Shown one piece after another: positions 1-64,000 of a stretch of 64,000 nucleotides of DNA. This stretch comes from Diplonema papillatum (lineage: Eukaryota; Euglenozoa; Diplonemea; Diplonemida; Diplonemidae), in contig JAPJBO010000919.1 in assembly GCA_030068145.1 (NCBI GenBank), positions 26,154 through 90,153 of the forward strand. The letters run 5' to 3'. The notes below the pieces were generated by a model, which was given only the letters and a program-made list of their open reading frames with translations, made no database searches and had not been told where the DNA came from. A program made the position numbers and the translations under genes. Numbering within the stretch: the first letter of the stretch is position 1; each line of letters begins with the position of its first letter.

Positions 1-1588
1 ACCGCTTTTCAGGGCAGGCTTTCAGAGCTTTCCTGGCAATGTCTTCCCTTCTGGCATCTTTCTCACCCATGGCTGCAAAGTGCTTCTCGCTGGATTACTT
101 TGCACAAGGCGGTACATGACCCGAGGGATGTGTGGCAAGCTCTCTCTGTGCAGTGAGCTTGGTCAGACAAACTGTGTGGCGCACACACCCGCCATGGTCG
201 GCAGTATCACCTGGGCCACAGTTTGAGTCCTGTTCCGAGACCCGCTCACGGTGAAGTGGCGCCTACTGGGTCGCTTCCTCTCCAGCTTCGGATGCACTTT
301 GGACGGTGAAAGTGGGCGCCAAAACCGAGCAAAGCGTCCCGCAAATCAGACCAGAGTTCTTAGTGGATCCCAAAGCAGCACAAACGAGACCAAAACGGTG
401 CACATGGCGCCAAGGCGGCGCAATTAGACCCCAAAGCCTGTATAGACAGGCAGGGCGTGGTACGGTCTGTAGGGTCCATTCGCCTTGGTTTTGCACACCC
501 CGGAACGCCTGTAAGCGAGATAATTTATGAAGTCCGAGGGTCGAATGCACCTGGAGAATGATAGAGAACGCCGAAAACGTGTGTTTAGGCCGGGATTCAG
601 GTCGGGACTTTGCTCCGAGGAGCGACCCAGCATCAGGTTGCATATGTGTCTACTATGGCGGTTTACGGCCAGCAGACGGGGGGACCCCCTAAAAACCCAT
701 AAAATTGCATTTGGGACATCATAGAAGGCTCTCCGGAGGCTTCTGAGGGCGTATTTGAACGCAGAATCATGTTTTAGGAAGGGTATGGGGCCTCAGTATC
801 CGTCAGACCCTGGTGAACTATGCGGGGATTTTTCCGCCCAAAACCCCCCCCCCCCCTTTTGGCATCGACTCAATATTAATCATCGTGTTTCAAACGGGTG
901 GGGGTCTAATGCGGGCTTTACACCCATGCGGCGTTGACTGTGGCTGGTCTTTGAAAGGGCTGCCTTTTGATGCTATTTTGATCGCACTCACACCAATCTG
1001 AAACTCGTGGGGGGGACCACGCCCGTGTGGTCTTACATCCAGTGCTGTGAGCAGGAACACTGTCGACGAAGATGTAGGACGCAAGGGACACCCTTCGAAT
1101 AGAGAGGAGGAACACGAAGAAAACGACGATAAGACTATTCTGTACTGCATTGTTTGATAACCTGAAGAGTGCCTGACCTCACCCGGCGCTGGCAAGCCCA
1201 CCGGTCGTCTGTGTTAGCGTGATGGAGCAAAAGAACTGTCGACATGCACAAGAAGAGCAGCAGAAAGAAGCTAGAAAGGCTAGACGAGAGAAGGTGCAGG
1301 TGACGGACGCCACCTCTGGTGAGCGCTACAGAAAATTTGCTCGATGTGCTGAATGGGGAGAACAGCAAGCACCTTCAACGCCGTGGGCTCATTGCGAGGT
1401 TCGCTGAACAACTATGTTCAGTTTAAGCCCGGGAGGCAAGGTGCGAACTTTGAATCTCCCTTGTCTGGCGTTTGCTAATTCTAAATGCGGTACGGAATTC
1501 ACTGTAAGACCGCGCAAGAATATTCCGCTGATTGCCATGCCTGTACTGCTATGTTTGCAACAAGAGTTGTGAACAATACTAGACCTAT
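1..1588. other. Non-coding stretch downstream of NOSIP
   Basis: No convincing gene is seen on either strand. The open frames here are short, overlap each other and show no recognisable motif. The stretch holds a C-run near 845-856 and one copy of a dispersed repeat at about 876-985. Just beyond the NOSIP stop codon a short imperfect direct repeat (around 1528-1552 and 1592-1626) shares the words ctgattgccatg and gcctgtactgct, so the stop codon itself lies in a locally duplicated segment. Confidence 0.6.
876..985. repeat. Dispersed repeat, second copy near 55.6 kb
   Basis: The part at about 913-985 closely matches 55612-55684 on the same strand (shared core gcggcgttgactgtggctgg). The adjoining part at about 876-900 matches 55585-55608 in the opposite orientation. 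The two copies are therefore the same element with one end inverted, which suggests a foldback or rearranged non-autonomous element. No coding capacity is seen. Confidence 0.65.
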
Positions 1589-2781
1589 TCAGCTGATTGC
1601 CATGGTCAGGCTGTGCCTGTACTGCTCCGCTTGAACAGACGAGACCTCGGAGCCTTCTGTGGACGCTGCGAAGCCGGTCCCAGATTTGGCAATGTCGAGG
1701 ACATCTTTTCTCAGGACGGTGTCACCTGTCACCGGGCACACAAACTGTTCCTTAGCCGAGCCGATGACCTTCTGCAGCGCCTTCTTAGAGACAGCGTGGC
1801 CTGAAGGCAGGACCGTAATTTCGGTGCCATTTTTGAACGTTACCTTCGAGATGGGGCACATGAACTGCGAGTTCGGCCCCTGCTTTTCCTTGTCGGTGGC
1901 GGGCACTGGCGTCCAGAAAACATCGCGCAGGTGCTTGATTTTGAGCGGCTTCTTCGTGAAAGGGCAGACGATGGTTGAGTCCGGTTTGTCGACGTCTGCA
2001 GGAGTCCACGCAGGTGCGTTTTGCGGCACCCAGAACGAGTTCATCGTCTGCGTCTTCTTCCCGGCGCTGGCGGCCTCTTCCGCCACCTTGTTCTCCCTGT
2101 CGCTTAACTCCTTCGCCAGCGCACTGCCCGTTGTCGGCAGGATCGAGTCCTCTGCACCGCGGGCAGCTGCCTCTCTCAGTTCGCCCTTGACCAGCTGCGT
2201 CACCGCATCGGTCTCTAGCTTCTTCGCTTGTTGTTCCTCGTATTCGCGGAGCTTCCGCTTGTACTCGTTTTTCTGGTGGCACATGTTCTGGACGATGCAC
2301 TCCTTACAGTAGATGAGCCCACGGTTGGTAACAATCGCGCTCGTGGCTGTATGGTTACAAAGCCAGCAGGCGTCAAAAGGCTTTTGGGAATCGGAACCGA
2401 CGCGGACGCGAATTGTGCCAGAAGCCTCGTCTGTGGCTATGCGGTTGGTCCCCATACCGCGGTACTCGTTGGTTCCTGTGTAGGGGTCGCAGTCGTGATG
2501 GCTATTGTCCTTCCTGGCCAGAAGAAGTCGAGCCACGATGAAGTTCGATGGTACGACGACCAGTACTTTCCTGAGCTTTAAGCACGAGATACAAAAAGCG
2601 CCGCTTGGCACCCCGAGGCAAGGAAACCGCCCAGCATGCAATGACCACGTTTGTGCCAGTGCGATGACCGCCTAAAAGACAGTTTGCTGTTCCCTGCTGT
2701 GCAACTGTTGTACTGTTAGATCTGGTTGTCGGGGCATCGTAGCGGCAAAGAGATACAAAGACATACGCGAGTTGCGTTCAT
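1589..2781 (-). CDS. NOSIP: NOSIP-type RING/U-box protein (two exons predicted)
   Basis: Members of the nitric oxide synthase-interacting protein family are RING/U-box ubiquitin ligases, often nuclear and linked to splicing complexes. The main exon (2509-1589) shows the family layout. There is a conserved amino-terminal stretch containing GMGTNRI. It is followed by a degenerate cysteine-rich half-RING (CWLC, then YCKEC) and the helix that starts NEYKRKLREYEEQQ. The second U-box-like half carries FWVPQNAPAW, VCPFTKKPLK, MCPISKVTFKNG, VCPVTGD and the GTGFA motif near the end, as in NOSIP. The main exon has no suitable in-frame ATG at its front. I propose a tiny first exon 2781-2767 (ATG AAC GCA ACT CGC, then donor GTATGT) joined in phase 0 to an acceptor ending at 2510, giving MNATR-DNSHHDCDPY. 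The family call is firm; the first exon is inference. Confidence 0.85.
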
Positions 2782-3423
2782 CGTACGTAAAATACTGCTT
2801 GGACTGGTTGCTCTTCGAGTGCCGAGAACCACGCCCCATCTACTCCCTTCCCCCTCTCCCCGAGACCGGCCTCCCGTAGCCCCACCTGACCTAGTGCGAT
2901 GAGATGTCGAAGTCGAAACGTCTACTTCTCTGTGCACAGCCACTGGACACACACACACACTAATAATGCGAGCGTCAAGTTACCCGGTCAACAACCTTCT
3001 GGAAAGATGCAAGATGAACGACTTCGTACAAGCAGTGCTGACCCGACGGCAACGTTGAACGTTATAAGTCCGCTCAACTCACCGTATTATTTTTACTCAC
3101 TCGATCACTCCAGCGTGCCAAAACGAAAAGGAAGCTCGACAGGCCGATAGTTCTTCACGAGAGCACCGCGCGCTTGGAAAAGAGCACAGTAGCTAAGTAA
3201 AGGACCGATGACGGTGAATGGATTGCTCTGTTCAAGTTGCTTTGTTCGGTCAATCTCTATAAGTGGGGCTTTGAGGCTGGTTGGTCAGAGACAACTGGCC
3301 TTCAGCCGAACGTAAGCTACGTTCGCACACTGGTGGAAGCCCTGTGCCTTCGTACGCGGGCATCAGTACACGACGTAGACAGAGCCTGTTCTGACGAAAC
3401 ACACAAACAATTTTCGGTCGGTT
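2782..3423. other. Intergenic spacer upstream of NOSIP
   Basis: About 640 bp separate the NOSIP start from the 3' end of the next minus-strand gene. The spacer presumably holds the NOSIP promoter and the upstream gene's 3' flank. There is a short (AC)n run near 2949-2960. I see no other motif. Confidence 0.5.
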
Positions 3424-6400
3424 CTAGGTGGTGGTGACCCAGGGGTAGATTCCGCATACAACGCTCGCAAAATCAACACCGCGAGCACCGTTGATCGAGC
3501 CCGAGGCGTACGCCGCTGTCTTGCGGTACAAGCTTCTCTGCATGTCAAGAGACAAGGGCTCCGGCAATTGAGTGACTGCGGGTGTGAAGGTGTGTAAGGT
3601 AAGGTCGGCGACATTGTCAAGATAGTGACAGAACGACTGGAAGTCACGGCGTCTAGAACAGGACTGAACCCACTCCTGTTGAAGAACGTTGATCAGCCGA
3701 GTGTCGACGTTCGTGTGCGGATGGGCAACGGAAGCTGCCAGCACTGGCCATGTTAGAACGGAACCGCCCTTGGACGAAGATGACGCCAATGCCGGGAGAT
3801 GGAAGACCACTTCTTTGTATGGCTCGCTGCCAAGCAACCGATGATTTCCCATGACGCGCTGCAGTAGGGGTATCTCGGAAGCAGGGAGAAACCACGCGTG
3901 CGTCGGCCTCGCAACCATGGCACGCCGCGATGCGAAGGCGCACGATAGAAATGCATCTCTCGCAATGTCCATGACGTGGCCCTGCACGGTTCGCTTCAGG
4001 CGGTTTGAAGGTAGCTTTTCTTCCATCACTCCAAGGTCTTCCTTCCGACGGACTCTGGGAATGTAGGACGCCTGCAAAGCAAATGCAGCGCCGTCGAGCC
4101 TGAACCTAGCCTCTCTTACCGCTGCCTCTGAGCCGTCCATGAGAATGCTCGGCGAAACCCGGTGCAGCGGGAGCGTAACCTCGGTCAAAGGAGTGAGAGC
4201 CACTTTGGCGTCTTCTACTTGAAAGTGAGACTGTGAGAGGGGCTTCAGAGGTGTTGGCCCCAGGGTTCTGCTCACAGCTAAGCGTGACTTGTCTTCGTGG
4301 CACGGTGTACCGGGTTCATCAATTTCTGGTCGAGTTGCAGACATGTCGGTTTGTAGAGGTGAGACAAGCTGGCCGGGATCTCCACGCCGTGAAGAGGCTT
4401 TGGGTAGTGCAGATGACTGAACTGTGCCCTCAAGCGCGCACGTTCGGGTACTTTTCCCTGCAGGGCGCGCCTCCGGGGAGACAGGTGCGTCCTCGTCGGA
4501 CAACAGCTGGCGCACCCACCTGTCGATTCGGGTCTTGGTGTCGAGGACACCCCCGTGTTTGTGCCCAGGTTTCTTCCGGGCGAGCCGCTCACGCGACAGA
4601 GCCACCCGCTGCAAAATGCTTTCACGAGTCGGCGGTGACCCCTTCTTCGGCCAGACCGGCCATTGCACAGCGTTCATCGCCTTCGTTTCTCCGGTTGGCC
4701 GCAATGCCAAGACGTTCACACTTCCTTCTCGGACTGCCACCTGCCTGTTCTGTGTGTCTGGTCGATGCTCGTCGTCCTGCTCAGACGATACTGCTTTCGC
4801 CTCAACGAGGGCGTCCTGCCCAACGGGCAATTCGTTTTGAGTACAGGATGATACCATTTGCGGCTCAAAGGACACGGTTACCACCTCAGCGGAGACTTCC
4901 TGTCCAGCAGTGGAAACTTCGTGCTGTTCAGAAACTGATTGGTTTTCAGTGGAAGCATCTTCATGCTCGGTGGGAACTTGTTTCTTTTGGGTAGAAACAT
5001 CTTGCCGGTCAGTGCAAGCTTCTTGTTTTTCAGTGGAAGCTGTTAGCTGCTCAGTGGTGGCAGTGGGGGCTTCTTGCTGATCAACGGACACTTCTTTTGT
5101 AGCTGTCAATGGCTGTTGGCTGCTTTTGACCCTGTTCGTGGCTGCCGTGTCAGCTTTGGAAGAGCGCGAACTTTCAGCTGCTACACCTTCTGCCACAGGC
5201 GGGATGCAACCCAATTCCTCCGATTCTTCGTCTACTGCCGTCGTATTTGATTTCGGGGAGGTTGCAGGTGTTGATGCTCTGGACGCTTCTTGGGGCGACT
5301 CGTTCCCTTCTGCACCTTTGCTTCGGGCATTACTTCCTTCTGCGTTTACAACCGTCGTGTTTGATTTCGAGGTGGTTCTGGTTGCAGGTGTTGATGCTCT
5401 GGACGTTGCTTGGGGTGGTTCGTCACCTCTGCTTCGAACATCGTTTCCTGCTACATCTACAGCCGTCGTGTTTGATTTCGATGTGGTTGTGGTAGCAGGT
5501 GTTGATGCTCTCGACGCTGCTTGAGGCGGTTCGTTCCCTTTGCTTTGAACATCGTTTCCTTCTTCGTCTACAGCCGTCGTGTCTGCTTTCGAGGTGGTTC
5601 TGGTTGCAGGTGTTGATGCTCTGGACGTTGCTGGGGGCAGCTCGTTCCCTTCTGCACCTTTGCTTTGAACATCGTTTCCTGCTACATCTACAGCTGTCGT
5701 GTTTGATTTCGATGTGGTTGTGGTAGCAGGTGTTGATGCCCTCGACGCTGCTTGAGGCGGTTCGTTCCCTTCTGTATCTTTGCTTCGAACATCGTTTCCT
5801 GCTACATCTACAGCCGTCGTGTTTGATTTCGAGGTGGATATGGTTGCAGGTGTTGATGCTCTGGACATTGCCAGGGGCAGCTCGTTTCCTTTGCTCCGAA
5901 CATCGCCTCCTTCTGCGTCTACAGCTGTCGTGTTTGATTTCGAGGTGGTTGTGATAGCAGGTGTTGATGCTCTGGACGCTGCTTGAGACGGTTCGTTCCC
6001 TTCGGCACCTTTGCTGCGAACATCGTTTCCTTCTGTGTCTACAGCCGTCGTGTTTGATTTCGAGGTGGTTCTGGTTGCAGGTGTTGATGCTCTGGACGTT
6101 GCTTGGGGCAGCCCGTTCCCTTCTGCACCCTTGCTTCGAACATCGTTTCCTGCTACATCTACAGCTGTCGTGTTTGATTTTGAGGTGGTTCTGGTTGCAG
6201 GTGTTGATGCCCTCGACGCTGCTTGAGACGGTTCGTTCCCTTCGGCACCTTTGCTTCGAACATCGTTTCCTTCTGTGTCTACAGCCGTCGTGTTTGATTT
6301 CGAGGTGGTTCTGGTTGCAGGTGTTGATGCTCTGGACGTTGCTTGGGGCAGCCCGTTCCCTTCTGCACCCTTGCTTCGAACATCGTTTCCTGCTACATCT

Positions 6401-7488
6401 ACAGCTGTCGTGTTTGATTTTGAGGTGGTTCTGGTTGCAGGTGTTGATGCCCTCGACGCTGCTTGAGACGGTTCGTTCCCTTCGGCACCTTTGCTTCGAA
6501 CATCGTTTCCTTCTGTGTCTACAGCCGTCGTGTTTGATTTCGAGGTGGTTCTGGTTGCAGGTGTTGATGCTCTGGACGCGCACTTCGCATCATCTGGCTC
6601 TTGCGGTAAGGTATCGGGTGAGCGTGGGGACGGGCACGATGACGCTGGTCGATTCCCAAGCTCCCTTGATGCTGGGCGGTGTTCTTCAGCTAGGTCTGTG
6701 CCTTGAGATTCTGGTCGTGATGCATCCACTTCACGCCTTTGACAAGGTGCTTCCGAACAGCTGGTCTCTTCAGACGAGGCGATTCTTTTCCGCTCTTTCA
6801 ATACCCCTCCCGTCTCGAGGCCGATATTGTGATCGGAGGACGCATCCTCACCGTCACGTCGAGAACAACTAGGACTAGCAGTAGTAGGATTCCCTTCCGC
6901 AGTCTCAATGCTACCATCAGCAGCAGTCGGTGTGTGCTTCTCCGACTGCGGTTTTCCGGTTGCGTTCTGGTCGTCGAACTTGTCTTGCTGTGCGCGGACC
7001 ATCTCGAGGCCGCTGCCGACGGTCTTGCTTGTATTGCATCTGTCGAGATGCCCGGACACGTGCCGGTCGTTTGAAGGCGGTTGCTCGTCGTGTTCTCTTT
7101 CTTCATCTGAAGAATAAGGCACCGGGTGTCCAATCAGTGTTGCCGAGCGAGAGGCTGGGTTGAGAGCAACTTCCCCGGGTGATACGTTCTCAAGCAGCTT
7201 TGACAGCTTCCGCTGCGGCTTTACAGACTTTTGTGATCGGCGTGTGAGGTTGCCACCGTTGGTGGACGAGTCCCGACCGGGAGACCGTTCATCCGTCGCA
7301 TTTCCGTCGGACCAACTTTCGTACTCGCTGCTGGTGTTCGCAATGCACGCCTCGGCAGACGTTGCTGGCTTCCGTACGTGCCCAGAACTACTGCTGCCAC
7401 TGCTGCTGCTACTACTACTGCTGCTTCTGCTGCTGCCCCCGCTAATGGTCCTGCCGCTGCTGCCACTTCCCCTGCGACTCAGCACCAT
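3424..7488 (-). CDS. Low-complexity protein with 12 tandem ~40-residue repeats
   Basis: Single uninterrupted frame of about 1354 residues from the first in-frame ATG (7488-7486); the frame stays open slightly upstream without an ATG. The order is: a serine-rich start with a run of nine serines, a long charged disordered region, twelve tandem repeats (about 5225-6580) each opening with SRASTPAT and containing SNTTAVD and NDVRSKG, then a degenerate short repeat rich in STE-x-Q words (about 4890-5110). A better-conserved-looking C-terminal part of some 350 residues follows, with mixed hydrophobic and charged sequence (for example IDRWVRQLLSDEDAPV and SFCHYLDNVADLTLHTF). I do not recognise any family. 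No signal peptide or membrane segment is seen. The preserved frame over 4 kb and the structured-looking end argue for a real gene. The repeats are likely disordered and perhaps phosphorylated at ST-P sites, which is inference. Confidence 0.65.
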   Translation of the reverse strand: MVLSRRGSGSSGRTISGGSSRSSSSSSSSSGSSSSGHVRKPATSAEACIANTSSEYESWSDGNATDERSPGRDSSTNGGNLTRRSQKSVKPQRKLSKLLENVSPGEVALNPASRSATLIGHPVPYSSDEEREHDEQPPSNDRHVSGHLDRCNTSKTVGSGLEMVRAQQDKFDDQNATGKPQSEKHTPTAADGSIETAEGNPTTASPSCSRRDGEDASSDHNIGLETGGVLKERKRIASSEETSCSEAPCQRREVDASRPESQGTDLAEEHRPASRELGNRPASSCPSPRSPDTLPQEPDDAKCASRASTPATRTTSKSNTTAVDTEGNDVRSKGAEGNEPSQAASRASTPATRTTSKSNTTAVDVAGNDVRSKGAEGNGLPQATSRASTPATRTTSKSNTTAVDTEGNDVRSKGAEGNEPSQAASRASTPATRTTSKSNTTAVDVAGNDVRSKGAEGNGLPQATSRASTPATRTTSKSNTTAVDTEGNDVRSKGAEGNEPSQAASRASTPAITTTSKSNTTAVDAEGGDVRSKGNELPLAMSRASTPATISTSKSNTTAVDVAGNDVRSKDTEGNEPPQAASRASTPATTTTSKSNTTAVDVAGNDVQSKGAEGNELPPATSRASTPATRTTSKADTTAVDEEGNDVQSKGNEPPQAASRASTPATTTTSKSNTTAVDVAGNDVRSRGDEPPQATSRASTPATRTTSKSNTTVVNAEGSNARSKGAEGNESPQEASRASTPATSPKSNTTAVDEESEELGCIPPVAEGVAAESSRSSKADTAATNRVKSSQQPLTATKEVSVDQQEAPTATTEQLTASTEKQEACTDRQDVSTQKKQVPTEHEDASTENQSVSEQHEVSTAGQEVSAEVVTVSFEPQMVSSCTQNELPVGQDALVEAKAVSSEQDDEHRPDTQNRQVAVREGSVNVLALRPTGETKAMNAVQWPVWPKKGSPPTRESILQRVALSRERLARKKPGHKHGGVLDTKTRIDRWVRQLLSDEDAPVSPEARPAGKSTRTCALEGTVQSSALPKASSRRGDPGQLVSPLQTDMSATRPEIDEPGTPCHEDKSRLAVSRTLGPTPLKPLSQSHFQVEDAKVALTPLTEVTLPLHRVSPSILMDGSEAAVREARFRLDGAAFALQASYIPRVRRKEDLGVMEEKLPSNRLKRTVQGHVMDIARDAFLSCAFASRRAMVARPTHAWFLPASEIPLLQRVMGNHRLLGSEPYKEVVFHLPALASSSSKGGSVLTWPVLAASVAHPHTNVDTRLINVLQQEWVQSCSRRRDFQSFCHYLDNVADLTLHTFTPAVTQLPEPLSLDMQRSLYRKTAAYASGSINGARGVDFASVVCGIYPWVTTT
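5225..6580. repeat. In-frame coding minisatellite, 12 units, partly 240-bp higher order
   Basis: Twelve units of about 108-120 bp, each carrying a variant of gcaggtgttgatgctctgga. Units at 6001-6240 and 6241-6480 are almost identical as 240-bp pairs, with alternating unit types (TEGND and VAGND versions), so recent growth was by a two-unit block. All lengths keep the reading frame of the host gene. Because stops are absent from several frames of the unit, long antisense frames also appear here; these are shadows. Confidence 0.9.
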
Positions 7489-9438
7489 GAGAAGCTGGGC
7501 CCGTTTTGGCCGCGCACGCCTCAAGACACGATACCCGGTTGCTTCTGGAGAGGCGCGCTTGCGGCGAAGGTCATCTAAACCCGTTCAGCCTTCGTTCCCG
7601 CTTTTCTTTTTGCAGAAACAGGGTCTTCTGGATCTAGATTTTGTGATTACTAATTTTTGGAGGGGACAAAAGCACGCTCAAGACATGGACTTCGCATCGC
7701 GAAGCCAGCTCCGGAAAAAGCACTGCGACGGATTCCATACAAGTATTACAACATTAGTAAGGCGAGCTGGCAGACTGCTATCTTGCACTTTGGTCGGATC
7801 GTTCGCTGGCAATTCAGGCTGATTTATGCGGTAAGAAATCGGTGTTCAACATTCAACGCTGCCCTCTTCGACGCGACTAGTAACCGCTCATGATGCCAAA
7901 CTATCCGCGAGCATCCGTATCTACAACTTCATTATCGAGGAAACCTCACTTCGTGTTTTCTTGCCAACAACTGCAAGAAAATCAGAGCAGCGTGTTCTCC
8001 ACCTGCGCCAAAACACGGGGGGCCTGATTCCTCTGCACCCAATACCTGAATCGGCCACCGGCGCTGTGCAGCTGGTACGATTCAAAGCAGGCGCAAGAAA
8101 GGATGGACAGGAAAGCATTGCATAACTGTTTCTATGAAAGGAATGACTGTTGAGGAAAGATCTCTAACGAATAGCTCGCCACCTTCAGTTTGTGACTTTG
8201 TTGGTCGTTCTGGCTGGCGGAGTCAAAAACCTAAGGCCACAAACCGATTGATTGTCACGGGTTAGGTCTTTTGCAAACCCCGCTTTCAACCGGAAAGTTC
8301 CCCGCCTCTATGGTCGACTGAGTGCTCCACGTGCGCGTCATGCCTGCGACAAAGTGCCCCTGACAGGTTCGATGACAGGTACGCAAGCAAGGGGTGCGGG
8401 TGCTTTTGTAGAACGCTTAAGCCCGCCACTAACCCAAAATTTGCCTGTGTTTCGTGTGGGGCCCCAGCACGTTTTCCTCCTTTGGGATTTTGCAACTGGC
8501 GGCCTCCTTCAATGCAGGTGCTCATACAAAAAGGTAACGTGATTTCGCATTTTGCGACAGTCTTCAACAAGGCACCTACGAGTGTGCGAGGCACCACCCG
8601 AGCCAAATTTTGGCATCGTATTGCCGGATTGAGATTCATGAAAACATGTGTGGCGACGGTAACTCTACACTGTCTTCAGTCGACAGTGTACAGTGGCGGA
8701 GCTGGGGCTACTTTACTTCAAAAAATACCCCATAACCCCTGGAAGCCCTAAAGAAACAAGGACGTGTTGGCCCCGTTTCGCTGTGATTACACCGGAACCA
8801 CTTTCCTCGCCTTTCTTTCTCGAGAAGAGGTCAAGTGCGCAGTACGACGTCCAAACGCAGTGGGTGTGCAACTCAGTGCAAGTGCGGGAGGCGAGGGTCC
8901 CCAGATTTCGATCCTCGAAGACCGGATGTCCCGTTGCTTCCGCTGTCGACTTAAAACGATAGGGTAGGAATGGAGTCTAGGGTGTGCCTGTGTACAAATA
9001 CACTGAACGCGTGTTGAACACGCGCAGAGAGAGGCGACACGAAAAGAGAGGGAAACTGAACTGCTATCATCACCCCTGTACGCGATTCGGTGGATGAGAT
9101 GCTAGGGTAGGAACAAATCCGAATGCTGCTTTCTTTTTGCTTTTGCCAAAAAAAGGGGAGGGGGGGAACAGGGGCTTTCTAATTGGTCTTCGCATTCAGT
9201 CAATACCGCTGAACTCTTCGAGGCTCGCCTTACGTACAGCTGCGAGAAACCCAAGTGGTCAAGCTGGTGAACGGCGTAGTACGAGTCAAACGCCAGATGC
9301 CGGTTCTTCCAACTTCCAAGCCACTGGGTGCAATCGTGGCATTCCGCGCCACACACTCGGTAGGGTTGTCGTGTTTGCCCGCTTTTCGGCAGCAGCAAAG
9401 CAGGATCACGATCGTCGTTGCCAGTAGGTCGCGCGCTG
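7489..9438. other. Intergenic region between repeat protein and rotatin-like gene
   Basis: About 1.95 kb without a supported gene. It holds one copy of a dispersed repeat (about 8403-8560). The remaining open frames are short and carry no recognisable motif. Confidence 0.55.
8403..8560. repeat. Dispersed repeat, second copy at 20868-21020
   Basis: Two copies on the same strand share long words such as acgcttaagcccgccact (variant acgcttacgcccgccact), ctgtgtttcgtgtggg and caggtgcttatacaaaaa. The 20.9-kb copy has a short extra segment before the last word. No coding potential and no clear terminal repeats are seen. It is probably a non-autonomous mobile element or its remnant. Confidence 0.7.
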
Positions 9439-12400
9439 TCACACCGAAGGAGATGTTGAGAAAAGAAAAATGGCGTTTTCGAGGTTCCCAATGACGCCAG
9501 ACAGAAGCTTGCACAGCTTTTCGCTGGGTTGTGCAGCCTCTGTCAGGAGAGGGTTGCCCGCAGCGTTGATGCGTGCAGCCTCCTTCTGCTCTATCCGGAA
9601 GTGGTGCTCGGCGATGGCCAGCGCGTGGTGCAGCGACTCGACGGAGAACTGCTTCTTTAGGATCGACTTCGCCTTCTCTGCATTGTACACCAGCGACCAG
9701 AGGCACGACGACGCGAGCCACTTCAAACGAACCCCTCCAACAGACGCTTCCGTACTCCCGAGTATCTGCGTGGTGTGAGCTGTGTGCACCCTCCCATTAT
9801 GGCGTTCTCGCCCTTCCTTTGTGATGGTGCCTCTACACGGTTGAGTCCAGCCTCAGAGGCTGGAGCTAAAGCTGGAGTTAGACAGCGGATGTCTCATCCG
9901 CTTTCGGGTTGGAGCACACCCGCTTTTCGGGGGTCTTCGGAGGCTGGACTCCGCCGTGTATCGGTTTCTCAAAAATCGTCAAGGGGGAGCTGTGCAATCA
10001 TTTGCGACCGAATTCGCAGGTAAAATAAACGCGACAGTATACCTCTAGGAGCAGACCCGTGACGGCTGGGTTGCGAGCGATCGACGGCTTCGCCGGCGTC
10101 GAGAAGGAGAGGTTGCGGAGCGTGGCGAGAACGGCCTCGGGGGCGACCGAAAAGAGGGACACGTGCAGCGGCGACCCGAGCAGCAGCGGGAAGAAGTCGC
10201 GAACGGTCTGCAGCAGCGCCTGCCCCGGCGGCAGCCGAGACAGGGCGGCGAAGGCGTCGACGAGGGGCAGGGCCAAACCCCTCGCCTTCACGTCCGCTTC
10301 CTGCATCGCCGCCTCGTGCCACAGCAGGTCGCCGGCGGCCTTCGCGAAGTCGTCGCGCATCTGCGGCGGCACCGCGTCCAGAACGCCTTCGCCCTTTCCA
10401 CCCGCCGCGATGCAGCCCAGCACCTCGTCGAACAGCGCGAAGCCGCCCTTCCCGCCGGCGCCGCCCTTCGCGTACCCTTCGACGCTCGAGTGCGCCAGGA
10501 AGAACGCGAAGATCGCCTTGTACAGCCCCTTGTGCGCCTGCGCCCCGGTGGCCAACAAGTAGTTCCTCGCCGTGCGCAGCAGCCCGCGCGCCGTCCGCAG
10601 CGACGACCGTTGCCTCGACGAGCTCGACGCCGCGAAATTGACCGGATCCCTCCCCGCGGGACCAACACCCCCCGCCAGCTGTCCCCGCGAAGGCGGACGG
10701 TGGGGTGGCTGGAACGCGTGCGACGTCGTGTCCGTTGCAGACCCGCATGTCGTGTACCCTGCGACCTGCCGGGTGCGCCGGTCGTGCGGCGACGTCGCGA
10801 CTGCTTGCAGGTACCGGAGGAGGACCTTCGCAAGCGCCGAGCCGGTGTCTGCGATCCAGCCGGGCTGCGTGGCCCGCCCCGCGAACGGGGTCGTCGCGAT
10901 TGCGGCGGCCGCCGGCCAATCGTGGAACAAGTTGCCGACAAGATCGGCCGTCCTGAGGGCGAGGCGCGCGTTGCACATCAGCAGTCCGATGGTGCTCGAT
11001 TGCGGGTTGTGGAGACTGGTGCCGTGCCCGCCCTCGTCCGGACGTGGCGTGGACGCTAAGGAAACGAGGGCGTCCGCATACCATTGCGAGGCTACCAGCA
11101 CTTGCTTCGCGGGGACCGACAGCGCGATGCAAGTTGACAGCAGCGATTCGAAGACTTTGACCTGTTCGGAAGAAGCGTCCTTGCGCGACAAGACGGGAAA
11201 CAGCGCCCGGGTGATGGCGGCGAGGATGCTGGCGTCGCACCACAGGCTCGGGTCGGTCTTCAGCGCGGTGCAGAGGAAGGCGCAGATCGGCACCAGATTG
11301 CGGGGCGAGCGGGCGGGGTCCGACAAAATGGACGCGGCCTGCTCCAGAACCAGGGCAGCATCCTGCTTCACAGCCACCGCCCGCGAGTACAGGAGCGGAT
11401 CTGCGCACACCGTGCACACGAAGCTGCAGGCGGCCGATGCCACCTCGTGCCGAAGGTCTACACACCGCGTGATTTCACTCGCGTCGCGGTGCAACCGCAG
11501 GACAGCTACTTCCCCCGGGTTCCCCGAGCCCACCTCCGGGCAATCGGAGCCCGCGTTGCCGGCCGCCGGGCTGCCTGCACCCCTTTCAGGGGATGTGCCG
11601 TAGGGCGGCGACGTGCGGGCATCCTCGCACGGCATGCGAGGGGTGGCAAACTCCGCGAACGCGGGTCGGTGCGCCAACAAATCGAACGTTTCCCGACACC
11701 CGGCGACGGGGCGCAGGGAGTCGATGAGGAATGGTCCGAGTTGCGTCATCGGATTGAAGAGACCCGCGGCCAGTGCAGGGTCGCGGCGTATAGACACGTG
11801 GAGGAGCTCCCAGGTGAACTTGATGCATTCCAGCTCGGACCGGTGGCGAGACAAGATGGAAGCGGCGGTGACGTTGCGCAGGGCGTCGCCGGAATCAGCG
11901 GAAGAAACCGCGGGGGCGCCCCTCCAAGGAGGCGGGGGTGCGAGGGCGCCGGCGCAGTGGGAAAACAGGGCTTTGCAGATGGCGGCGTGCGCGGGCGTGG
12001 GCTGGATGGGCGCTGAGGCCGGCGGCGGGGCGCAGTACAGGGCGCAGAGCACCGACAGCGTCGCGGCCAACGCGGCCGGGCAGTCGGCCCGCGACGGCAC
12101 GACAGCGAAAAGAGACGGCGCCAGCGTCTCGAGCAGGACGACCGCCGCCGGTTGCAGCGGCGGCGCGTCGGTGCCGCCGGCAGGCGGGTCTTCCGCGATG
12201 CGGAAGCCGCGGCCGTGGCGGGGATGGTGCTGGCGGGGGAGGTCTGCCGGCAGCGCGGACTGCACGAGCGCGCCGACGACGAACTCGGCGGCCGCGACCA
12301 AACTCTGCGTCCGCGCCGCTCCCCCCCCGGGAGAGGACGACGGCTCGTCCTGCGTCGCGAGCAGCCGCGCCGCCGCGACGTGCATGCAGCCGGGCCAAAT

Positions 12401-15400
12401 GGCCAGCACGTCGTCCAACCCGACAACCCCGACCCGGAGGGCGGGGGCCGCTGCGGCGTGGAACAGAGCGGCGCGCTCGAGGGACGAAGCGCCCGGCGCT
12501 GATGCCGGCGGCTCACCCGCGAAGGCGTGCAGGAGGCGGCCGGCCAGCGCCGAGACGCGCGGCGCGCCGCCGGAGACGAGGTCGACGGCACCCGGAACGC
12601 AGGTGAGGTACTTCAGCAGCAGAGCCGCCGCCGCGTCGCAGTTCCAAAGCAGCGCGTCGCGGTCGTGGGCGGCGGGCGCGAAGGCGGCAAGGGGCAGGCG
12701 CAGCCCGCAGGCGGCGGCCGCCAGCGCATCCGGATCCGCGGGCGGGGCCGCCGACGAGAACCGAGCCCCCGCCGCCTCGCGGCGGGGCGTCGCCTTCGGC
12801 AGAGCGAACGGCGCGTCGGCGGCGGCGAAGCCGCGGCGCCCCCGCAGCACCTCGGCGAGGACGGTCAGCGTGTGGACCGCGTTCCGCGCGCCCTCCAGCG
12901 CCCCGGGCGCCTCCTCCGGGAGCAGCACCGAGCCGACCGCGGTGCGGAGCAGCGACAAGGCGGCGAGGGCGAGGCGGAGGTGGGGCAGGGCGGCCCCCAC
13001 GAGCGGACCTTCGCAGGCGGTCACCTCCGCGACCGGTTTCAGGCTCGCGCCGGCGGGCGGCGTGGCGAGGGCTGCGGCGATTAAAGGGCGGATGAAGTGG
13101 CGGGTGGCGGTGTCCAAAAAATTGGTGCGCGCCAGCAGCGCGGCGGCGGTGGCGCGCTGCCCCGAGTTGGCGAGGGAGAGGAGCGCTGTTTCGTACAAGG
13201 CGAGGGCGGAGACGGTCATCGACGGGTATTGGAGCGGGTACGCCCCGTCGGCGGGGAACAGCGTCGGAAAGAAGTCGCGCTCAAGCACCGGGACCACCTC
13301 GTCGGCGACGACTCGAATCGGGATGACCCCAGCTTGCAAGAGGAGGGTCAGGTGTTCGCAGACCCTCTGCACGCAGGACCCATCGGCCGGGCTCGCCGAC
13401 GGAACGCGGAGGAATCTGAAGAGGGGCGACAGCCCCGCGGTTTGCTGTTGCGGGGGGCCGGCCCGCCGCTCCAAATCGAGGAACAGGCCGCCGTGCACGT
13501 CGGCGGGACACACGGCCAGCAGGGCTTGCAGCGAGTCGAGCGCGTCGTCCAGCGCCGCCTGCGACCGACACGCGTCGATGCCGCGGGCGATGATCGAAAC
13601 GTCGCCGCACCGCAGGAGCCGCGCCTCGTCCGAAGCCCCAGCCTTCGCGACCGTGCTGACGACACATTCTCCGCCGCCATCCCCCGCGGCCTCGACCGGA
13701 TCGTCACGATTTGGGTACACCCCTCGAAACACTCGTTGCACCCTTGCCAAAAGTTCTGGATGCCGTTCTGTCAGTTGCGTGTTCTCCGGCGATGAAGGAG
13801 CCAGCAGACGGTCCAACAACCGCTGCAAAGCAGTGCTCGTCTGCTCTGCAGGTTCCTTGATGTCGCCACCGACCTCGTGTTGTTGCGGGGACGCAGCCGG
13901 AAGTTGCACTAAAGATAGGAGCAAGGTCTCTTGCATCGTCGCACTTTGCACGACTCCCTTGGTGCTGCAGGAAGCAGCCGAGGCGGCGCCGTGGAGAGCT
14001 TGGAGCAAAACCAGTGAGACCGGGGAACACGACGAACCGACCCCGTCTCGCTCGGTTTCTTGAAGGAGCACCTCGGCTACGTGCGTCAGGATTGCGGGAA
14101 GGTGGTCAGCCAGGGCTTCGCGGGTTTCCCCATCCTGGGCCGCGAGGATTAAATTGGGCGCCAACCGGATGAGCATGATGCCGGCTTTGCTCAACAGAGG
14201 ACCAGACAGGTACTTCAAGCTGCCGGCCAGCGCACTGCAGAGTAGAATGGTCAGGTATGCGGCGCGTTTATAGGAGTTGGGCTCGGTTTCGGCCGAGAAG
14301 CGGAGAGACGGGATCACGCGGGAAAGCATTCGGAAATGGTGCGAAAGGGCTTGCGTCGACAGCTGTGCGCCGGAAAGCCCCGCAGATGAGTTGGGCCTGC
14401 ATGTGGCGGGGGTCGGGTGTGCCGAAGGGTCCGTGCGGCGAGAGAGCACCGGGAGGAAGTTGCATACATCAGCGAGGACACTGCCTTCTGTCACTAAGGC
14501 ATCGCCAGTCACCAAGCCAGCTGAGACCAAGTCCTCGAGCAACTCTGCTGCCAAGAGGTTGATCTTCGGATCACCGTGTGACACACGTGCGCGCAAGTCG
14601 TTCACCTGCAGAAAAGCGTTTATGGGGTTTAGAGGATCGGAGATTGTATTGGAGTGTATCAGGTGCAAAGGAGGTTGAAGTATGGCTAAAGATAAAGTGG
14701 TGTCACCTGAGGGGGTAATCGTTAAGCATTGAGTTCTTTTAAGTACATGAACTACATGGATTAGCATGCACTACCGTAAACTTGAAATGCAGGGATAAGC
14801 TTGCATTTGTTATAGGCTAGGGTTACTTGATAACGTCGTCCGAGGACGATCTCAATGTGGACGAAGACGATGATGACAGGCTGGTGATATCCAGCTCCAT
14901 TTTTTCGAATGCTGCGCTTTCGCGCCGCGTGCTTTTTCTTGGGTTTCCCCGGCGGCAGTTCTGCCGTTAAGCAGCGGCTGCCGGCTTATCCCGTGACACC
15001 TTTTATATGTAGTTAGGGGCACTCAGGCCTTACGTTCAGCATGCTGAACGTACTGATTTCAGCACGTTTCTTAGTTTCTTTTTGTACACGTGCAGAAATC
15101 AGTACGTGTTATCAGCACGTACTATTTCTGCAGATTCATCTGGGGAATCAACCGCAGTACCGGGGATTCCGGTCGGCAGATCCTGCTGTTGCTTACCACC
15201 GCGACACTGGAGGGTTGAGGCCAGAGAGGAGGCAGAGCAAAGACATGCAACACTGACAGGTGAGCCCCCTATGCTCTATTTCTTTTTTGCCTGACCCCAC
15301 GTACTGATTTTCAGCAGGTATTTAGCTCCAAGACTAAAGAGCTGCGTAAGCCCTGGGGGCACTGTAGAGTCTCGGATTGGCCGTTGAGGCTGGAAGTCAA

Positions 15401-16515
15401 ATAGCGGGGAAAAGAAAGGCGGAATGTTGCTCTTGTACCCCACTCGTGCTTGCAATAAGGGGGTCGCTGAGATCCGTCCGGAAGTGGCCAGATCCGGCTG
15501 CTGCCCAGTCGCCAGCGCAAGAGAATAAAAAGAGCAGAACCAAAGAACTGCGCTTCCCTTGGCGACCAACCACAACGCAACACAAGTTGCTCTCAACCCG
15601 ACATTCCATGAAGCAAAGTCGGGCCACGCAACCCAGTCGGCAACCACTACACCTGCTCGTGATGATACCAGTGGCATACGGGTAGACGCTGACCTTTTAC
15701 ACAGCTATCCACGGTCTGCTGTCCTCCTCGTGCTGTGCGTGTGTATCAACTACACGCGCGTGCGGGCCCTGCATGGACCTCGGTGAGAGCTTCGTCCTCT
15801 TATGGGTTGTGCTCGGACATTGTGGCCCCATCCGGGAAAGGCAATGGGACGGGGGGGAGGGCGGACGGGGGGGAGGGCGGACGGGGGGGAGGGCGGACGG
15901 GGGGGGTTAGACCTGCGCATCGGATCTCGTCGAGCCGCGTGCCACCCAGCGGGCACGCCACTTTGTGACTCCTACCCGGAGATGTGTCGCGTTGTGGAGG
16001 CCGTTGCCCCTTGGCAACGGGTGGTTTTTGGTCTGCAGCTGTCCCCCTGGCGCTCCGCTCTGCCAAGAAGACCGAACGCGAGTCAGATTCTCCAACGCGG
16101 CCACTACGTAGGGCTGCGTCGCTGCCGGCCCGACAGCTCGGTAGCCTTCCAAGCAGGCCACGCCGCCTTCTCTTACCATTTCCCTGGCACATGCCTCGTT
16201 TGCAGTGAGGGCATGGACCAGCTCAGCTGCCTTGACGGTAGTCTCCCGTCGGTCTTTAGTCTGTCGTGTTCCTGATCGCGGGGCCTGCGCCGGTACGAGT
16301 GGTGTGGGTGCGCTGGCGAGGGCCCTCTGTTCGAAGTCGAAATACGACAGGAGGCTCCTACAGGCAATGGTTGCCGACGACTCATCTGATGCGATGTCTT
16401 CAACGCGGGCTAACCCGTGCCGCAACTTGCTCGCAATGTTGTCGACGGCACGGTCGCGTGTGCCCTCGTCGTCGCTCGCCATCTGCTTGAAGAACTGCAG
16501 AAGGCGAGCCGCCAT
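9439..16515 (-). CDS. RTTN: Rotatin-like armadillo-repeat centriole protein (three exons)
   Basis: Rotatin acts at centrioles and basal bodies in centriole elongation and ciliary function. Proposed exons: 16515-15976, 14605-10043 and 9765-9439, with lengths 540, 4563 and 327 bp, all phase 0, about 1809 residues. The start MAARLLQFFKQMASDDEGTR followed by RAVDNIASKLRHGL fits the rotatin armadillo-like N-terminal domain. The end (LLLE joined to ILGSTEASVGG, then SCLWSLVYNAEKAKSILKK) matches the rotatin C-terminus, where a WAL-(I/V)-YN-x-x-KAK motif is typical. The middle is a long helical HEAT/ARM-like region. Splice sites: donor GTAGGA after 15976, acceptor TTTTCTGCAG before 14605, donor GTATAC after 10043, acceptor CACGCAG before 9765. 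Further small exons in the 1370-bp first intron cannot be excluded. The 10.05-13.7 kb part is visibly much more GC-rich than the rest of the same exon. Confidence 0.8.
9843..9951. repeat. Inverted repeat in rotatin intron 2
   Basis: Perfect 12-bp arms gagtccagcctc (9843-9854) and gaggctggactc (9940-9951) enclose about 85 bp, inside the predicted 277-bp last intron (10042-9766). The structure could be a small foldback element or an intron hairpin that brings the splice sites together. Confidence 0.7.
15031..15107. repeat. Palindrome plus hairpin in rotatin intron 1
   Basis: A perfect 22-bp palindrome occupies 15031-15052 (half-site tacgttcagca). It overlaps the first arm of a second inverted repeat, 15048-15067 with 15088-15107, matching at 19 of 20 positions around a 20-nt loop. 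A further related word (atcagcacgtac) follows at 15111. No coding potential is seen; it may be a miniature inverted-repeat element. Confidence 0.75.
15842..15906. repeat. 16-bp G-rich minisatellite
   Basis: Three to four copies of agggcggacggggggg near the 5' end of rotatin intron 1. The G-runs are on the plus strand, so the rotatin pre-mRNA carries the C-rich version. Confidence 0.85.
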
Positions 16516-18180
16516 CTTGCCAAGGGTTCTATGTTTCTGCCTCCTTCTTGGCCCTTCCCCTTGCGTATGTCTTGATATCCCGTTTTATTGTTGGGCCTCC
16601 TTTAGCGGAGGTACGTCCACGTTGTGGGACTCTTACCGTGTGCGGTTTGATCCATCCTCGCCGTTCCTTGCCTTCGGGTCCCCGCTCCGACGGCTTGTCA
16701 CGCCTACGTGTGGTCCAAGGGGTGCTTGTCTCTACGGAGCTTCTTTCCCGTCTTCGTTGACCACTGATCGAAATGCGGCTTGGCTCCGTGCAGGGCGTTT
16801 CTCATGCTCTTCCAGTTCCAGATGCACGTCGTATCGATGCGACGGCATTGCGACCCGTGCTGCTGACCGCAACATGGCAAGTTGATCGCAAGCTTGAAAA
16901 GGAAAGTGTGTAACCAGTGTACTTCTGTGAAAGGTCCCAACATCACATTGCTGAGAGAATGGCAAATGAGAAGGTCGATTGTCAAGTGCAAGTGGAAACA
17001 TACTTTGGTCGATTGTCACGTGGCACTAGAAGCATGCTTTGAGTTGAGAGAGAGAGAGAGAGCGTGTGAGGTCTCATGAGCAAGTGCAGACAAACGACAA
17101 AGTAAGTTGGTAGGTAAGCGAATATGACTACAGTGGTCAATCACACAATTCACGTATAAGAATGTAGCGGCGTTTTACAATCGAATCTTGAAATCGATCA
17201 AAATCGACGAGCCAAATTTATTAATACAATGCGACGGGTCAGAGACCGAATTCGTACCCCGGTTCGGTATAAAAGGGCATTCTTTGACTACCATAACTGG
17301 ACAGCTTCAATTTCAATTTCGTGGATTCTTTCCCGTATTCATGTGCCTCATCCTTCTAGTTATATTGCAATAGACCCCCTCCAGCAGCTACGCACTGCAA
17401 TTCATGAGATTGTTCCTGTTTTTCCAAGCACACAGGGCCACAGTGAAAGTCGAATCTTCTCAATAGTCTACTACTACGTGAAGCATTTCCAGGGTTAACT
17501 CTTCACATAGAGACTGTATCCAACAGGGCCCATTTCAGACCTGCATCCGGGTTGGGAGATGATGATGCAATCCGTAACAAAAATACTATGGGTCCACTAC
17601 TCCTGCAGAATTGACTTGCATGTAACTAGGCTGGCCGTTCAAGACCAACGCCTTTCGTTGGGAAGCAAGTCCCTCCCCACACTGACGGGGTCTCGAATCA
17701 AAAGGGGGGTTCACGTTGGCGAGAATTATTTTGTTTGTCTTTTGTGCGAATATTCGTTGACGCGGTTTAGTTCAGTGAAACTTCAGTGATACAGACACTG
17801 ATCTCGAATCCAAACGGATGAGTTTACGTTGGTCGACAACAGTTTTGGTTGTCTCTGCGAACAAAATGTGGGCTCATTGCGCAAGCTGACGATGTTGTGT
17901 CCACACATGCTGTCTTCGCCTGTAGTGTGATCCTCAGGCGAAGCTCTTATCGCAAGCTGACGATGCTTTAACCATGCGCGGAGACCTGCACGTCAGTCTC
18001 AGCAACAGCCACGACGCCAAATCATCGAAGCCCTGTCCTGACTGAGTCTATGCACGTCTCTCCCACCAAACAGTCAGCAACACGGGATCTGATCTCGACG
18101 ATGGCAACGCGTTTTGTCTGTGGTACTCCCGCTTTGTGTTTTTTGTCGCCGCGGTTTTGTACACAGTGTACACGCACATC
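16516..18180. other. Spacer upstream of rotatin-like gene, with local duplications
   Basis: No gene is supported. A (ga)n run lies near 17047-17062. An imperfect direct repeat of about 60 bp begins with tctcgaatc at 17691 and 17802 (offset 111 bp). Copies of the word gcaagctgacgatg occur at about 17880 and 17950, and a related form (gcgcaagctgaagacg) lies at the 3' end of the neighbouring NTPase gene near 18211. The spacer therefore seems to contain decayed tandem copies of that gene's terminal segment. Confidence 0.55.
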
Positions 18181-19899
18181 TTACCACAAAGGGTCGATTC
18201 TGTCACCATTGCGCAAGCTGAAGACGCTTGCCCCGTGCGTGGCCCGGGCGGGGAGCCCTGCAGCGTCCGTGTCCGCGACGGCAAAAGAACCGAGCCATCG
18301 GATCCCCGCGTTCCAGGAGAGGAAGTTCTCAAAGTCTTTGGTCGAGCGCAACGCCGAGCCGGGCACTTGGAGCATTTCCCTGACGTCGGCCGCCGGCCGC
18401 GGCATCAGCAGGGACAAGTCGCCGGTGAGGAGCGCGACGCAAAGCACTTGGAAGCCGAAGAAAGCGCGCACGAGCGGGAACCACAGCGACCGCAGCACCG
18501 GAAGCTTCACCTCCAGGCAGAACGCACTCACCCGAATAGGAAGCAGCGTCCCAGAGGGAACCACACAGCGCACTCGATACTCCGAGCTACGTCGGGCTGC
18601 AGTGCCAGGTGCGCCGCCTCTCGGCCCCAAAGCAACACCAACTGCGGGGCATACCAACCCGGCATGCGCAAGCTTCCCGGCCACCGCGCAGGCGTCATCC
18701 GTGGTGACGCTACAAAGCTGCGACATGGCCACGGGGTCGCAGGATCCGGTTAGTTGAAGGTCCTGCACGATTTGGCAGAACAACGCGGGTTGCGCGCCCG
18801 GTTCGCTTGCCAAAGACAAAATAGTGCTCGACATGTCACGCTGGTTGTAGGCCACAACTGGCCCGGGGGTCCGCGTGATGGACGTGAAAGTGGCGCGGGA
18901 CGCTAAGTCAGGGAAGGATTGGTAAAGACGGGTGCCGGTGAGGAACGGAGTGATGGACGGCGGGGCAGGGGTTTTCAGCTTCTGCGAAAGGAGGGCCGAC
19001 GAGTCCGTGACGAAGAGAACGTCGCACAACGCCTCGTCCTGCGCGTAGGCGACGAGCTTCTGGACAAAGGCGCTGGCGATCAAGTCGTGTTCCCCACCCG
19101 CCTCAGACATGGCCACCAGGCACTCTGCGCCGTCCACCACGAATATGGGGCGTGTTTCCGGGTGTTGAAACTCTGGACCTTCGGATTTTCTGGCCCATTT
19201 ATTCAAGCGCAGTGTGGATGTCGCGTGGTGCATGGCCTGTTCGAACAGCACCATGGTCACGTGGGTGTGGAACGCGTTCATCGTGAAGAAGTCGATCATG
19301 CAGTTGAATATCTTGTGATACGTAAGCACCACTCCGCCCAGCCGGCCGGTCGGCGCTAAGATGCTGCCGAGGTACCCGTAAAGGAAGGCACAGGCGGACG
19401 AGTCTATCCCCCGCGCGTTCAAGTAAAAGACGGGGCGTCCCGTTTTCTGCAGCAGCGGCTCCAGCAGGCTGCTTTTCCCGCTCATGGGCGGGCCGTTCAA
19501 CACGACGATGCGCGGGTCGTGACCGCTGAGGAGCGCAGTGAGATCGTCGACTTCACCGTGCGAATGCGCGTGCAAGGAGTTGGGAACTGCGGTGCCGTCT
19601 GCAGGAACGAACTGTGCTTCCCGACGGCGTCGGCTGTCGTCCAGCGACGTCAGCGCGCAGCGGTACACGCTTGGGAGGACGTACGTGTCGAGCGTCGGCC
19701 CCCCGCCAACCATCGTGAAGGCCCCGACCAGGAGGCCGGCCGCCGAAATCCCGAAGACACGCAACAGCCCGTTGCCCGTCGACGGCGACTTCGCCGCCTC
19801 CTGGGCCTGCCCTTGGCACATCCGGGCTTGCCGGCGGAGCGCGCGCGCGCATGACGAAAGCCGGCTGCCGCCGGCGACGAAACTGTTCCGAAGGCCCAT
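18181..19899 (-). CDS. Membrane-anchored P-loop NTPase, unknown family
   Basis: Single-exon frame of 572 residues with an ATG at 19899. The first ~45 residues are rich in Arg, Ala and Ser with few acids, as in mitochondrial or other organelle targeting peptides. A hydrophobic segment follows at about 46-66 (LLRVFGISAAGLLVGAFTM). A Walker A motif GPPMSGKSS lies at about 136-144 and a Walker B-like IFVVDGAE at about 250. Near residue 480 there is a second hydrophobic stretch (LWFPLVRAFFGFQVLCVALL). The layout recalls AAA/STAND-like NTPases bound to an organelle membrane, but I do not recognise a named family. The gene is moderately GC-rich. Its last codons contain a word repeated in the downstream spacer. 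Reading frame, composition and motifs make a real gene likely; function is unknown. Confidence 0.75.
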   Translation of the reverse strand: MGLRNSFVAGGSRLSSCARALRRQARMCQGQAQEAAKSPSTGNGLLRVFGISAAGLLVGAFTMVGGGPTLDTYVLPSVYRCALTSLDDSRRRREAQFVPADGTAVPNSLHAHSHGEVDDLTALLSGHDPRIVVLNGPPMSGKSSLLEPLLQKTGRPVFYLNARGIDSSACAFLYGYLGSILAPTGRLGGVVLTYHKIFNCMIDFFTMNAFHTHVTMVLFEQAMHHATSTLRLNKWARKSEGPEFQHPETRPIFVVDGAECLVAMSEAGGEHDLIASAFVQKLVAYAQDEALCDVLFVTDSSALLSQKLKTPAPPSITPFLTGTRLYQSFPDLASRATFTSITRTPGPVVAYNQRDMSSTILSLASEPGAQPALFCQIVQDLQLTGSCDPVAMSQLCSVTTDDACAVAGKLAHAGLVCPAVGVALGPRGGAPGTAARRSSEYRVRCVVPSGTLLPIRVSAFCLEVKLPVLRSLWFPLVRAFFGFQVLCVALLTGDLSLLMPRPAADVREMLQVPGSALRSTKDFENFLSWNAGIRWLGSFAVADTDAAGLPARATHGASVFSLRNGDRIDPLW

Positions 19900-20122
19900 C
19901 TTCAGCGTTTCCGACGTTCCCGTGTGGTGGCGTACAGATTGGTGTCTTTCGACCTTTTCCGCGAGTTTTTCTTTAGAGTTGTAGTTTTTTGTGAGGCTTT
20001 AGCTTTGTGTGACGAGTTCTGTATCCAACCCCCAGGCTGCCCTGCCATACCGCTATGCTTCTGATAGCGTACCCGTTCGCATCCTCACTTCATGTCTGCG
20101 GCGTTGCGTAGAATTTGCCAGT

Positions 20123-20186
20123 ACGTCGCGTCACAGAGCCCTTAGGTCCTCGCTACGTCGCGTCACAGAGCCCTTAGGTCCTCGCT
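20123..20186. repeat. Perfect 32-bp tandem duplication
   Basis: Two identical copies of a 32-bp unit beginning acgtcgcgtcacagag, at 20123-20154 and 20155-20186, lie about 220 bp upstream of the P-loop NTPase gene. Its meaning is unknown; the position upstream of a start codon would fit a promoter element. Confidence 0.9.
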
Positions 20187-21280
20187 AAGTCCGTTCGGTC
20201 CATAGTGCTCGTCTTTAGCCGTGAGCACGGTCTACGACGGTGCGCTCTTTGCTCGTTCTGAAGGGCATGGCGGATCAGAGCCTAGAGCAGGTCCGTTGCT
20301 CCGTGCAGTTCTTTTTGAGGTCGGAAATGTGCTCAACGGACTAGTCACTGTCAGAAATTGTTTTCCTCGACTGTGTTTGTCAGGGGAATACACTGAAAGT
20401 TTCGGGAATGTTCAGATTTTGGCCCGTTTTGCGAGTTTTTTCCAGACCTGCCTAAGTGCGACCCTGCTCTTCTTCTACCACTTTTTCTACCACTTTCAAG
20501 TGCCAACCACTTTTCCACCCCGGCCGAACCCGAGCCACGTCTCAGATTTGCGGGAAAACTAGGAACTTGCAGAAAGAACAAGGACGCAAAGATCCTGGTG
20601 CTGCTCCAATCGCCCGACATTCCTCTTCCGCCGTGAAATGGGTGGTGCAATGCCTCGCAGCAGCACGCCACGCGACGTCACTGCACAGCCTTGACACGAC
20701 AGGTTCAAGGGTTTCACACTAACCCATGTGCTGCGAAGGTGAAAGTGCCGGCCCAATGGCCTCCCTTCCCATGACCTCCGGCCAAAATACTCGAGGGACT
20801 GCCTTGTGCTCATTTCGAAGGAGGCTAGGGGGGAGAAAATAATACAACTACAAATTGGGTCCTTTTTGTTGAACGCTTACGCCCGCCACTAAACCCAGAT
20901 TCACCTGTGTTTCGTGTGGGCTACAGCACATTTACCTCCTTTGATCTATCGCAACTGGCAGTCTCCTCAAGCATTTCCTACAAAGCAGGTGCTTATACAA
21001 AAAAATATCTCGTTTCCTGGTAGGCGTCTTGCCCCGGTGAAGGCGCCTATTTGCATTGAGCCAACCTCCGTACCCTCTGAAGAGCGGGTGTTCGGCAAAA
21101 ACGTTTGAAGCGAGAGAGGGGGCTTACTTGCTGAAGGTGTCCTCTTTGCTTCTTTTCGCTTTTTCTGTGCTCCTGCTCCTGTCGTTTCCTCCTGGGCAGG
21201 CCCCAACGAGCACGGTCTCCACGAGCGGGGCCAGAAAAAAAGCAGGTGCATAACGGATGGGACGCAGAACGCGAAGAAAA

Positions 21281-21364
21281 GAGGAATAGTTGAGTTGCAG
21301 CTCTTGACAAAGATAGATGGAAAAAAGAAGGTGCTTTTATTCTTCGCTTTTTCTCACGAACGGG
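21281..21364. repeat. Dispersed repeat, second copy at 40700-40783
   Basis: Same-strand copies share ggaatagttgag, ttgacaaaga, agatggaaaaaagaa and ttctcacgaacggg. The 40.7-kb copy sits just before the 743-bp tandem repeat block. No coding potential is seen. Confidence 0.75.
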
Positions 21365-23490
21365 GGGGTCGGTCCTGCTTTTGGCTTTGTAGGTTCTCCC
21401 GACTCCCCTATTCGTGGTCAGCACAAACTCAAGAGGTCTAGTCAACTATTCCCTGCAGTATTGGCATACTTTCAAGAAAATAAAAGGAAGAAGGCAATGG
21501 GAAGCGGCTTCCTGCAAGGGCACACTCTCGGCGCCTGCAGCGCGCGTGCTCTATCTGCGTCTCCTTCCGCTGCAGGCTACGAAGTTGAGAAGTCCAGAAA
21601 GGCTCGAGTGGCACTGGCCTTGGCAGAAAACGCTCGGAAAAGCTGACTTGTCCCAAAAAGCTAGTGACCACGAGAAACCCTTCAGCGCTAGCAGGCCGGC
21701 CGTCCTGCCGTTGTCATAGTGAGAGCTCGCTCTACGCTGGCGCTGACTACTACCAGGAGCGACGAGGCTAGTAGAACGGCTGACGCAAAAGCCCATACAG
21801 CAGCAGCACTCACGTGCGCTATCCTGCGCAGCTTTTCGTGGTGTCATCCGGATAGAGGGACCTCCACAACCGCCAAAGCCAGTTCAAAAAAGGGGCTTGG
21901 AGAGGAGGTTGGATGACTTTCTCAACAGTGCTACGGTGCCGTGACAGTGTCACTCGACGTATCTGATGACGGAAGACAGCGGGAAGGCAGAGTCGCGAAG
22001 AATCACGCGCTTTTTTCCGGACTCGAAGCTCGTTGCAGTCAAAAAGCCGCCTTCTGCACAATCGCCATGACACTCGGTATTGACTACTTCAACAAGAAAT
22101 ATGAAGCCGATGCCACTGCTGCTTCAACCCCTCAGATGTACTAGTGTTGAGCCTTTTATATTTTTAGTCTAAATGATTGTAGCTTGGCAAGCTTCGCCAG
22201 GCGTGGTGAAGCGCCCTCTCCTCGTTGCCTCGTCGTCTGTTTTCTTGCCCGTGCCACAGAAAATATATATCTCAACGCAGACGCATAGACGTATGGATCC
22301 TGATCAGCAAACCTTCTACCTACCAATATGCGTTATGTGCAGGCATCAGGACAGTTCCCTTGTGCAATATGCATCTGGTTGTAATATAATTCAAAAGAAA
22401 ACACTTCAAAAAAAATACCAAACGTAGAAGAGCTACCGAGGCTAGTGTTCGGGAACTTTAGGCAACATGCAATTTCTTTCTTTTGCCGTCCACTGGAGGT
22501 GGACAGCCATTCAAAGCTGGGGAAAGTCCTGTTTGGTCCCGTGCCTGTTAGAACATCGGATGTGGGAGGTTAGCGACGCAATAAGCAAACACGTAACGAG
22601 AAAGCTTTCATCAAGCCGACGAAGGGCAACCTACGCGCTAGGAAACCAGAAATAGAGAGAGGAGCATGCCTCTTGCGAATTTCGTCCCAAATCGGCATGT
22701 GCGAAGTGCTCAGTGTTTTTCGCGCTCAACACCCGTTCACCATACCAACACCCACTGAAGGTGTTGAAGACGCCTTGTTGACGCTTCGACGTTGGCGCTC
22801 CCGGCGGGGGCGGAAGTGCGTAGTATTTTCTCGTTTCTAGTCGGCAGTATACTTTGCTGAGGTGTCGTCTAGATACGAATCCAAACCCGCCCTCGTTCAG
22901 TGTGTAGGGCACGGAGATCTCAAGTACACGAACCACATGGATTCGCATGCACATTCTATACTCGAGTTCGAAGAAGGGTATTTCTGCGTTGTTGGTTTTG
23001 GAACAACGGGGCAGGTAAGAAATGCTTTGCAGTCTGTCGGTCGGAAGCACTCCTTTTCTGCCATTTACACACCTTTTTAGAGCTAAGGTTCGGGTTCGGT
23101 TGAGTTTATGCTGTGTATGTTCGCTTTCTCTTTGGCCGAATCCTTTCTGACACCATCTGCATCGCCGGCATGTTCAAACGAAGGGGGTGCCGGGACCTGG
23201 GGGATCATGCGAACATTTCCGGAGTTACTGAGAAAACAGACTAAAACAAACCAACGAGCGGTCAGGATGATAAAGGTTATGGTTCTGCGCATGTACAAGG
23301 AATGCAAGGGGGGATTTGTTCCTGTAACAGCAACGGTTGGTTGGGAGCGTGTAGCTTTCTCATGTGCAACCGTTGTTGCGGAAATGTTCCCTCCAGCGCA
23401 ACAGTATTACTAACATACAAAGGAAAAGAGGGACAAGAACAAAAAAAGAACGGAAAGAAGGCACCCAGCAGACTAACTCTCATGACGATG

Positions 23491-26400
23491 TCACAAGTCG
23501 GCTTCGACCTGTTTCTTGTTAATGAGTGCAGGTGGGGCGCCCTTTCGGTCTCCGGCAGTGCCGCGGATGTCGCTCATAGTGCCACCAGAGATGCTGTACG
23601 GCTGGTTTCCTCGGTCGAGGTCGTCTTTGTCCTTCTGCCTGTCTTCCATCTCCTTGTCGAGCGCATCCGCCACCCCCATCTCCTCGCCATAATCCTCGTC
23701 CAACTCCAAGTAAGGGTTCTCCTTGTGAGGCCGGAAGCGAGACCCCACGAATGCGTAGCAAATGAGCGTCGCAACCTCGTCGACAAATGGCGGAATCCAC
23801 GTCTGGTCGTATGAGACATAGTCAGGCAGCAACAGCCCGCAAACAACGGTCTTCACGTACATGTACAGCACCACTACAAAGTAAAGAACTCGATACTGTA
23901 TTATTTAGAGTTGAGTTTTGCTTGAGAATAGAGTCTCCGGCTGACCGTCGTCGAATGGGTTCTTTTAAAGCTGGGGGGGTTTGGGGGGCATGCATGGCTT
24001 CTTTCGTGTTCACGATTGCACTAACTTGCTTTGGCAAGCTAGGTTCGTAACAATTTGTGAACACCAATTCGTTTTTAGTTGGGAAAACTTGGTTTGACAT
24101 GGTAATGAACAACGTCTCTTACATGGTGTAACTCATGCGGCTCTAGCTATCCTGAGGGAAACCTGAATAAAACCTGAGCCGGTGAACCAGCTACCAAATC
24201 TTTCGTTTCGATGGGTATTTGCCCCGATGCACCAGTTAGTCTGGCGTGACTGTCAGTGCACTGATACCTCACCTATACGACACGGCTGTGCCACGCATGC
24301 TCTTGATAGCTAGCGTCCGGCGTGTCACAGTCGTTGGGTGTTTACTCCACAAGTCCAAACGTCCCGGTCTGCTCTTGGTACTCGGCTTGCGCATATTCTA
24401 TGCAGTTCGGCTCTTGTCTGCTCTCGCGCGTCCACCGAGTCTGCTTACGCTCCATTGCTGATGGGTAGTGGCCTGAGGACGAAACCTGCCCTTCAGTGTC
24501 GCGGTTTTGCGATGCCTTGCAGGACAAAGACACATTTTCAAGTGCACAGGTACACCCGGACTCGAAGCTGTCGCGCGGGAGTACTTTCTTATTCCTGAGG
24601 TCTGCGCGTCCACATGAAGGATACCCGAGCAGGTTGACCTGCAGGCTGGTACTGCAGATGCGTCTGCGTTTCGAAAATGCAGATCACCTTCTCGGCTCGT
24701 GAGCGGCTCTGTTGGCCATTCCGGCTACGTCGCAGTCCCGCAGCTTCTGCACGTTGAGGACTGGGATATCTTCGCTTCGCAAGGTCTGCTGGCCGCTGTC
24801 ATCTCTTCGCAGGCGCCTTCTGTGTTTGCCATGCGGCTCCGCCCCGGTCTGCGTCGGTCGCATAGCCTTCATCGGAGGCGTTGAGTTGACCACGCCTTGG
24901 AGGACGCAGACGTACTAATAAAATCGTGTGTGAGTTTATTTGTTCTCCCAGTTCCTGACCGGAGTGGAAACATACCCGCTTTAAACGTCCAAGATTTCGC
25001 GCAACTTTGCCATCTGTCGTTGCTGCTTCGTGCAGCTGGCGTACACTGGCAGTCATTGGTATAAATACGAGGAAGCAGCTAACAAGGTCGAGACCGATCA
25101 ACACAATCTGCGAAGGAAGGTGTAAGGTAGGTTAAAAGGGGAAGTCTTAGTTTACTGCATGGGCAAAACACTGTTTTATGCTTGATGCTACCACTATGCA
25201 GGGCTGGTCGCCACATGGTTAAATTGTCGCAATCGTCTTGTCAAAATCGTCGTGACGCCTCGGACACGGCATCGGAAGGGTACTAACCTCGTGTTAAGCA
25301 TGCGATACATTAATTTTCTCAGATCTGCTGAATAAGTCGTATAACATCGTTTCATACGACAAAAATGGGGGATGCCGGAATTTCAAGCGAACTTTATGAG
25401 TCTTTACGGCCAGAAAAGAAATGTCACCAACCAGTGGGTCGATTCTCGTCCCTCCCAATGAAAACCTGTGGCTTCCATGCCCGGTGCCCCGCATCCGGTA
25501 AAGAACCACGAACCACGCACATTATCTTTGGTCCCCGACGAGTCTATTCTAAAAAAGACAGGCGCTTCGTTTTGTTTGTGCGTGCCGGTTGATCGTTTTC
25601 CCACTTGTGTGTGTTCAGGTAAGGAATTCTGATCAACCACCAAACCATGCTGCCTACGTCTTCTTAGCCTGCACAATACATTGAAGGGCAACCCACAAGA
25701 TTGTTGTAGTACTAAAAAGGCTATGCGGACCAAGAAGAAATCCAACTTTTTCGTAGTAACAATTATTTGTAAACACGAAAGAGAACGCTGGCAGCGTGTT
25801 TGGGAGAAGATTAGCCTACCGATCATATTCACTCACTATCACTCACTAACAGGCTAATCCTCCCCCGGCACGTACAAACAAAAATTCCAAAATGCCTCTT
25901 CTCTTCAAGGTACCTCTTGTATGCAAAGTACCTCCTCCCCCCCCCGCCCCCCAAGGGTGCGCACTAAGGGACGTTGCCCCCGTTGCACGTTGCACCCCAC
26001 GGTGCACTAGTAAAAGTGAAAAAGGTGTTTTGACTAGTCATTTTACTAGTGAAAAAGCATGACTAGTGCACTAGTAAAAATGACGTGTTCGGAATAATGT
26101 TGGACCGGGAAAAAGTCGAAATACTTTTCAAAACCCCAAAACTTGGGCCAAAAGTCCAAAAAGGTTCCGGTCCAAGTATTTTACAGTAGGGTTCACGCCC
26201 ATAAGGAAGTTTAGAATCCGGGAATACGATAGGATATGATACATGTGGTGTCTACAGTCAAGGGCGCGCCCAAGTCCGTCAACAGCGCCCTACAACTTGG
26301 AGAAGGTGCTACTTTAGCCAGACTCAAGGTGGCGAGTCGCTGAGCGTAGTCGGCACGCGGCATCGCCGGGCCTTACGGAGCAGGGCCAGCGGCATGCCGC

Positions 26401-28711
26401 GGAAGGACTCGACCTCGGCGAGCTCGCAGTGAAGCGAGCGTCGCTGAGTGAAGGCGACGTCCTGGCCGCCGAGTGGCGGACACGCGCGTTTTTGACGCGG
26501 TGGATGCCGACGACAGCGGGCTGCTGACGTTCAAGGAGTTGATCAAGTATAGCCGGTCCCGGACGTCGTGTTCCGGCACGTGGTCGGCGACGGGGGCAAT
26601 CTCATGAGTCGCCCCCGCCATGCTCACCCGAGCTGCTTGTCTACGCGACCCAGGCTATGCCCATAGTCATGATCGTGCACCACGGGTTTTAAGGACAAAC
26701 AGAAACTAAAGGTAACCTGAACCAATTTGGACGCGTTTCGGCCCGGAATTCGGGAAGCTTTGAAATGTTCGTACATTCTGCCGGTCCCATCATTTGTGTA
26801 ACGGAAACACGAAACGAGTGCAAAAGCTGCTTGGGTCAGACTTCAAAATACCGCCAAAAAGTGAAAATCCCAGGGAAAAGTCCAAAACTTTCAGAACCTG
26901 CAAAAAGTCCAAAAAGAAATTCTGGTCCAAAGAAATTCCGGTCCAATGATTTTCCGAACGCAGTTCCCAACGCGATTCCTTACTGTGCGATAGACGAAAG
27001 CTGGGGGTCAGTTGTCTGCCACGAGCGTCATTCAACAAAGCCAGTTCTGCAGGAATAAGTCACGATTACTCGTCGGTTTGTGTTTTGCGGCTGAACATGC
27101 AGACTGTGGTCCCTTTTTTGGTGGGCCACCCACCCCCACTCTTCCCCCACAGGAATCGGGCTGAGTATTGAGTTCTGTAAAGTGCAAGTGCCATGAAGGC
27201 AGGCGAGCACCACGGCTGAGTACGGGGAGTTTCTGGGAATTTGTTGCCTACTAGGAGTGTTATACAGCTTGCCTGCCTCATGCTCTTCCGCACATACTAC
27301 TAGTAGCTCCCAATGCCCGATAGACAGTGCGTTGTGAGTTCAAGCTACTCCGAGGCGGTGATTTATATCGTCGTATGTGAACAACCGAAGATGCGAAAGA
27401 AGCTGTTTCCACAAAAAGTACACCGGCTACGCGATTCACCGTGCGGTAGACCCGACGAGTAGAAACCAGAACCTGCTGGTGTCCCACCCGACGAAAGCTT
27501 AATGGTCGTCTGCACGTCCCGAAAAGACAAAGAAACGTGACTTCCAGGCATTCGAAATGCCCGGACAAAGCACCACGACGTGTTGACTGGCACACAACGC
27601 GCGCGCCACAGGCTACAAGAATGGTTTTCCGCGGCGGCGTGAAAGAGGAAGTCTCCAAGCACGCAATGAGAGAGTGCCTCCAACACTAGAAAGCGGAGCA
27701 CATAGCAGTGAGCAACTATTTGTGGAATGTGCACAACACAAAGCCTTGCATGCAAACAGTTCGCAGGCGGACAAAGCCAGCACCTGTTGCACATTCATGT
27801 TGGGAAGCTCGGCAAGAAGACCTGCCGACCATCTCTCGTTTCTTCGTGGGTTTTAGGGAACCCACGAACTACTGTAAATGCACTGTGTCCGGTGCGATGC
27901 CAAGGCGATAGGAGCGCCATGAGCGACAAGCCGAATCTACGGACGAGAGTTTGAATGTGGTCGGAAGCCCGCATTATCCAGTGTCTGAGACCTGTCACGA
28001 CATGTCTCTGACCTCACCGTAGGGATAGCACTGTCGTTTGCACTATGTTTGCTAAGCCATACAAGCTCAGGAACTTTCCAAGAAACCAACCAAAAAACCT
28101 CGCAACTCTGCCTGTCTCTCGCGAAAACTGGGGTTGCCCAGGTGGTTTGTGGTGTCTGGGCACCGGTGATCACGGTAGTGCCGTGAAACCCCTCGAAAAC
28201 TCTCGAAACACCCAGGATTTGGGTCCAGGTTAGGTGGATTTTGTCTAAATCACTAGTCATTTTTACTAGTGCACTAGTCATTTTTACTAGTGGCACAAGT
28301 CATTTTACTAGTCAAAATTTTGACTAGTAAAACCACTAGTCAAAGTCAAAAAAGTCCTTGATCATTTTTACTAGTGCACTAGTCATTTTGATTAGTGCAC
28401 CGTGCCCCCTTTTTTTTTTTGGGGGGGGGGGGGCAGTGCTGATACTAAGCCTGAGACCCAAAACGAAGTTGCTAACCCTGGGTGGGGGTGGGTACCCCCC
28501 CCCCCCTCCTGGTGCAACCCACTGTGGACCTACTGTGGGACCCACCTTAGCTAAATTCTCTAAGGTGAAATGGTGGAAAAAGTGGGTCAAAAACTTTTTT
28601 TTCGAGTGCTTTTTTGGGAGGATTTGGGCCAAAAAAAAATTTTTTTTTCTTGGTCGCTGCTGAGGAAACCACCTTAGAGCGGTCACCACCCTGCTGCACA
28701 CAGGCCCTGCA

Positions 28712-28770
<59 letters not shown>

Positions 28771-31700
28771 GCTGATACTAAGCCTGAGACCCAAAACGAA
28801 GTTGCTAACCCTGGGTGGGGGTGGGTACCCCCCCCCCTACCCCCCCCCCCCTCCCCCCCCCCCCCCCCCCCCTGGTGCAACCCACTGTGGACCTACTGTG
28901 GGACCCACCTTAGCTAAATTCTCTAAGGTGAAATGGTGGAAAAAGTGGGTCAAAAAATTTTTTTTCGAGTGCTTTTTTGGGAGGATTTGGGCCAAAAAAA
29001 AATTTTTTTTTTCTTGGTCGCTGCTGAGGAAACCACCTTAGAGCGGTCACCACCCTGCTGCACACAGGCCCTGCAGGAGGGGGGGGTGTTTAGGGGGGGG
29101 GGAGGGGGGGGGGTTTTAGGGGGGGGGGGGGTACCCACCCACCCCTCGTTGCCGTCCGGCTGACAACGATGCCGAGTTTAGGGGCCTTAGCATCAGCACT
29201 GGGGGGGGGGGGGGGGTTTGCAAGAACGTGCTTGGAATGGGTATGTGCTCAACACCGCACTGGTCCCGTCTGCGCCGTGTTTCGGTCCTTCACAGGCGAA
29301 TCCGTCACGGGGAGAAGGCCCCTACAACCGTGTCTGAGCAATCAGTTAAAAAACTCAGGGCACTCGCCCTGATTGTGACTGCGACTCGCTAGGCAGCACT
29401 GACTTGTCTTCTTTTTACGGTGGCAATCTGCGAAGTAAACTCCGCAGAGCACAGTGGACATGGGGTTGTCGTGTGCAGCACCAATGGTTGAAGTACCAAA
29501 AGGAAAAGAGTGCGAGGAAGTAATCCTGCGTGCTGAGGGCAGCAGGGGGGGGGGGGGGGGGGGGGGGGTCGTTTTGGGGGCTGTTTTTGGGGTGTTTCCC
29601 AGACCCCCCGGTGCCGAGTGGGTACTCCGTTTCCTCCAGATGAATCCGTTCTCCTCGTTTTCGAAATCGAAACCCACTTTTGCGGAAAAAAAGGTCATTC
29701 CCCGCCAAAATGTTTTCCTGCACTTTTTTGGCAGGGAAATGTACTTAGCAACTTTTGAGCAAAGTCAGTTTCCCCGAAAACCAAGATTCCTGCAATGCAC
29801 TCAAAAATCAGCCAAAATCTGGAAAATTGGCCCAAAAAATGAAAATTCGGGCCGATTGGGCCGATTTACCATGTGCTTTTCCCAAAATGCCAATACCCCC
29901 CAAAAGCTGTTTTTCAGGCAAATCCGCTGGGAAACGTACTTAGAGAATTCCGAAAAATCGGCATCAAGAAAACCACGAAAGGGCAGATTTTCCCTACATG
30001 TACTTGTCATAATATGACAAGTACATGTACTTGTCATATTATGACAAGTACTATGACAAGCATGTACTTGTCATATGACAAGTATTTACTTGTCATATGA
30101 CAAGTAGGTACTTGTCATATGACAAGTACCTACTCGTCATATGACAAGTTTTGTGAAGGAATTGCTCTACTCTCGCATACAATTGGCTGAGAAAAGTATG
30201 GTATACAACCCAATACTCGCAAAAAGTATTAACTCAAGCGACAACTGACTGATCAAGCTCTGTGAAAGAAGAACAAAGACGGAAAGCTCTCCCAGTCCCT
30301 GCACCTAGGTCCCAAAGGAGTTTGCGCGAGATGGCTATGTTCTGCGGTGCGAAATGGAAGAAAGGAATTGGACACAGACAGACCAACTGCCGTGTCCGGC
30401 AAACTAAACCCTGCTTGCAGACATTGCGGGCTACCAAAATACTTCTGGCCCTGTCTTTTTGCCGCTGTGCTCACTAAAGCCCACGTTGCGAAGTCGAGTC
30501 CAACTTTGGGGTGGCCTGTTTCCACAGGTCGTCGGCACGAGCAATGTGTATTGTGTCGTTCGTCAGAACTTCAGGAACTGGTGGAAGAGGCGGCGGATGG
30601 AGAGGTTTCAGTTGAAAATCAACATGTTTGGTCTGGAGTTCGAAGGATAGCATGTCGTGTCGAATGTTTGTCGGGAAGTGTAGGATGCCCATCGCTTCCC
30701 ATGTCGCGGACTTCTTGTTCTCGTTTTTGTTTTGTCCAGGTGTGCGGGTTTGCGCTCATGGTGAGGGGCGTGTGTTTGTTGCTTATCTTTGCAATGGTAG
30801 ACGAGGGGGCGATTCTAAAGGCGTGTGTTTGTAGGGAAACACCGTGGCGTGGTTGCTGAAGCAGAGGGCAGTACCGAGAAAGCAGAAGTCTTTTGTTGCG
30901 TGTGCCGAAAGACTGGCTTTTCCAGCATCAGGGGTTTGTATGCACTCTATGACACCCACCATCGGCCTCCATTACACGCGAGTCAAGCAAAACTGCCCGT
31001 TCTGGAATGGAAAGCATATTGGGACACTTGGCTTTAGGCAACACTTACTGTATGTGCATCCAAAGAAGCTGATAAGAAAACCTGTCCTCTGTGCCTCCAA
31101 CCTTTTCTTCTCGAAGGGAACGGGACAAACACATCTTCCGTTCTTTCCTCGTTTCGTGGTGCCAAAAAACCCCCGGTCTTGCAGCCTGTGGCGCGGCGGT
31201 GCTCCCGCCGTCCCGATACAGCTTATTATTGGAAGCAGATGTGCTTTCCCGATCGTCTTCAGCACGTTGGCCAACGGCCTCGCATAACGGAGCATCGTCG
31301 CCACAGCAGCCAATGGTATATAGAGCTTCGTGCAGACCTCAAAGTCATCACAAGCGGATGCAAGTGGTTGTGCAGGCGAGGCGTGTGGTTGCGTCTGCTC
31401 CACGCGGTCGCAGCCCGTTTGCTTCTTTCCTTCCTCTTTTCGGAGCCTCCTTGTCCATGGTTTCCCACTGGATTGCGTGGTCCGCAATTCGGAACACGTT
31501 TCCGGTTTGACCTTCAGCCAGTACAATAGTGACATACCAGCCGTATGCGTATCTTTTGAAAGGAAACGGTGTTTCCATACACCGCCAAAAAGAAGGAAAC
31601 GGAAACGGAAACATTCCAACGTTTCCATCCTACATAGCCAGGTCCCCCCCAGGCATCTTGTTAAGAACCATCCATCCATCCATCAGCCGGCTGACCCCCC

Positions 31701-33327
31701 CCCCCCTCACATGCTATTTTCACTGTGTGAGGGGGGAGACGCTACCTGTCACTCTCTAAGGTGGTCACCACGGTGGGCGGTCAGAAAAAAAAAATTTTTT
31801 TTTTGCCCCAAATACCACACTTTGGAAAATTTTTGTGGGCCCACTTTTGGCAGGGAATTTTGACCATTTCACCTTAGAGAATTTGACCACCCAGCCTCCA
31901 AGGCAACTGCACTGTAGGGGGGGGGGGTCTGGTTTATCCGGCCATCCGGCCAAAGTGGCTGATCCTTAACAAGAGCGCTGGTCCCCCCCCAGTAACAGTA
32001 ATAATGGTCGTTCGTTCAACAGGGACTTCCTGGTTATAACACAGATCTTCACAAGCTTGGGGTCCCACCACGGGTCTACAACCGCGCACCAAAGAGGCAC
32101 TGGATCGCAATTTCCTGGAATCGATCAGAAACGAGGGTTTCTGGCGATAAACAAGGGGGGGGCGGATGGATATGCATACCAAACCTGGAAAAGAAGTGGG
32201 TCGCCCAAATTCGTAAGAAATGATCAGCCAGACAGGCTGGACAGGGGAGACACCTCTAACCAACACCAGTGATTTTCCCAAGCATGTGCATAAAAGAGGC
32301 ATACCTGATAGAATTCCCAGCCGGCATCGTCTTCACGCATATGATCGAAGACGACACGGATGATGTTGACGATCACCTGCAGTGGGACTGCAACGGCGAG
32401 GAGCTTCTTGTCACGATCGGACAGGCAAGGCTTAAGGAACGACCAGCCAGTAGCAATGAGGATGACCACTGTGAACAGTAACATGCCCTTGAGAAAGAGG
32501 AAGATGAAGTACATGACACGGTAGAACCCCGTGTCCTGCCCGTGGTCACTGAAGTAGAAATATCGAGTTGCTTCGAAGAACAGAGTTCCGCTCTTCATGA
32601 ACAGAGTAATGGCCATCAAGAAATGGACCTTGTTCACATGCTCCCGGTTGTCATTCATCCACTTGATCCACTGCAGCAACATGCCTGCGGCGACGCAGAA
32701 GAAGCAAAGGAATAGCCAAGGAAGCTGTTGATCGCCACTTTGTAAGTACGAGCCAGGGTTTTTCTCCGTCACGATCACTGTGAAGCTCTTGAACCAATCC
32801 GCTACGGGCACCTCGTCCGATGATTGGCTTTCTTCGTTGCTGCAGCGAAACAGGATAAGAATCACAAATGCTTCGGGGGCTTCGTTGAAAACGAATTCAC
32901 CTTCGTAGCCGGTGAAGGTTCCCTCCTTCTTCTTGAGCACTATTTCGTTGCCCAGCATATCTGCCTTACCTACTGCGGCGCAGTGTTTCTGCAATGCCTC
33001 CTCCGTTATGGCTGGTTTTGATTGCGCCTTCGCTGGGTAGGTCATGAACCCGATACCGTGTCGTCCAGTTGGTGGTGCGGGCTCGTTTTCTCCCACATTC
33101 GCCCATTCAGCCACCGGGACGGGTTTGGCGGGGTCAGTAAACGTGACGTCAACCGCGACAGTGCCCTGAACGTCATACACGTAAACCCCAATGTCGTGCC
33201 AATTCGCATCATCTATGTTCCCCTTCGGCCATCGAATAAGCCCGCCTCGGATGACCCCGTCAGCCGGCTGCGCCAGCAGCAGCAGCATCATCCCGGCCGC
33301 GAGGCTGGGGTACAGAAGCGGCCGCAT
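23491..33327 (-). CDS. GOST-type seven-TM protein (GPR107/TMEM87-like), three exons
   Basis: The GOLD-domain seven-transmembrane (GOST) family acts in the Golgi/trans-Golgi and in trafficking. Proposed exons: 33327-32305 (341 residues), 25107-24976 (44) and 23895-23491 (134), all phase 0, total about 519 residues. The ATG at 33327 opens a clear signal peptide (LYPSLAAGMMLLLLAQPADG). A lumenal GOLD-like domain follows, then membrane helices starting near LPWLFLCFFCVAAGMLLQW. Exon 2 carries ASVRQLHEAATTDGKVARNL, the GPR107 signature region (RHLQEA-x-TDGKAA). Exon 3 supplies the last helices and the tail FRPHKENPYLEL, matching the FRP-x5-NPYLQL end of GPR107/108. Splice sites: CAG|GTATGC, CGCAG|ATT, CGG|GTATGT, ACAG|TAT. 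The introns are 7197 and 1080 bp. The join restores one continuous family alignment, so the model is strong although no transcript was seen. Confidence 0.88.
25417..25555 (+). repeat. Dispersed repeat related to the 204-bp array at 38.85-39.38 kb
   Basis: Lying in GOST intron 1, this segment matches the reverse complement of 38940-39080, sharing gtcgattc, ggcttccatgcccgg and accacgaaccacgcacat with a few changes. The copies are in opposite orientations, so the element has moved rather than simply duplicated in tandem. Confidence 0.7.
25998..28404. mobile_element. Putative TIR element in GOST intron 1
   Basis: Perfect 12-bp terminal inverted repeats cacggtgcacta (25998-26009) and tagtgcaccgtg (28393-28404) bound about 2.4 kb. 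Immediately inside both ends are clusters of the palindrome actagt in words such as tttttactagtgcactagtc, running in opposite directions. No transposase frame is recognised inside. The interior includes an EF-hand relic, so the element may have captured a host fragment. I see no certain target-site duplication, and the element call is inference. Confidence 0.4.
26402..26599 (+). pseudogene. EF-hand protein relic inside GOST intron
   Basis: A GC-rich island reads on the plus strand as an EF-hand. Codons 26503-26538 give the loop DADDSGLLTFKE, with acidic or oxygen ligands at loop positions 1, 3 and 5, Gly at 6, hydrophobic at 8 and Glu at 12, flanked by RVFDAV and LIKY. Upstream codons in a different frame (26402-26488) read GLDLGELAVKRASLSEGDV, which looks like the preceding helix-loop region. 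The frame changes at a run of five T (26489-26493), and a stop follows at about 26605. It lies antisense within the intron. A decayed copy of a calmodulin-like gene fragment is the best reading; an unrecognised plus-strand exon is the alternative. Confidence 0.6.
28436..29085. repeat. Two tandem copies of a G/C-run-bounded element
   Basis: Copy 1 (about 28436-28714) and copy 2 (about 28770-29080) share tgctgatactaagcctgag, ttctctaaggtgaaatggtg, gggccaaaaaaaaatttttt and ccttagagcggtcaccaccc. Each copy is interrupted by a C-run after gggtaccc and followed by a G-run. The copies contain opposed ctctaaggtg and caccttagag words, giving an internal inverted repeat. A diverged third member lies in the opposite orientation at about 31690-31930. 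This looks like a small non-autonomous element family that carries homopolymer runs. Confidence 0.75.
28715..28769 (+). repeat. 55-nt uninterrupted poly(G)
   Basis: A run of 55 G residues sits between the two tandem element copies. On the GOST sense strand it is poly(C). Other G- or C-runs of 10-25 occur nearby (28421-28433, 28848-28872, 29077-29132, 29200-29216, 29547-29569). Part of the length may be sequencing or assembly error. Confidence 0.85.
29131..29200. repeat. 70-bp dispersed repeat, identical at 55274-55343
   Basis: The two copies appear identical over 70 bp, starting gtacccacccacccctcg and ending gcctta-gcatcagcact, and both are flanked on each side by G-runs. In reverse complement the end (agtgctgatgctaag) matches the start of the tandem element at 28436, so it belongs to the same family. 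Identity over 26 kb implies recent movement. Confidence 0.85.
29995..30150. repeat. Array of perfect palindromes (acttgtcatatgacaagt)
   Basis: About six adjoining palindromes built on the half-site acttgtcat, in forms with tcatatga or tcataatatga centres, spaced by short variable linkers. The array can cruciform or fold as RNA into many alternative hairpins. It lies inside GOST intron 1. No array of this type is known to me as a standard regulatory element. Confidence 0.9.
31690..31930 (-). repeat. Diverged reverse copy of the G-run-bounded element
   Basis: Read on the minus strand it shares aattctctaaggtgaaatgg, the A-run/T-run junction and accaccttagag with the copies at 28.4-29.1 kb. It is bounded by C- and G-runs (31689-31699, 31918-31927). 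Confidence 0.65.
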
Positions 33328-33580
33328 TTTCGTTAGGGTGGGGTCAACCACAGTTGACCGGTGACGTTTGAGTAAGACCCTAAGTTTGCCCTGAAAAGTG
33401 TGCTTTCCCCGAAGTGACGGGTTACCCGCCCCGCGCAGCAGTGATGCCCGCACGACACGCCGTGCGCAGTTGTTGAGAAGTGCGCACGGCTAACGTTGTC
33501 TGTATGAGGGCCCCTTTCAGACCATGGCACGGCAAAGACACATTTGCTGCCGCTGAGTCCCGGGACAAGTTGGTCTTCTG

Positions 33581-33740
33581 TCTTCTGCAGCACGTGTGGG
33601 CACTAAACAAAATGAACAGCCCCCAGTAGGTTGACGAGTTGCACTCCGCACACCATATCATCTTCTGCAGCACGTGTGGGCACTAAACAAAATGAACAGC
33701 CCCCAGTAGGTTGACGAGCTGCACTCCGCACACCATATCA
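33581..33740. repeat. 80-bp tandem duplication upstream of GOST gene
   Basis: Two 80-bp copies (33581-33660 and 33661-33740) differ at one base, and a third copy starts (tcttctgc) before diverging. They lie about 250-410 bp upstream of the GOST start codon, so the duplication probably involves promoter or 5' UTR sequence. Confidence 0.9.
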
Positions 33741-35153
33741 TCTTCTGCCGAAGGACAGCCGTCATCTGCGTCCGTATGCCGCTATCGCGTATGGCAGAAG
33801 ACCTGGTGGGCCACCGCCTTCAGGATGGCTTCCTCCTCACCTGGCTGAAGGCATTGTGCAGCGCCCACACCATGGCATCGGCGCCGGTCATCATTCTAGC
33901 GTTTATTGTGGTAGAGGAAGCAAAAAGAAAAAGAGGAGAAGAGTGACTTTCGAAAGTAGGGGTGCGAATAATGGAACCAAGAATGCAAAGAAGAGGGGGA
34001 TCTCAGAGAGTACAGCGGAAAAGAACGAGGGGAGAGGGACTCTGGAAATGTAGGGGTGTGTCTGCTTTGGACCGCGAAAGAAGTGTGAAAACGGGAAGCA
34101 AAAGCGCAGTTTCACGCTATTATTTTAGGAACCTGATGAAACGAGGCGGGGGATGGGAGGGAGCAAAGGGAGAGTAGAGCAAGAGAGGAAGCGAAACAGG
34201 TGAGGGTAAGCAAGAAAGAGTTCAGGAACTGCGACTTTGGAACAGCAGCAAGGTTAAAAAAAAATTAGAGCCGAAAAAAATACTCCGGGCAAGTCTCGAG
34301 AAAAAATCGATACTTCGGAGAAAAAAGGCCTTTTATTTTTCGAGGTATCATCCAAGGCCTGTTTTGGCAGACCACTGCCTCTCATGCACGGTTGAGTTGC
34401 TAGCATCAAGTCTTCTTCGAGAAAGATGTTGTCTAGATTCTAGAAAAGGGATGCAAAAAATAGAAAAAGGTAAAAAGGGGAGCAAAGTGGGGTATGGAAC
34501 CTTGAGGAACTAGCCCCCTGTATTTTTTCACGGCGGTGTTGTGCGCACCTCGTCCTTCGTCTCAGGTTTCGCTCTTGAACGCAGAGCAATCCAAAGTCAG
34601 AGCTCGTCAGTGGGTCCTTTGGATGGGGATTTTCAGTCCTTTTCCGGTGCGAGCACAACTTGGTTTCATTGTGTTTCTCCTTCCGACATTCGTTTTAAAA
34701 AAACGACAGGGTTTGGATGGGATTGGGGCTCGTAACCAACCGCCACGGAGCACTACTTTCAGATTGAAGGGGGGGGACCCGGGGGGAAAATGTTTCTTGG
34801 GTTTGAAGAGGAAGGGGGGGTGACATATATATATACTCCTAGGCCGGGACAGCATGGCAAGGGTTTGCCATGATGTCCAGTGGGGGGCCGGCCCTGCGCA
34901 GCGACTTTTTATTTTGGAGGGGGTTGGCCTTGGCAGGGTTGTGGGGGTTTCGTCTGTCACATCGCGCTGCTTGTCGCTGCTCGTTGCGTTTTTTTTTTTT
35001 TTTTTTTTTTCCTGTTGACAACTTGTGTCAGACTAGCCCACCCGGGGGTGGTTGTTTCCTTCAGGCAGAGTCTCCCCGTCCTGAGCTTTGTTTGGGTCCA
35101 AGATGATGGGCGCCCTTCGGCTTTTTTTTTTTTTTTTTTTTTTTTTTGAGACA
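33741..35153. other. Intergenic sequence, A- and T-rich runs
   Basis: No supported gene. It has purine-rich stretches (33900-34260), long T-runs near 34988-35010 and 35121-35146, and a short (ta)n at 34827-34834. Open frames here translate these low-complexity runs. Confidence 0.5.
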
Positions 35154-36887
35154 AAACCATATCGGAAGCACTTAAGTGGGGAAAATATTTATCGGAACGT
35201 TTCCGATAAATATTTTTTTGTTTCCGATAAATATGTTTTGTTTCCGATAAGTATTTTTTTTTGTTTCCGATAAATATTTTTTTTGTTTCCGATAAATATT
35301 TTTTGTTTCCGATAAATATTTTTCTGTTTCCGATAAATATTTTTTGTTTCCGATAAATATTTTTGATACGGGTTCCTGGGGACTAGTCCCCAGTGCGAAA
35401 TGTGCCCAAGGGGAGTCCCATTGGGCAAGCAATTTCATTGGATTTTGCGAGGACCCTAAGTAATCCGGAGCCAGTGTGATAGACCTCTGTGATGTGGGCC
35501 GCTTCACTGCTCGTCTGCATGTGGACTGCTCTGTACCTGTGCCTTCTCCGCGCTTGCAGCTTTTCAAGCCGGCCACGCCTGCTTTCCCTTTTCTGTCTTT
35601 CGACCTCGGTGATCCCTCGCGGGCGTCCTGCTGTGCCATCTGAATCTCCTCGCCTTCCTTCCTGGTTTGCTTGGCACCCTCTGCTCGCGCAGCTTGCGGC
35701 GCGGGTCTCTTCAGAGCCGGTCGTCTTCGTGTGCGCTGTTCTGTCATCGCTTGCCTTTGTTGCTGATTTCTGCAACAAAGGCAGTTTTGGCCCGTGAAAT
35801 GGGCTAGTCTTTATTGTGTGAGTGCTTTTGTCTCCAGGATTGAAATGAGGCTGACGCGGAAAATCCTACCGTCCGACATGGCACAAGTCAAGGGAAACAA
35901 ATATTTTACGGGAACTAGTATGCACGGCAGCCCCGATACTACTAAGCCCCGTTGGCATACTTACACTCCATGGCTGCCTCGATGGCACCAAATCCGTAGT
36001 CGTGGTTAGACATTTTCAGGTAGGAGGATGTTACCTGGTCAGGACCGCATGCAGTTTTGTCGTATTGGGGCCGCATAGGACCCGGATGAAGTCGTTGCGA
36101 ATACACACAACAGATCAACGAAGGGTAGAACTGGGGAACATGCAGATCAGACGGAAGTAGAATGTGCAAACTTATCCTTTTCTTGACTTGCCGTTCTGAA
36201 AGCTGTTGAGGGGCCCCTACGTAGGTTCTCGCATGATTCGTTCGCCTTTGTAACACTATCCGTTTGTAGTAAGCTTTGCAGTTGTGTTCTTGCAATATCT
36301 AGCCGAATGGTGGGTGGCGGATTTCCGCGCTCGTGCGCAAGACGCAGTTTTACTGCAACTGCAGTGTAAGCCGAACCCGGTTCGTGACCTTTGTCGCGGT
36401 GAAGTGGTACAAAGTCTTCAGCTTTCAGATCCGGATACTGCTCAATGCAACCAGATAGTTAGATGTCACTTGATGGATACCCGTGTGCTGCATTCGAAAA
36501 GGTTTGCGTATCTGGTGTTGAAAATTGAACAGCCTTTGCTGGGGAGGCTTTCGACCCGAAACTAGATAGAAAAACGATCGTATTTGGCTTCGTCGCGGTC
36601 GTCCACGGGACGAAGTAGGTGAACCTACTGTCAAAGTGATCAATACTTATCGGAAACAGAAAAATATTTATCGGAAACAAAAAATATTTATCGGAAACAA
36701 AAAAATATTTATCGGAAACAGAAAAATATTTATCGGAAACAAAAAATATTTATCGGAAACAAAAAAATATTTATCGGAAACAAAAGAAATATTTATCGGA
36801 AACAAAAAAATATCGGAAAAAACCATATCGGACACACTTAAGTCGGGAAATTATTTATCGGAAACTGTTACCGATAAGTAATTTTTT
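35154..36887. mobile_element. Composite repeat with inverted ccgataaatattt arrays
   Basis: Direct copies of a ~65-bp segment beginning aaaccatatcgg and containing cacttaagt lie at the outer edges (35154-35218 and 36819-36887). Inside them, about eight copies of tttccgataaatatttttt (35199-35364) face about eight copies of the reverse complement (36643-36815). The ~1.3-kb interior holds an 18-bp palindrome at 35376-35393 and a dispersed segment (36299-36460). The inverted arrays act as long terminal inverted repeats. No transposase frame is seen, so this would be a non-autonomous element. Confidence 0.5.
36299..36460 (+). repeat. Dispersed segment, inverted copy at 39392-39555
   Basis: The plus-strand copy here and the minus-strand copy at 39392-39555 share tggtgggtggcggatttccg, cgctcgtgcgcaagac, aagccgaacccggttcg and ctttcagatccggata. 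Both can be read as EWWVADFRARAQD at the start, but the frame soon breaks. It may derive from a coding region of a mobile element. No family is recognised. Confidence 0.7.
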
Positions 36888-36950
36888 GTTTAAACCCAAA
36901 CTTGGGTCCCAAACTTGAGTACCAAAGTTGGGTCCCAAACTTGTCTAATC

Positions 36951-37185
36951 TAAGGAATCACGGACTATAATGGAAAGATCTAAGGAAACACGGACTATAA
37001 TGGAAAGATCTAAGGAAGCACGGACTATAATGGAAAGATCTAAGGGCTTGGACCATAATGGAAAAATCTAAGGAACATGGACTATAATGGCAAAATCTAA
37101 GGAATCGTGGACTATAATAGGAAAGATCTAAGAATCGTGGACTATAATGGCAAAATCTAAGAATCGTGGACTATAATGGCAAAGT
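36951..37185. repeat. ~30-bp satellite (atctaaggaa...actataatgg)
   Basis: Eight copies of a 28-30-bp unit containing gactataatgg and aatctaagga, with drift between copies. It follows a short set of cccaaacttgggt words (36893-36940). Confidence 0.9.
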
Positions 37186-37623
37186 TCCCGCTTTCTAGCA
37201 TCATTCAAATCTGATTGGCTGCGGCGGTACTTGCCGCTCTCTCCCACTCCTCCTCTGGGGTCATTTAAGAGGCTCGGAGAGCGCCGGTCGCTGGTTGAGA
37301 GGCCCTCTCAGAGGGTTTTAGGACAGAAATGGTAAGCGCTTTGCAAGTAGAACGGGTCTGTCACTCTCGCCAACCTGAATTATGCACGATTCTGAGTGCA
37401 TAATGCCTACTACTACTTTAGTAGCAGTAGAGTTTTAGTAAACCGTTTACCAATGGTACCCCCAGGGTGCGCAACCAGGATGCCGAGCCCAGGGTGAAGC
37501 AGCTCACCAAAATGCTGGCCCAAAAACCTGTCAAAATCATCAGAAAATGTGTTTCAGATGCATTTTCTGGCCGAAAAAGCTAGTTCCACGCGGTTTTCCG
37601 TGATACCAAAATTTTGCATAATT

Positions 37624-37668
37624 AGCCACAAAGGTAGCCACAAGGTTTGTGGCTACTTTGTGGCTAAA
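37624..37668. repeat. Hairpin of tagccacaaa/tttgtggcta
   Basis: Arms of about 20 bp, nearly perfect with one gap, are separated by two bases and followed by further gtggcta/tagccac words to 37698. It lies just before the 32-bp satellite. Confidence 0.75.
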
Positions 37669-37708
37669 TGGGGCCACAATGTGGCAACCTTGTGGCTGAC
37701 AGCTATGG

Positions 37709-38120
37709 TACATACGGTGTGAAGCGGTAGGTAGAGCCGGTACATACGGTGTGAAGCGGTAGGTAGAGCCGGTACATACGGTGTGAAGCGGTTGGTAGAG
37801 CCGGTACATACGGTGTGAAGCGGTAGGTAGAGCCGGTACATACGGTGTGAAGCGGTAGGTAGAGCCGGTTCATACGGTGTGAAGCGGTAGGTAGAGCCGG
37901 TACATACGGTGTGAAGCGGTAGGTAGAGCCGGTTCATACGGTGTGAAGCGGTAGGTAGAGCCGGTTCATACGGTGTGAAGCGGTAGGTAGAGCCGGTTCA
38001 TACGGTGTGAAGCGGTAGGTAGAGCCGGTACATACGGTGTGAAGCGGTGTGTAGCCGGCATACGGTGTGAAGCGGTGTGTAGCCGGTACATACGGTATGA
38101 AGCGGTGTGTAGCCGGTACA
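37709..38120. repeat. 32-bp satellite (tacatacggtgtgaagcggt unit)
   Basis: Units of exactly 32 bp start at 37709, 37741, 37773 and so on to 38029, with a tacata/ttcata variant. Three shorter variant units (gtgtgtagccgg ends) follow and lead directly into the foldback element. The shared words agccggtacata and cggtgtga show that the satellite unit derives from, or seeded, the end of that element. Confidence 0.92.
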
Positions 38121-38508
38121 TACGGTGTGACATCCAGTAGCAGAAAGTCTTGTGGCAAAAGTTTTTTTTTTCTGAAAAGTTTTTTTTTTGCGCGCGCGCG
38201 CGTAAATTTCTGTGGGCCGACGGACATGGGCCAAAAAAAAAAAAACCGCCTACCCTTACCGATAAATAATTATTTTGTTACCGATAAATAATTTCTTGTT
38301 ACCGATAAATAATTTCGTGTTACCGATAACTAATTTTCTGTTACCGATAAACAATTTCTGTTAGGGTAGGCGGTTTTTTTTTTTTTGGCCCATGTCCGTC
38401 GGCCCACAGAAATTTACGCGCGCGCGCGCAAAAAAAAAACTTTTCAGAAAAAAAAAACTTTTGCCACAAGACTTTCTGCTACTGGATGTCACACCATATG
38501 TGCCGGCT
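38111..38508. mobile_element. Foldback element with 145-bp arms
   Basis: Arms 38111-38255 and 38364-38508 are nearly perfect reverse complements, including T/A-runs, an alternating (cg)n run (38190-38203 and 38418-38429) and the ends agccgg-acata-ggtgtgacat. The 108-bp centre holds five copies of ttaccgataaataatt, related to the ccgataaatattt arrays at 35.2-36.8 kb. With no coding capacity it fits a MITE or foldback transposon. The transcript would form a very long hairpin. Confidence 0.85.
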
Positions 38509-38849
38509 ATACTACTGGCCAGTCCGCTGTTGGCACTTTTGTGCCCGTTGTTGGTAGAATTTCTGGACGATGAGCTCAAAGGTGAGTGTGAAGATGAACT
38601 TGATGCAGTGTGAGACTTAGCTAGCTATTTGGCCAGCTAGCTATTTTTAGCTATTTATAGCTAAAAATAGCTGAAATAGCTGCCCAGACGACTGAAAATA
38701 TGTTCACGTCTTTTTCGTCAGAAAACCTCAGGTAGGTACCCAAAAATGCAAAAAAATTGCGACGAAACCAGAGTTTCTGCCTCATTCTCGTTTTCAGAGT
38801 CGCCCAAACCCCCCCCCCGCCCTCTCCGGGCCGTGTGCACACACATAAT

Positions 38850-39375
38850 GGGTATCGATTTCCTGGTTGGTGACATTTTCCCGCTGGTCCATGTAGCAGA
38901 CCTTTTTCGACGAATTTTTGCTCGTTTTCAGCTCCGATGAAGAGATCCGTGAAAAGTAGACCCGGAGACGAAAAACTATGTGCGTGGTTCGTGGCCCTTT
39001 ACAAGTTGCCGGGCGCCGGGCGTGGAAGCCGCCAGGTGTAGATTGAGAAGAACGGGAATCGATCCCCTGGGTGGTGGCATTTTCCCGCCGGACCACGCGG
39101 CAGGCCTTTTTCGACGAATTTTAGGTCGCGATCAGCTGCAATGAAGAGATCCGTGAAAAATAGACCCTGAAACGAAAAGGTATGTGCATTGTTCGTGGGT
39201 CCGTGCAAGTTGCAGGGCGCCGGGCGTGGAAGCCGCCAGGTGTAGATTGAGAAGAACGGGAATCGATCCCCTGGGTGGTGGCATTTTCCCGCCGGACCAC
39301 GCGGCAGGCCTTTTTCGACGAATTTTAGGTCGCGATCAGCTGCAATGAAGAGATCCGTGAAAAATAGACCCGGGT
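38850..39375. repeat. 204-bp tandem repeat, about 2.5 copies
   Basis: Words such as gggcgtggaagccgccaggt and aagagatccgtgaaaaatag recur at a 204-bp spacing (for example 39021 and 39225). A more diverged copy lies at 38850-38985. A further relative lies in reverse orientation at 25417-25555. Confidence 0.85.
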
Positions 39376-39820
39376 ATCCTTCAAGTGACCTCTAACTATC
39401 ATGTTGCATAAGGCGTATCCGGATCTGAAAGCCGAAGACTTTGTAACACTTTACCGCAACCGAAGTCGCGAACCGGGTTCGGCTTGCACTGCAAAGCAGC
39501 ATAATTGTGTCTTGCGCACGAGCGCGGAAATCCGCCACCCACCATTCCATGGATTTACAAAGATCTTTGCATTTTTCCACACGTTTTTCAAAATTAACTA
39601 CTTCTTTTTTACATCTTTGTGTAAAAAAGAAAAAGAAAAGATCTTGAAACTTTGTAAAAAATAGTGACTGTGCGTTGTCCTTGTGAGTGGGGGTGTGTGG
39701 TCCTTTTTGAGGTGAATTGCGCCTGTCGTTGCCTCCCTGAGGTTGCAGCCTAAGGAAACCAGCTGTGAGACAAAACTCAGCGCCAGTCTCGTGGATTGCA
39801 CCAGAAAAGAACTTCACGGG

Positions 39821-40303
39821 TTACAAAACACCCGCCCAACACGAGGCACGCGCCCAAGAACGTGCACGGCCACCGTAGCACCCGGAATCCTTTTTCGGTT
39901 CTGGTAGACTATAACCTAGTCCAGTTTCACATGTAGGTAAGGCAACAGACTGAACAAGCCGACAACGCTTCTCAGCTTGGGTTGATTCGACACACACGCT
40001 GCTCTCTCCACCCTGCTCGCGTTTCCGCTTCATTTCGAAACGGGCAAGTTTGTCTGCTACCTCCGATGCAGTGTCACTCCACTTCTTTGTGACTAAAGCA
40101 CGTGTCAGAGCATCCTGCAGACACTGCTTCTTACCCCTTCGCATATACATGCGATGGGTTTTGCCATAAAAGAACTTTGCGGCCTCCGGCATCTCATCGA
40201 CGTTACAGTCCTCAAGATTCATCGGGCCTGCACGAGCCTCAGGCTCGTGATCGGGCTCCGGGTCCGCGACGAAATCTGTTGTTGCCACGGTACCGTAAAT
40301 CAT
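39821..40303 (-). CDS. Hypothetical 160-residue protein
   Basis: An ATG frame of 160 residues with protein-like composition: an acidic start (DPEPDHEPEARAG), then EDCNVDEMPEAAKFFYGKTH and a basic region (MYMRRGKKQCLQDAL, FEMKRKREQ). The C-terminal third looks less natural. No family is recognised. It starts just downstream (minus strand) of a tRNA-like sequence and lies among repeats, so it may be part of a mobile element rather than a host gene. Confidence 0.35.
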   Translation of the reverse strand: MIYGTVATTDFVADPEPDHEPEARAGPMNLEDCNVDEMPEAAKFFYGKTHRMYMRRGKKQCLQDALTRALVTKKWSDTASEVADKLARFEMKRKREQGGESSVCVESTQAEKRCRLVQSVALPTCETGLGYSLPEPKKDSGCYGGRARSWARASCWAGVL

Positions 40304-40319
40304 TGTCGACCGGAAAAGT

Positions 40320-40390
40320 GCCTCGCCCGGGTTCGAACCCGGGACCTCCAGCCGTGAAGGCTTGCGCTGTTCACTCTGCCATCACGCCGA
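40320..40390 (-). other. tRNA-like sequence (A box and perfect B box)
   Basis: On the minus strand an A-box-like tggcagagtgaac (40381-40369) is followed by an anticodon-arm-like hairpin (agccttcacggct) and a perfect B box in a five-pair stem (ccgggttcgaacccgg). A loop triplet of TCA is possible. I could not pair a convincing acceptor stem, so a working tRNA gene is doubtful. A tRNA-derived SINE head or a tRNA-like Pol III promoter is more likely. A repetitive tail lies beside it on the upstream side. Confidence 0.55.
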
Positions 40391-40612
40391 ACCATCCAGA
40401 ATTAGCTTTGGAAACCGAACCATCCAGAATTAGTTTTGGAAACCGAACCCAAAACCGAACCCAAAACCGACCCCAAAACCGAACCTTCCAGAATTAAATC
40501 TGAAAACCGAACCCAAAACCGACCCCAAAACCGAACCCGAAACCGAACCTTCCAGAATTAGATTTGGAAACCGAACCCGAAACCGACCCCAAAACCGAAC
40601 CCTTCCAGAAAT
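40391..40612. repeat. ccgaacccaaaa minisatellite
   Basis: Short units (ccgaacccaaaa, ccgaccccaaaa) alternate with spaced copies of cttccagaattag and tttggaaa. The array abuts the tRNA-like sequence. Confidence 0.85.
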
Positions 40613-40897
40613 AAAACACCGCCACACCGTGACATGAGAAGATAGGGTAGGTAGCGGGAAAAAAACGATTCCTATTTCCCGGCAACTTTTGCCGTCAGAG
40701 GGAATAGTTGAGTCGCAGATATTGACAAAGACAGATGGAAAAAAGAAAGTATTTTTTATTCTTCGCATGTTCTCACGAACGGGTTTGCTGTAACTTGTGT
40801 AAGAGGGGAAAAAAGTCCAGGTCGCAGAAAAAGCTTTTTACGTTCTTTGGTTACGGTGTTCTGAGTTTAGTTCGAGAAGAGAGAGACCAGGAACTGT

Positions 40898-43800
40898 GAC
40901 TTTGGAACAGGAGGGGGGGGTGCGAGAAAGATTAGAACCTAGCGTGCGTAGTTTTGTGTTTCCGATGATCCCGTATGGGCGTTCAGCTTGGTGTCTTTCG
41001 ACGTTTTTGTTTTATTATTATACTTGTTCGTTGTCGGCAACAACATTATCATCTACGTTTAGGGAGTCCTTGTCGTGCCTCAGTGTTCTCAGTTTTATTT
41101 GTTTACCATGGGTTTCTGGACTTTAGATGTCATCAGGCCTTGCGCTCCGCACGCGGAACGTGCAGTACTCCGATGGAATATGTAGTTTATTTAAGCCAGT
41201 CCGTGTCCTCCTGATAGACCACTTTTCTTTTTTCTTTTGGATCGTCAGAACTTGGAATGCGCACACCTCGACGGGTTTGCTTCCTGCCACGTACGACGTC
41301 TACACAGACAATTGACCGCTCTTCTTAACGAGACCGCGGAAAGACACAGGAACTGGAGAGCCACACAGCCAAAGAAAAGAGAGAGAGAGAGAGAGAGACG
41401 AGTTAGAGTGCAGGGACCATCTCTCCGAGGAGTATCCGGTCGCCCCACTACTATCCCGTACTACTACGGCGGGCGCAAGTCGTTGCGCCGTGGGCGCGGA
41501 GCGAGCCGTGGCCCTGTCAAAGATGATTGTTGCACCGATGGTGGCGCAGCCGGGGGCGTTCTGACTGGCGGACGAGACCGCCTGGCAGGCGTGTGTTGAC
41601 ACGTTGTTTCGCGGGCTCTCCTCCTTTTGGCAATAGCCCGCCCTATGGCGGCGGCTAGCATCTTTACAGAGAATCTCAACTCCCACTGAACATAGGGTAC
41701 GTCGTGCGGATATTCAGGCACGGCATCGTTCCAGCTGTTACGGGCGCAAATTGTTTCCAGCTTGCCCAACATCCACTCGGTCTTCCGTCCAGCCGCAAAG
41801 CGTGGGCGGTGGGTACAACCCGGCATAGCCGGCGCACCAAAACAGCGGAGGGAACAGACCCCCTGCCGCCACTTCCCAGGGAAGGAGGCGACTCCTGAGT
41901 CGGCGCAGCACAGGTCGTTGATAGCTCGCATAAGGTACCCAATTTGCAGCCCCTTCTCGGCGAAGGTTCTCCCTGGGAGCTTCGAACGCGTAAATGCCTC
42001 AAAATCAAGCGCGAGTTCCACGCCTGTCGTCGGGAGAGGGTTGGAGCTGACCCACGATAGACTCCGCAGCCAGAAGACCAACGTCGCTGCGAAGCGGGTT
42101 CCGATGTTGGTCGTAAGCAACTTACGACTGTCCGTTGCTAAGTGTACGTCGTATTTCGTCGACGCACCTGAGGCGAGTTCCCAAGGGCGTGTTGCCGCAA
42201 GGCTCCGCTGCGCCTGCGCCATCTCGATTGAGATCGTACCGATCAGCCTCTGGATCTTCTCCAGGAGGTCAGGAGGGGTCCCGTAGGGGGGTATCCCTCT
42301 AATGCACAAGCACTGGGGCATGTCCCGGACCATCGCCTCAGCAATGCAAAACCGGGATCGCAGCTCGTTCCATCTACAACCTGGGCCCGGACATTGCCAG
42401 TAGTAATGCCACAGGGTCCCCGTCGCACCGCTGTCGCAGAACTCGCAGTCGCCGCTCCCCGAACCCCACTTCCTGCGGCACCATTCCCGTGAGTACACCG
42501 CTCCCCCAATACATCGACTGATCGCGGAACTCAATTTGTGGTCCGTCGCGCGGTTCAGCCAAAGCCGATTCATGGCACGTACGTCCACCCCTCCTTCGAT
42601 TCCGTCAAATCCTTGTCTCTGTGTGGTCAAGTAACGCCACGCGCGCAGACGCAGGCCCTCACGAAAGAGGTGTGGGGCTTCTTTACCGAGTAGCGACACG
42701 GGAGTCCCGTCGAAAGACAGGGACTGGAAGCTGTGCTGCGTGGCCCGTAGGAATCTTATCTCCCGCAGAAGATTAGCCATAAGACCTACGGGACCCTTGA
42801 TAGACGAGTCGGCTCCCACGCGAAGGAGAGCGTCCATCCTCACCCGAAACCTCTCTTTCCCGTATTGTTTCACGAACGTGCGGAATAAGCTGAAACCTGA
42901 GGCGCATGCCGGATCACACAGGTGTGCTTTTGCAACCAGGGAGAGAACCGCAAGAGGGCTCTTCGCCCGGTTAGATCGAGGGATCACGCAAGCGGAGAGT
43001 GCCGTTCGGAGCGTTGAGCTGTTGACGAAGCCACCTGTTGTATTCGTGCAGTAGGCCGCCCCGTAATACGCGGAGGCTGCGATCGTCTGCATTATGCGGA
43101 ACTTCGTACGATGCATGAGCGGCGCCGCCTCAAGTCTGGCCGCGGCCTCGACCGTGGCGTTGGCCCTGCGGTTGTCAACGGGTCCCTCTGTGCCCAGGGG
43201 GACACCCAAAACCTTCACTATTTTGCTCGATCGAATTATTTTGCGACCGATCACGAGGCGAGGAGGCTCTGGGGACGTCGAGAAGGAGACCGACTTGTCC
43301 TCGTTGAGGGCAAAGCCTGTCAGGCTGTCGAACACCTCTGTGGTTCGAATTCCCTCTTGGAGTAGCCTCGCAAGTTGCGACAGCAGGTACAGATCGTCGG
43401 CGAACGACTTTGGACTCACCCGAGCTCGGCTGACCAAGGCCTTCGAGAGAACAGAGAGGAGCGCGTAAAAGACAGACGGGAACAATTGACACTGAGTTTT
43501 AGAGTTATAGTTCGCTTGAGAATCCGGGATTTTAGAGTCTCCGGGTGACCTTCGTCAGGTTCTAGTTCGAGAAGAGAGTGAAGGAGTGAGCAACACAGAG
43601 ACCAGGAACTGAGACTTTGGAACAGGAAGGGGGAGGGATGCGAGAAAAACAGAGCCAAGCGTGCGCAGTTTTTTTTCTTCTTTTTTTTTCCCGACGACGT
43701 TTTTATTTTGTGTCTTTGTGCATTATTATTTTACTTGACTTTGGAACAGGAGGGGGTGCGAGAAAGATTAGAACCTAGCGTGCGTAGTTTTGTGTTTCCG

Positions 43801-45383
43801 ATGATCCCGTATGGGCGTTCAGCTTGGTGTCTTTCGACGTTTTTGTTTTATTATTATACTTGTTCGTTGTCGGCAACAACATTATCATCTACGTTTAGGG
43901 AGTCCTTGTCGTGCCTCAGTGTTCTCAGTTTTATTTGTTTACCATGGGTTTCTGGACTTTAGATGTCATCAGGCCTTGCGCTCCGCACGCGGAACGTGCA
44001 GTACTCCGATGGAATATGTAGTTTATTTAAGCCAGTCCGTGTCCTCCTGATAGACCACTTTTCTTTTTCTTTTGGATCGTCAGAACTTGGAATGCGCACA
44101 CCTCGACGGGTTTGCTTCCTGCCACGTACGACGTCTACACAGACAATTGACCGCTCTTCTTAACGAGACCGCGGAAAGACACAGGAACTGGAGAGCCACA
44201 CAGCCAAAGAAAAGACAGACGGGAACAATTGACACTGAGTTTTAGAGTTATAGTTCGCTTGAGAATCCGGGATTTTAGAGTCTCCGGGTGACCTTCGTCA
44301 GGTTCTAGTTCGAGAAGAGAGTGAAGGAGTGAGCAACACAGAGACCAGGAACTGAGACTTTGGAACAGGAAGGGGGAGGGATGCGAGAAAAACAGAGCCA
44401 AGCGTGCGCAGTTTTTTTTCTTCTTTTTTTTTCCCGACGACGTTTTTATTTTGTGTCTTTGTGCATTATTATTTTACTTGACTTTGGAACAGGAGGGGGT
44501 GCGAGAAAGATTAGAACCTAGCGTGCGTAGTTTTGTGTTTCCGATGATCCCGTATGGGCGTTCAGCTTGGTGTCTTTCGACGTTTTTGTTTTATTATTAT
44601 ACTTGTTCGTTGTCGGCAACAACATTATCATCTACGTTTAGGGAGTCCTTGTCGTGCCTCAGTGTTCTCAGTTTTATTTGTTTACCATGGGTTTCTGGAC
44701 TTTAGATGTCATCAGGCCTTGCGCTCCGCACGCGGAACGTGCAGTACTCCGATGGAATATGTAGTTTATTTAAGCCAGTCCGTGTCCTCCTGATAGACCA
44801 CTTTTCTTTTTCTTTTGGATCGTCAGAACTTGGAATGCGCACACCTCGACGGGTTTGCTTCCTGCCACGTACGACGTCTACACAGACAATTGACCGCTCT
44901 TCTTAACGAGACCGCGGAAAGACACAGGAACTGGAGAGCCACACAGCCAAAGAAAAGACAGACGGGAACAATTGACACTGAGTTTTAGAGTTATAGTTCG
45001 CTTGAGAATCCGGGATTTTAGAGTCTCCGGGTGACCTTCGTCAGGTTCTAGTTCGAAAAGAGAGTGAAGGAGTGAGCAACACAGAGACCAGGAACTGAGA
45101 CTTTGGAACAGGAAGGGGGAGGGGTGCGAGAAAAACAGAGCCAAGCGTGCGCAGTTTTTTTTCTTCTTTTTTTTTCCCGACGACGTTTTTATTTTGTGTC
45201 TTTGTGCATTATTATTTTACTTGTTCGTTGTTGACAACATCATCATCATTTACGTTTAGGTAGTCCTTGTCGTGCCTCAGTGTTCTCAGTTTTCGTTCTT
45301 TACTATGGGTTTCTGGACTTTAAGACGTCATCAGGCCTTGCGCTCCGCACGCGGAACGTGCAAAACTCTGTAGCTTATTTAAC
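40898..45383. repeat. 743-bp tandem repeat, three copies plus a partial
   Basis: Unit 2 spans 43737-44479 and unit 3 spans 44480-45222, differing at only a few bases. Unit 1 (from 40898) is split by a LINE. A more diverged partial (45223-45383) carries the same 3' sequences and runs into the last codons of the GTPase-SecA-vWA gene. On the minus strand each unit has an aataaa word followed by a hairpin (gcacgttccgcgtgcggagc), as in that gene's 3' flank. The array therefore seems to be an amplified copy of the gene's terminator/3' UTR region. Short antisense and sense frames of 60-90 codons recur in each unit; none looks real. Confidence 0.9.
41381..43466 (-). mobile_element. 5'-truncated LINE (reverse transcriptase C-terminal half)
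   Basis: Comparison with the uninterrupted 743-bp units gives the exact insertion: 2086 bp flanked by aaaaga (41375-41380 and 43467-43472). The element frame enters at 43466 and stays open to a stop at 41464, about 667 codons. FADDLYLLS, the reverse transcriptase active-site motif, lies about 25 residues in; then thumb-like sequence, a CCHC knuckle (DCEFC ... LWHYYWQC) and a long C-terminal region. The 5' truncation removes most of the RT and any endonuclease. The 3' end on the minus strand is a (TC)n tract instead of poly(A). An open frame and a clean target site indicate a young insertion. The non-LTR clade was not determined. Confidence 0.85.
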
Positions 45384-48300
45384 GGATATCATCCTCTCCT
45401 CTCCTCCCGCCATCTGCTTCCACAGGGCATCGGCAGGGAAGACGTGACCATATTTCTCGTAATAGGCCTCTACGGCTTCAGTTCCGCCGATGGCTTTGCT
45501 GATACAAACCCCCATTGCTTCTGCTAACTTATTAGCACCCTGTTTTTGATCCTGAATATCCAAGAACGCGTGAGCGCCGCCGGTTTTCGTCGCAATCGTC
45601 TCAAAACAGTTTTTGGTTTCCGGTAGATCTTCGTCCAGACAGCAATAAAAAGCGTGAATCGGAGATTCAATGGAGCTGAGTTCGTCTTCATAATACGTGG
45701 CTGTCCCAATCGTTTTCACCCAGTACTCTTCCTGCGCTCCTGAACGATAAGCTCGTTTTTCCGTAACGGCGTCTCTCGTGTTGGCTTCCCTGTCACCGAT
45801 AAGAAGTCCTCCATGGACGATACCTTCTTTCTGCATTTTGTTGAAGTGCCACAACGCGGCTTCAATAGCTTCTGCACCCAAGCCGCAAGATAATTCTACA
45901 GAATCTAAGTAAGTCTTTATATTATCGACGCTCGTTTCCCACCCTGAGACAGAAAGCAGCTCGTCGACGTCTTCAGCGTTGTAGTTTCTGTATGCAACGA
46001 ACTGCAAGCTAGGCAAGCAGTTGTACATCTCACCAATACCGGAGACACGGTCCAGCGTGCCCTGTATTGTGGACTTCAGAGCGTCAAGAAAAGGTCCCAT
46101 CGAAAGTGTGGCGTCCATCATAATGATGACGCGCGCATGAGCCGTGACCGCTGATGAAAAGCCTCGATTTCTCTCGTTCAGAAATTTGACCACGTCGGCG
46201 GAGTCGGGGGTTTTGATGAGGGTGTGGAGGAAACGCATCCCTTCTTCGTGAACTTCGTGCAGTACTCTTGCCTTCTCCCGGTTTTTTTGGCAATCAAGGT
46301 CGTACAACTCGGACCGGCTTTTGTTGATTGTGGTGAGCCGCTTGTTTTCATCTTTCATCTTTTTAACACAGTTTTCGTCAATGCCAATACCTTCCAGCGC
46401 TTGCTGATTCAGAATCATGGCGAAAGAGCCCTTGTTGCCCTGGCGGTTGGTCCGGCCTGTGATTTGGTTGAAGGCGGCTGGACTGCGCGATACGTACGTC
46501 TGGATTACATGCAAGCCGCCTGCGTCGTTGATAGAGTCACCGTGACACACGAAGTCAGTTCCACGGCTGAAAGCATCCGTAGCAAGGGTGATCTTACCCA
46601 AATGCCCCGCGGCCTTGACACAAGCTGCTATATTGTCATCGTCCATACCTTCCCGCAACTCCTGCACGCCCCTCAGTTGTTTGGACACATTCGATTTGAG
46701 AAAGTCATCAAGGGTGCGGGTTTCGAAGAAAACGATTACGGGCCGTTTCACCTTGTCCTGGCACTGCTTCACAGCATCCACAATGCATGTGTAGTGTTCA
46801 TCCGGCTTGTTGAGCATAACGCCCTCTGCAGTGTCGCCTGCAAAGACCAAGGCATGATTCGTGGGGTAAACCGACGGCACGTAGGTGTACCCCTCGACGT
46901 TGTACTCCTCTTTGAGCACAGCTCGCTCTGTTTCGCTAAGCCACTTCAATGTTCCTGTCAGCCCGACGACCACGTCATATTGCTGCGGTATCTGCGCATA
47001 CGAGAAACATCCGCAGTCGATATTCAGCCCCGTTTTGCCGTTCCGGCTCTCCAGGGTCACCGCGTGGTTGTCATGTTCCTTGAAGTATGCCCACATCGTG
47101 CTGTATCCGTACGATATCTCGAAGTCCACTTTGTGGTCTGCCCTGCGGTATCCAATTTTTTGTCTCTTCTTGCATACTACGTACTTGCCCTCGTGGGAGG
47201 AGAAGTTGACCAAGGCTGCAACCATGTGCTGCACCGCGGCCTCCATAAGCGGGTTCCACTTGGGACCGAGGCACCCCACACACGCAGCGCCTTCTACAGT
47301 TTCCAGAGTGGTTTTCAGGTCCTCGATGGTCAATTTCTTTTTTTTGTGTTGCCTCCAAAGATGCGCTGCCAATGCCGTCACCTCCTCGCGTTGTAACATT
47401 GCGAAGACGCAGTACTCCTCGCTGTAAAAGTCTTCCTGCAGCAGAACATCAACTTCGTCGATGATTGCGAAACGCTTTTTAGACCCGGCTTGTTTGCCAA
47501 GAGTGCCAGAGCTGGCTTCGCCGTTCAGCAGCGACACGACCAGTTGCCGAATGTCGCTGTGCCTGTTGATGAGCTGCTCACATTGATCCTTCAATGTCCC
47601 ATAACGGACATCCTTGGCGACGCCGAATGCCCTGAAAATGTGAGAAAAGTCAGCTTTATCGCGAGCAGACAAGTACGTCGAGTAGCAGATGCAGTCCACG
47701 GAATACCCCAGCAACGCGGCTATTATTGCCACCGCAGCTGTCACTATCGACTTCCCTTGCCCGGTGAGGATCTCCGCGAAGTGGTTCTTGAAGTTTTTTC
47801 CGTCGCTGCCGTCGAGCCCTAAAAGCCTGAATATCGAAAGCACCTGTCCCGCATTCGGCTTCGTTATGCCGCCCCTGTACTCATCAGGCCTTTTGGGATC
47901 CTTCGGTCCAAGGAGTAATTGCACCGAATCTTCGAAGGACAGCGTCCAATATGCGAACACGCAAACAACCATCGTGACAGTGTTGTCGATGGAAAACACG
48001 CCTTCCCCTATTTTTTTTGCTCGCCGCACCAGATCCTCTTTCGTCTTCTCTTCCCGCATGAGCTGAAGGTCCTCGTCGAGCACAACCCAGTACTCTTTTT
48101 CGAACTTACGGTGCAGCTCCAGGAGTTTCTTTGCGTCCAACTTGGTATTGCTAGTGTCTTTGAGCATCATTTTCAACAGCGATTCTGCGTCGACCTGCGT
48201 TCGCACGTTGCGATACCTGACAGCGATATTATCAAATTCCTTGTGTTCTTCGATCATTTGCCGGGCGTACGCCTGTTGATTGGTGGCTTGACAGCTTTGT

Positions 48301-51300
48301 AGCAATTCGCGCAAAGAAGCCAACCGGCCAGGATCCTGCTTTTGCAGTAAGCCGCATATCACGCGTGTCAACAAAGCCTGGACTTCTGACGTGTGCACGG
48401 CCATGGCTTTCAGGTAGAGCAAACGCTCGACGAAGGTCTCTATCGTGATTTTTGTAGAATCAGCAAAGCAGCTGTCAAGCGTGTCGTTCAGGATACGACG
48501 AACATAGTCGAGAAAACTGCGAGCTTTCTGCGGCAGGTTATGGTGCTCCGGGTCGAGGTGCATGTGAGCCAAACCCAGGACCGAGCAGTATACATTCAGA
48601 TTGTCCCAGGTTTCTCTCGACTCGCTTGCCCAGGGGTTGCCGTTGATGATCTCAACAGCTGCGTCGTGTATCTGCTCAAGATTCTTCCCGACGGTACCGC
48701 ACGACTCTTTGAACATAACGGAAACGTCTCCGACATGTGGTTTCAAACGTTCCAACGTCAGCTCTTTTAGCTTCTTCAAACTTCCTGAGACGTCTTTTAT
48801 CAGTGTCGTCCTCTCTGTAAGGCTCGGCAACTTCGGGTGTCCCTTCAACTCCTGGTTCGCAGTGGTCACGGTTTTTGCGAGATTCTCCTTCAAGCTTTCT
48901 ACACACTTTGCATATTCCACGACGTCTGTCGCTCCATGTAGCAACGAGGGCGGAATCAACTCCTTGAGCCTTTGTATGAATGTCTTGCCTTCGTTCTTCT
49001 CTTTGTTGAGAGCTTGCACATAGTTGTCCAGGTCTCGAAGCTCGTCGAGGAAGGGACACAACTCTATGCTCGGTGCGCTGTCGCAGTCTCTGAGGAAACG
49101 TGCCATCGACAGGTGTTCGAGAACCTTTTTTATGGCATCGCAATATGAGTCAGCGACGCGGACCCCACGGGCATCCCCCGAGTTGCGTACCCTGGCTTCC
49201 ACGACGCACGCACCGTGCAGAAACATCCACTTATCCTGCAACAGCCGAAGCGGGAAGGGCTCCAGAAAGAGTTTCAACTCGTTCACAACCGCCGACTCGA
49301 TGAGCGTCCAGAGATCGCCTGCCCTTGTGAGAAGGGAATCGGCGGTGTGAGGGAGCGGCAAGGGCAGCTGGTTCCCGGCCGCTGCTTCGGCAAAACGCTG
49401 CCACTGGTCAAGAATGCTTGCGGCCTCGGTGAGTGCATCGCTCAACATACCGTCCTGGACGAAATTCTTCACCTCGTTCTCCAAGTGTAGGATTGCGTTC
49501 ACCACTACACGGCACTTGTACTGTTTCCGTTCCGTCAGTGCTGCGCTAACCCAAGGTTCTAAATTTCGCTCTTTAAGGAATGTCGCGTTGTTACTTGCCA
49601 TACGTACTTCCACCTCATCACGAGCCTTGTCAATTTCGGGTGAGATACGGATGAACAAGTCTTCGGGAATGATTTTATTCAGCCCCTGCCACCAGTCGAA
49701 ATCCGCTTCGTCGTCGTCTTTCAGTGCCTGCACTTCGGCAGTGACTCCAGTAACGATGCCGTTACAAACCTATGTTCGTGTTTGGTTGCAAGAAGCTCCA
49801 GAAATAGACAGCGCAGACACAGGGACACAGACACAGGGACACAGACACAGGGACACAGACACAGTCGCAGTTTCACTGAGAGCTGATGCACCCTGGCTTC
49901 CACGACGCACGCACCGCGAAGGTCTGCAGCAGAACTTGGCATGCAGGGTGAGGACTGGTTACAGAGAGAGAGGAGCTAAGTTGGCTGAATGGAAAGCGAC
50001 TCTACTGTCCAACAGTCTGATGCCAGCTGCAGACATGGTTTTGCTTCTCGCTTTCATTCAGGCGTTCTCGCTATACGACTACACACTCAACACAGACAGA
50101 GACACACACACAGACTCAGACACAGACAGACCTCTGTATGGAGTTCAGCGTAGTAGCATTCGTCGCGCGGCCCCAGTTCCTTTAATGTGGACAGAAACAG
50201 CATTGGCGGCTTGCTGTAGAAGTCAGCAGCGGAGCGGCGTCCAACCTCTGCAGCTTCTGCCTTGTACGAACGCTTGATCGTCGCCCACTGTTCTTGAATG
50301 GCTTCTGAAAGCTTCTCTTGAAACGACAACCAGTTCTCTGGCATGTCGGCAGCGAGTGCTTCGCATTCGTCTAGCTGGCGAAACCGTTCGGTGCTGTTCA
50401 ATACACCGGCTTTGGTAAACGCGAAAATTGAATCCTCCAAGAGCTTGGTGGAGTCGATGTGAGCAGCCTTCAGTTCAATCTTTGTGTCCTCAGAGACAAA
50501 AGTAATTTCGCGAATGCCCGCAAGGTTGCCAAGCCGTTGGATGCAGTCCTGGATGGTCCTAGTTGTCGGGTTGTCCAGTACTGACGACAAGCTCCTTACT
50601 CTCTCGGCAATCTCTTTTAGGGACCCGAGAAGGGACTCGCCATATTCTTGCCCAAGCATGCGCGCCTCCTCAGAAACCTCGGTACCGTCCGCGCTCAGCC
50701 GCGCGAAAGCATCCGAAAAGGCTTTGAATTGCTGGTGCTGCCTGGCAAATCGCAACTGGGCCATTAAACCATGCTTCAACATCGAAAGGTTGCTGCCGGC
50801 GATTTGCAGCAAATGGCCGAAAGAGGATTGATCGTCGCCAAATGGTCCGAAACGATCCACCGACTTCAAAGCATTCGCAGCCGACAGCAATGTTCCGAGC
50901 ACTTCAGGTTCGGGGTTCTTTTCCGCACGAGAGAGTTCTTCTTTCATCCGTTTGTACACTTGAGCGAAGACTTCTATCCAAGTGCTAACTAGTTCGTCCA
51001 AGCTGCTCAAAAGCGACACGCCTTTCTTCTCTGCAACATTCACAACCTCAAAGTCAGACGGACCTGCCACCTGAAGCTCACTTGCGTATTCCATCATGCT
51101 TGCAACCTCCTTAACATTATCCAAGTACGAGGCCCGGACCTGTGATTCCTGTAGTTCCTTACAGCGTTCGATCAGGAAGTCCGAAGTATCGGCACACACT
51201 GTTCGCAGGTTTTGTGCTGGACTGACCACGCGTTCGTGAGACACCGTGACGAACAAAAACCGCATCGCTCGCCTAAGCTGGGCAGGCTCGAACCTCGCCG

Positions 51301-53989
51301 TGTCCTCTGTCTTGAAACTCGGAATGAGTGTTTCAAAGCTGGCGACCAGATCCTTGGTACAGCTCTCCAGCCCGAACCCGGTTGTATGTTGTAGCAGAAC
51401 AACAACATCAAGGAAGCTTGCTGCATCGACTGCGTGCGCCATCGACTTTGTCTCAACATTCTCCACCCAATGCTTCACACCAGAGCTGACCTCTTTTCTG
51501 AAGTCTTCGCAACAGCCGAGGAGTTGCTTCGCATTAATGTCTTCGCTTCGTAGTCCGACCTTCTCCACTGCATTCGTAAGGGCCTCCTCTTCGGCTTTAA
51601 ATTTTTGGTAATCAAAGCCTGTAGCACCTGTCTTGCCACTTTTCAGGGTTTCGAGAAGCACAGCCCATTTTGATCTCAGACTTGAGCTGAGTTTGGAGAC
51701 TGCGTCTCTGACGGCCTCGTTTGCTTCGTCCTCAAGCCCACGAAAACGACGCGCTTGGCTTTTTTTCCAGACCGCTTGCTGAGCAGTGCCCAGATCGCGT
51801 AGTATTTCCGGAACTACCTCAAATGGCATTTCATGGGGTTCCGTTCCTCTTAAGACAGCAATCCGCCTCTCGCCGTAGAGCACAAAAGCTGCGTCAATTG
51901 CAGAAACGATTTGTTCTGCAAATTCGCCCTCAAGGATTGACAGCTCGAGGGCCGCAATGTCTTTGAAGGAGACGTTGATGGTGCACGCGTCTTTGAGCTT
52001 GTCGTTTTCTAGCTCGTCGATGGTCTTCTCTTTCTGACTCTCAAACCATTCTGCAGCTTGCGCTGACATGTTGTCGTGTGCGGTCCGGTTGAGGAGTGTC
52101 GTTGGCACCAGTTTGATCGCTTCCAAGGGCGTCGCTTTTTTGATCAGATCAATAACAAGTGAGGCACTACGCTCCCCGATGTTCTGAAGGCTCGTCCACT
52201 CCTCGTCGAACCATTCAATGGCTGTCGTCCCCGATTGCTTGGCGAAGTCGTTGCGAAAAGCGTCTTTCAGTTCCTTCGCCCTTCTAGCACCCTCGATTGT
52301 TTTTCCCGCATCGATTAGCAGCAGATCTTCCATCTTGGCTTTTTGCCCATCGTATTCTGATGGGCTTACCTTGACGTTGCTTTTATAGCGAACAGACAAA
52401 AGTTCGATGATATTCATCTTTACGCGTAGGAGTCCGGTCTCAAACATGGTATCTGTGGACTGAGGACTATCAGGAGCTGGAAAAGCTTTGAAACCATTCA
52501 TCCTGTCTACGATTTTGGGTAGCCACGAGGAATCGGATGCAAAGTTGGCGAGACATGCGTCCAATGCAGCCAGCAACCTCTCAGATTGCATGGTTGCCTT
52601 CCTCTTCATCTCTTTGAAGCATGTAGAGACAATGTCCCAAAAGGCTGACCCTTCGGACAGCAGGTCGAGGAAATGTACCACGAGGTCGTAATAGTACTTC
52701 GCCCGAATGTACCGGTTGGCCAGCAGATCCGAAGAATACTGCTGCGTCACCTTTCCAAATTGACTGCCAAGCTCCTTCTGCGCCTTGTCACTTAGCCACT
52801 CTTTGAACCTTCCCGGGCCTTCTGTCGCCTTTTTTCTTTTGACGAAGTCGGCGAATGGCTGTGGGTCCCCAGATGTGGGTTGGATGACGCACAACTCTGC
52901 AGGTTGCTCGCACTGAGTTTTCATCTGTTCGAAAGCTTTGTAAGCGGGATCGTCAGCGCTTAGAGCCCGTAGCTTGGCGGCGATATAATTGCGTATTTGG
53001 TCGCTGGTGTATCCGTCTGATTTTGTGAACGCGTACACTACAGAAGTACCGAATTCGCTATGCTTCCGGTCTGCCTGCGGGATGAGCTGCATCAGGTTTT
53101 CAATCAACGTCACCAAGCCAACGCCTTTCGGTCCTATGTCGCTGACGCCGACGATACCTATAGGAAGGACGCTTTTCGCCCGGTTGAACGCTGCAGCGAC
53201 GATAGTGCCGTTCACGATTTCGCTGGACAGGTCAGTGTCGGAGAACCCAGGAGTGTCACACCACAGCATCCCCTGTTGCTCGACGACGCACACGCAACGC
53301 GTCTCTGAACGCATTGTTGAGCCGACTGTGCACGCAGCAGGCAGGCTGCTACCTTTCGGTTTGAGGTGCTTGGACCCCCCATGGTCCTGCGGAATTTCTT
53401 CGAACTCAGCACCGGCTAGCCAGTGCATTGTCGTGCTCTTTCCACACCCAGTCTCCCCCAGAAGAGCGACGATGTCCTTGCCCTCAAAATCATCGCCAGC
53501 TTTCTTACCAGCTTCCAAGAGGGTGTACACCAAGGGCAAATTTACCGGCCGAGTGCACTTCAGTAGGCTCCACAGCGCGTCTGCGGTGCAATTCTCTTTC
53601 AGACATTCAAAGGCAGACGCGACGTCAGCGTCGAACCCTTCTTCCTTCAAGCACTCCTCTAACTGACTGCAGACAGCCGGGATTTTTACGTCCGGATCCT
53701 GTAGTAACCCGTTTTCCGTGTCGAAGTGCAGCTCCAGTAGTGCCAAGCATCTCATCGAGCCGTCTGGCATCGCGCGGATGGCGTTCCAGGCAGGCAGCTG
53801 CCGAGTCGGCAACGCATCCTCCCGCAGTTCCTTGACCAAGGTTTCCACGACGCTATTCTGCTGGGTGCTGGTGCTGTCAGATGTGGTAGGCTCGGGGTCC
53901 TCGTCCAGCAAAAACCCTTTCCAGACCGAGTACAGGTGGACGTCATTCTGCTGAGCGGGGCCAAGTTCGGTCGGCTCGAAAGGTGACAT
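45375..53989 (-). CDS. Giant GTPase - SecA-like motor - vWA fusion (two exons)
   Basis: Exon 1 (53989-50132, 1286 codons) starts at the first in-frame ATG. It holds a P-loop GTPase: GETGCGKST at about 178-186, DTPGF at 245-249, TKSD at 322-325, most like AIG1/IRG-type GTPases. A long, mostly helical region follows. Exon 2 (49769-45375) carries some 600 helical residues, then SecA-type motor motifs: ILTGQGKS, YSTYLSARD, IIDEVD, GLTGT, ATDAFSRGTDF and QITGRTNRQG. A von Willebrand A domain comes last, with MIDAS-like DATLSM. Both exons are phase 0 across a predicted 362-bp intron (50131-49770; donor GTCTGT, acceptor CATAG), giving YYAELHTE-VCNGIVTG and about 2750 residues. The donor is weak, so two adjacent genes remain possible. 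SecA normally drives protein export in bacteria and plastids. The lack of a transit peptide and the GTPase/vWA partners point to another role, perhaps unfolding or remodelling of proteins in the cytosol. Confidence 0.82.
49800..50130. repeat. Intron of the fusion gene: microsatellites and an exon fragment
   Basis: The predicted intron holds a cagggacacaga-type array (about 49816-49862) and an acacagacaga array (about 50092-50130). It also has a 27-bp segment at 49890-49916 that is identical to exon sequence at 49189-49215 of the same gene (translating GACVVEAR on the minus strand). The intron thus includes a copied piece of its own downstream exon. Confidence 0.75.
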
Positions 53990-56509
53990 TCTTTGCTGGA
54001 ATCCTTCGTCTATTCCCTGTGTTCCCCACCCCCTACCGCCCCCTAGGACCGCGGTGGCGGGCAAATGCGTTTTCGTCCAGGCGTTTTTGAGGACACCGGC
54101 ACGTACAAACAAACATCGCGCCTGTTCTTTTAGAACATGGAAACTGGGAGACGTCTTCTCCCGTCCACTTGAGCAGTGCTGGGTACAAACGCCTGCGTTG
54201 CGTTTGCAGATTGGGCAGGTGCCGTTTAAAAACGCCTACCGCAATGCAGTGCACGTCAGGTATGGAAAGACACATGAGTGAAGTAGTGCGGTAAGTACAC
54301 GTACGGAAGTGCCCCCTATGTGGGTCGTAAGTGTAAGAGCGACTTACAAATAAGGGACATTGGTCGTCATTCCCTGCCGCAACAACCATGTTCTGGTACT
54401 TCGAGACTGGAGGTCCTATGAACATGCAATGTGAATAGCCTCTATTCGAGCCAACCCGGTTTTTAATGTTGCGAAAGTGTATAGTTTTTGGACTAGATAA
54501 TCGTGCGGAGCAAGCTTTTTTACCCTTCCGAAAGGTATGCGGGTGGCAGAGTGACCGGGTGTTGGCCTTCAGGCCGGTAGGCCCCCGCCCATGACATTTT
54601 CCCGGTCGAAGATTGTTTTCGAGGTTTGTTGCGTTTCGGGATCTAATGTGCTCGAAAGTTGCGTTTTTTGCGGAGTTTCTCAGTATCTCGCGGCTTACCT
54701 GGTGGGGGGTCCGGGGGGGTCTCCCCCCCGGTACTGGCGCCGAACTTGCCATCACAGGCCAAACATAGCATCACTCGAACTACGCTTCACCTTTAGCATC
54801 GCAGCTTTGCTTCATCCGAACTTTGCATCGTCCGAACTTGCTTCACCAAAACTCAGCTTCGTGCGGACTTTGCTTCGCCCGAACTAAGCTTCGCCCGAAC
54901 TTTGCTTCACGAGAACTTAGCTTCGCCCGAACTTTGCCCGAACTTTGCTTCGCCCGAACTTTGCTTCACCAGAACTTAGCTTCGCCCGAACTTAGCTTCG
55001 CCCGAGCGAACTTTACTGTTCTTAGCCGAGCACACGTACTTTTTTGCGCTCCAACATTTTCAAATCATGACTCGAAGCTCAACGAAGTCCCACACTCGTG
55101 AAACTCATCTCAGCTTGGCTAATCTCCTCACGCGGCCAGCGTTCTCGTTCGAGTATACAATCAATCGTAAGTTTCCGCAGCAGAAAAGGTAAGTGGAAAC
55201 CCTCTGTTGTCGATGATTCTTGTGTTGGCCACAATTCCATCCAGCGATTCGGCAGGGGGGGAGGGGGGGGGGGGTACCCACCCACCCCTCGTTGCCGTCC
55301 GGCTGACAACGATGCCGAGTTTAGGGGCCTTAGCATCAGCACTGGGGGGGGACAAGGGAAACGGAGCAAGAAGTGTTTCGAGGAGAGAAGCCCTGCTGTG
55401 GAGAGTGCAGTAAGTCAGTCCACCCCGTGCGTCGAACGAAACGCCTGCTGCTGTGGGTCAGCAGGACACCTCGTCCAGGTGGGTAGCGTCACCTCCCCGA
55501 TGCGAGCTGATTGCCGGATGGATGCGGGCAACTGCACCTTTGTACCACCGACACCCTCTGGGTGCTTCCAGGTTACGCGCAATCGGGGGTTTGAAACATG
55601 ATGATCAATACCGAAAGCCCGCACCCACGCGGCGTTGACTGTGGCTGGTCTTTGTAAGGGCTGCCTTGATGTTACTTTGATCAAACTCTACTAACCTCAA
55701 ACTGCTGCTGTCTATCAGCAGTCTATCACAGGCGCGACGTGCATGACGGTCGCAGAGCGCTGCGGAGGGTTGCACAACGGATGTCTGGACTACGACATGT
55801 CGGCATATAAGAACTGCAGTTTTATTTCCCTCCTCTTGGAGAACCAGCCGCCAAACCTCGCTTCCGTGTACGTAAGAAAAGAGGGAGAGAGACACGGGTT
55901 TGGAGGAGGACGCGCGTGCGTCGGGGCCGGTGAGAAGCACCGGCCACCTTGCTAGATAAATCCTGCCGCGGAAGAGGCAACCTCTTACTCGCTGGGGTCG
56001 GCACCCCTGCGGAGACCCTCCGTGCCTCCACGCGGAAGGAAACAGTAGGCTTGGAAACATTGGCCTGACCAGTGCTGCAAACGAGGCCACAACACCACCG
56101 CTACCAGGTATTGCAACAACACGAGCAACAGCGCCGCAGAAAGCGCGAGAATTCGCCAGCGCCGGCCGCACCCGCGGCTGAACTGAAAGGTCAGGGGGGA
56201 CCAGCGCCACTGGGACGCCACAACAAAGTGGCGACACCGGCAGCGACCACAGTGCAAAGGCCAACCACGCCTCGAGGAGAACACACAAAAGTGCCGCAAA
56301 CTCCACCCCATAACGCGAACGGGCGAGCGTCGGCCCCGCCAATTACACCGTCACCAGCAATGAAGGCATCAGCGCCGGTAAAGCGAAGACGAGAGATGAC
56401 GACCCCGCAACGGAAGAAGAAGTGCCCAGCGCCGCCCGTGAAAGCGAAGGCAAGGGTCGCAGAAGCATGCGAACCGGGAAGGGAAGGGTCGCAAAGCGAT
56501 CGCGGAACA
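53990..56509. other. Repeat-rich spacer upstream of the fusion gene
   Basis: No gene is firmly supported. The frame of the fusion gene stays open upstream of its first ATG to about 54112 without another ATG. A tRNA-A-box-like word (tggcagagtgacc, 54544-54556), followed by a ggccttcaggcc hairpin but no good B box, recalls the tRNA-like sequence at 40.3 kb. Also present are the minisatellite at 54779-55015, a 70-bp dispersed repeat (55274-55343) and the partner of the 0.9-kb repeat (55585-55690). Confidence 0.55.
54779..55015. repeat. 16-17-bp minisatellite (cttcgcccgaacttag)
   Basis: More than a dozen variants of gcttcgcccgaacttt and gcttcaccagaacttagc in tandem. No coding sense is evident. 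Confidence 0.88.
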
Positions 56510-56520
56510 GCAGGGAGGAT
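56120..56520 (+). other. Basic, proline-rich open segment
   Basis: Part of a plus-strand frame (ATG at 56072) reads as a basic, Pro/Ala-rich protein segment (for example RRRKRENSPAPAAPAAE and VKRRREMTTPQRKKKCPAPP). It resembles the disordered, basic starts of mobile-element proteins or nuclear proteins. The frame then runs into the duplicated SNF2 tail region, which is antisense, so the downstream part is not genuine. An antisense frame covers the same ground (55605-56342) and looks less protein-like. Confidence 0.25.
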
Positions 56521-58470
56521 AGTCCGCTGCCATCTTTCGGTTCTAGTTCTTGACGAATTGGCTTTGCCAGGCAATTTGGTTGCACTGGAAGAACAACAGA
56601 ACATAGAGCACCCCTTCCATCTGGCGGGCATTCTCAAGCTCCTCGAGTGTTGTCACCGCTTCTTGAGCGACAGCCTGTGGCGCTTTCCCGGCGGTGTCGC
56701 GCGCCGGGCGTCCGACGACGGCTCCGCGGCTCGCTTCTTCGGGAAGCTCAGCACCAGCTCCGACTGCTTCGCGTCGGCTTCGCCCGCCGACGACGACGCG
56801 GCGGCGGCGGCGGCGGCGGCGGCACGCTTTCCGAAGGAGAGCGTCAGGCCCGGCGGCTGTCCCGTGGCCACGGTGCATGCCCGCTTGCCGGCCGGGGCAG
56901 CGGGGCTGTCGGCGGGCGGGGCCTCCTGCTTCTTCTTCCGCTGCGCCGACAGCGGCGAAGGCGACGTCGCCGCCGCGCCGCGCCGCTCCTGCCGCCGAAC
57001 GAAAGCGTCAGAGCCGGCTTCGGCGGCGGCTCCGCCCGCCGCCCACCTTCCGACGGACCTGCTGGATCCCGGCTTTTTCGACCACTTCACCGGTTTTGCC
57101 CATGGCCTACGTGAGACACAGCGTTCGACACACATAACAGCGGATCTGGCGCTTCCTTCAAACCTGTTTTCTTCATCTAACGGCAGTGAGGATAGTCCGC
57201 TACCATCTTTCGGTTCTAGTTCTTGACGAATTGGCTTTGCTGGGCAATTTGTCCCAAAGAAGACCCGCTTTGCGGTTATATGCAGTTGCTCTGGAAGAAC
57301 AACAGAACGTAGAGCACCCCTTTCCATCTGGCGGGCATTCTCAAGCTCCTCGAGTGTTGTCACCGCTTCTTGAGCGACAGCCTGTGGCGCTTTCCCGGCG
57401 GTGTCGCGCGCCGGGCGTCCGACGACGGCTCCGCGGCTCGCTTCTTCGGGAAGCTCAGCACCAGCTCCGACTGCTTCGCGTCGGCTTCGCCCGCCGACGA
57501 CGACGCGGCGGCGGCGGCACGCTTTCCGAAGGAGAGCGTCAGGCCCGGCGGCTGTCCCGTGGCCACGGTGCATGCCCGCTTGCCGGCCGGGGCAGCGGGG
57601 CCGTCGGCGGGCGGGGCCTCCTGCTTCTTCTTCCGCTGCGCCGACAGCGGCGAAGGCGACGTCGCCGCCGCGCCGCGCCGCTCCTGCCGCCGAACGAAAG
57701 CGTCAGAGCCGGCTTCGGCGGCGGCTCCGCCCGCCGCCCACCTTCCGACGGACCTGCTGGATCCCGGCTTTTTCGACCACTTCACCGGTTTTGCCCACGG
57801 CCTACGTGAGACACAGCGTTCGACACACATAACAGCGGATCTGGCGCTTCCTTCAAACCTGTTTTCTTCATCTAACGGCAGTGAGGATAGTTCGCTACCA
57901 TCTTTCGGTTCTAGTTCTTGACGAATTGGCTTTGCTGGGCAATTTGTCCCAAAGAAGACCCGCTTTGCGGTTATATGCAGTTGCTCTGGAAGAACAACAG
58001 AACGTAGAGCACCCCTTTCCATCTGGCGGGCATTCTCAAGCTCCTCGAGTGTTGTCACCGCTTCTTGAGCGACAGCCTGTGGCGCTTTCCCGGCGGTGTC
58101 GCGCGCCGGGCGTCCGACGACGGCTCCGCGGCTCGCTTCGTCGGGAAGCTCAGCACCAGCTCCGACTGCTTCGCGTCGGCTTCGTCGGCGGCTCTGCTGG
58201 ATCCCGGCTTTTTCGACCACTTCACCGGTTTTGCCCACCCGCTGTGCTGTGGCCTACGTGACGCAGCGTTCGACACACATAATAGCGGCTCCGGCGCTTC
58301 CTTCAAACCTGTTTTCTTCATCTAACGGCAGTGAGGGTAGTCCGCTACTGCATCTTTAGGTTCTAGTTCTTGACGAATTGGTTTTGCTAGGCAATTTGGT
58401 TGCTCTGGAAGAACAACAGAACGTAGAGCACCGCCTTCCATCTGGCGGGCATTCTCAAGCTCCTCGAGTG
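56510..58470 (-). repeat. Tandem duplicates of the SNF2-gene 3' exon tail
   Basis: Downstream of the SNF2-type exon its last part is repeated: about 57887-58329 (internally shortened), 57183-57886 and 56510-57182. Copies end at equivalent stop codons near 58055, 57360 and 56653, with the shared ending ATPPGKRHRLSLKKR. Full units are about 704 bp and include the 3' flank. Copies differ by a (ggc)n expansion at 56802-56821 and by deletions. Coding frames survive in the copies but have no start or upstream domain, so they are probably unexpressed duplicates or alternative last exons. Confidence 0.85.
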
Positions 58471-58473
58471 TTG

Positions 58474-59953
58474 TCACCGCTTCTTGAGCGACAGCCTGTG
58501 GCGCTTTCCCGGCGGTGTCGCGCGCCGGGCGTCCGACGACGGCTCCGCGGCTCGCTTCTTCGGGAAGCTCAGCACCAGCTCCGACTGCTTCGCGTCGGCT
58601 TCGCCCGCCGACGACGACGCGGCGGCGGCGGCACGCTTTCCGAAGGAGAGCGTCAGGCCCGGCGGCTGTCCCGTGGCCACGGTGCATGCCCGCTTGCCGG
58701 CCGGGGCAGCGGGGCCGTCGGCGGGCGGGGCCTCCTGCTTCTTCTTCCGCTGCGCCGACAGCGGCGAAGGCGACGTCGCCGCCGCGCCGCGCGCTGCGCC
58801 GCTCCTGCCGCCGAACGAAAGCGTCAGCGCCGGCTTCGGCGGCGGCTCCGCCCGCCGCCCGCCTTCTGACGGGCGCCCGCCGCCGCCGCCGCCGGTTATC
58901 GACGGCTTTTTCGACCACTTCACCGTTTTGCCCACCCGCAGCCGCCCGTCCTTCGAAGATCCCGCCGGCCCCGCGTCTCCGTCCGCCTCTTCGTCGCCCA
59001 AAACCGTCTGCGGCGAGCGCAGCAGCCGGGTCGGAAAGGTGCTCTTCGCGTCTTCTTCTCCTTCTTCTTCCCCTTCTCCTCCTGCCCCCGCGCCGCCGGT
59101 CGCTTCCGCTTTTTTCGCGCGGGATTCGGTCGCGGCGCACGCGTCGTCGAAGAGGCGCTTCCAGTATGCGACGTCGTTGTCGCCAGCTGGGTCGCCGCCC
59201 GCCTTGGCCGTCACGTTGACCTCCGAAAACAGCTTGATCTCGCTGACGAGCGCGTTTGCGACTGCGCCCTTCCCCGCCTGGCTGAGGATCTCGTCCGCCG
59301 ACGCCTGGAACAGCGCCTGGTCGGCCTTCGCCGAGCCGTCCTTCAGGCTGGCCTCCTTGAGGATGCGGTACGCGCCGTGCTTCAGGAACTCTCGCATCTC
59401 GCCGTCGGAAAGCCCCGTTTTCGCGCCCGGGTTCCCCGCGTCGCGCGCGGGCCCGCCGAGGACCGACGTCGAAAGGGCGAGCTTTTTCGACGCGGTTTCG
59501 ACCATTTTCTCCTCGAACGTGTTCGTCGAGATCAGGCGGAAGATCATGACCTCATTCTCCTGCCCGAGCCGGTGGACCCTCGCGGCTGCTTGCAGGTCCT
59601 GCTGCGGGTTCCAATCGGTGTCGTATATCACAACGCGGTCTGCGACGGTCAGGTTCAATCCGACCCCACCTGCCCTCGTCGTCAGCAGGAACACGAACGT
59701 CTCCTTGTCATCGGGGTTGTTGAACTTGGTGATGGCGGCCTGCCTCTCGGCTCCGGTCACGGTGCCGTCGAGCCGGACGTACGCGTACTTCCGGTGGTTC
59801 AGGCACTCTTCGAGGACGTCGAGCACGCGCGTCCACTGTGTAAAGACCAACGCCTTCCGCCCTTCCGACTTCCACTTCGCCAGCAGCTTGTCGAGAATGA
59901 CTGTCTTCGAGCAGCATGCAATCACGGGCGGCAGAGACGCCTGTTGTTTTTTG
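58474..59953 (-). CDS. SNF2/CHD-type helicase C-terminal lobe with Lys/Ala/Gly-rich tail (partial)
   Basis: The exon begins after an acceptor (AACAACAG) at about 59954 and reads ASLPPVIACCSKTVILDKLL. It contains helicase lobe 2 of a SNF2 remodeller: ALVFTQWTRVLDVLEECL, RLDGTVTGAERQ, LLTTRAGGVGLNLT, DTDWNPQQDLQAAARVHRLG and NTFEEKMVE. These are closest to the CHD/ISWI group. A post-helicase segment follows, then a long low-complexity GC-rich tail ending ATPPGKRHRLSLKKR. Such ATPases slide or evict nucleosomes. The ATPase lobe 1 with Walker A/DExH is absent: I found no exon for it in 59954-62523, and a different gene lies beyond. Either lobe 1 exons lie outside the window, with the USP gene nested in an intron, or this is a 5'-truncated copy. 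Confidence 0.8.
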
Positions 59954-61178
59954 GGGTGAACGTTCGCCCGAAGTTCCGGGATTTTACAGTCTCCGAGTGA
60001 ACATCGAAAGGTAGATCCGATACCGTACAGTGAGAGTCATTCGCACGCAAATGAGTACAACACTACAGAACTCTCAAGATTCCAGGTAGTTGTTACACTG
60101 CATTCGCACGCGAATGGGTACCAGACTATAGAATATTCTCATAGGAATCTCAAGAATGCGGATAGTTGTTGCACTGGTGTCTGGCCTTTGAAACCTTCAG
60201 GTTCCTGCTTCGTGCCAAAGCGCCGCCGCCCGGGTTAAGGGCCGGCATGGGTCAGGGCCAGGGAGGCTGTTGGGAGGGGTCACCACTCACCCGCCCGCTA
60301 TCTTCGTTGCCTTCACTGCCCCCGACTCCCTCCTGCCTTCGTCGTCCCGAGGGGGGAGACGTCTTCATCTTCAGGCGCTACTTGCCCCTCGGGGGAAAAT
60401 CTTAGTTTAATGTTTAGGCAGTTGTCAAGCATGTGTGAGAGGGAGGAAACCGAACCGCCCAAGTAAGACCTTCTGATCATGATCATTTGCCAAATTTGCC
60501 ACCTGAAACCACGTCCAGGATTTGGGCTCAGGGTAGTGCGGTCAACGAAAACTTTAGTAGTTTCCCTTTCTACTTTCTCCTACTCTCGCGGGGTACGGTT
60601 TTTTTAGGGAGGGGGGGGGGGGGGCAGGGATGATAAAATACAACCCCAGTTTCAAAAAATACAAAAAATACAAAAAATACAGTATTTTTTGGTATTTTAT
60701 GGATTGCCAGCAGTGGACGATCTTAAACACAGGGGGTGACAAAAAACACCTCAAAAAAAAATTCCCCGCTGCGCGGGGCCTTCTGGACACTGTTACAAAA
60801 CACTTCCAAGACCCAGAGGAATCCTGATGGAGCCTCTTCATGACGCACTCACGTATCTCTCTGTCTGATAGAGTCATTTCTACCGTCTTCTACACAAAGC
60901 AAATATCTCCTTGGAATCCTTGGCAATGGGGGTCACGTTGGGGGTCAGGAAAAGGCATAGAGCCTTGCAGATTGTGCGTGGCTCATGTGCCTAATCGAGC
61001 TTAGCCCGAGGGTGGGAAGGGGTGGGAACAAAAGGGACAAAAAGTGTGTAATGTGTGTAGCGGGAGATACCCTGTGGATTGTTGCGGTCTCTGCCACCCG
61101 ATCCATGATTCCCGGCGTAAACTCTTCTAATTTATTCAGGGAATCAGCCCATCCGAAGATGCTTAACCAGTATTGTGA
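59954..61178. other. Spacer with A-rich short repeats
   Basis: I looked for the missing SNF2 lobe 1 exon and found none. It contains a G-run (60611-60623) and aaaaatacaaaaaatac words at 60655-60680 followed by an opposed tattttttggtattttatgg. Similar words recur at 61655-61790, in partly opposite order, on the far side of the hAT fragment. Confidence 0.5.
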
Positions 61179-61520
61179 TCAATACTGCGATCCAGGAGTT
61201 GGGAGTTGGGTCCGAACACACAGCGTAAAGTACAAACATGCCGATTCTTGCTTTCCCCTTTTCATAGCTGGTAGCTTAAATCGAAGGACAAGGCCGATTC
61301 TGAGAACCACTTTGCTGGTGCTGCCGGGAGAAAGTGCATGCCTTGTGACATTCGGGCGCACATTTCGAAGCACTGTGCGGAACAGAGGATCCTCCACAGT
61401 GAAGAAAAGGCTTGCAAAAACATATCTGATGCATTGCTGCATGCTGTCCCTTTCAACTTCAGACATTCCGGGGCATATACCGAGGCGTGTCTGCTCGAAC
61501 AGAATTGCCATGAGCACCAC
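61179..61520 (-). mobile_element. hAT transposase fragment
   Basis: The minus-strand frame has SEVERDSMQQCIRYVFASLF followed by FTVEDPLFRTVLRNVRPN. This fits the hAT-superfamily signature near the N-terminal side of the transposase: an RxI helix, then PFxxVExpxFRxLL and a proline-rich turn. The catalytic DDE region is not seen. A-rich short repeats lie on both sides (60.65 and 61.66-61.79 kb). A decayed DNA transposon remnant is likely. Confidence 0.5.
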
Positions 61521-61654
61521 TTTTCACCACTTGCTACGTCGGACTGACATCCTTCGGGTGGTGTTTTGCCCCAAAATATTCACACCGCCCAGCTCTTCCT
61601 CATCAGCTGGAAAACACTTCAACCCACACGAAACCCGTCCCAGCAGAGAACACC

Positions 61655-61800
61655 GGGACCCCAAAAAATCCAAAACTCCAAAAAATCCAAAACTCCAAAA
61701 TTCTCAAAAATCCAAAAAAATACAAAAAATACAAATTCCGGGTTCAAAAAATACAAAAAATACAAGTCCAAAAAATACCATAAAACACAAGGCTTCTCAA
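61655..61800. repeat. A-rich tandem words (aaaaaatccaaaactcc, aaaaaatacaaa)
   Basis: Short imperfect units end in caaaaaataccataaaacac, the reverse complement of which resembles tattttttggtattttatgg at 60.68 kb. They may be the ends of an element that surrounds the hAT fragment. Confidence 0.65.
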
Positions 61801-62523
61801 CCCTGGGGGGGGTCGTTGTTTAATGGTTTAGCTTGAAGGGTGTTGGAAAGGTTGAAAAAGGTTTTGGGGGTCACCGTCGGTTTGTGTTTTTATTTTTTTC
61901 TGTATATTTTTTTTGGGGGGTAATTATTTTCGGGGGTTCGCGTAACCCTTCTTTTCCGGAAGATAACGTTATCTTTTCTTTTCTCTCTGGCGCTCTTTTT
62001 CTCTCTATCTCTCTCTTTGGCTAGCAAAGCGACTATTGCGACCGACACCACGACCACACCCGTAATGAATGTGATCAAGGGCCCCCCACGTTCTACATGT
62101 TGAGCAGTGTGAACTTGAAATGCAGGTACCACAGGGGTAAGCTTGCATGTTGAGCAGGGGTTGCCATGTAGCCCGTACCGGTCTAAGCCTTCATTGCAGC
62201 TTCCGTAAGCACCCCCGTTGGGACGGGTCCGACGGTCCGTTAGTCATCAGCGACATCGGGCGGGAAAAAGTAAATAAAAAGAAAGGGGAAAAATGGGGGT
62301 GTGGGTGGATAAGCTCGTGGTAGGTTGTTCGGAAATAAGTACAACCTCAAACTACGCCTAGCACAGGGCCAGGCGGCATATACGTGCCTTCATCCTCTCA
62401 TGTTAGTGTGCGTTCACTCGTACAGACACTTCGAGTTTTTCCCGTTAGTCAGGGTAAACGGGTGCGGAGTGAAACATAGACCAGCCAGCAATCAAGAACC
62501 CGATGAGGCTCAAACGACGCGGA
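61801..62523. other. Spacer downstream of the USP gene
   Basis: No gene is seen. It has T-runs and a (ct)n stretch (61977-62016). A segment at 62112-62146 (aacttgaaatgcagg ... taagcttgcat) matches 14777-14806 in rotatin intron 1, another dispersed repeat. Confidence 0.5.
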
Positions 62524-64000
62524 TCAGAATCTCACACCCGCGAGGTGGCAACGTCTCTCATGCGCGCGGAGTCCCCTCAGACCTTGGAACGTCTGGCCAT
62601 CCTTCGTGCATTCGACGGAGCAGTGTTGACATCGCAGCACCGGGGAACCTGTTAACTGCTGTTCAAACAACTGACCATGCGGTGTCAGACATTGGGAGTC
62701 CGGCAAGGGCGGGCAGGGTGGCGAATTACCAAAGGGGCAGAAGGAGTCAGGTGATCCTTCCGACTGCCGGCTCATCAAATTACCGGCTGAACCTGGGGGT
62801 GCAGGCAAGTCGGGTAGCCGATCCTGAGTGGGAAGCACCATGGAGGGTGACGGGGCACGGACAGTCATGTCGTGGGCATTCCGGGGGATCCGGACAAAGG
62901 CCGCGAGGTAAACGTCACCCCACGGAATGTCGTCGACAGAGGTGACGTGCAGGTCGTCGAAGAGGATCCACCCCGTGTCTTGCGCAACGTACGTGACGTA
63001 GTGCCCGCTAGCCGTATCCTCCCCCATGTGCACCACGACGGCTGCGAGGCGTAGCAGATGGTCCGGCGGTCCGAAGAAGGGGGGCAGTTTCACGTCATTC
63101 TGGCGCCTGGCACCGTTTCTCGTGTAGATGCCAAACTGCATCAGAACACATTCAGCTGTCAGACGGAGATCCATACTTTCAACCACCGTACCTACAGCCT
63201 TGCAGTCGCATACTCTCTCCGGATTCACAAACCCGTGCACGTGGAGAGAGTCTTCCAGCTTCCTTCCGCAAGGAATTTGCAAACATTGCATTACCTGACT
63301 GCTGGAAGAAGTGCGTCCACATGCACTGCATCGTACTGAGCTGGTCCAGCCGTTCTCCAAGCATGTTACGAAGAGTTGGTAGCCCGGGCAGGGGGTCCCC
63401 GTTTCGTCCGGACCCAGCGTCGCACTAGTCGCGCTGAGTATCGCTACCAGAGCTTCGTGCGCATCGTGCTGCCGTGCATCGCAGAAGTTTGCGAACATGC
63501 TCAGGATGGCTTGGACACCCATTCTCCGACAATCCCGGCTACGCTGGTCACCACTGTCGCGAGAGCTTGACAGCATGGCAAAGTAAGCCAGGAAGTCCCC
63601 GAGAAATCCACGGCAGTTGGGGAGGTCCTGCGCAAGGCTCCAGTACATCTCTCTGATCGGCCCAACCCGTAGCAGGAGCTGCAGCACCGCACCAAAGAAG
63701 CACGTGTTCCCCAGATTCGGGAGGCCGGCGGGGCCAAACAGCGTCGGATCATGCCTCACGGAAGGCGGGTGTGTACAAACGACTGATCGGTAGCACGTGG
63801 ATGGAGGGGCAACTGTTAGAACCGGTTTGTGGACATTCGAGCGGCGTCGCTTTGAAGCCCGTTGTTCGTCCTCTTCAGCCTTTCGCTTGTGGCCTTTCCG
63901 CGTGGACTCACGGGGGGCGGTCGTGTCAGCCTGTCGGGTCGGTGCTTCGGTGGGCGGTGATCGGGGAGTCATCTTCAGCTTCCGGGACAGGTTGGGGGCG
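62524..64000 (-). CDS. Ubiquitin-specific protease (UCH/USP family) with zinc-finger tail
   Basis: USPs cleave ubiquitin from proteins. From an ATG at 63972 the frame gives 482 residues; it stays open to the window edge, so the true start may lie outside. After a basic, nuclear-signal-like start (KGHKRKAEEDEQ, SKRRRS), the Cys box is GLPNLGNTCFFGAVLQLLL with catalytic Cys at about 91. It is followed by the RQHDAHEAL motif (about 168-176), Zn-ribbon cysteines (RCSAC and CDC) and the His box SGHYVTYV with WILFDD (His about 324, Asp about 340). The usual Asn after the Cys box is Gly. The C-terminus adds LRCQHC and GLRGLRAHERRCH, a finger resembling those that open R2-like LINE proteins. It may be a host gene or a mobile-element protein with a USP domain. 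Confidence 0.8.
   Translation of the reverse strand, partial: APNLSRKLKMTPRSPPTEAPTRQADTTAPRESTRKGHKRKAEEDEQRASKRRRSNVHKPVLTVAPPSTCYRSVVCTHPPSVRHDPTLFGPAGLPNLGNTCFFGAVLQLLLRVGPIREMYWSLAQDLPNCRGFLGDFLAYFAMLSSSRDSGDQRSRDCRRMGVQAILSMFANFCDARQHDAHEALVAILSATSATLGPDETGTPCPGYQLFVTCLENGWTSSVRCSACGRTSSSSQVMQCLQIPCGRKLEDSLHVHGFVNPERVCDCKAVGTVVESMDLRLTAECVLMQFGIYTRNGARRQNDVKLPPFFGPPDHLLRLAAVVVHMGEDTASGHYVTYVAQDTGWILFDDLHVTSVDDIPWGDVYLAAFVRIPRNAHDMTVRAPSPSMVLPTQDRLPDLPAPPGSAGNLMSRQSEGSPDSFCPFGNSPPCPPLPDSQCLTPHGQLFEQQLTGSPVLRCQHCSVECTKDGQTFQGLRGLRAHERRCHLAGVRF

What the first reader, a model, noticed from the sequence alone, without database searches (positions are those of the whole stretch)
45375..53989. 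Single gene fusing an AIG1-like GTPase, a SecA-type motor and a vWA domain
The sequence shows two very long minus-strand frames that join in phase 0 over one predicted intron. GTPase motifs (GETGCGKST, DTPGF, TKSD), SecA-like motor motifs (LTGQGKS, IIDEVD, GLTGT, ATDAFSRGTDF, TGRTNRQG) and a MIDAS-like DATLSM occur in that order. SecA is normally a bacterial/plastid export ATPase with partners SecYEG. Here the motor sits in a ~2750-residue protein between a GTP switch and an adhesion/metal-binding domain, with no visible transit peptide. This suggests a regulated unfolding or translocating machine of unknown role, perhaps in defence or membrane remodelling (inference).
Basis: partly seen in the sequence, partly recalled or inferred. 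Interest (0 to 1): 0.88.

Follow-up and report, generated by a model that had tools for sequence, protein, structure and literature searches.

The report
Giant GTPase–SecA motor–vWA protein
A marine single-celled predator carries an intact giant gene that joins a GTP switch, a motor of the kind bacteria use to push proteins across membranes, and a metal-binding adhesion domain; it belongs to a little-described family found in many eukaryotes and some bacteria, and its job is unknown.

Summary

It is not unique. The genome is Diplonema papillatum (Euglenozoa). A paralogue on C215 is collinear over 2820 columns with its intron at the same place, and a tandem pair lies on C835. One database search gave 199 hits (120 listed), from rotifers, Tetrahymena, Hexamita, Arcella and others. 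Four bacterial MAG loci (Legionellales, two Gammaproteobacteria, Chlamydiae) hold all three modules in one ORF. Spacing and motor/MIDAS residues are conserved.

The motor lacks recognisable SecA_SW and SEC-C parts and is followed by vWA instead, so an exporting SecA is unlikely. I favour a GTP-gated, ATP-driven polypeptide-pulling machine (0.45); its use between phagotrophic hosts and intracellular bacteria is the weakest step. Large eukaryotic secA genes and their transfer to bacteria were already reported; I found no paper on the GTPase–SecA–vWA architecture in nine searches of open-licence papers.

The parts
50132..53989 (-). Exon 1 (aa 1–1286), ATG at 53989; GTPase plus first part of the helical region
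   Evidence: start shared with EukProt model P0001
49770..50131 (-). Intron, 362 bp, GT–AG, phase 0; the paralogue on C215 has its intron at the same place (ELHTE|VC vs ELHEK|VC)
45375..49769 (-). Exon 2 (aa 1287–2750) with stop TAA
52805..53497 (-). GTPase domain (about aa 165–395): G1 GETGCGKST 178, conserved SET, G3 DTPGF 245, G4 TKSD 322
47988..52612 (-). Long region without Pfam domains above cut-off (about aa 460–1880, interrupted by the intron), collinear with the paralogue; its last ~180 aa are modelled mostly as helices, the rest was not modelled
   Evidence: Pro+Gly 7.8% over aa 481–1700
46353..47975 (-). SecA-type motor, two RecA-like domains (about aa 1885–2425)
46212..46340 (-). 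Single 43-residue helix (about aa 2430–2472), in the place of the SecA helical scaffold
   Evidence: AlphaFold model; equivalence is inference from the SecA alignment range
45480..46145 (-). C-terminal vWA domain (about aa 2495–2716) with MIDAS DATLSM 2505 and D2612

Best explanation
This is an intact member of a widespread family of very large proteins (mostly 2600–3600 residues when complete) in which a GIMAP/Toc/Era-like GTPase is joined through a very long, probably helical stretch to a SecA-derived ATPase motor and a C-terminal vWA domain (shown). Most likely (inferred) it is a cytosolic, GTP-gated machine that pulls on polypeptides. The GTPase would govern recruitment or assembly on a membrane or target. 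The motor would grip and move a polypeptide with the two RecA-like domains and the diverged segment that stands in the place of the SecA substrate clamp. The vWA domain, which follows where SecA has its wing and two-helix-finger parts, would hold the client or partner through a metal ion. It would extract or unfold proteins rather than export them through SecY. The setting may be the contact between phagotrophic eukaryotes and bacteria living in them (weakest step, about 0.3).
For: Module identities. Motor residues other than Walker A are near-invariant in a 130-row family alignment (DE.D, RG of RGTD, Q..GR..R all 100% of residues present), as are the MIDAS residues; Walker A was used to pick the rows, so its conservation there is not independent. 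Spacing: GTPase P-loop to motor Walker A median 1892 (10–90%: 1781–2067; window 1775, just below that band), motor to MIDAS median 553 (541–570; window 552); 71 of 86 rows of 2600 aa or more show both flanking motifs (motifs were looked for only within 1100–2300 and 450–800 residues). The C835 tandem copies are under purifying selection, dN/dS 0.26 over 806 codons and 0.41 over 1187 codons. SecA_SW, SEC-C and SecA_PP_bind not found by Pfam. Accessory domains in single relatives: DnaJ (P0006), U-box (P0044), Death (P0083), C2 (P0125, P0137), ankyrin (P0047). All three modules in four bacterial MAG loci.
Against: I found no biochemistry for any member. SecA-like motors belong to superfamily 2, and the same model also matches RNA helicases at lower Z (16.8–17.0), so a nucleic-acid substrate is not excluded. 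Most of the middle 1400 residues was not modelled. The host–bacterium setting rests on distribution and domain company only; PADLOC gave only weak P-loop hits. The window protein has Q instead of E in TGEGKS (97% E in the family), so its ATPase could differ. Part of the EukProt model's gaps, if real, would remove G4 of the GTPase, motor motif V and the vWA domain.
Confidence: 0.45

Rival explanations
1. Nucleic-acid machine: a SecA-derived superfamily-2 motor that now acts as an RNA/DNA helicase or sensor with GTPase and vWA partner domains.
Confidence: 0.2
2. Signalling ATPase/GTPase hub: large nucleotide switches (STAND- or GIMAP-like) that assemble on detecting a ligand and recruit partners through Death, U-box, SAM or vWA domains; the SecA part acts as a switch, not a motor.
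For: Accessory Death, U-box and ankyrin domains; the GTPase occurs with SAM domains without the SecA motif in P0145 and P0147.
Against: Hydrolysis and coupling residues (motifs V and VI) are kept, more than a simple switch would seem to need; such accessory domains are precomputed for only 6 of the 120 listed rows.
Confidence: 0.2
3. A true secretory SecA working with SecY/Sec61.
For: Motor is SecA by fold; the paralogue is annotated 'Protein translocase subunit SecA' in D. papillatum; SecY-type genes exist in the genome (Sec61 not told apart).
Against: No SecA_SW, SEC-C or PP_bind match; a vWA domain follows one long helix where the wing and two-helix finger would be; 2750 aa with a GTPase in front; branch of 2.64 changes per column to the other SecA-like rows.
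Confidence: 0.05
4. About origin, compatible with any mechanism: either a bacterial gene acquired by eukaryotes, or a host gene taken by intracellular bacteria, perhaps more than once.
For: All three modules in Legionellales, Gammaproteobacteria and Chlamydiae MAG loci, three of them among clear bacterial genes. For bacterium-first: a sister clade of four bacterial loci L018–L021 and P0008 (99/96; P0008 has no named source). For host-to-bacterium: PMC4256840 Table 5 lists L. fallonii lfa2470 [SecA DEAD-like] among 40 genes transferred from eukaryotes, and PMC3639933 argues the same for two Wolbachia secA genes.
Against: Direction not resolved: AU tests reject neither one clade of the four bacterial rows (p 0.597) nor one clade of the other 31 rows (p 0.787) (40 rows).
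Confidence: 0.4

Closest known systems
SecA preprotein translocase ATPase (PDB 2ibm, 5eul, 6itc)
   Different: No Pfam match to SecA_PP_bind, SecA_SW or SEC-C; vWA in place of wing/two-helix finger; GTPase and about 1400 further residues in front
GIMAP/AIG1 and Toc34 GTPases (PDB 2xtn, 1h65)
   Different: No AIG1 Pfam hit; margin over EngB (13.6) and Era (13.1) is small, and Foldseek's own ranking puts MnmE, HflX, FeoB, Fzo1 and GBP1 first at weak E of 2.4e-4 or more, so the subfamily is unsettled
Eukaryotic-type secA genes of insects, Tetrahymena etc. and Wolbachia wBol1_1091/1092; phage WO EAM SecA (PMC3639933, PMC5062602; passages read)
   Same: Very large SecA-domain proteins of eukaryotes, Tetrahymena among them, with apparent transfers into intracellular bacteria
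   Different: The main text of PMC3639933 mentions neither GTPase nor von Willebrand/vWA; the Wolbachia and insect proteins were not compared here
C179 of this genome and fish P0020: a second kind of eukaryotic SecA-like protein
   Same: SecA-derived motor in eukaryotes; the pair is supported 99/96
   Different: Outside the 61-row window family; no GTPase or vWA motif found in P0020

Membership tests
SecA translocase | SecA-type RecA motor domains with Walker A/B, TGT, RGTD, Q..GR..RQG | tested here: met
SecA translocase | Preprotein cross-linking domain (SecA_PP_bind) | tested here: not met
   Not among Pfam hits up to E = 1; a segment of similar length exists between DEVD and TGT, so a diverged counterpart is possible
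SecA translocase | Helical scaffold/wing domains (SecA_SW) and SEC-C tail | tested here: not met
   Not among Pfam hits; vWA follows one long helix
SecA translocase | Works with SecYEG | not testable with these tools
   SecY/Sec61-type genes present, function not inferable
GIMAP/AIG1 GTPase | AIG1 sequence family | tested here: not met
   Only weak general P-loop hits in exon 1, none above cut-off
GIMAP/AIG1 GTPase | GIMAP/Toc-type GTPase fold | tested here: inconclusive
vWA domain | vWA fold | tested here: met
vWA domain | MIDAS DxSxS/DxTxS and distal Asp | tested here: met
   DATLSM 2505, D2612; 100% of residues present in 130 rows; metal binding untested
Family of giant GTPase–SecA–vWA proteins (described here) | Order and spacing GTPase – 1781–2067 aa – motor – 541–570 aa – MIDAS (10–90% bands) | tested here: met
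   Order met; 552 inside its band; 1775 lies 6 residues below the lower band edge, inside the full range 1223–2268
Eukaryotic-type secA of Wolbachia/insects | Grouping with wBol1_1091/1092 | not tested
   Those sequences were not fetched

The most novel reading that the evidence does not exclude
A previously unrecognised class of GTP-gated, ATP-driven protein-pulling machine, built by fusing a GIMAP-like switch, a SecA motor freed from the export channel and a MIDAS client clamp, that is ancient in eukaryotes, has crossed between eukaryotes and intracellular bacteria as one ~3000-residue unit, and is used by both sides of that contact.
Probability: 0.28. Interest if true: 0.9.

Novelty: new variant of a known kind. 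Interest (0 to 1): 0.72.

Why it matters
SecA is a textbook bacterial and plastid export motor. Here a SecA-derived motor sits in a eukaryote that has no plastid (recalled), coupled to a GTP switch and a metal-ion adhesion domain, with motor and MIDAS residues kept across the family. If it pulls proteins it would be a new kind of cytosolic extraction machine beside AAA+ machines. Its presence with all modules in Legionellales, other Gammaproteobacteria and Chlamydiae as well as in phagotrophic eukaryotes makes exchange of a very large machine between hosts and symbionts testable, and members exist in organisms that can be handled genetically (Tetrahymena P0134, Diplonema; tractability recalled).

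Tried and rejected
Two separate genes: rejected because the EukProt model of this gene uses the same joint, the paralogue's model spans it, four bacterial relatives are single ORFs, and a transcriptome entry such as P0108 (name: 'type:complete len:2885') holds GTPase, SecA and vWA motifs in one ORF. Chimeric assembly: rejected, since the paralogue on another contig is collinear over 2820 columns. Bacterial contamination of the window: rejected (intron, eukaryotic relatives, the paralogue annotated in D. papillatum). Viral origin: a scan of viral contigs confirmed 0 of 153 stretches; phage and plasmid records gave only partial matches (11 and 34 records, none covering 80% of the query). MAG mis-binning: rejected for L015 (DnaE, RecJ), L017 (RuvB) and L022 (DnaQ, NhaA, SpoVR, RNase HI) by NCBIfam; for L016 the evidence is weaker (a prolyl aminopeptidase just under its cut-off, weak regulator hits, coding fraction 0.89). 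Anti-phage defence system: PADLOC gave only weak P-loop hits. Alignments A3 and A4 (long window fragments against full-length relatives) stretched the fragment's end over unrelated columns and were not used for folding. I first took the segment between DEVD and TGT for much shortened; the measured lengths (158 vs 169) do not bear that out.

Literature searches for the architecture: (PMC open-licence papers only); none of the listings showed a paper on GTPase–SecA–vWA proteins. Most papers of subscription journals are not covered.
Full report
What is in the window. Two minus-strand frames of 1382 and 1464 codons lie at 50087–54235 and 45375–49769. In 50 shuffles of the stretch the longest frame was 239 codons. 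A public EukProt model of the same gene (P0001, 1826 aa) starts at the same Met and uses the same joint. It also leaves out several stretches, among them aa 314–377 (TKSD) and 2328–2390 (motif V), and ends at aa 2478, before DATLSM. I judge these gaps to be wrong because relatives keep those stretches; no transcript of this locus was available to me.

Which organism. The own-genome search shows 271 Mb in 2910 contigs and five SecA_DEAD places: C179, C215, the window (C919) and two on C835. P0123, 'Protein translocase subunit SecA [Diplonema papillatum]', comes from a contig of 280,429 bases, the length of C215, and is 99.9% identical to the C215 gene. The genome is therefore Diplonema papillatum, a predatory euglenozoan. 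Passages of its genome paper (PMC10161547) say that gene models were guided by assembled D. papillatum transcripts among other sources, that introns are mostly GT–AG and that repeats next to genes occasionally cause spurious introns; SecA, translocase, GTPase and von Willebrand do not occur in the main text.

Paralogues. C215 holds two frames (1677 and 1460 codons) with the same order of modules. P0123 and the window protein align over 2820 columns at 31% identity, and the intron sits at the same place (ELHTE|VC, ELHEK|VC). C835 holds a tandem pair (27–28% identity to the window protein in the motor–vWA part). Between these two copies dN/dS is 0.26 (motor–vWA part, 806 codons) and 0.41 (GTPase–helical part, 1187 codons), so that pair is under purifying selection. 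The window gene itself has no close enough relative for this test.

What kind of SecA. No Pfam match to SecA_PP_bind, SecA_SW or SEC-C. After motif VI there is one 43-residue helix and then the vWA domain, so the wing and two-helix-finger parts (names recalled) have no room and vWA takes their place. The segment between DEVD and TGT is nearly as long as in SecA (medians 158 in 120 family rows, 169 in 13 SecA rows) but is not recognised by the Pfam model. In a simple hydropathy scan the six highest 19-residue windows (top 2.03) all lie in one motor helix next to Walker A; lower windows were not looked at.

Family. Protein searches found 26, 199 (120 listed) and 6 proteins at E <= 0.001; in each only the 7984–7994 candidates sharing most words were scored, and 16 of the 26 (P0011–P0026) are ordinary SecA proteins or the fish protein P0020. 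Named sources of family members include Adineta, Rotaria, Didymodactylos, Hexamita inflata, Tetrahymena thermophila, Arcella intermedia, Cymbomonas tetramitiformis and D. papillatum. Of 173 sequences screened, 150 had a TG(E/Q)GKS motif: 71 had both flanking motifs at the expected distance, 13 GTPase only, 35 vWA only and 31 neither (fragments and other SecA-like proteins among them); of the 86 rows of 2600 aa or more, 71 had both (rows include the window, P0123 and bacterial ORFs). In a 130-row alignment DE.D, RG of RGTD, Q..GR..R, D.T.S and the distal Asp are 100% of residues present (rows were chosen by the Walker A motif, so that motif is not independent evidence). Accessory domains in single relatives: Death, U-box, C2, ankyrin, and a DnaJ domain between motor and vWA. 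The GTPase also occurs with SAM domains and without the SecA motif in P0145 and in P0147 from Eutreptiella.

Bacteria. A scan of the genome-contig collection (one genome for each of 84,980 prokaryote species) gave 51 loci. I examined the ORFs of 28 of the 51. Four carry all three modules in one open frame: L015 Legionellales (3283 codons), L016 Gammaproteobacteria (3093), L017 Chlamydiae (3010), L022 Gammaproteobacteria (3464). Neighbours of L015, L017 and L022 are clear bacterial genes; those of L016 are less telling. In the other 24 no vWA motif was found at the expected place (for those with TG(E/Q)GKS, for the rest); several of these frames run off their contigs. They are other SecA-like proteins or ordinary SecA.

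Tree. From 181 sequences I chose 89 rows for an IQ-TREE. The family (61 rows) is held by 100/100 on a branch of 2.64 changes per column. Within it five rows (L018–L021, P0008) are sister (99/96) to the other 56 rows (91/94); four of the five end before a vWA domain could begin or end and L019 runs off its contig. In the 56 rows those of bacterial loci stand among the rest. The window groups with C215 (100/100) and P0002 (100/95); the C835 pair groups elsewhere, near P0143 and L016, L017, L022 (89/75). The bootstrap had not settled. On a 40-row quick tree, AU tests did not reject one clade of the four bacterial rows (p 0.597) or one clade of the 31 others (p 0.787), and in both cases the held tree even scored better than the free search; nor did they reject the Diplonema rows as one clade (p 0.27). 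The number and direction of transfers are therefore open. The label 'choano' on P0108 in my tree was a guess; its organism is not given.

What is known. PMC3639933 (passages read) reported large secA-domain genes of insects, Daphnia and 'basal eukaryotes' including Tetrahymena, and their apparent transfer into Wolbachia and Amoebophilus. PMC5062602 (passages) lists SecA among eukaryotic-like domains of phage WO. PMC4256840 (one section read) lists L. fallonii lfa2470 [SecA DEAD-like] among 40 genes transferred from eukaryotes. PMC4452313 (passages) treats secondary SecA_DEAD proteins of other bacteria. PMC8195603 (passages) mentions SecA-like ATPase domains in giant actinobacterial toxins. None of the passages I read describes the GTPase–SecA–vWA order, and nine listing searches showed no paper on it.

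Mechanism. Shown: the three modules, their order and spacing, conservation of catalytic and MIDAS residues, no recognisable SecA_SW or SEC-C part. Inferred: ATP-driven pulling on polypeptide, GTP gating, vWA as client clamp (by analogy with MIDAS-bearing machines such as Rea1, recalled), and use in host–bacterium contact. The helicase and signalling-hub rivals are not excluded.

Noticed in passing
G000:C179:137426-140608 (L006 4426-7608): A second kind of SecA-like protein in this eukaryote; it groups with a fish protein (P0020) at 99/96, not with ordinary bacterial SecA.
   Followed up: partly
window 40912-45322: Repeats with a 743-bp period directly 3' of the gene, with further copies about 2.8 kb away; they resemble the gene-adjacent repeats described for this genome in PMC10161547 (passages).
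   Followed up: partly
G000:C835:11401-33915: Tandem duplicates of a divergent family member; one copy reads in two long frames, the other in three; they stand apart from the window gene in the tree, though one clade is not rejected.
   Followed up: partly
window 32224-33489 (-): Seven-transmembrane GOST/GPR180-like protein (PF06814 44.4 bits).
   Followed up: no
window 1589-2671 (-): RING-type protein with zf-NOSIP and Rtf2 matches.
   Followed up: no
P0145, P0147 (Eutreptiella): The same kind of GTPase module with SAM domains and without a SecA motif.
   Followed up: partly
CP113870.1 (plasmid of Candidatus Megaera polyxenophila): A 'SecA-like domain protein' on a plasmid of a bacterium sampled with the ciliate Euplotes woodruffi.
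   Followed up: no
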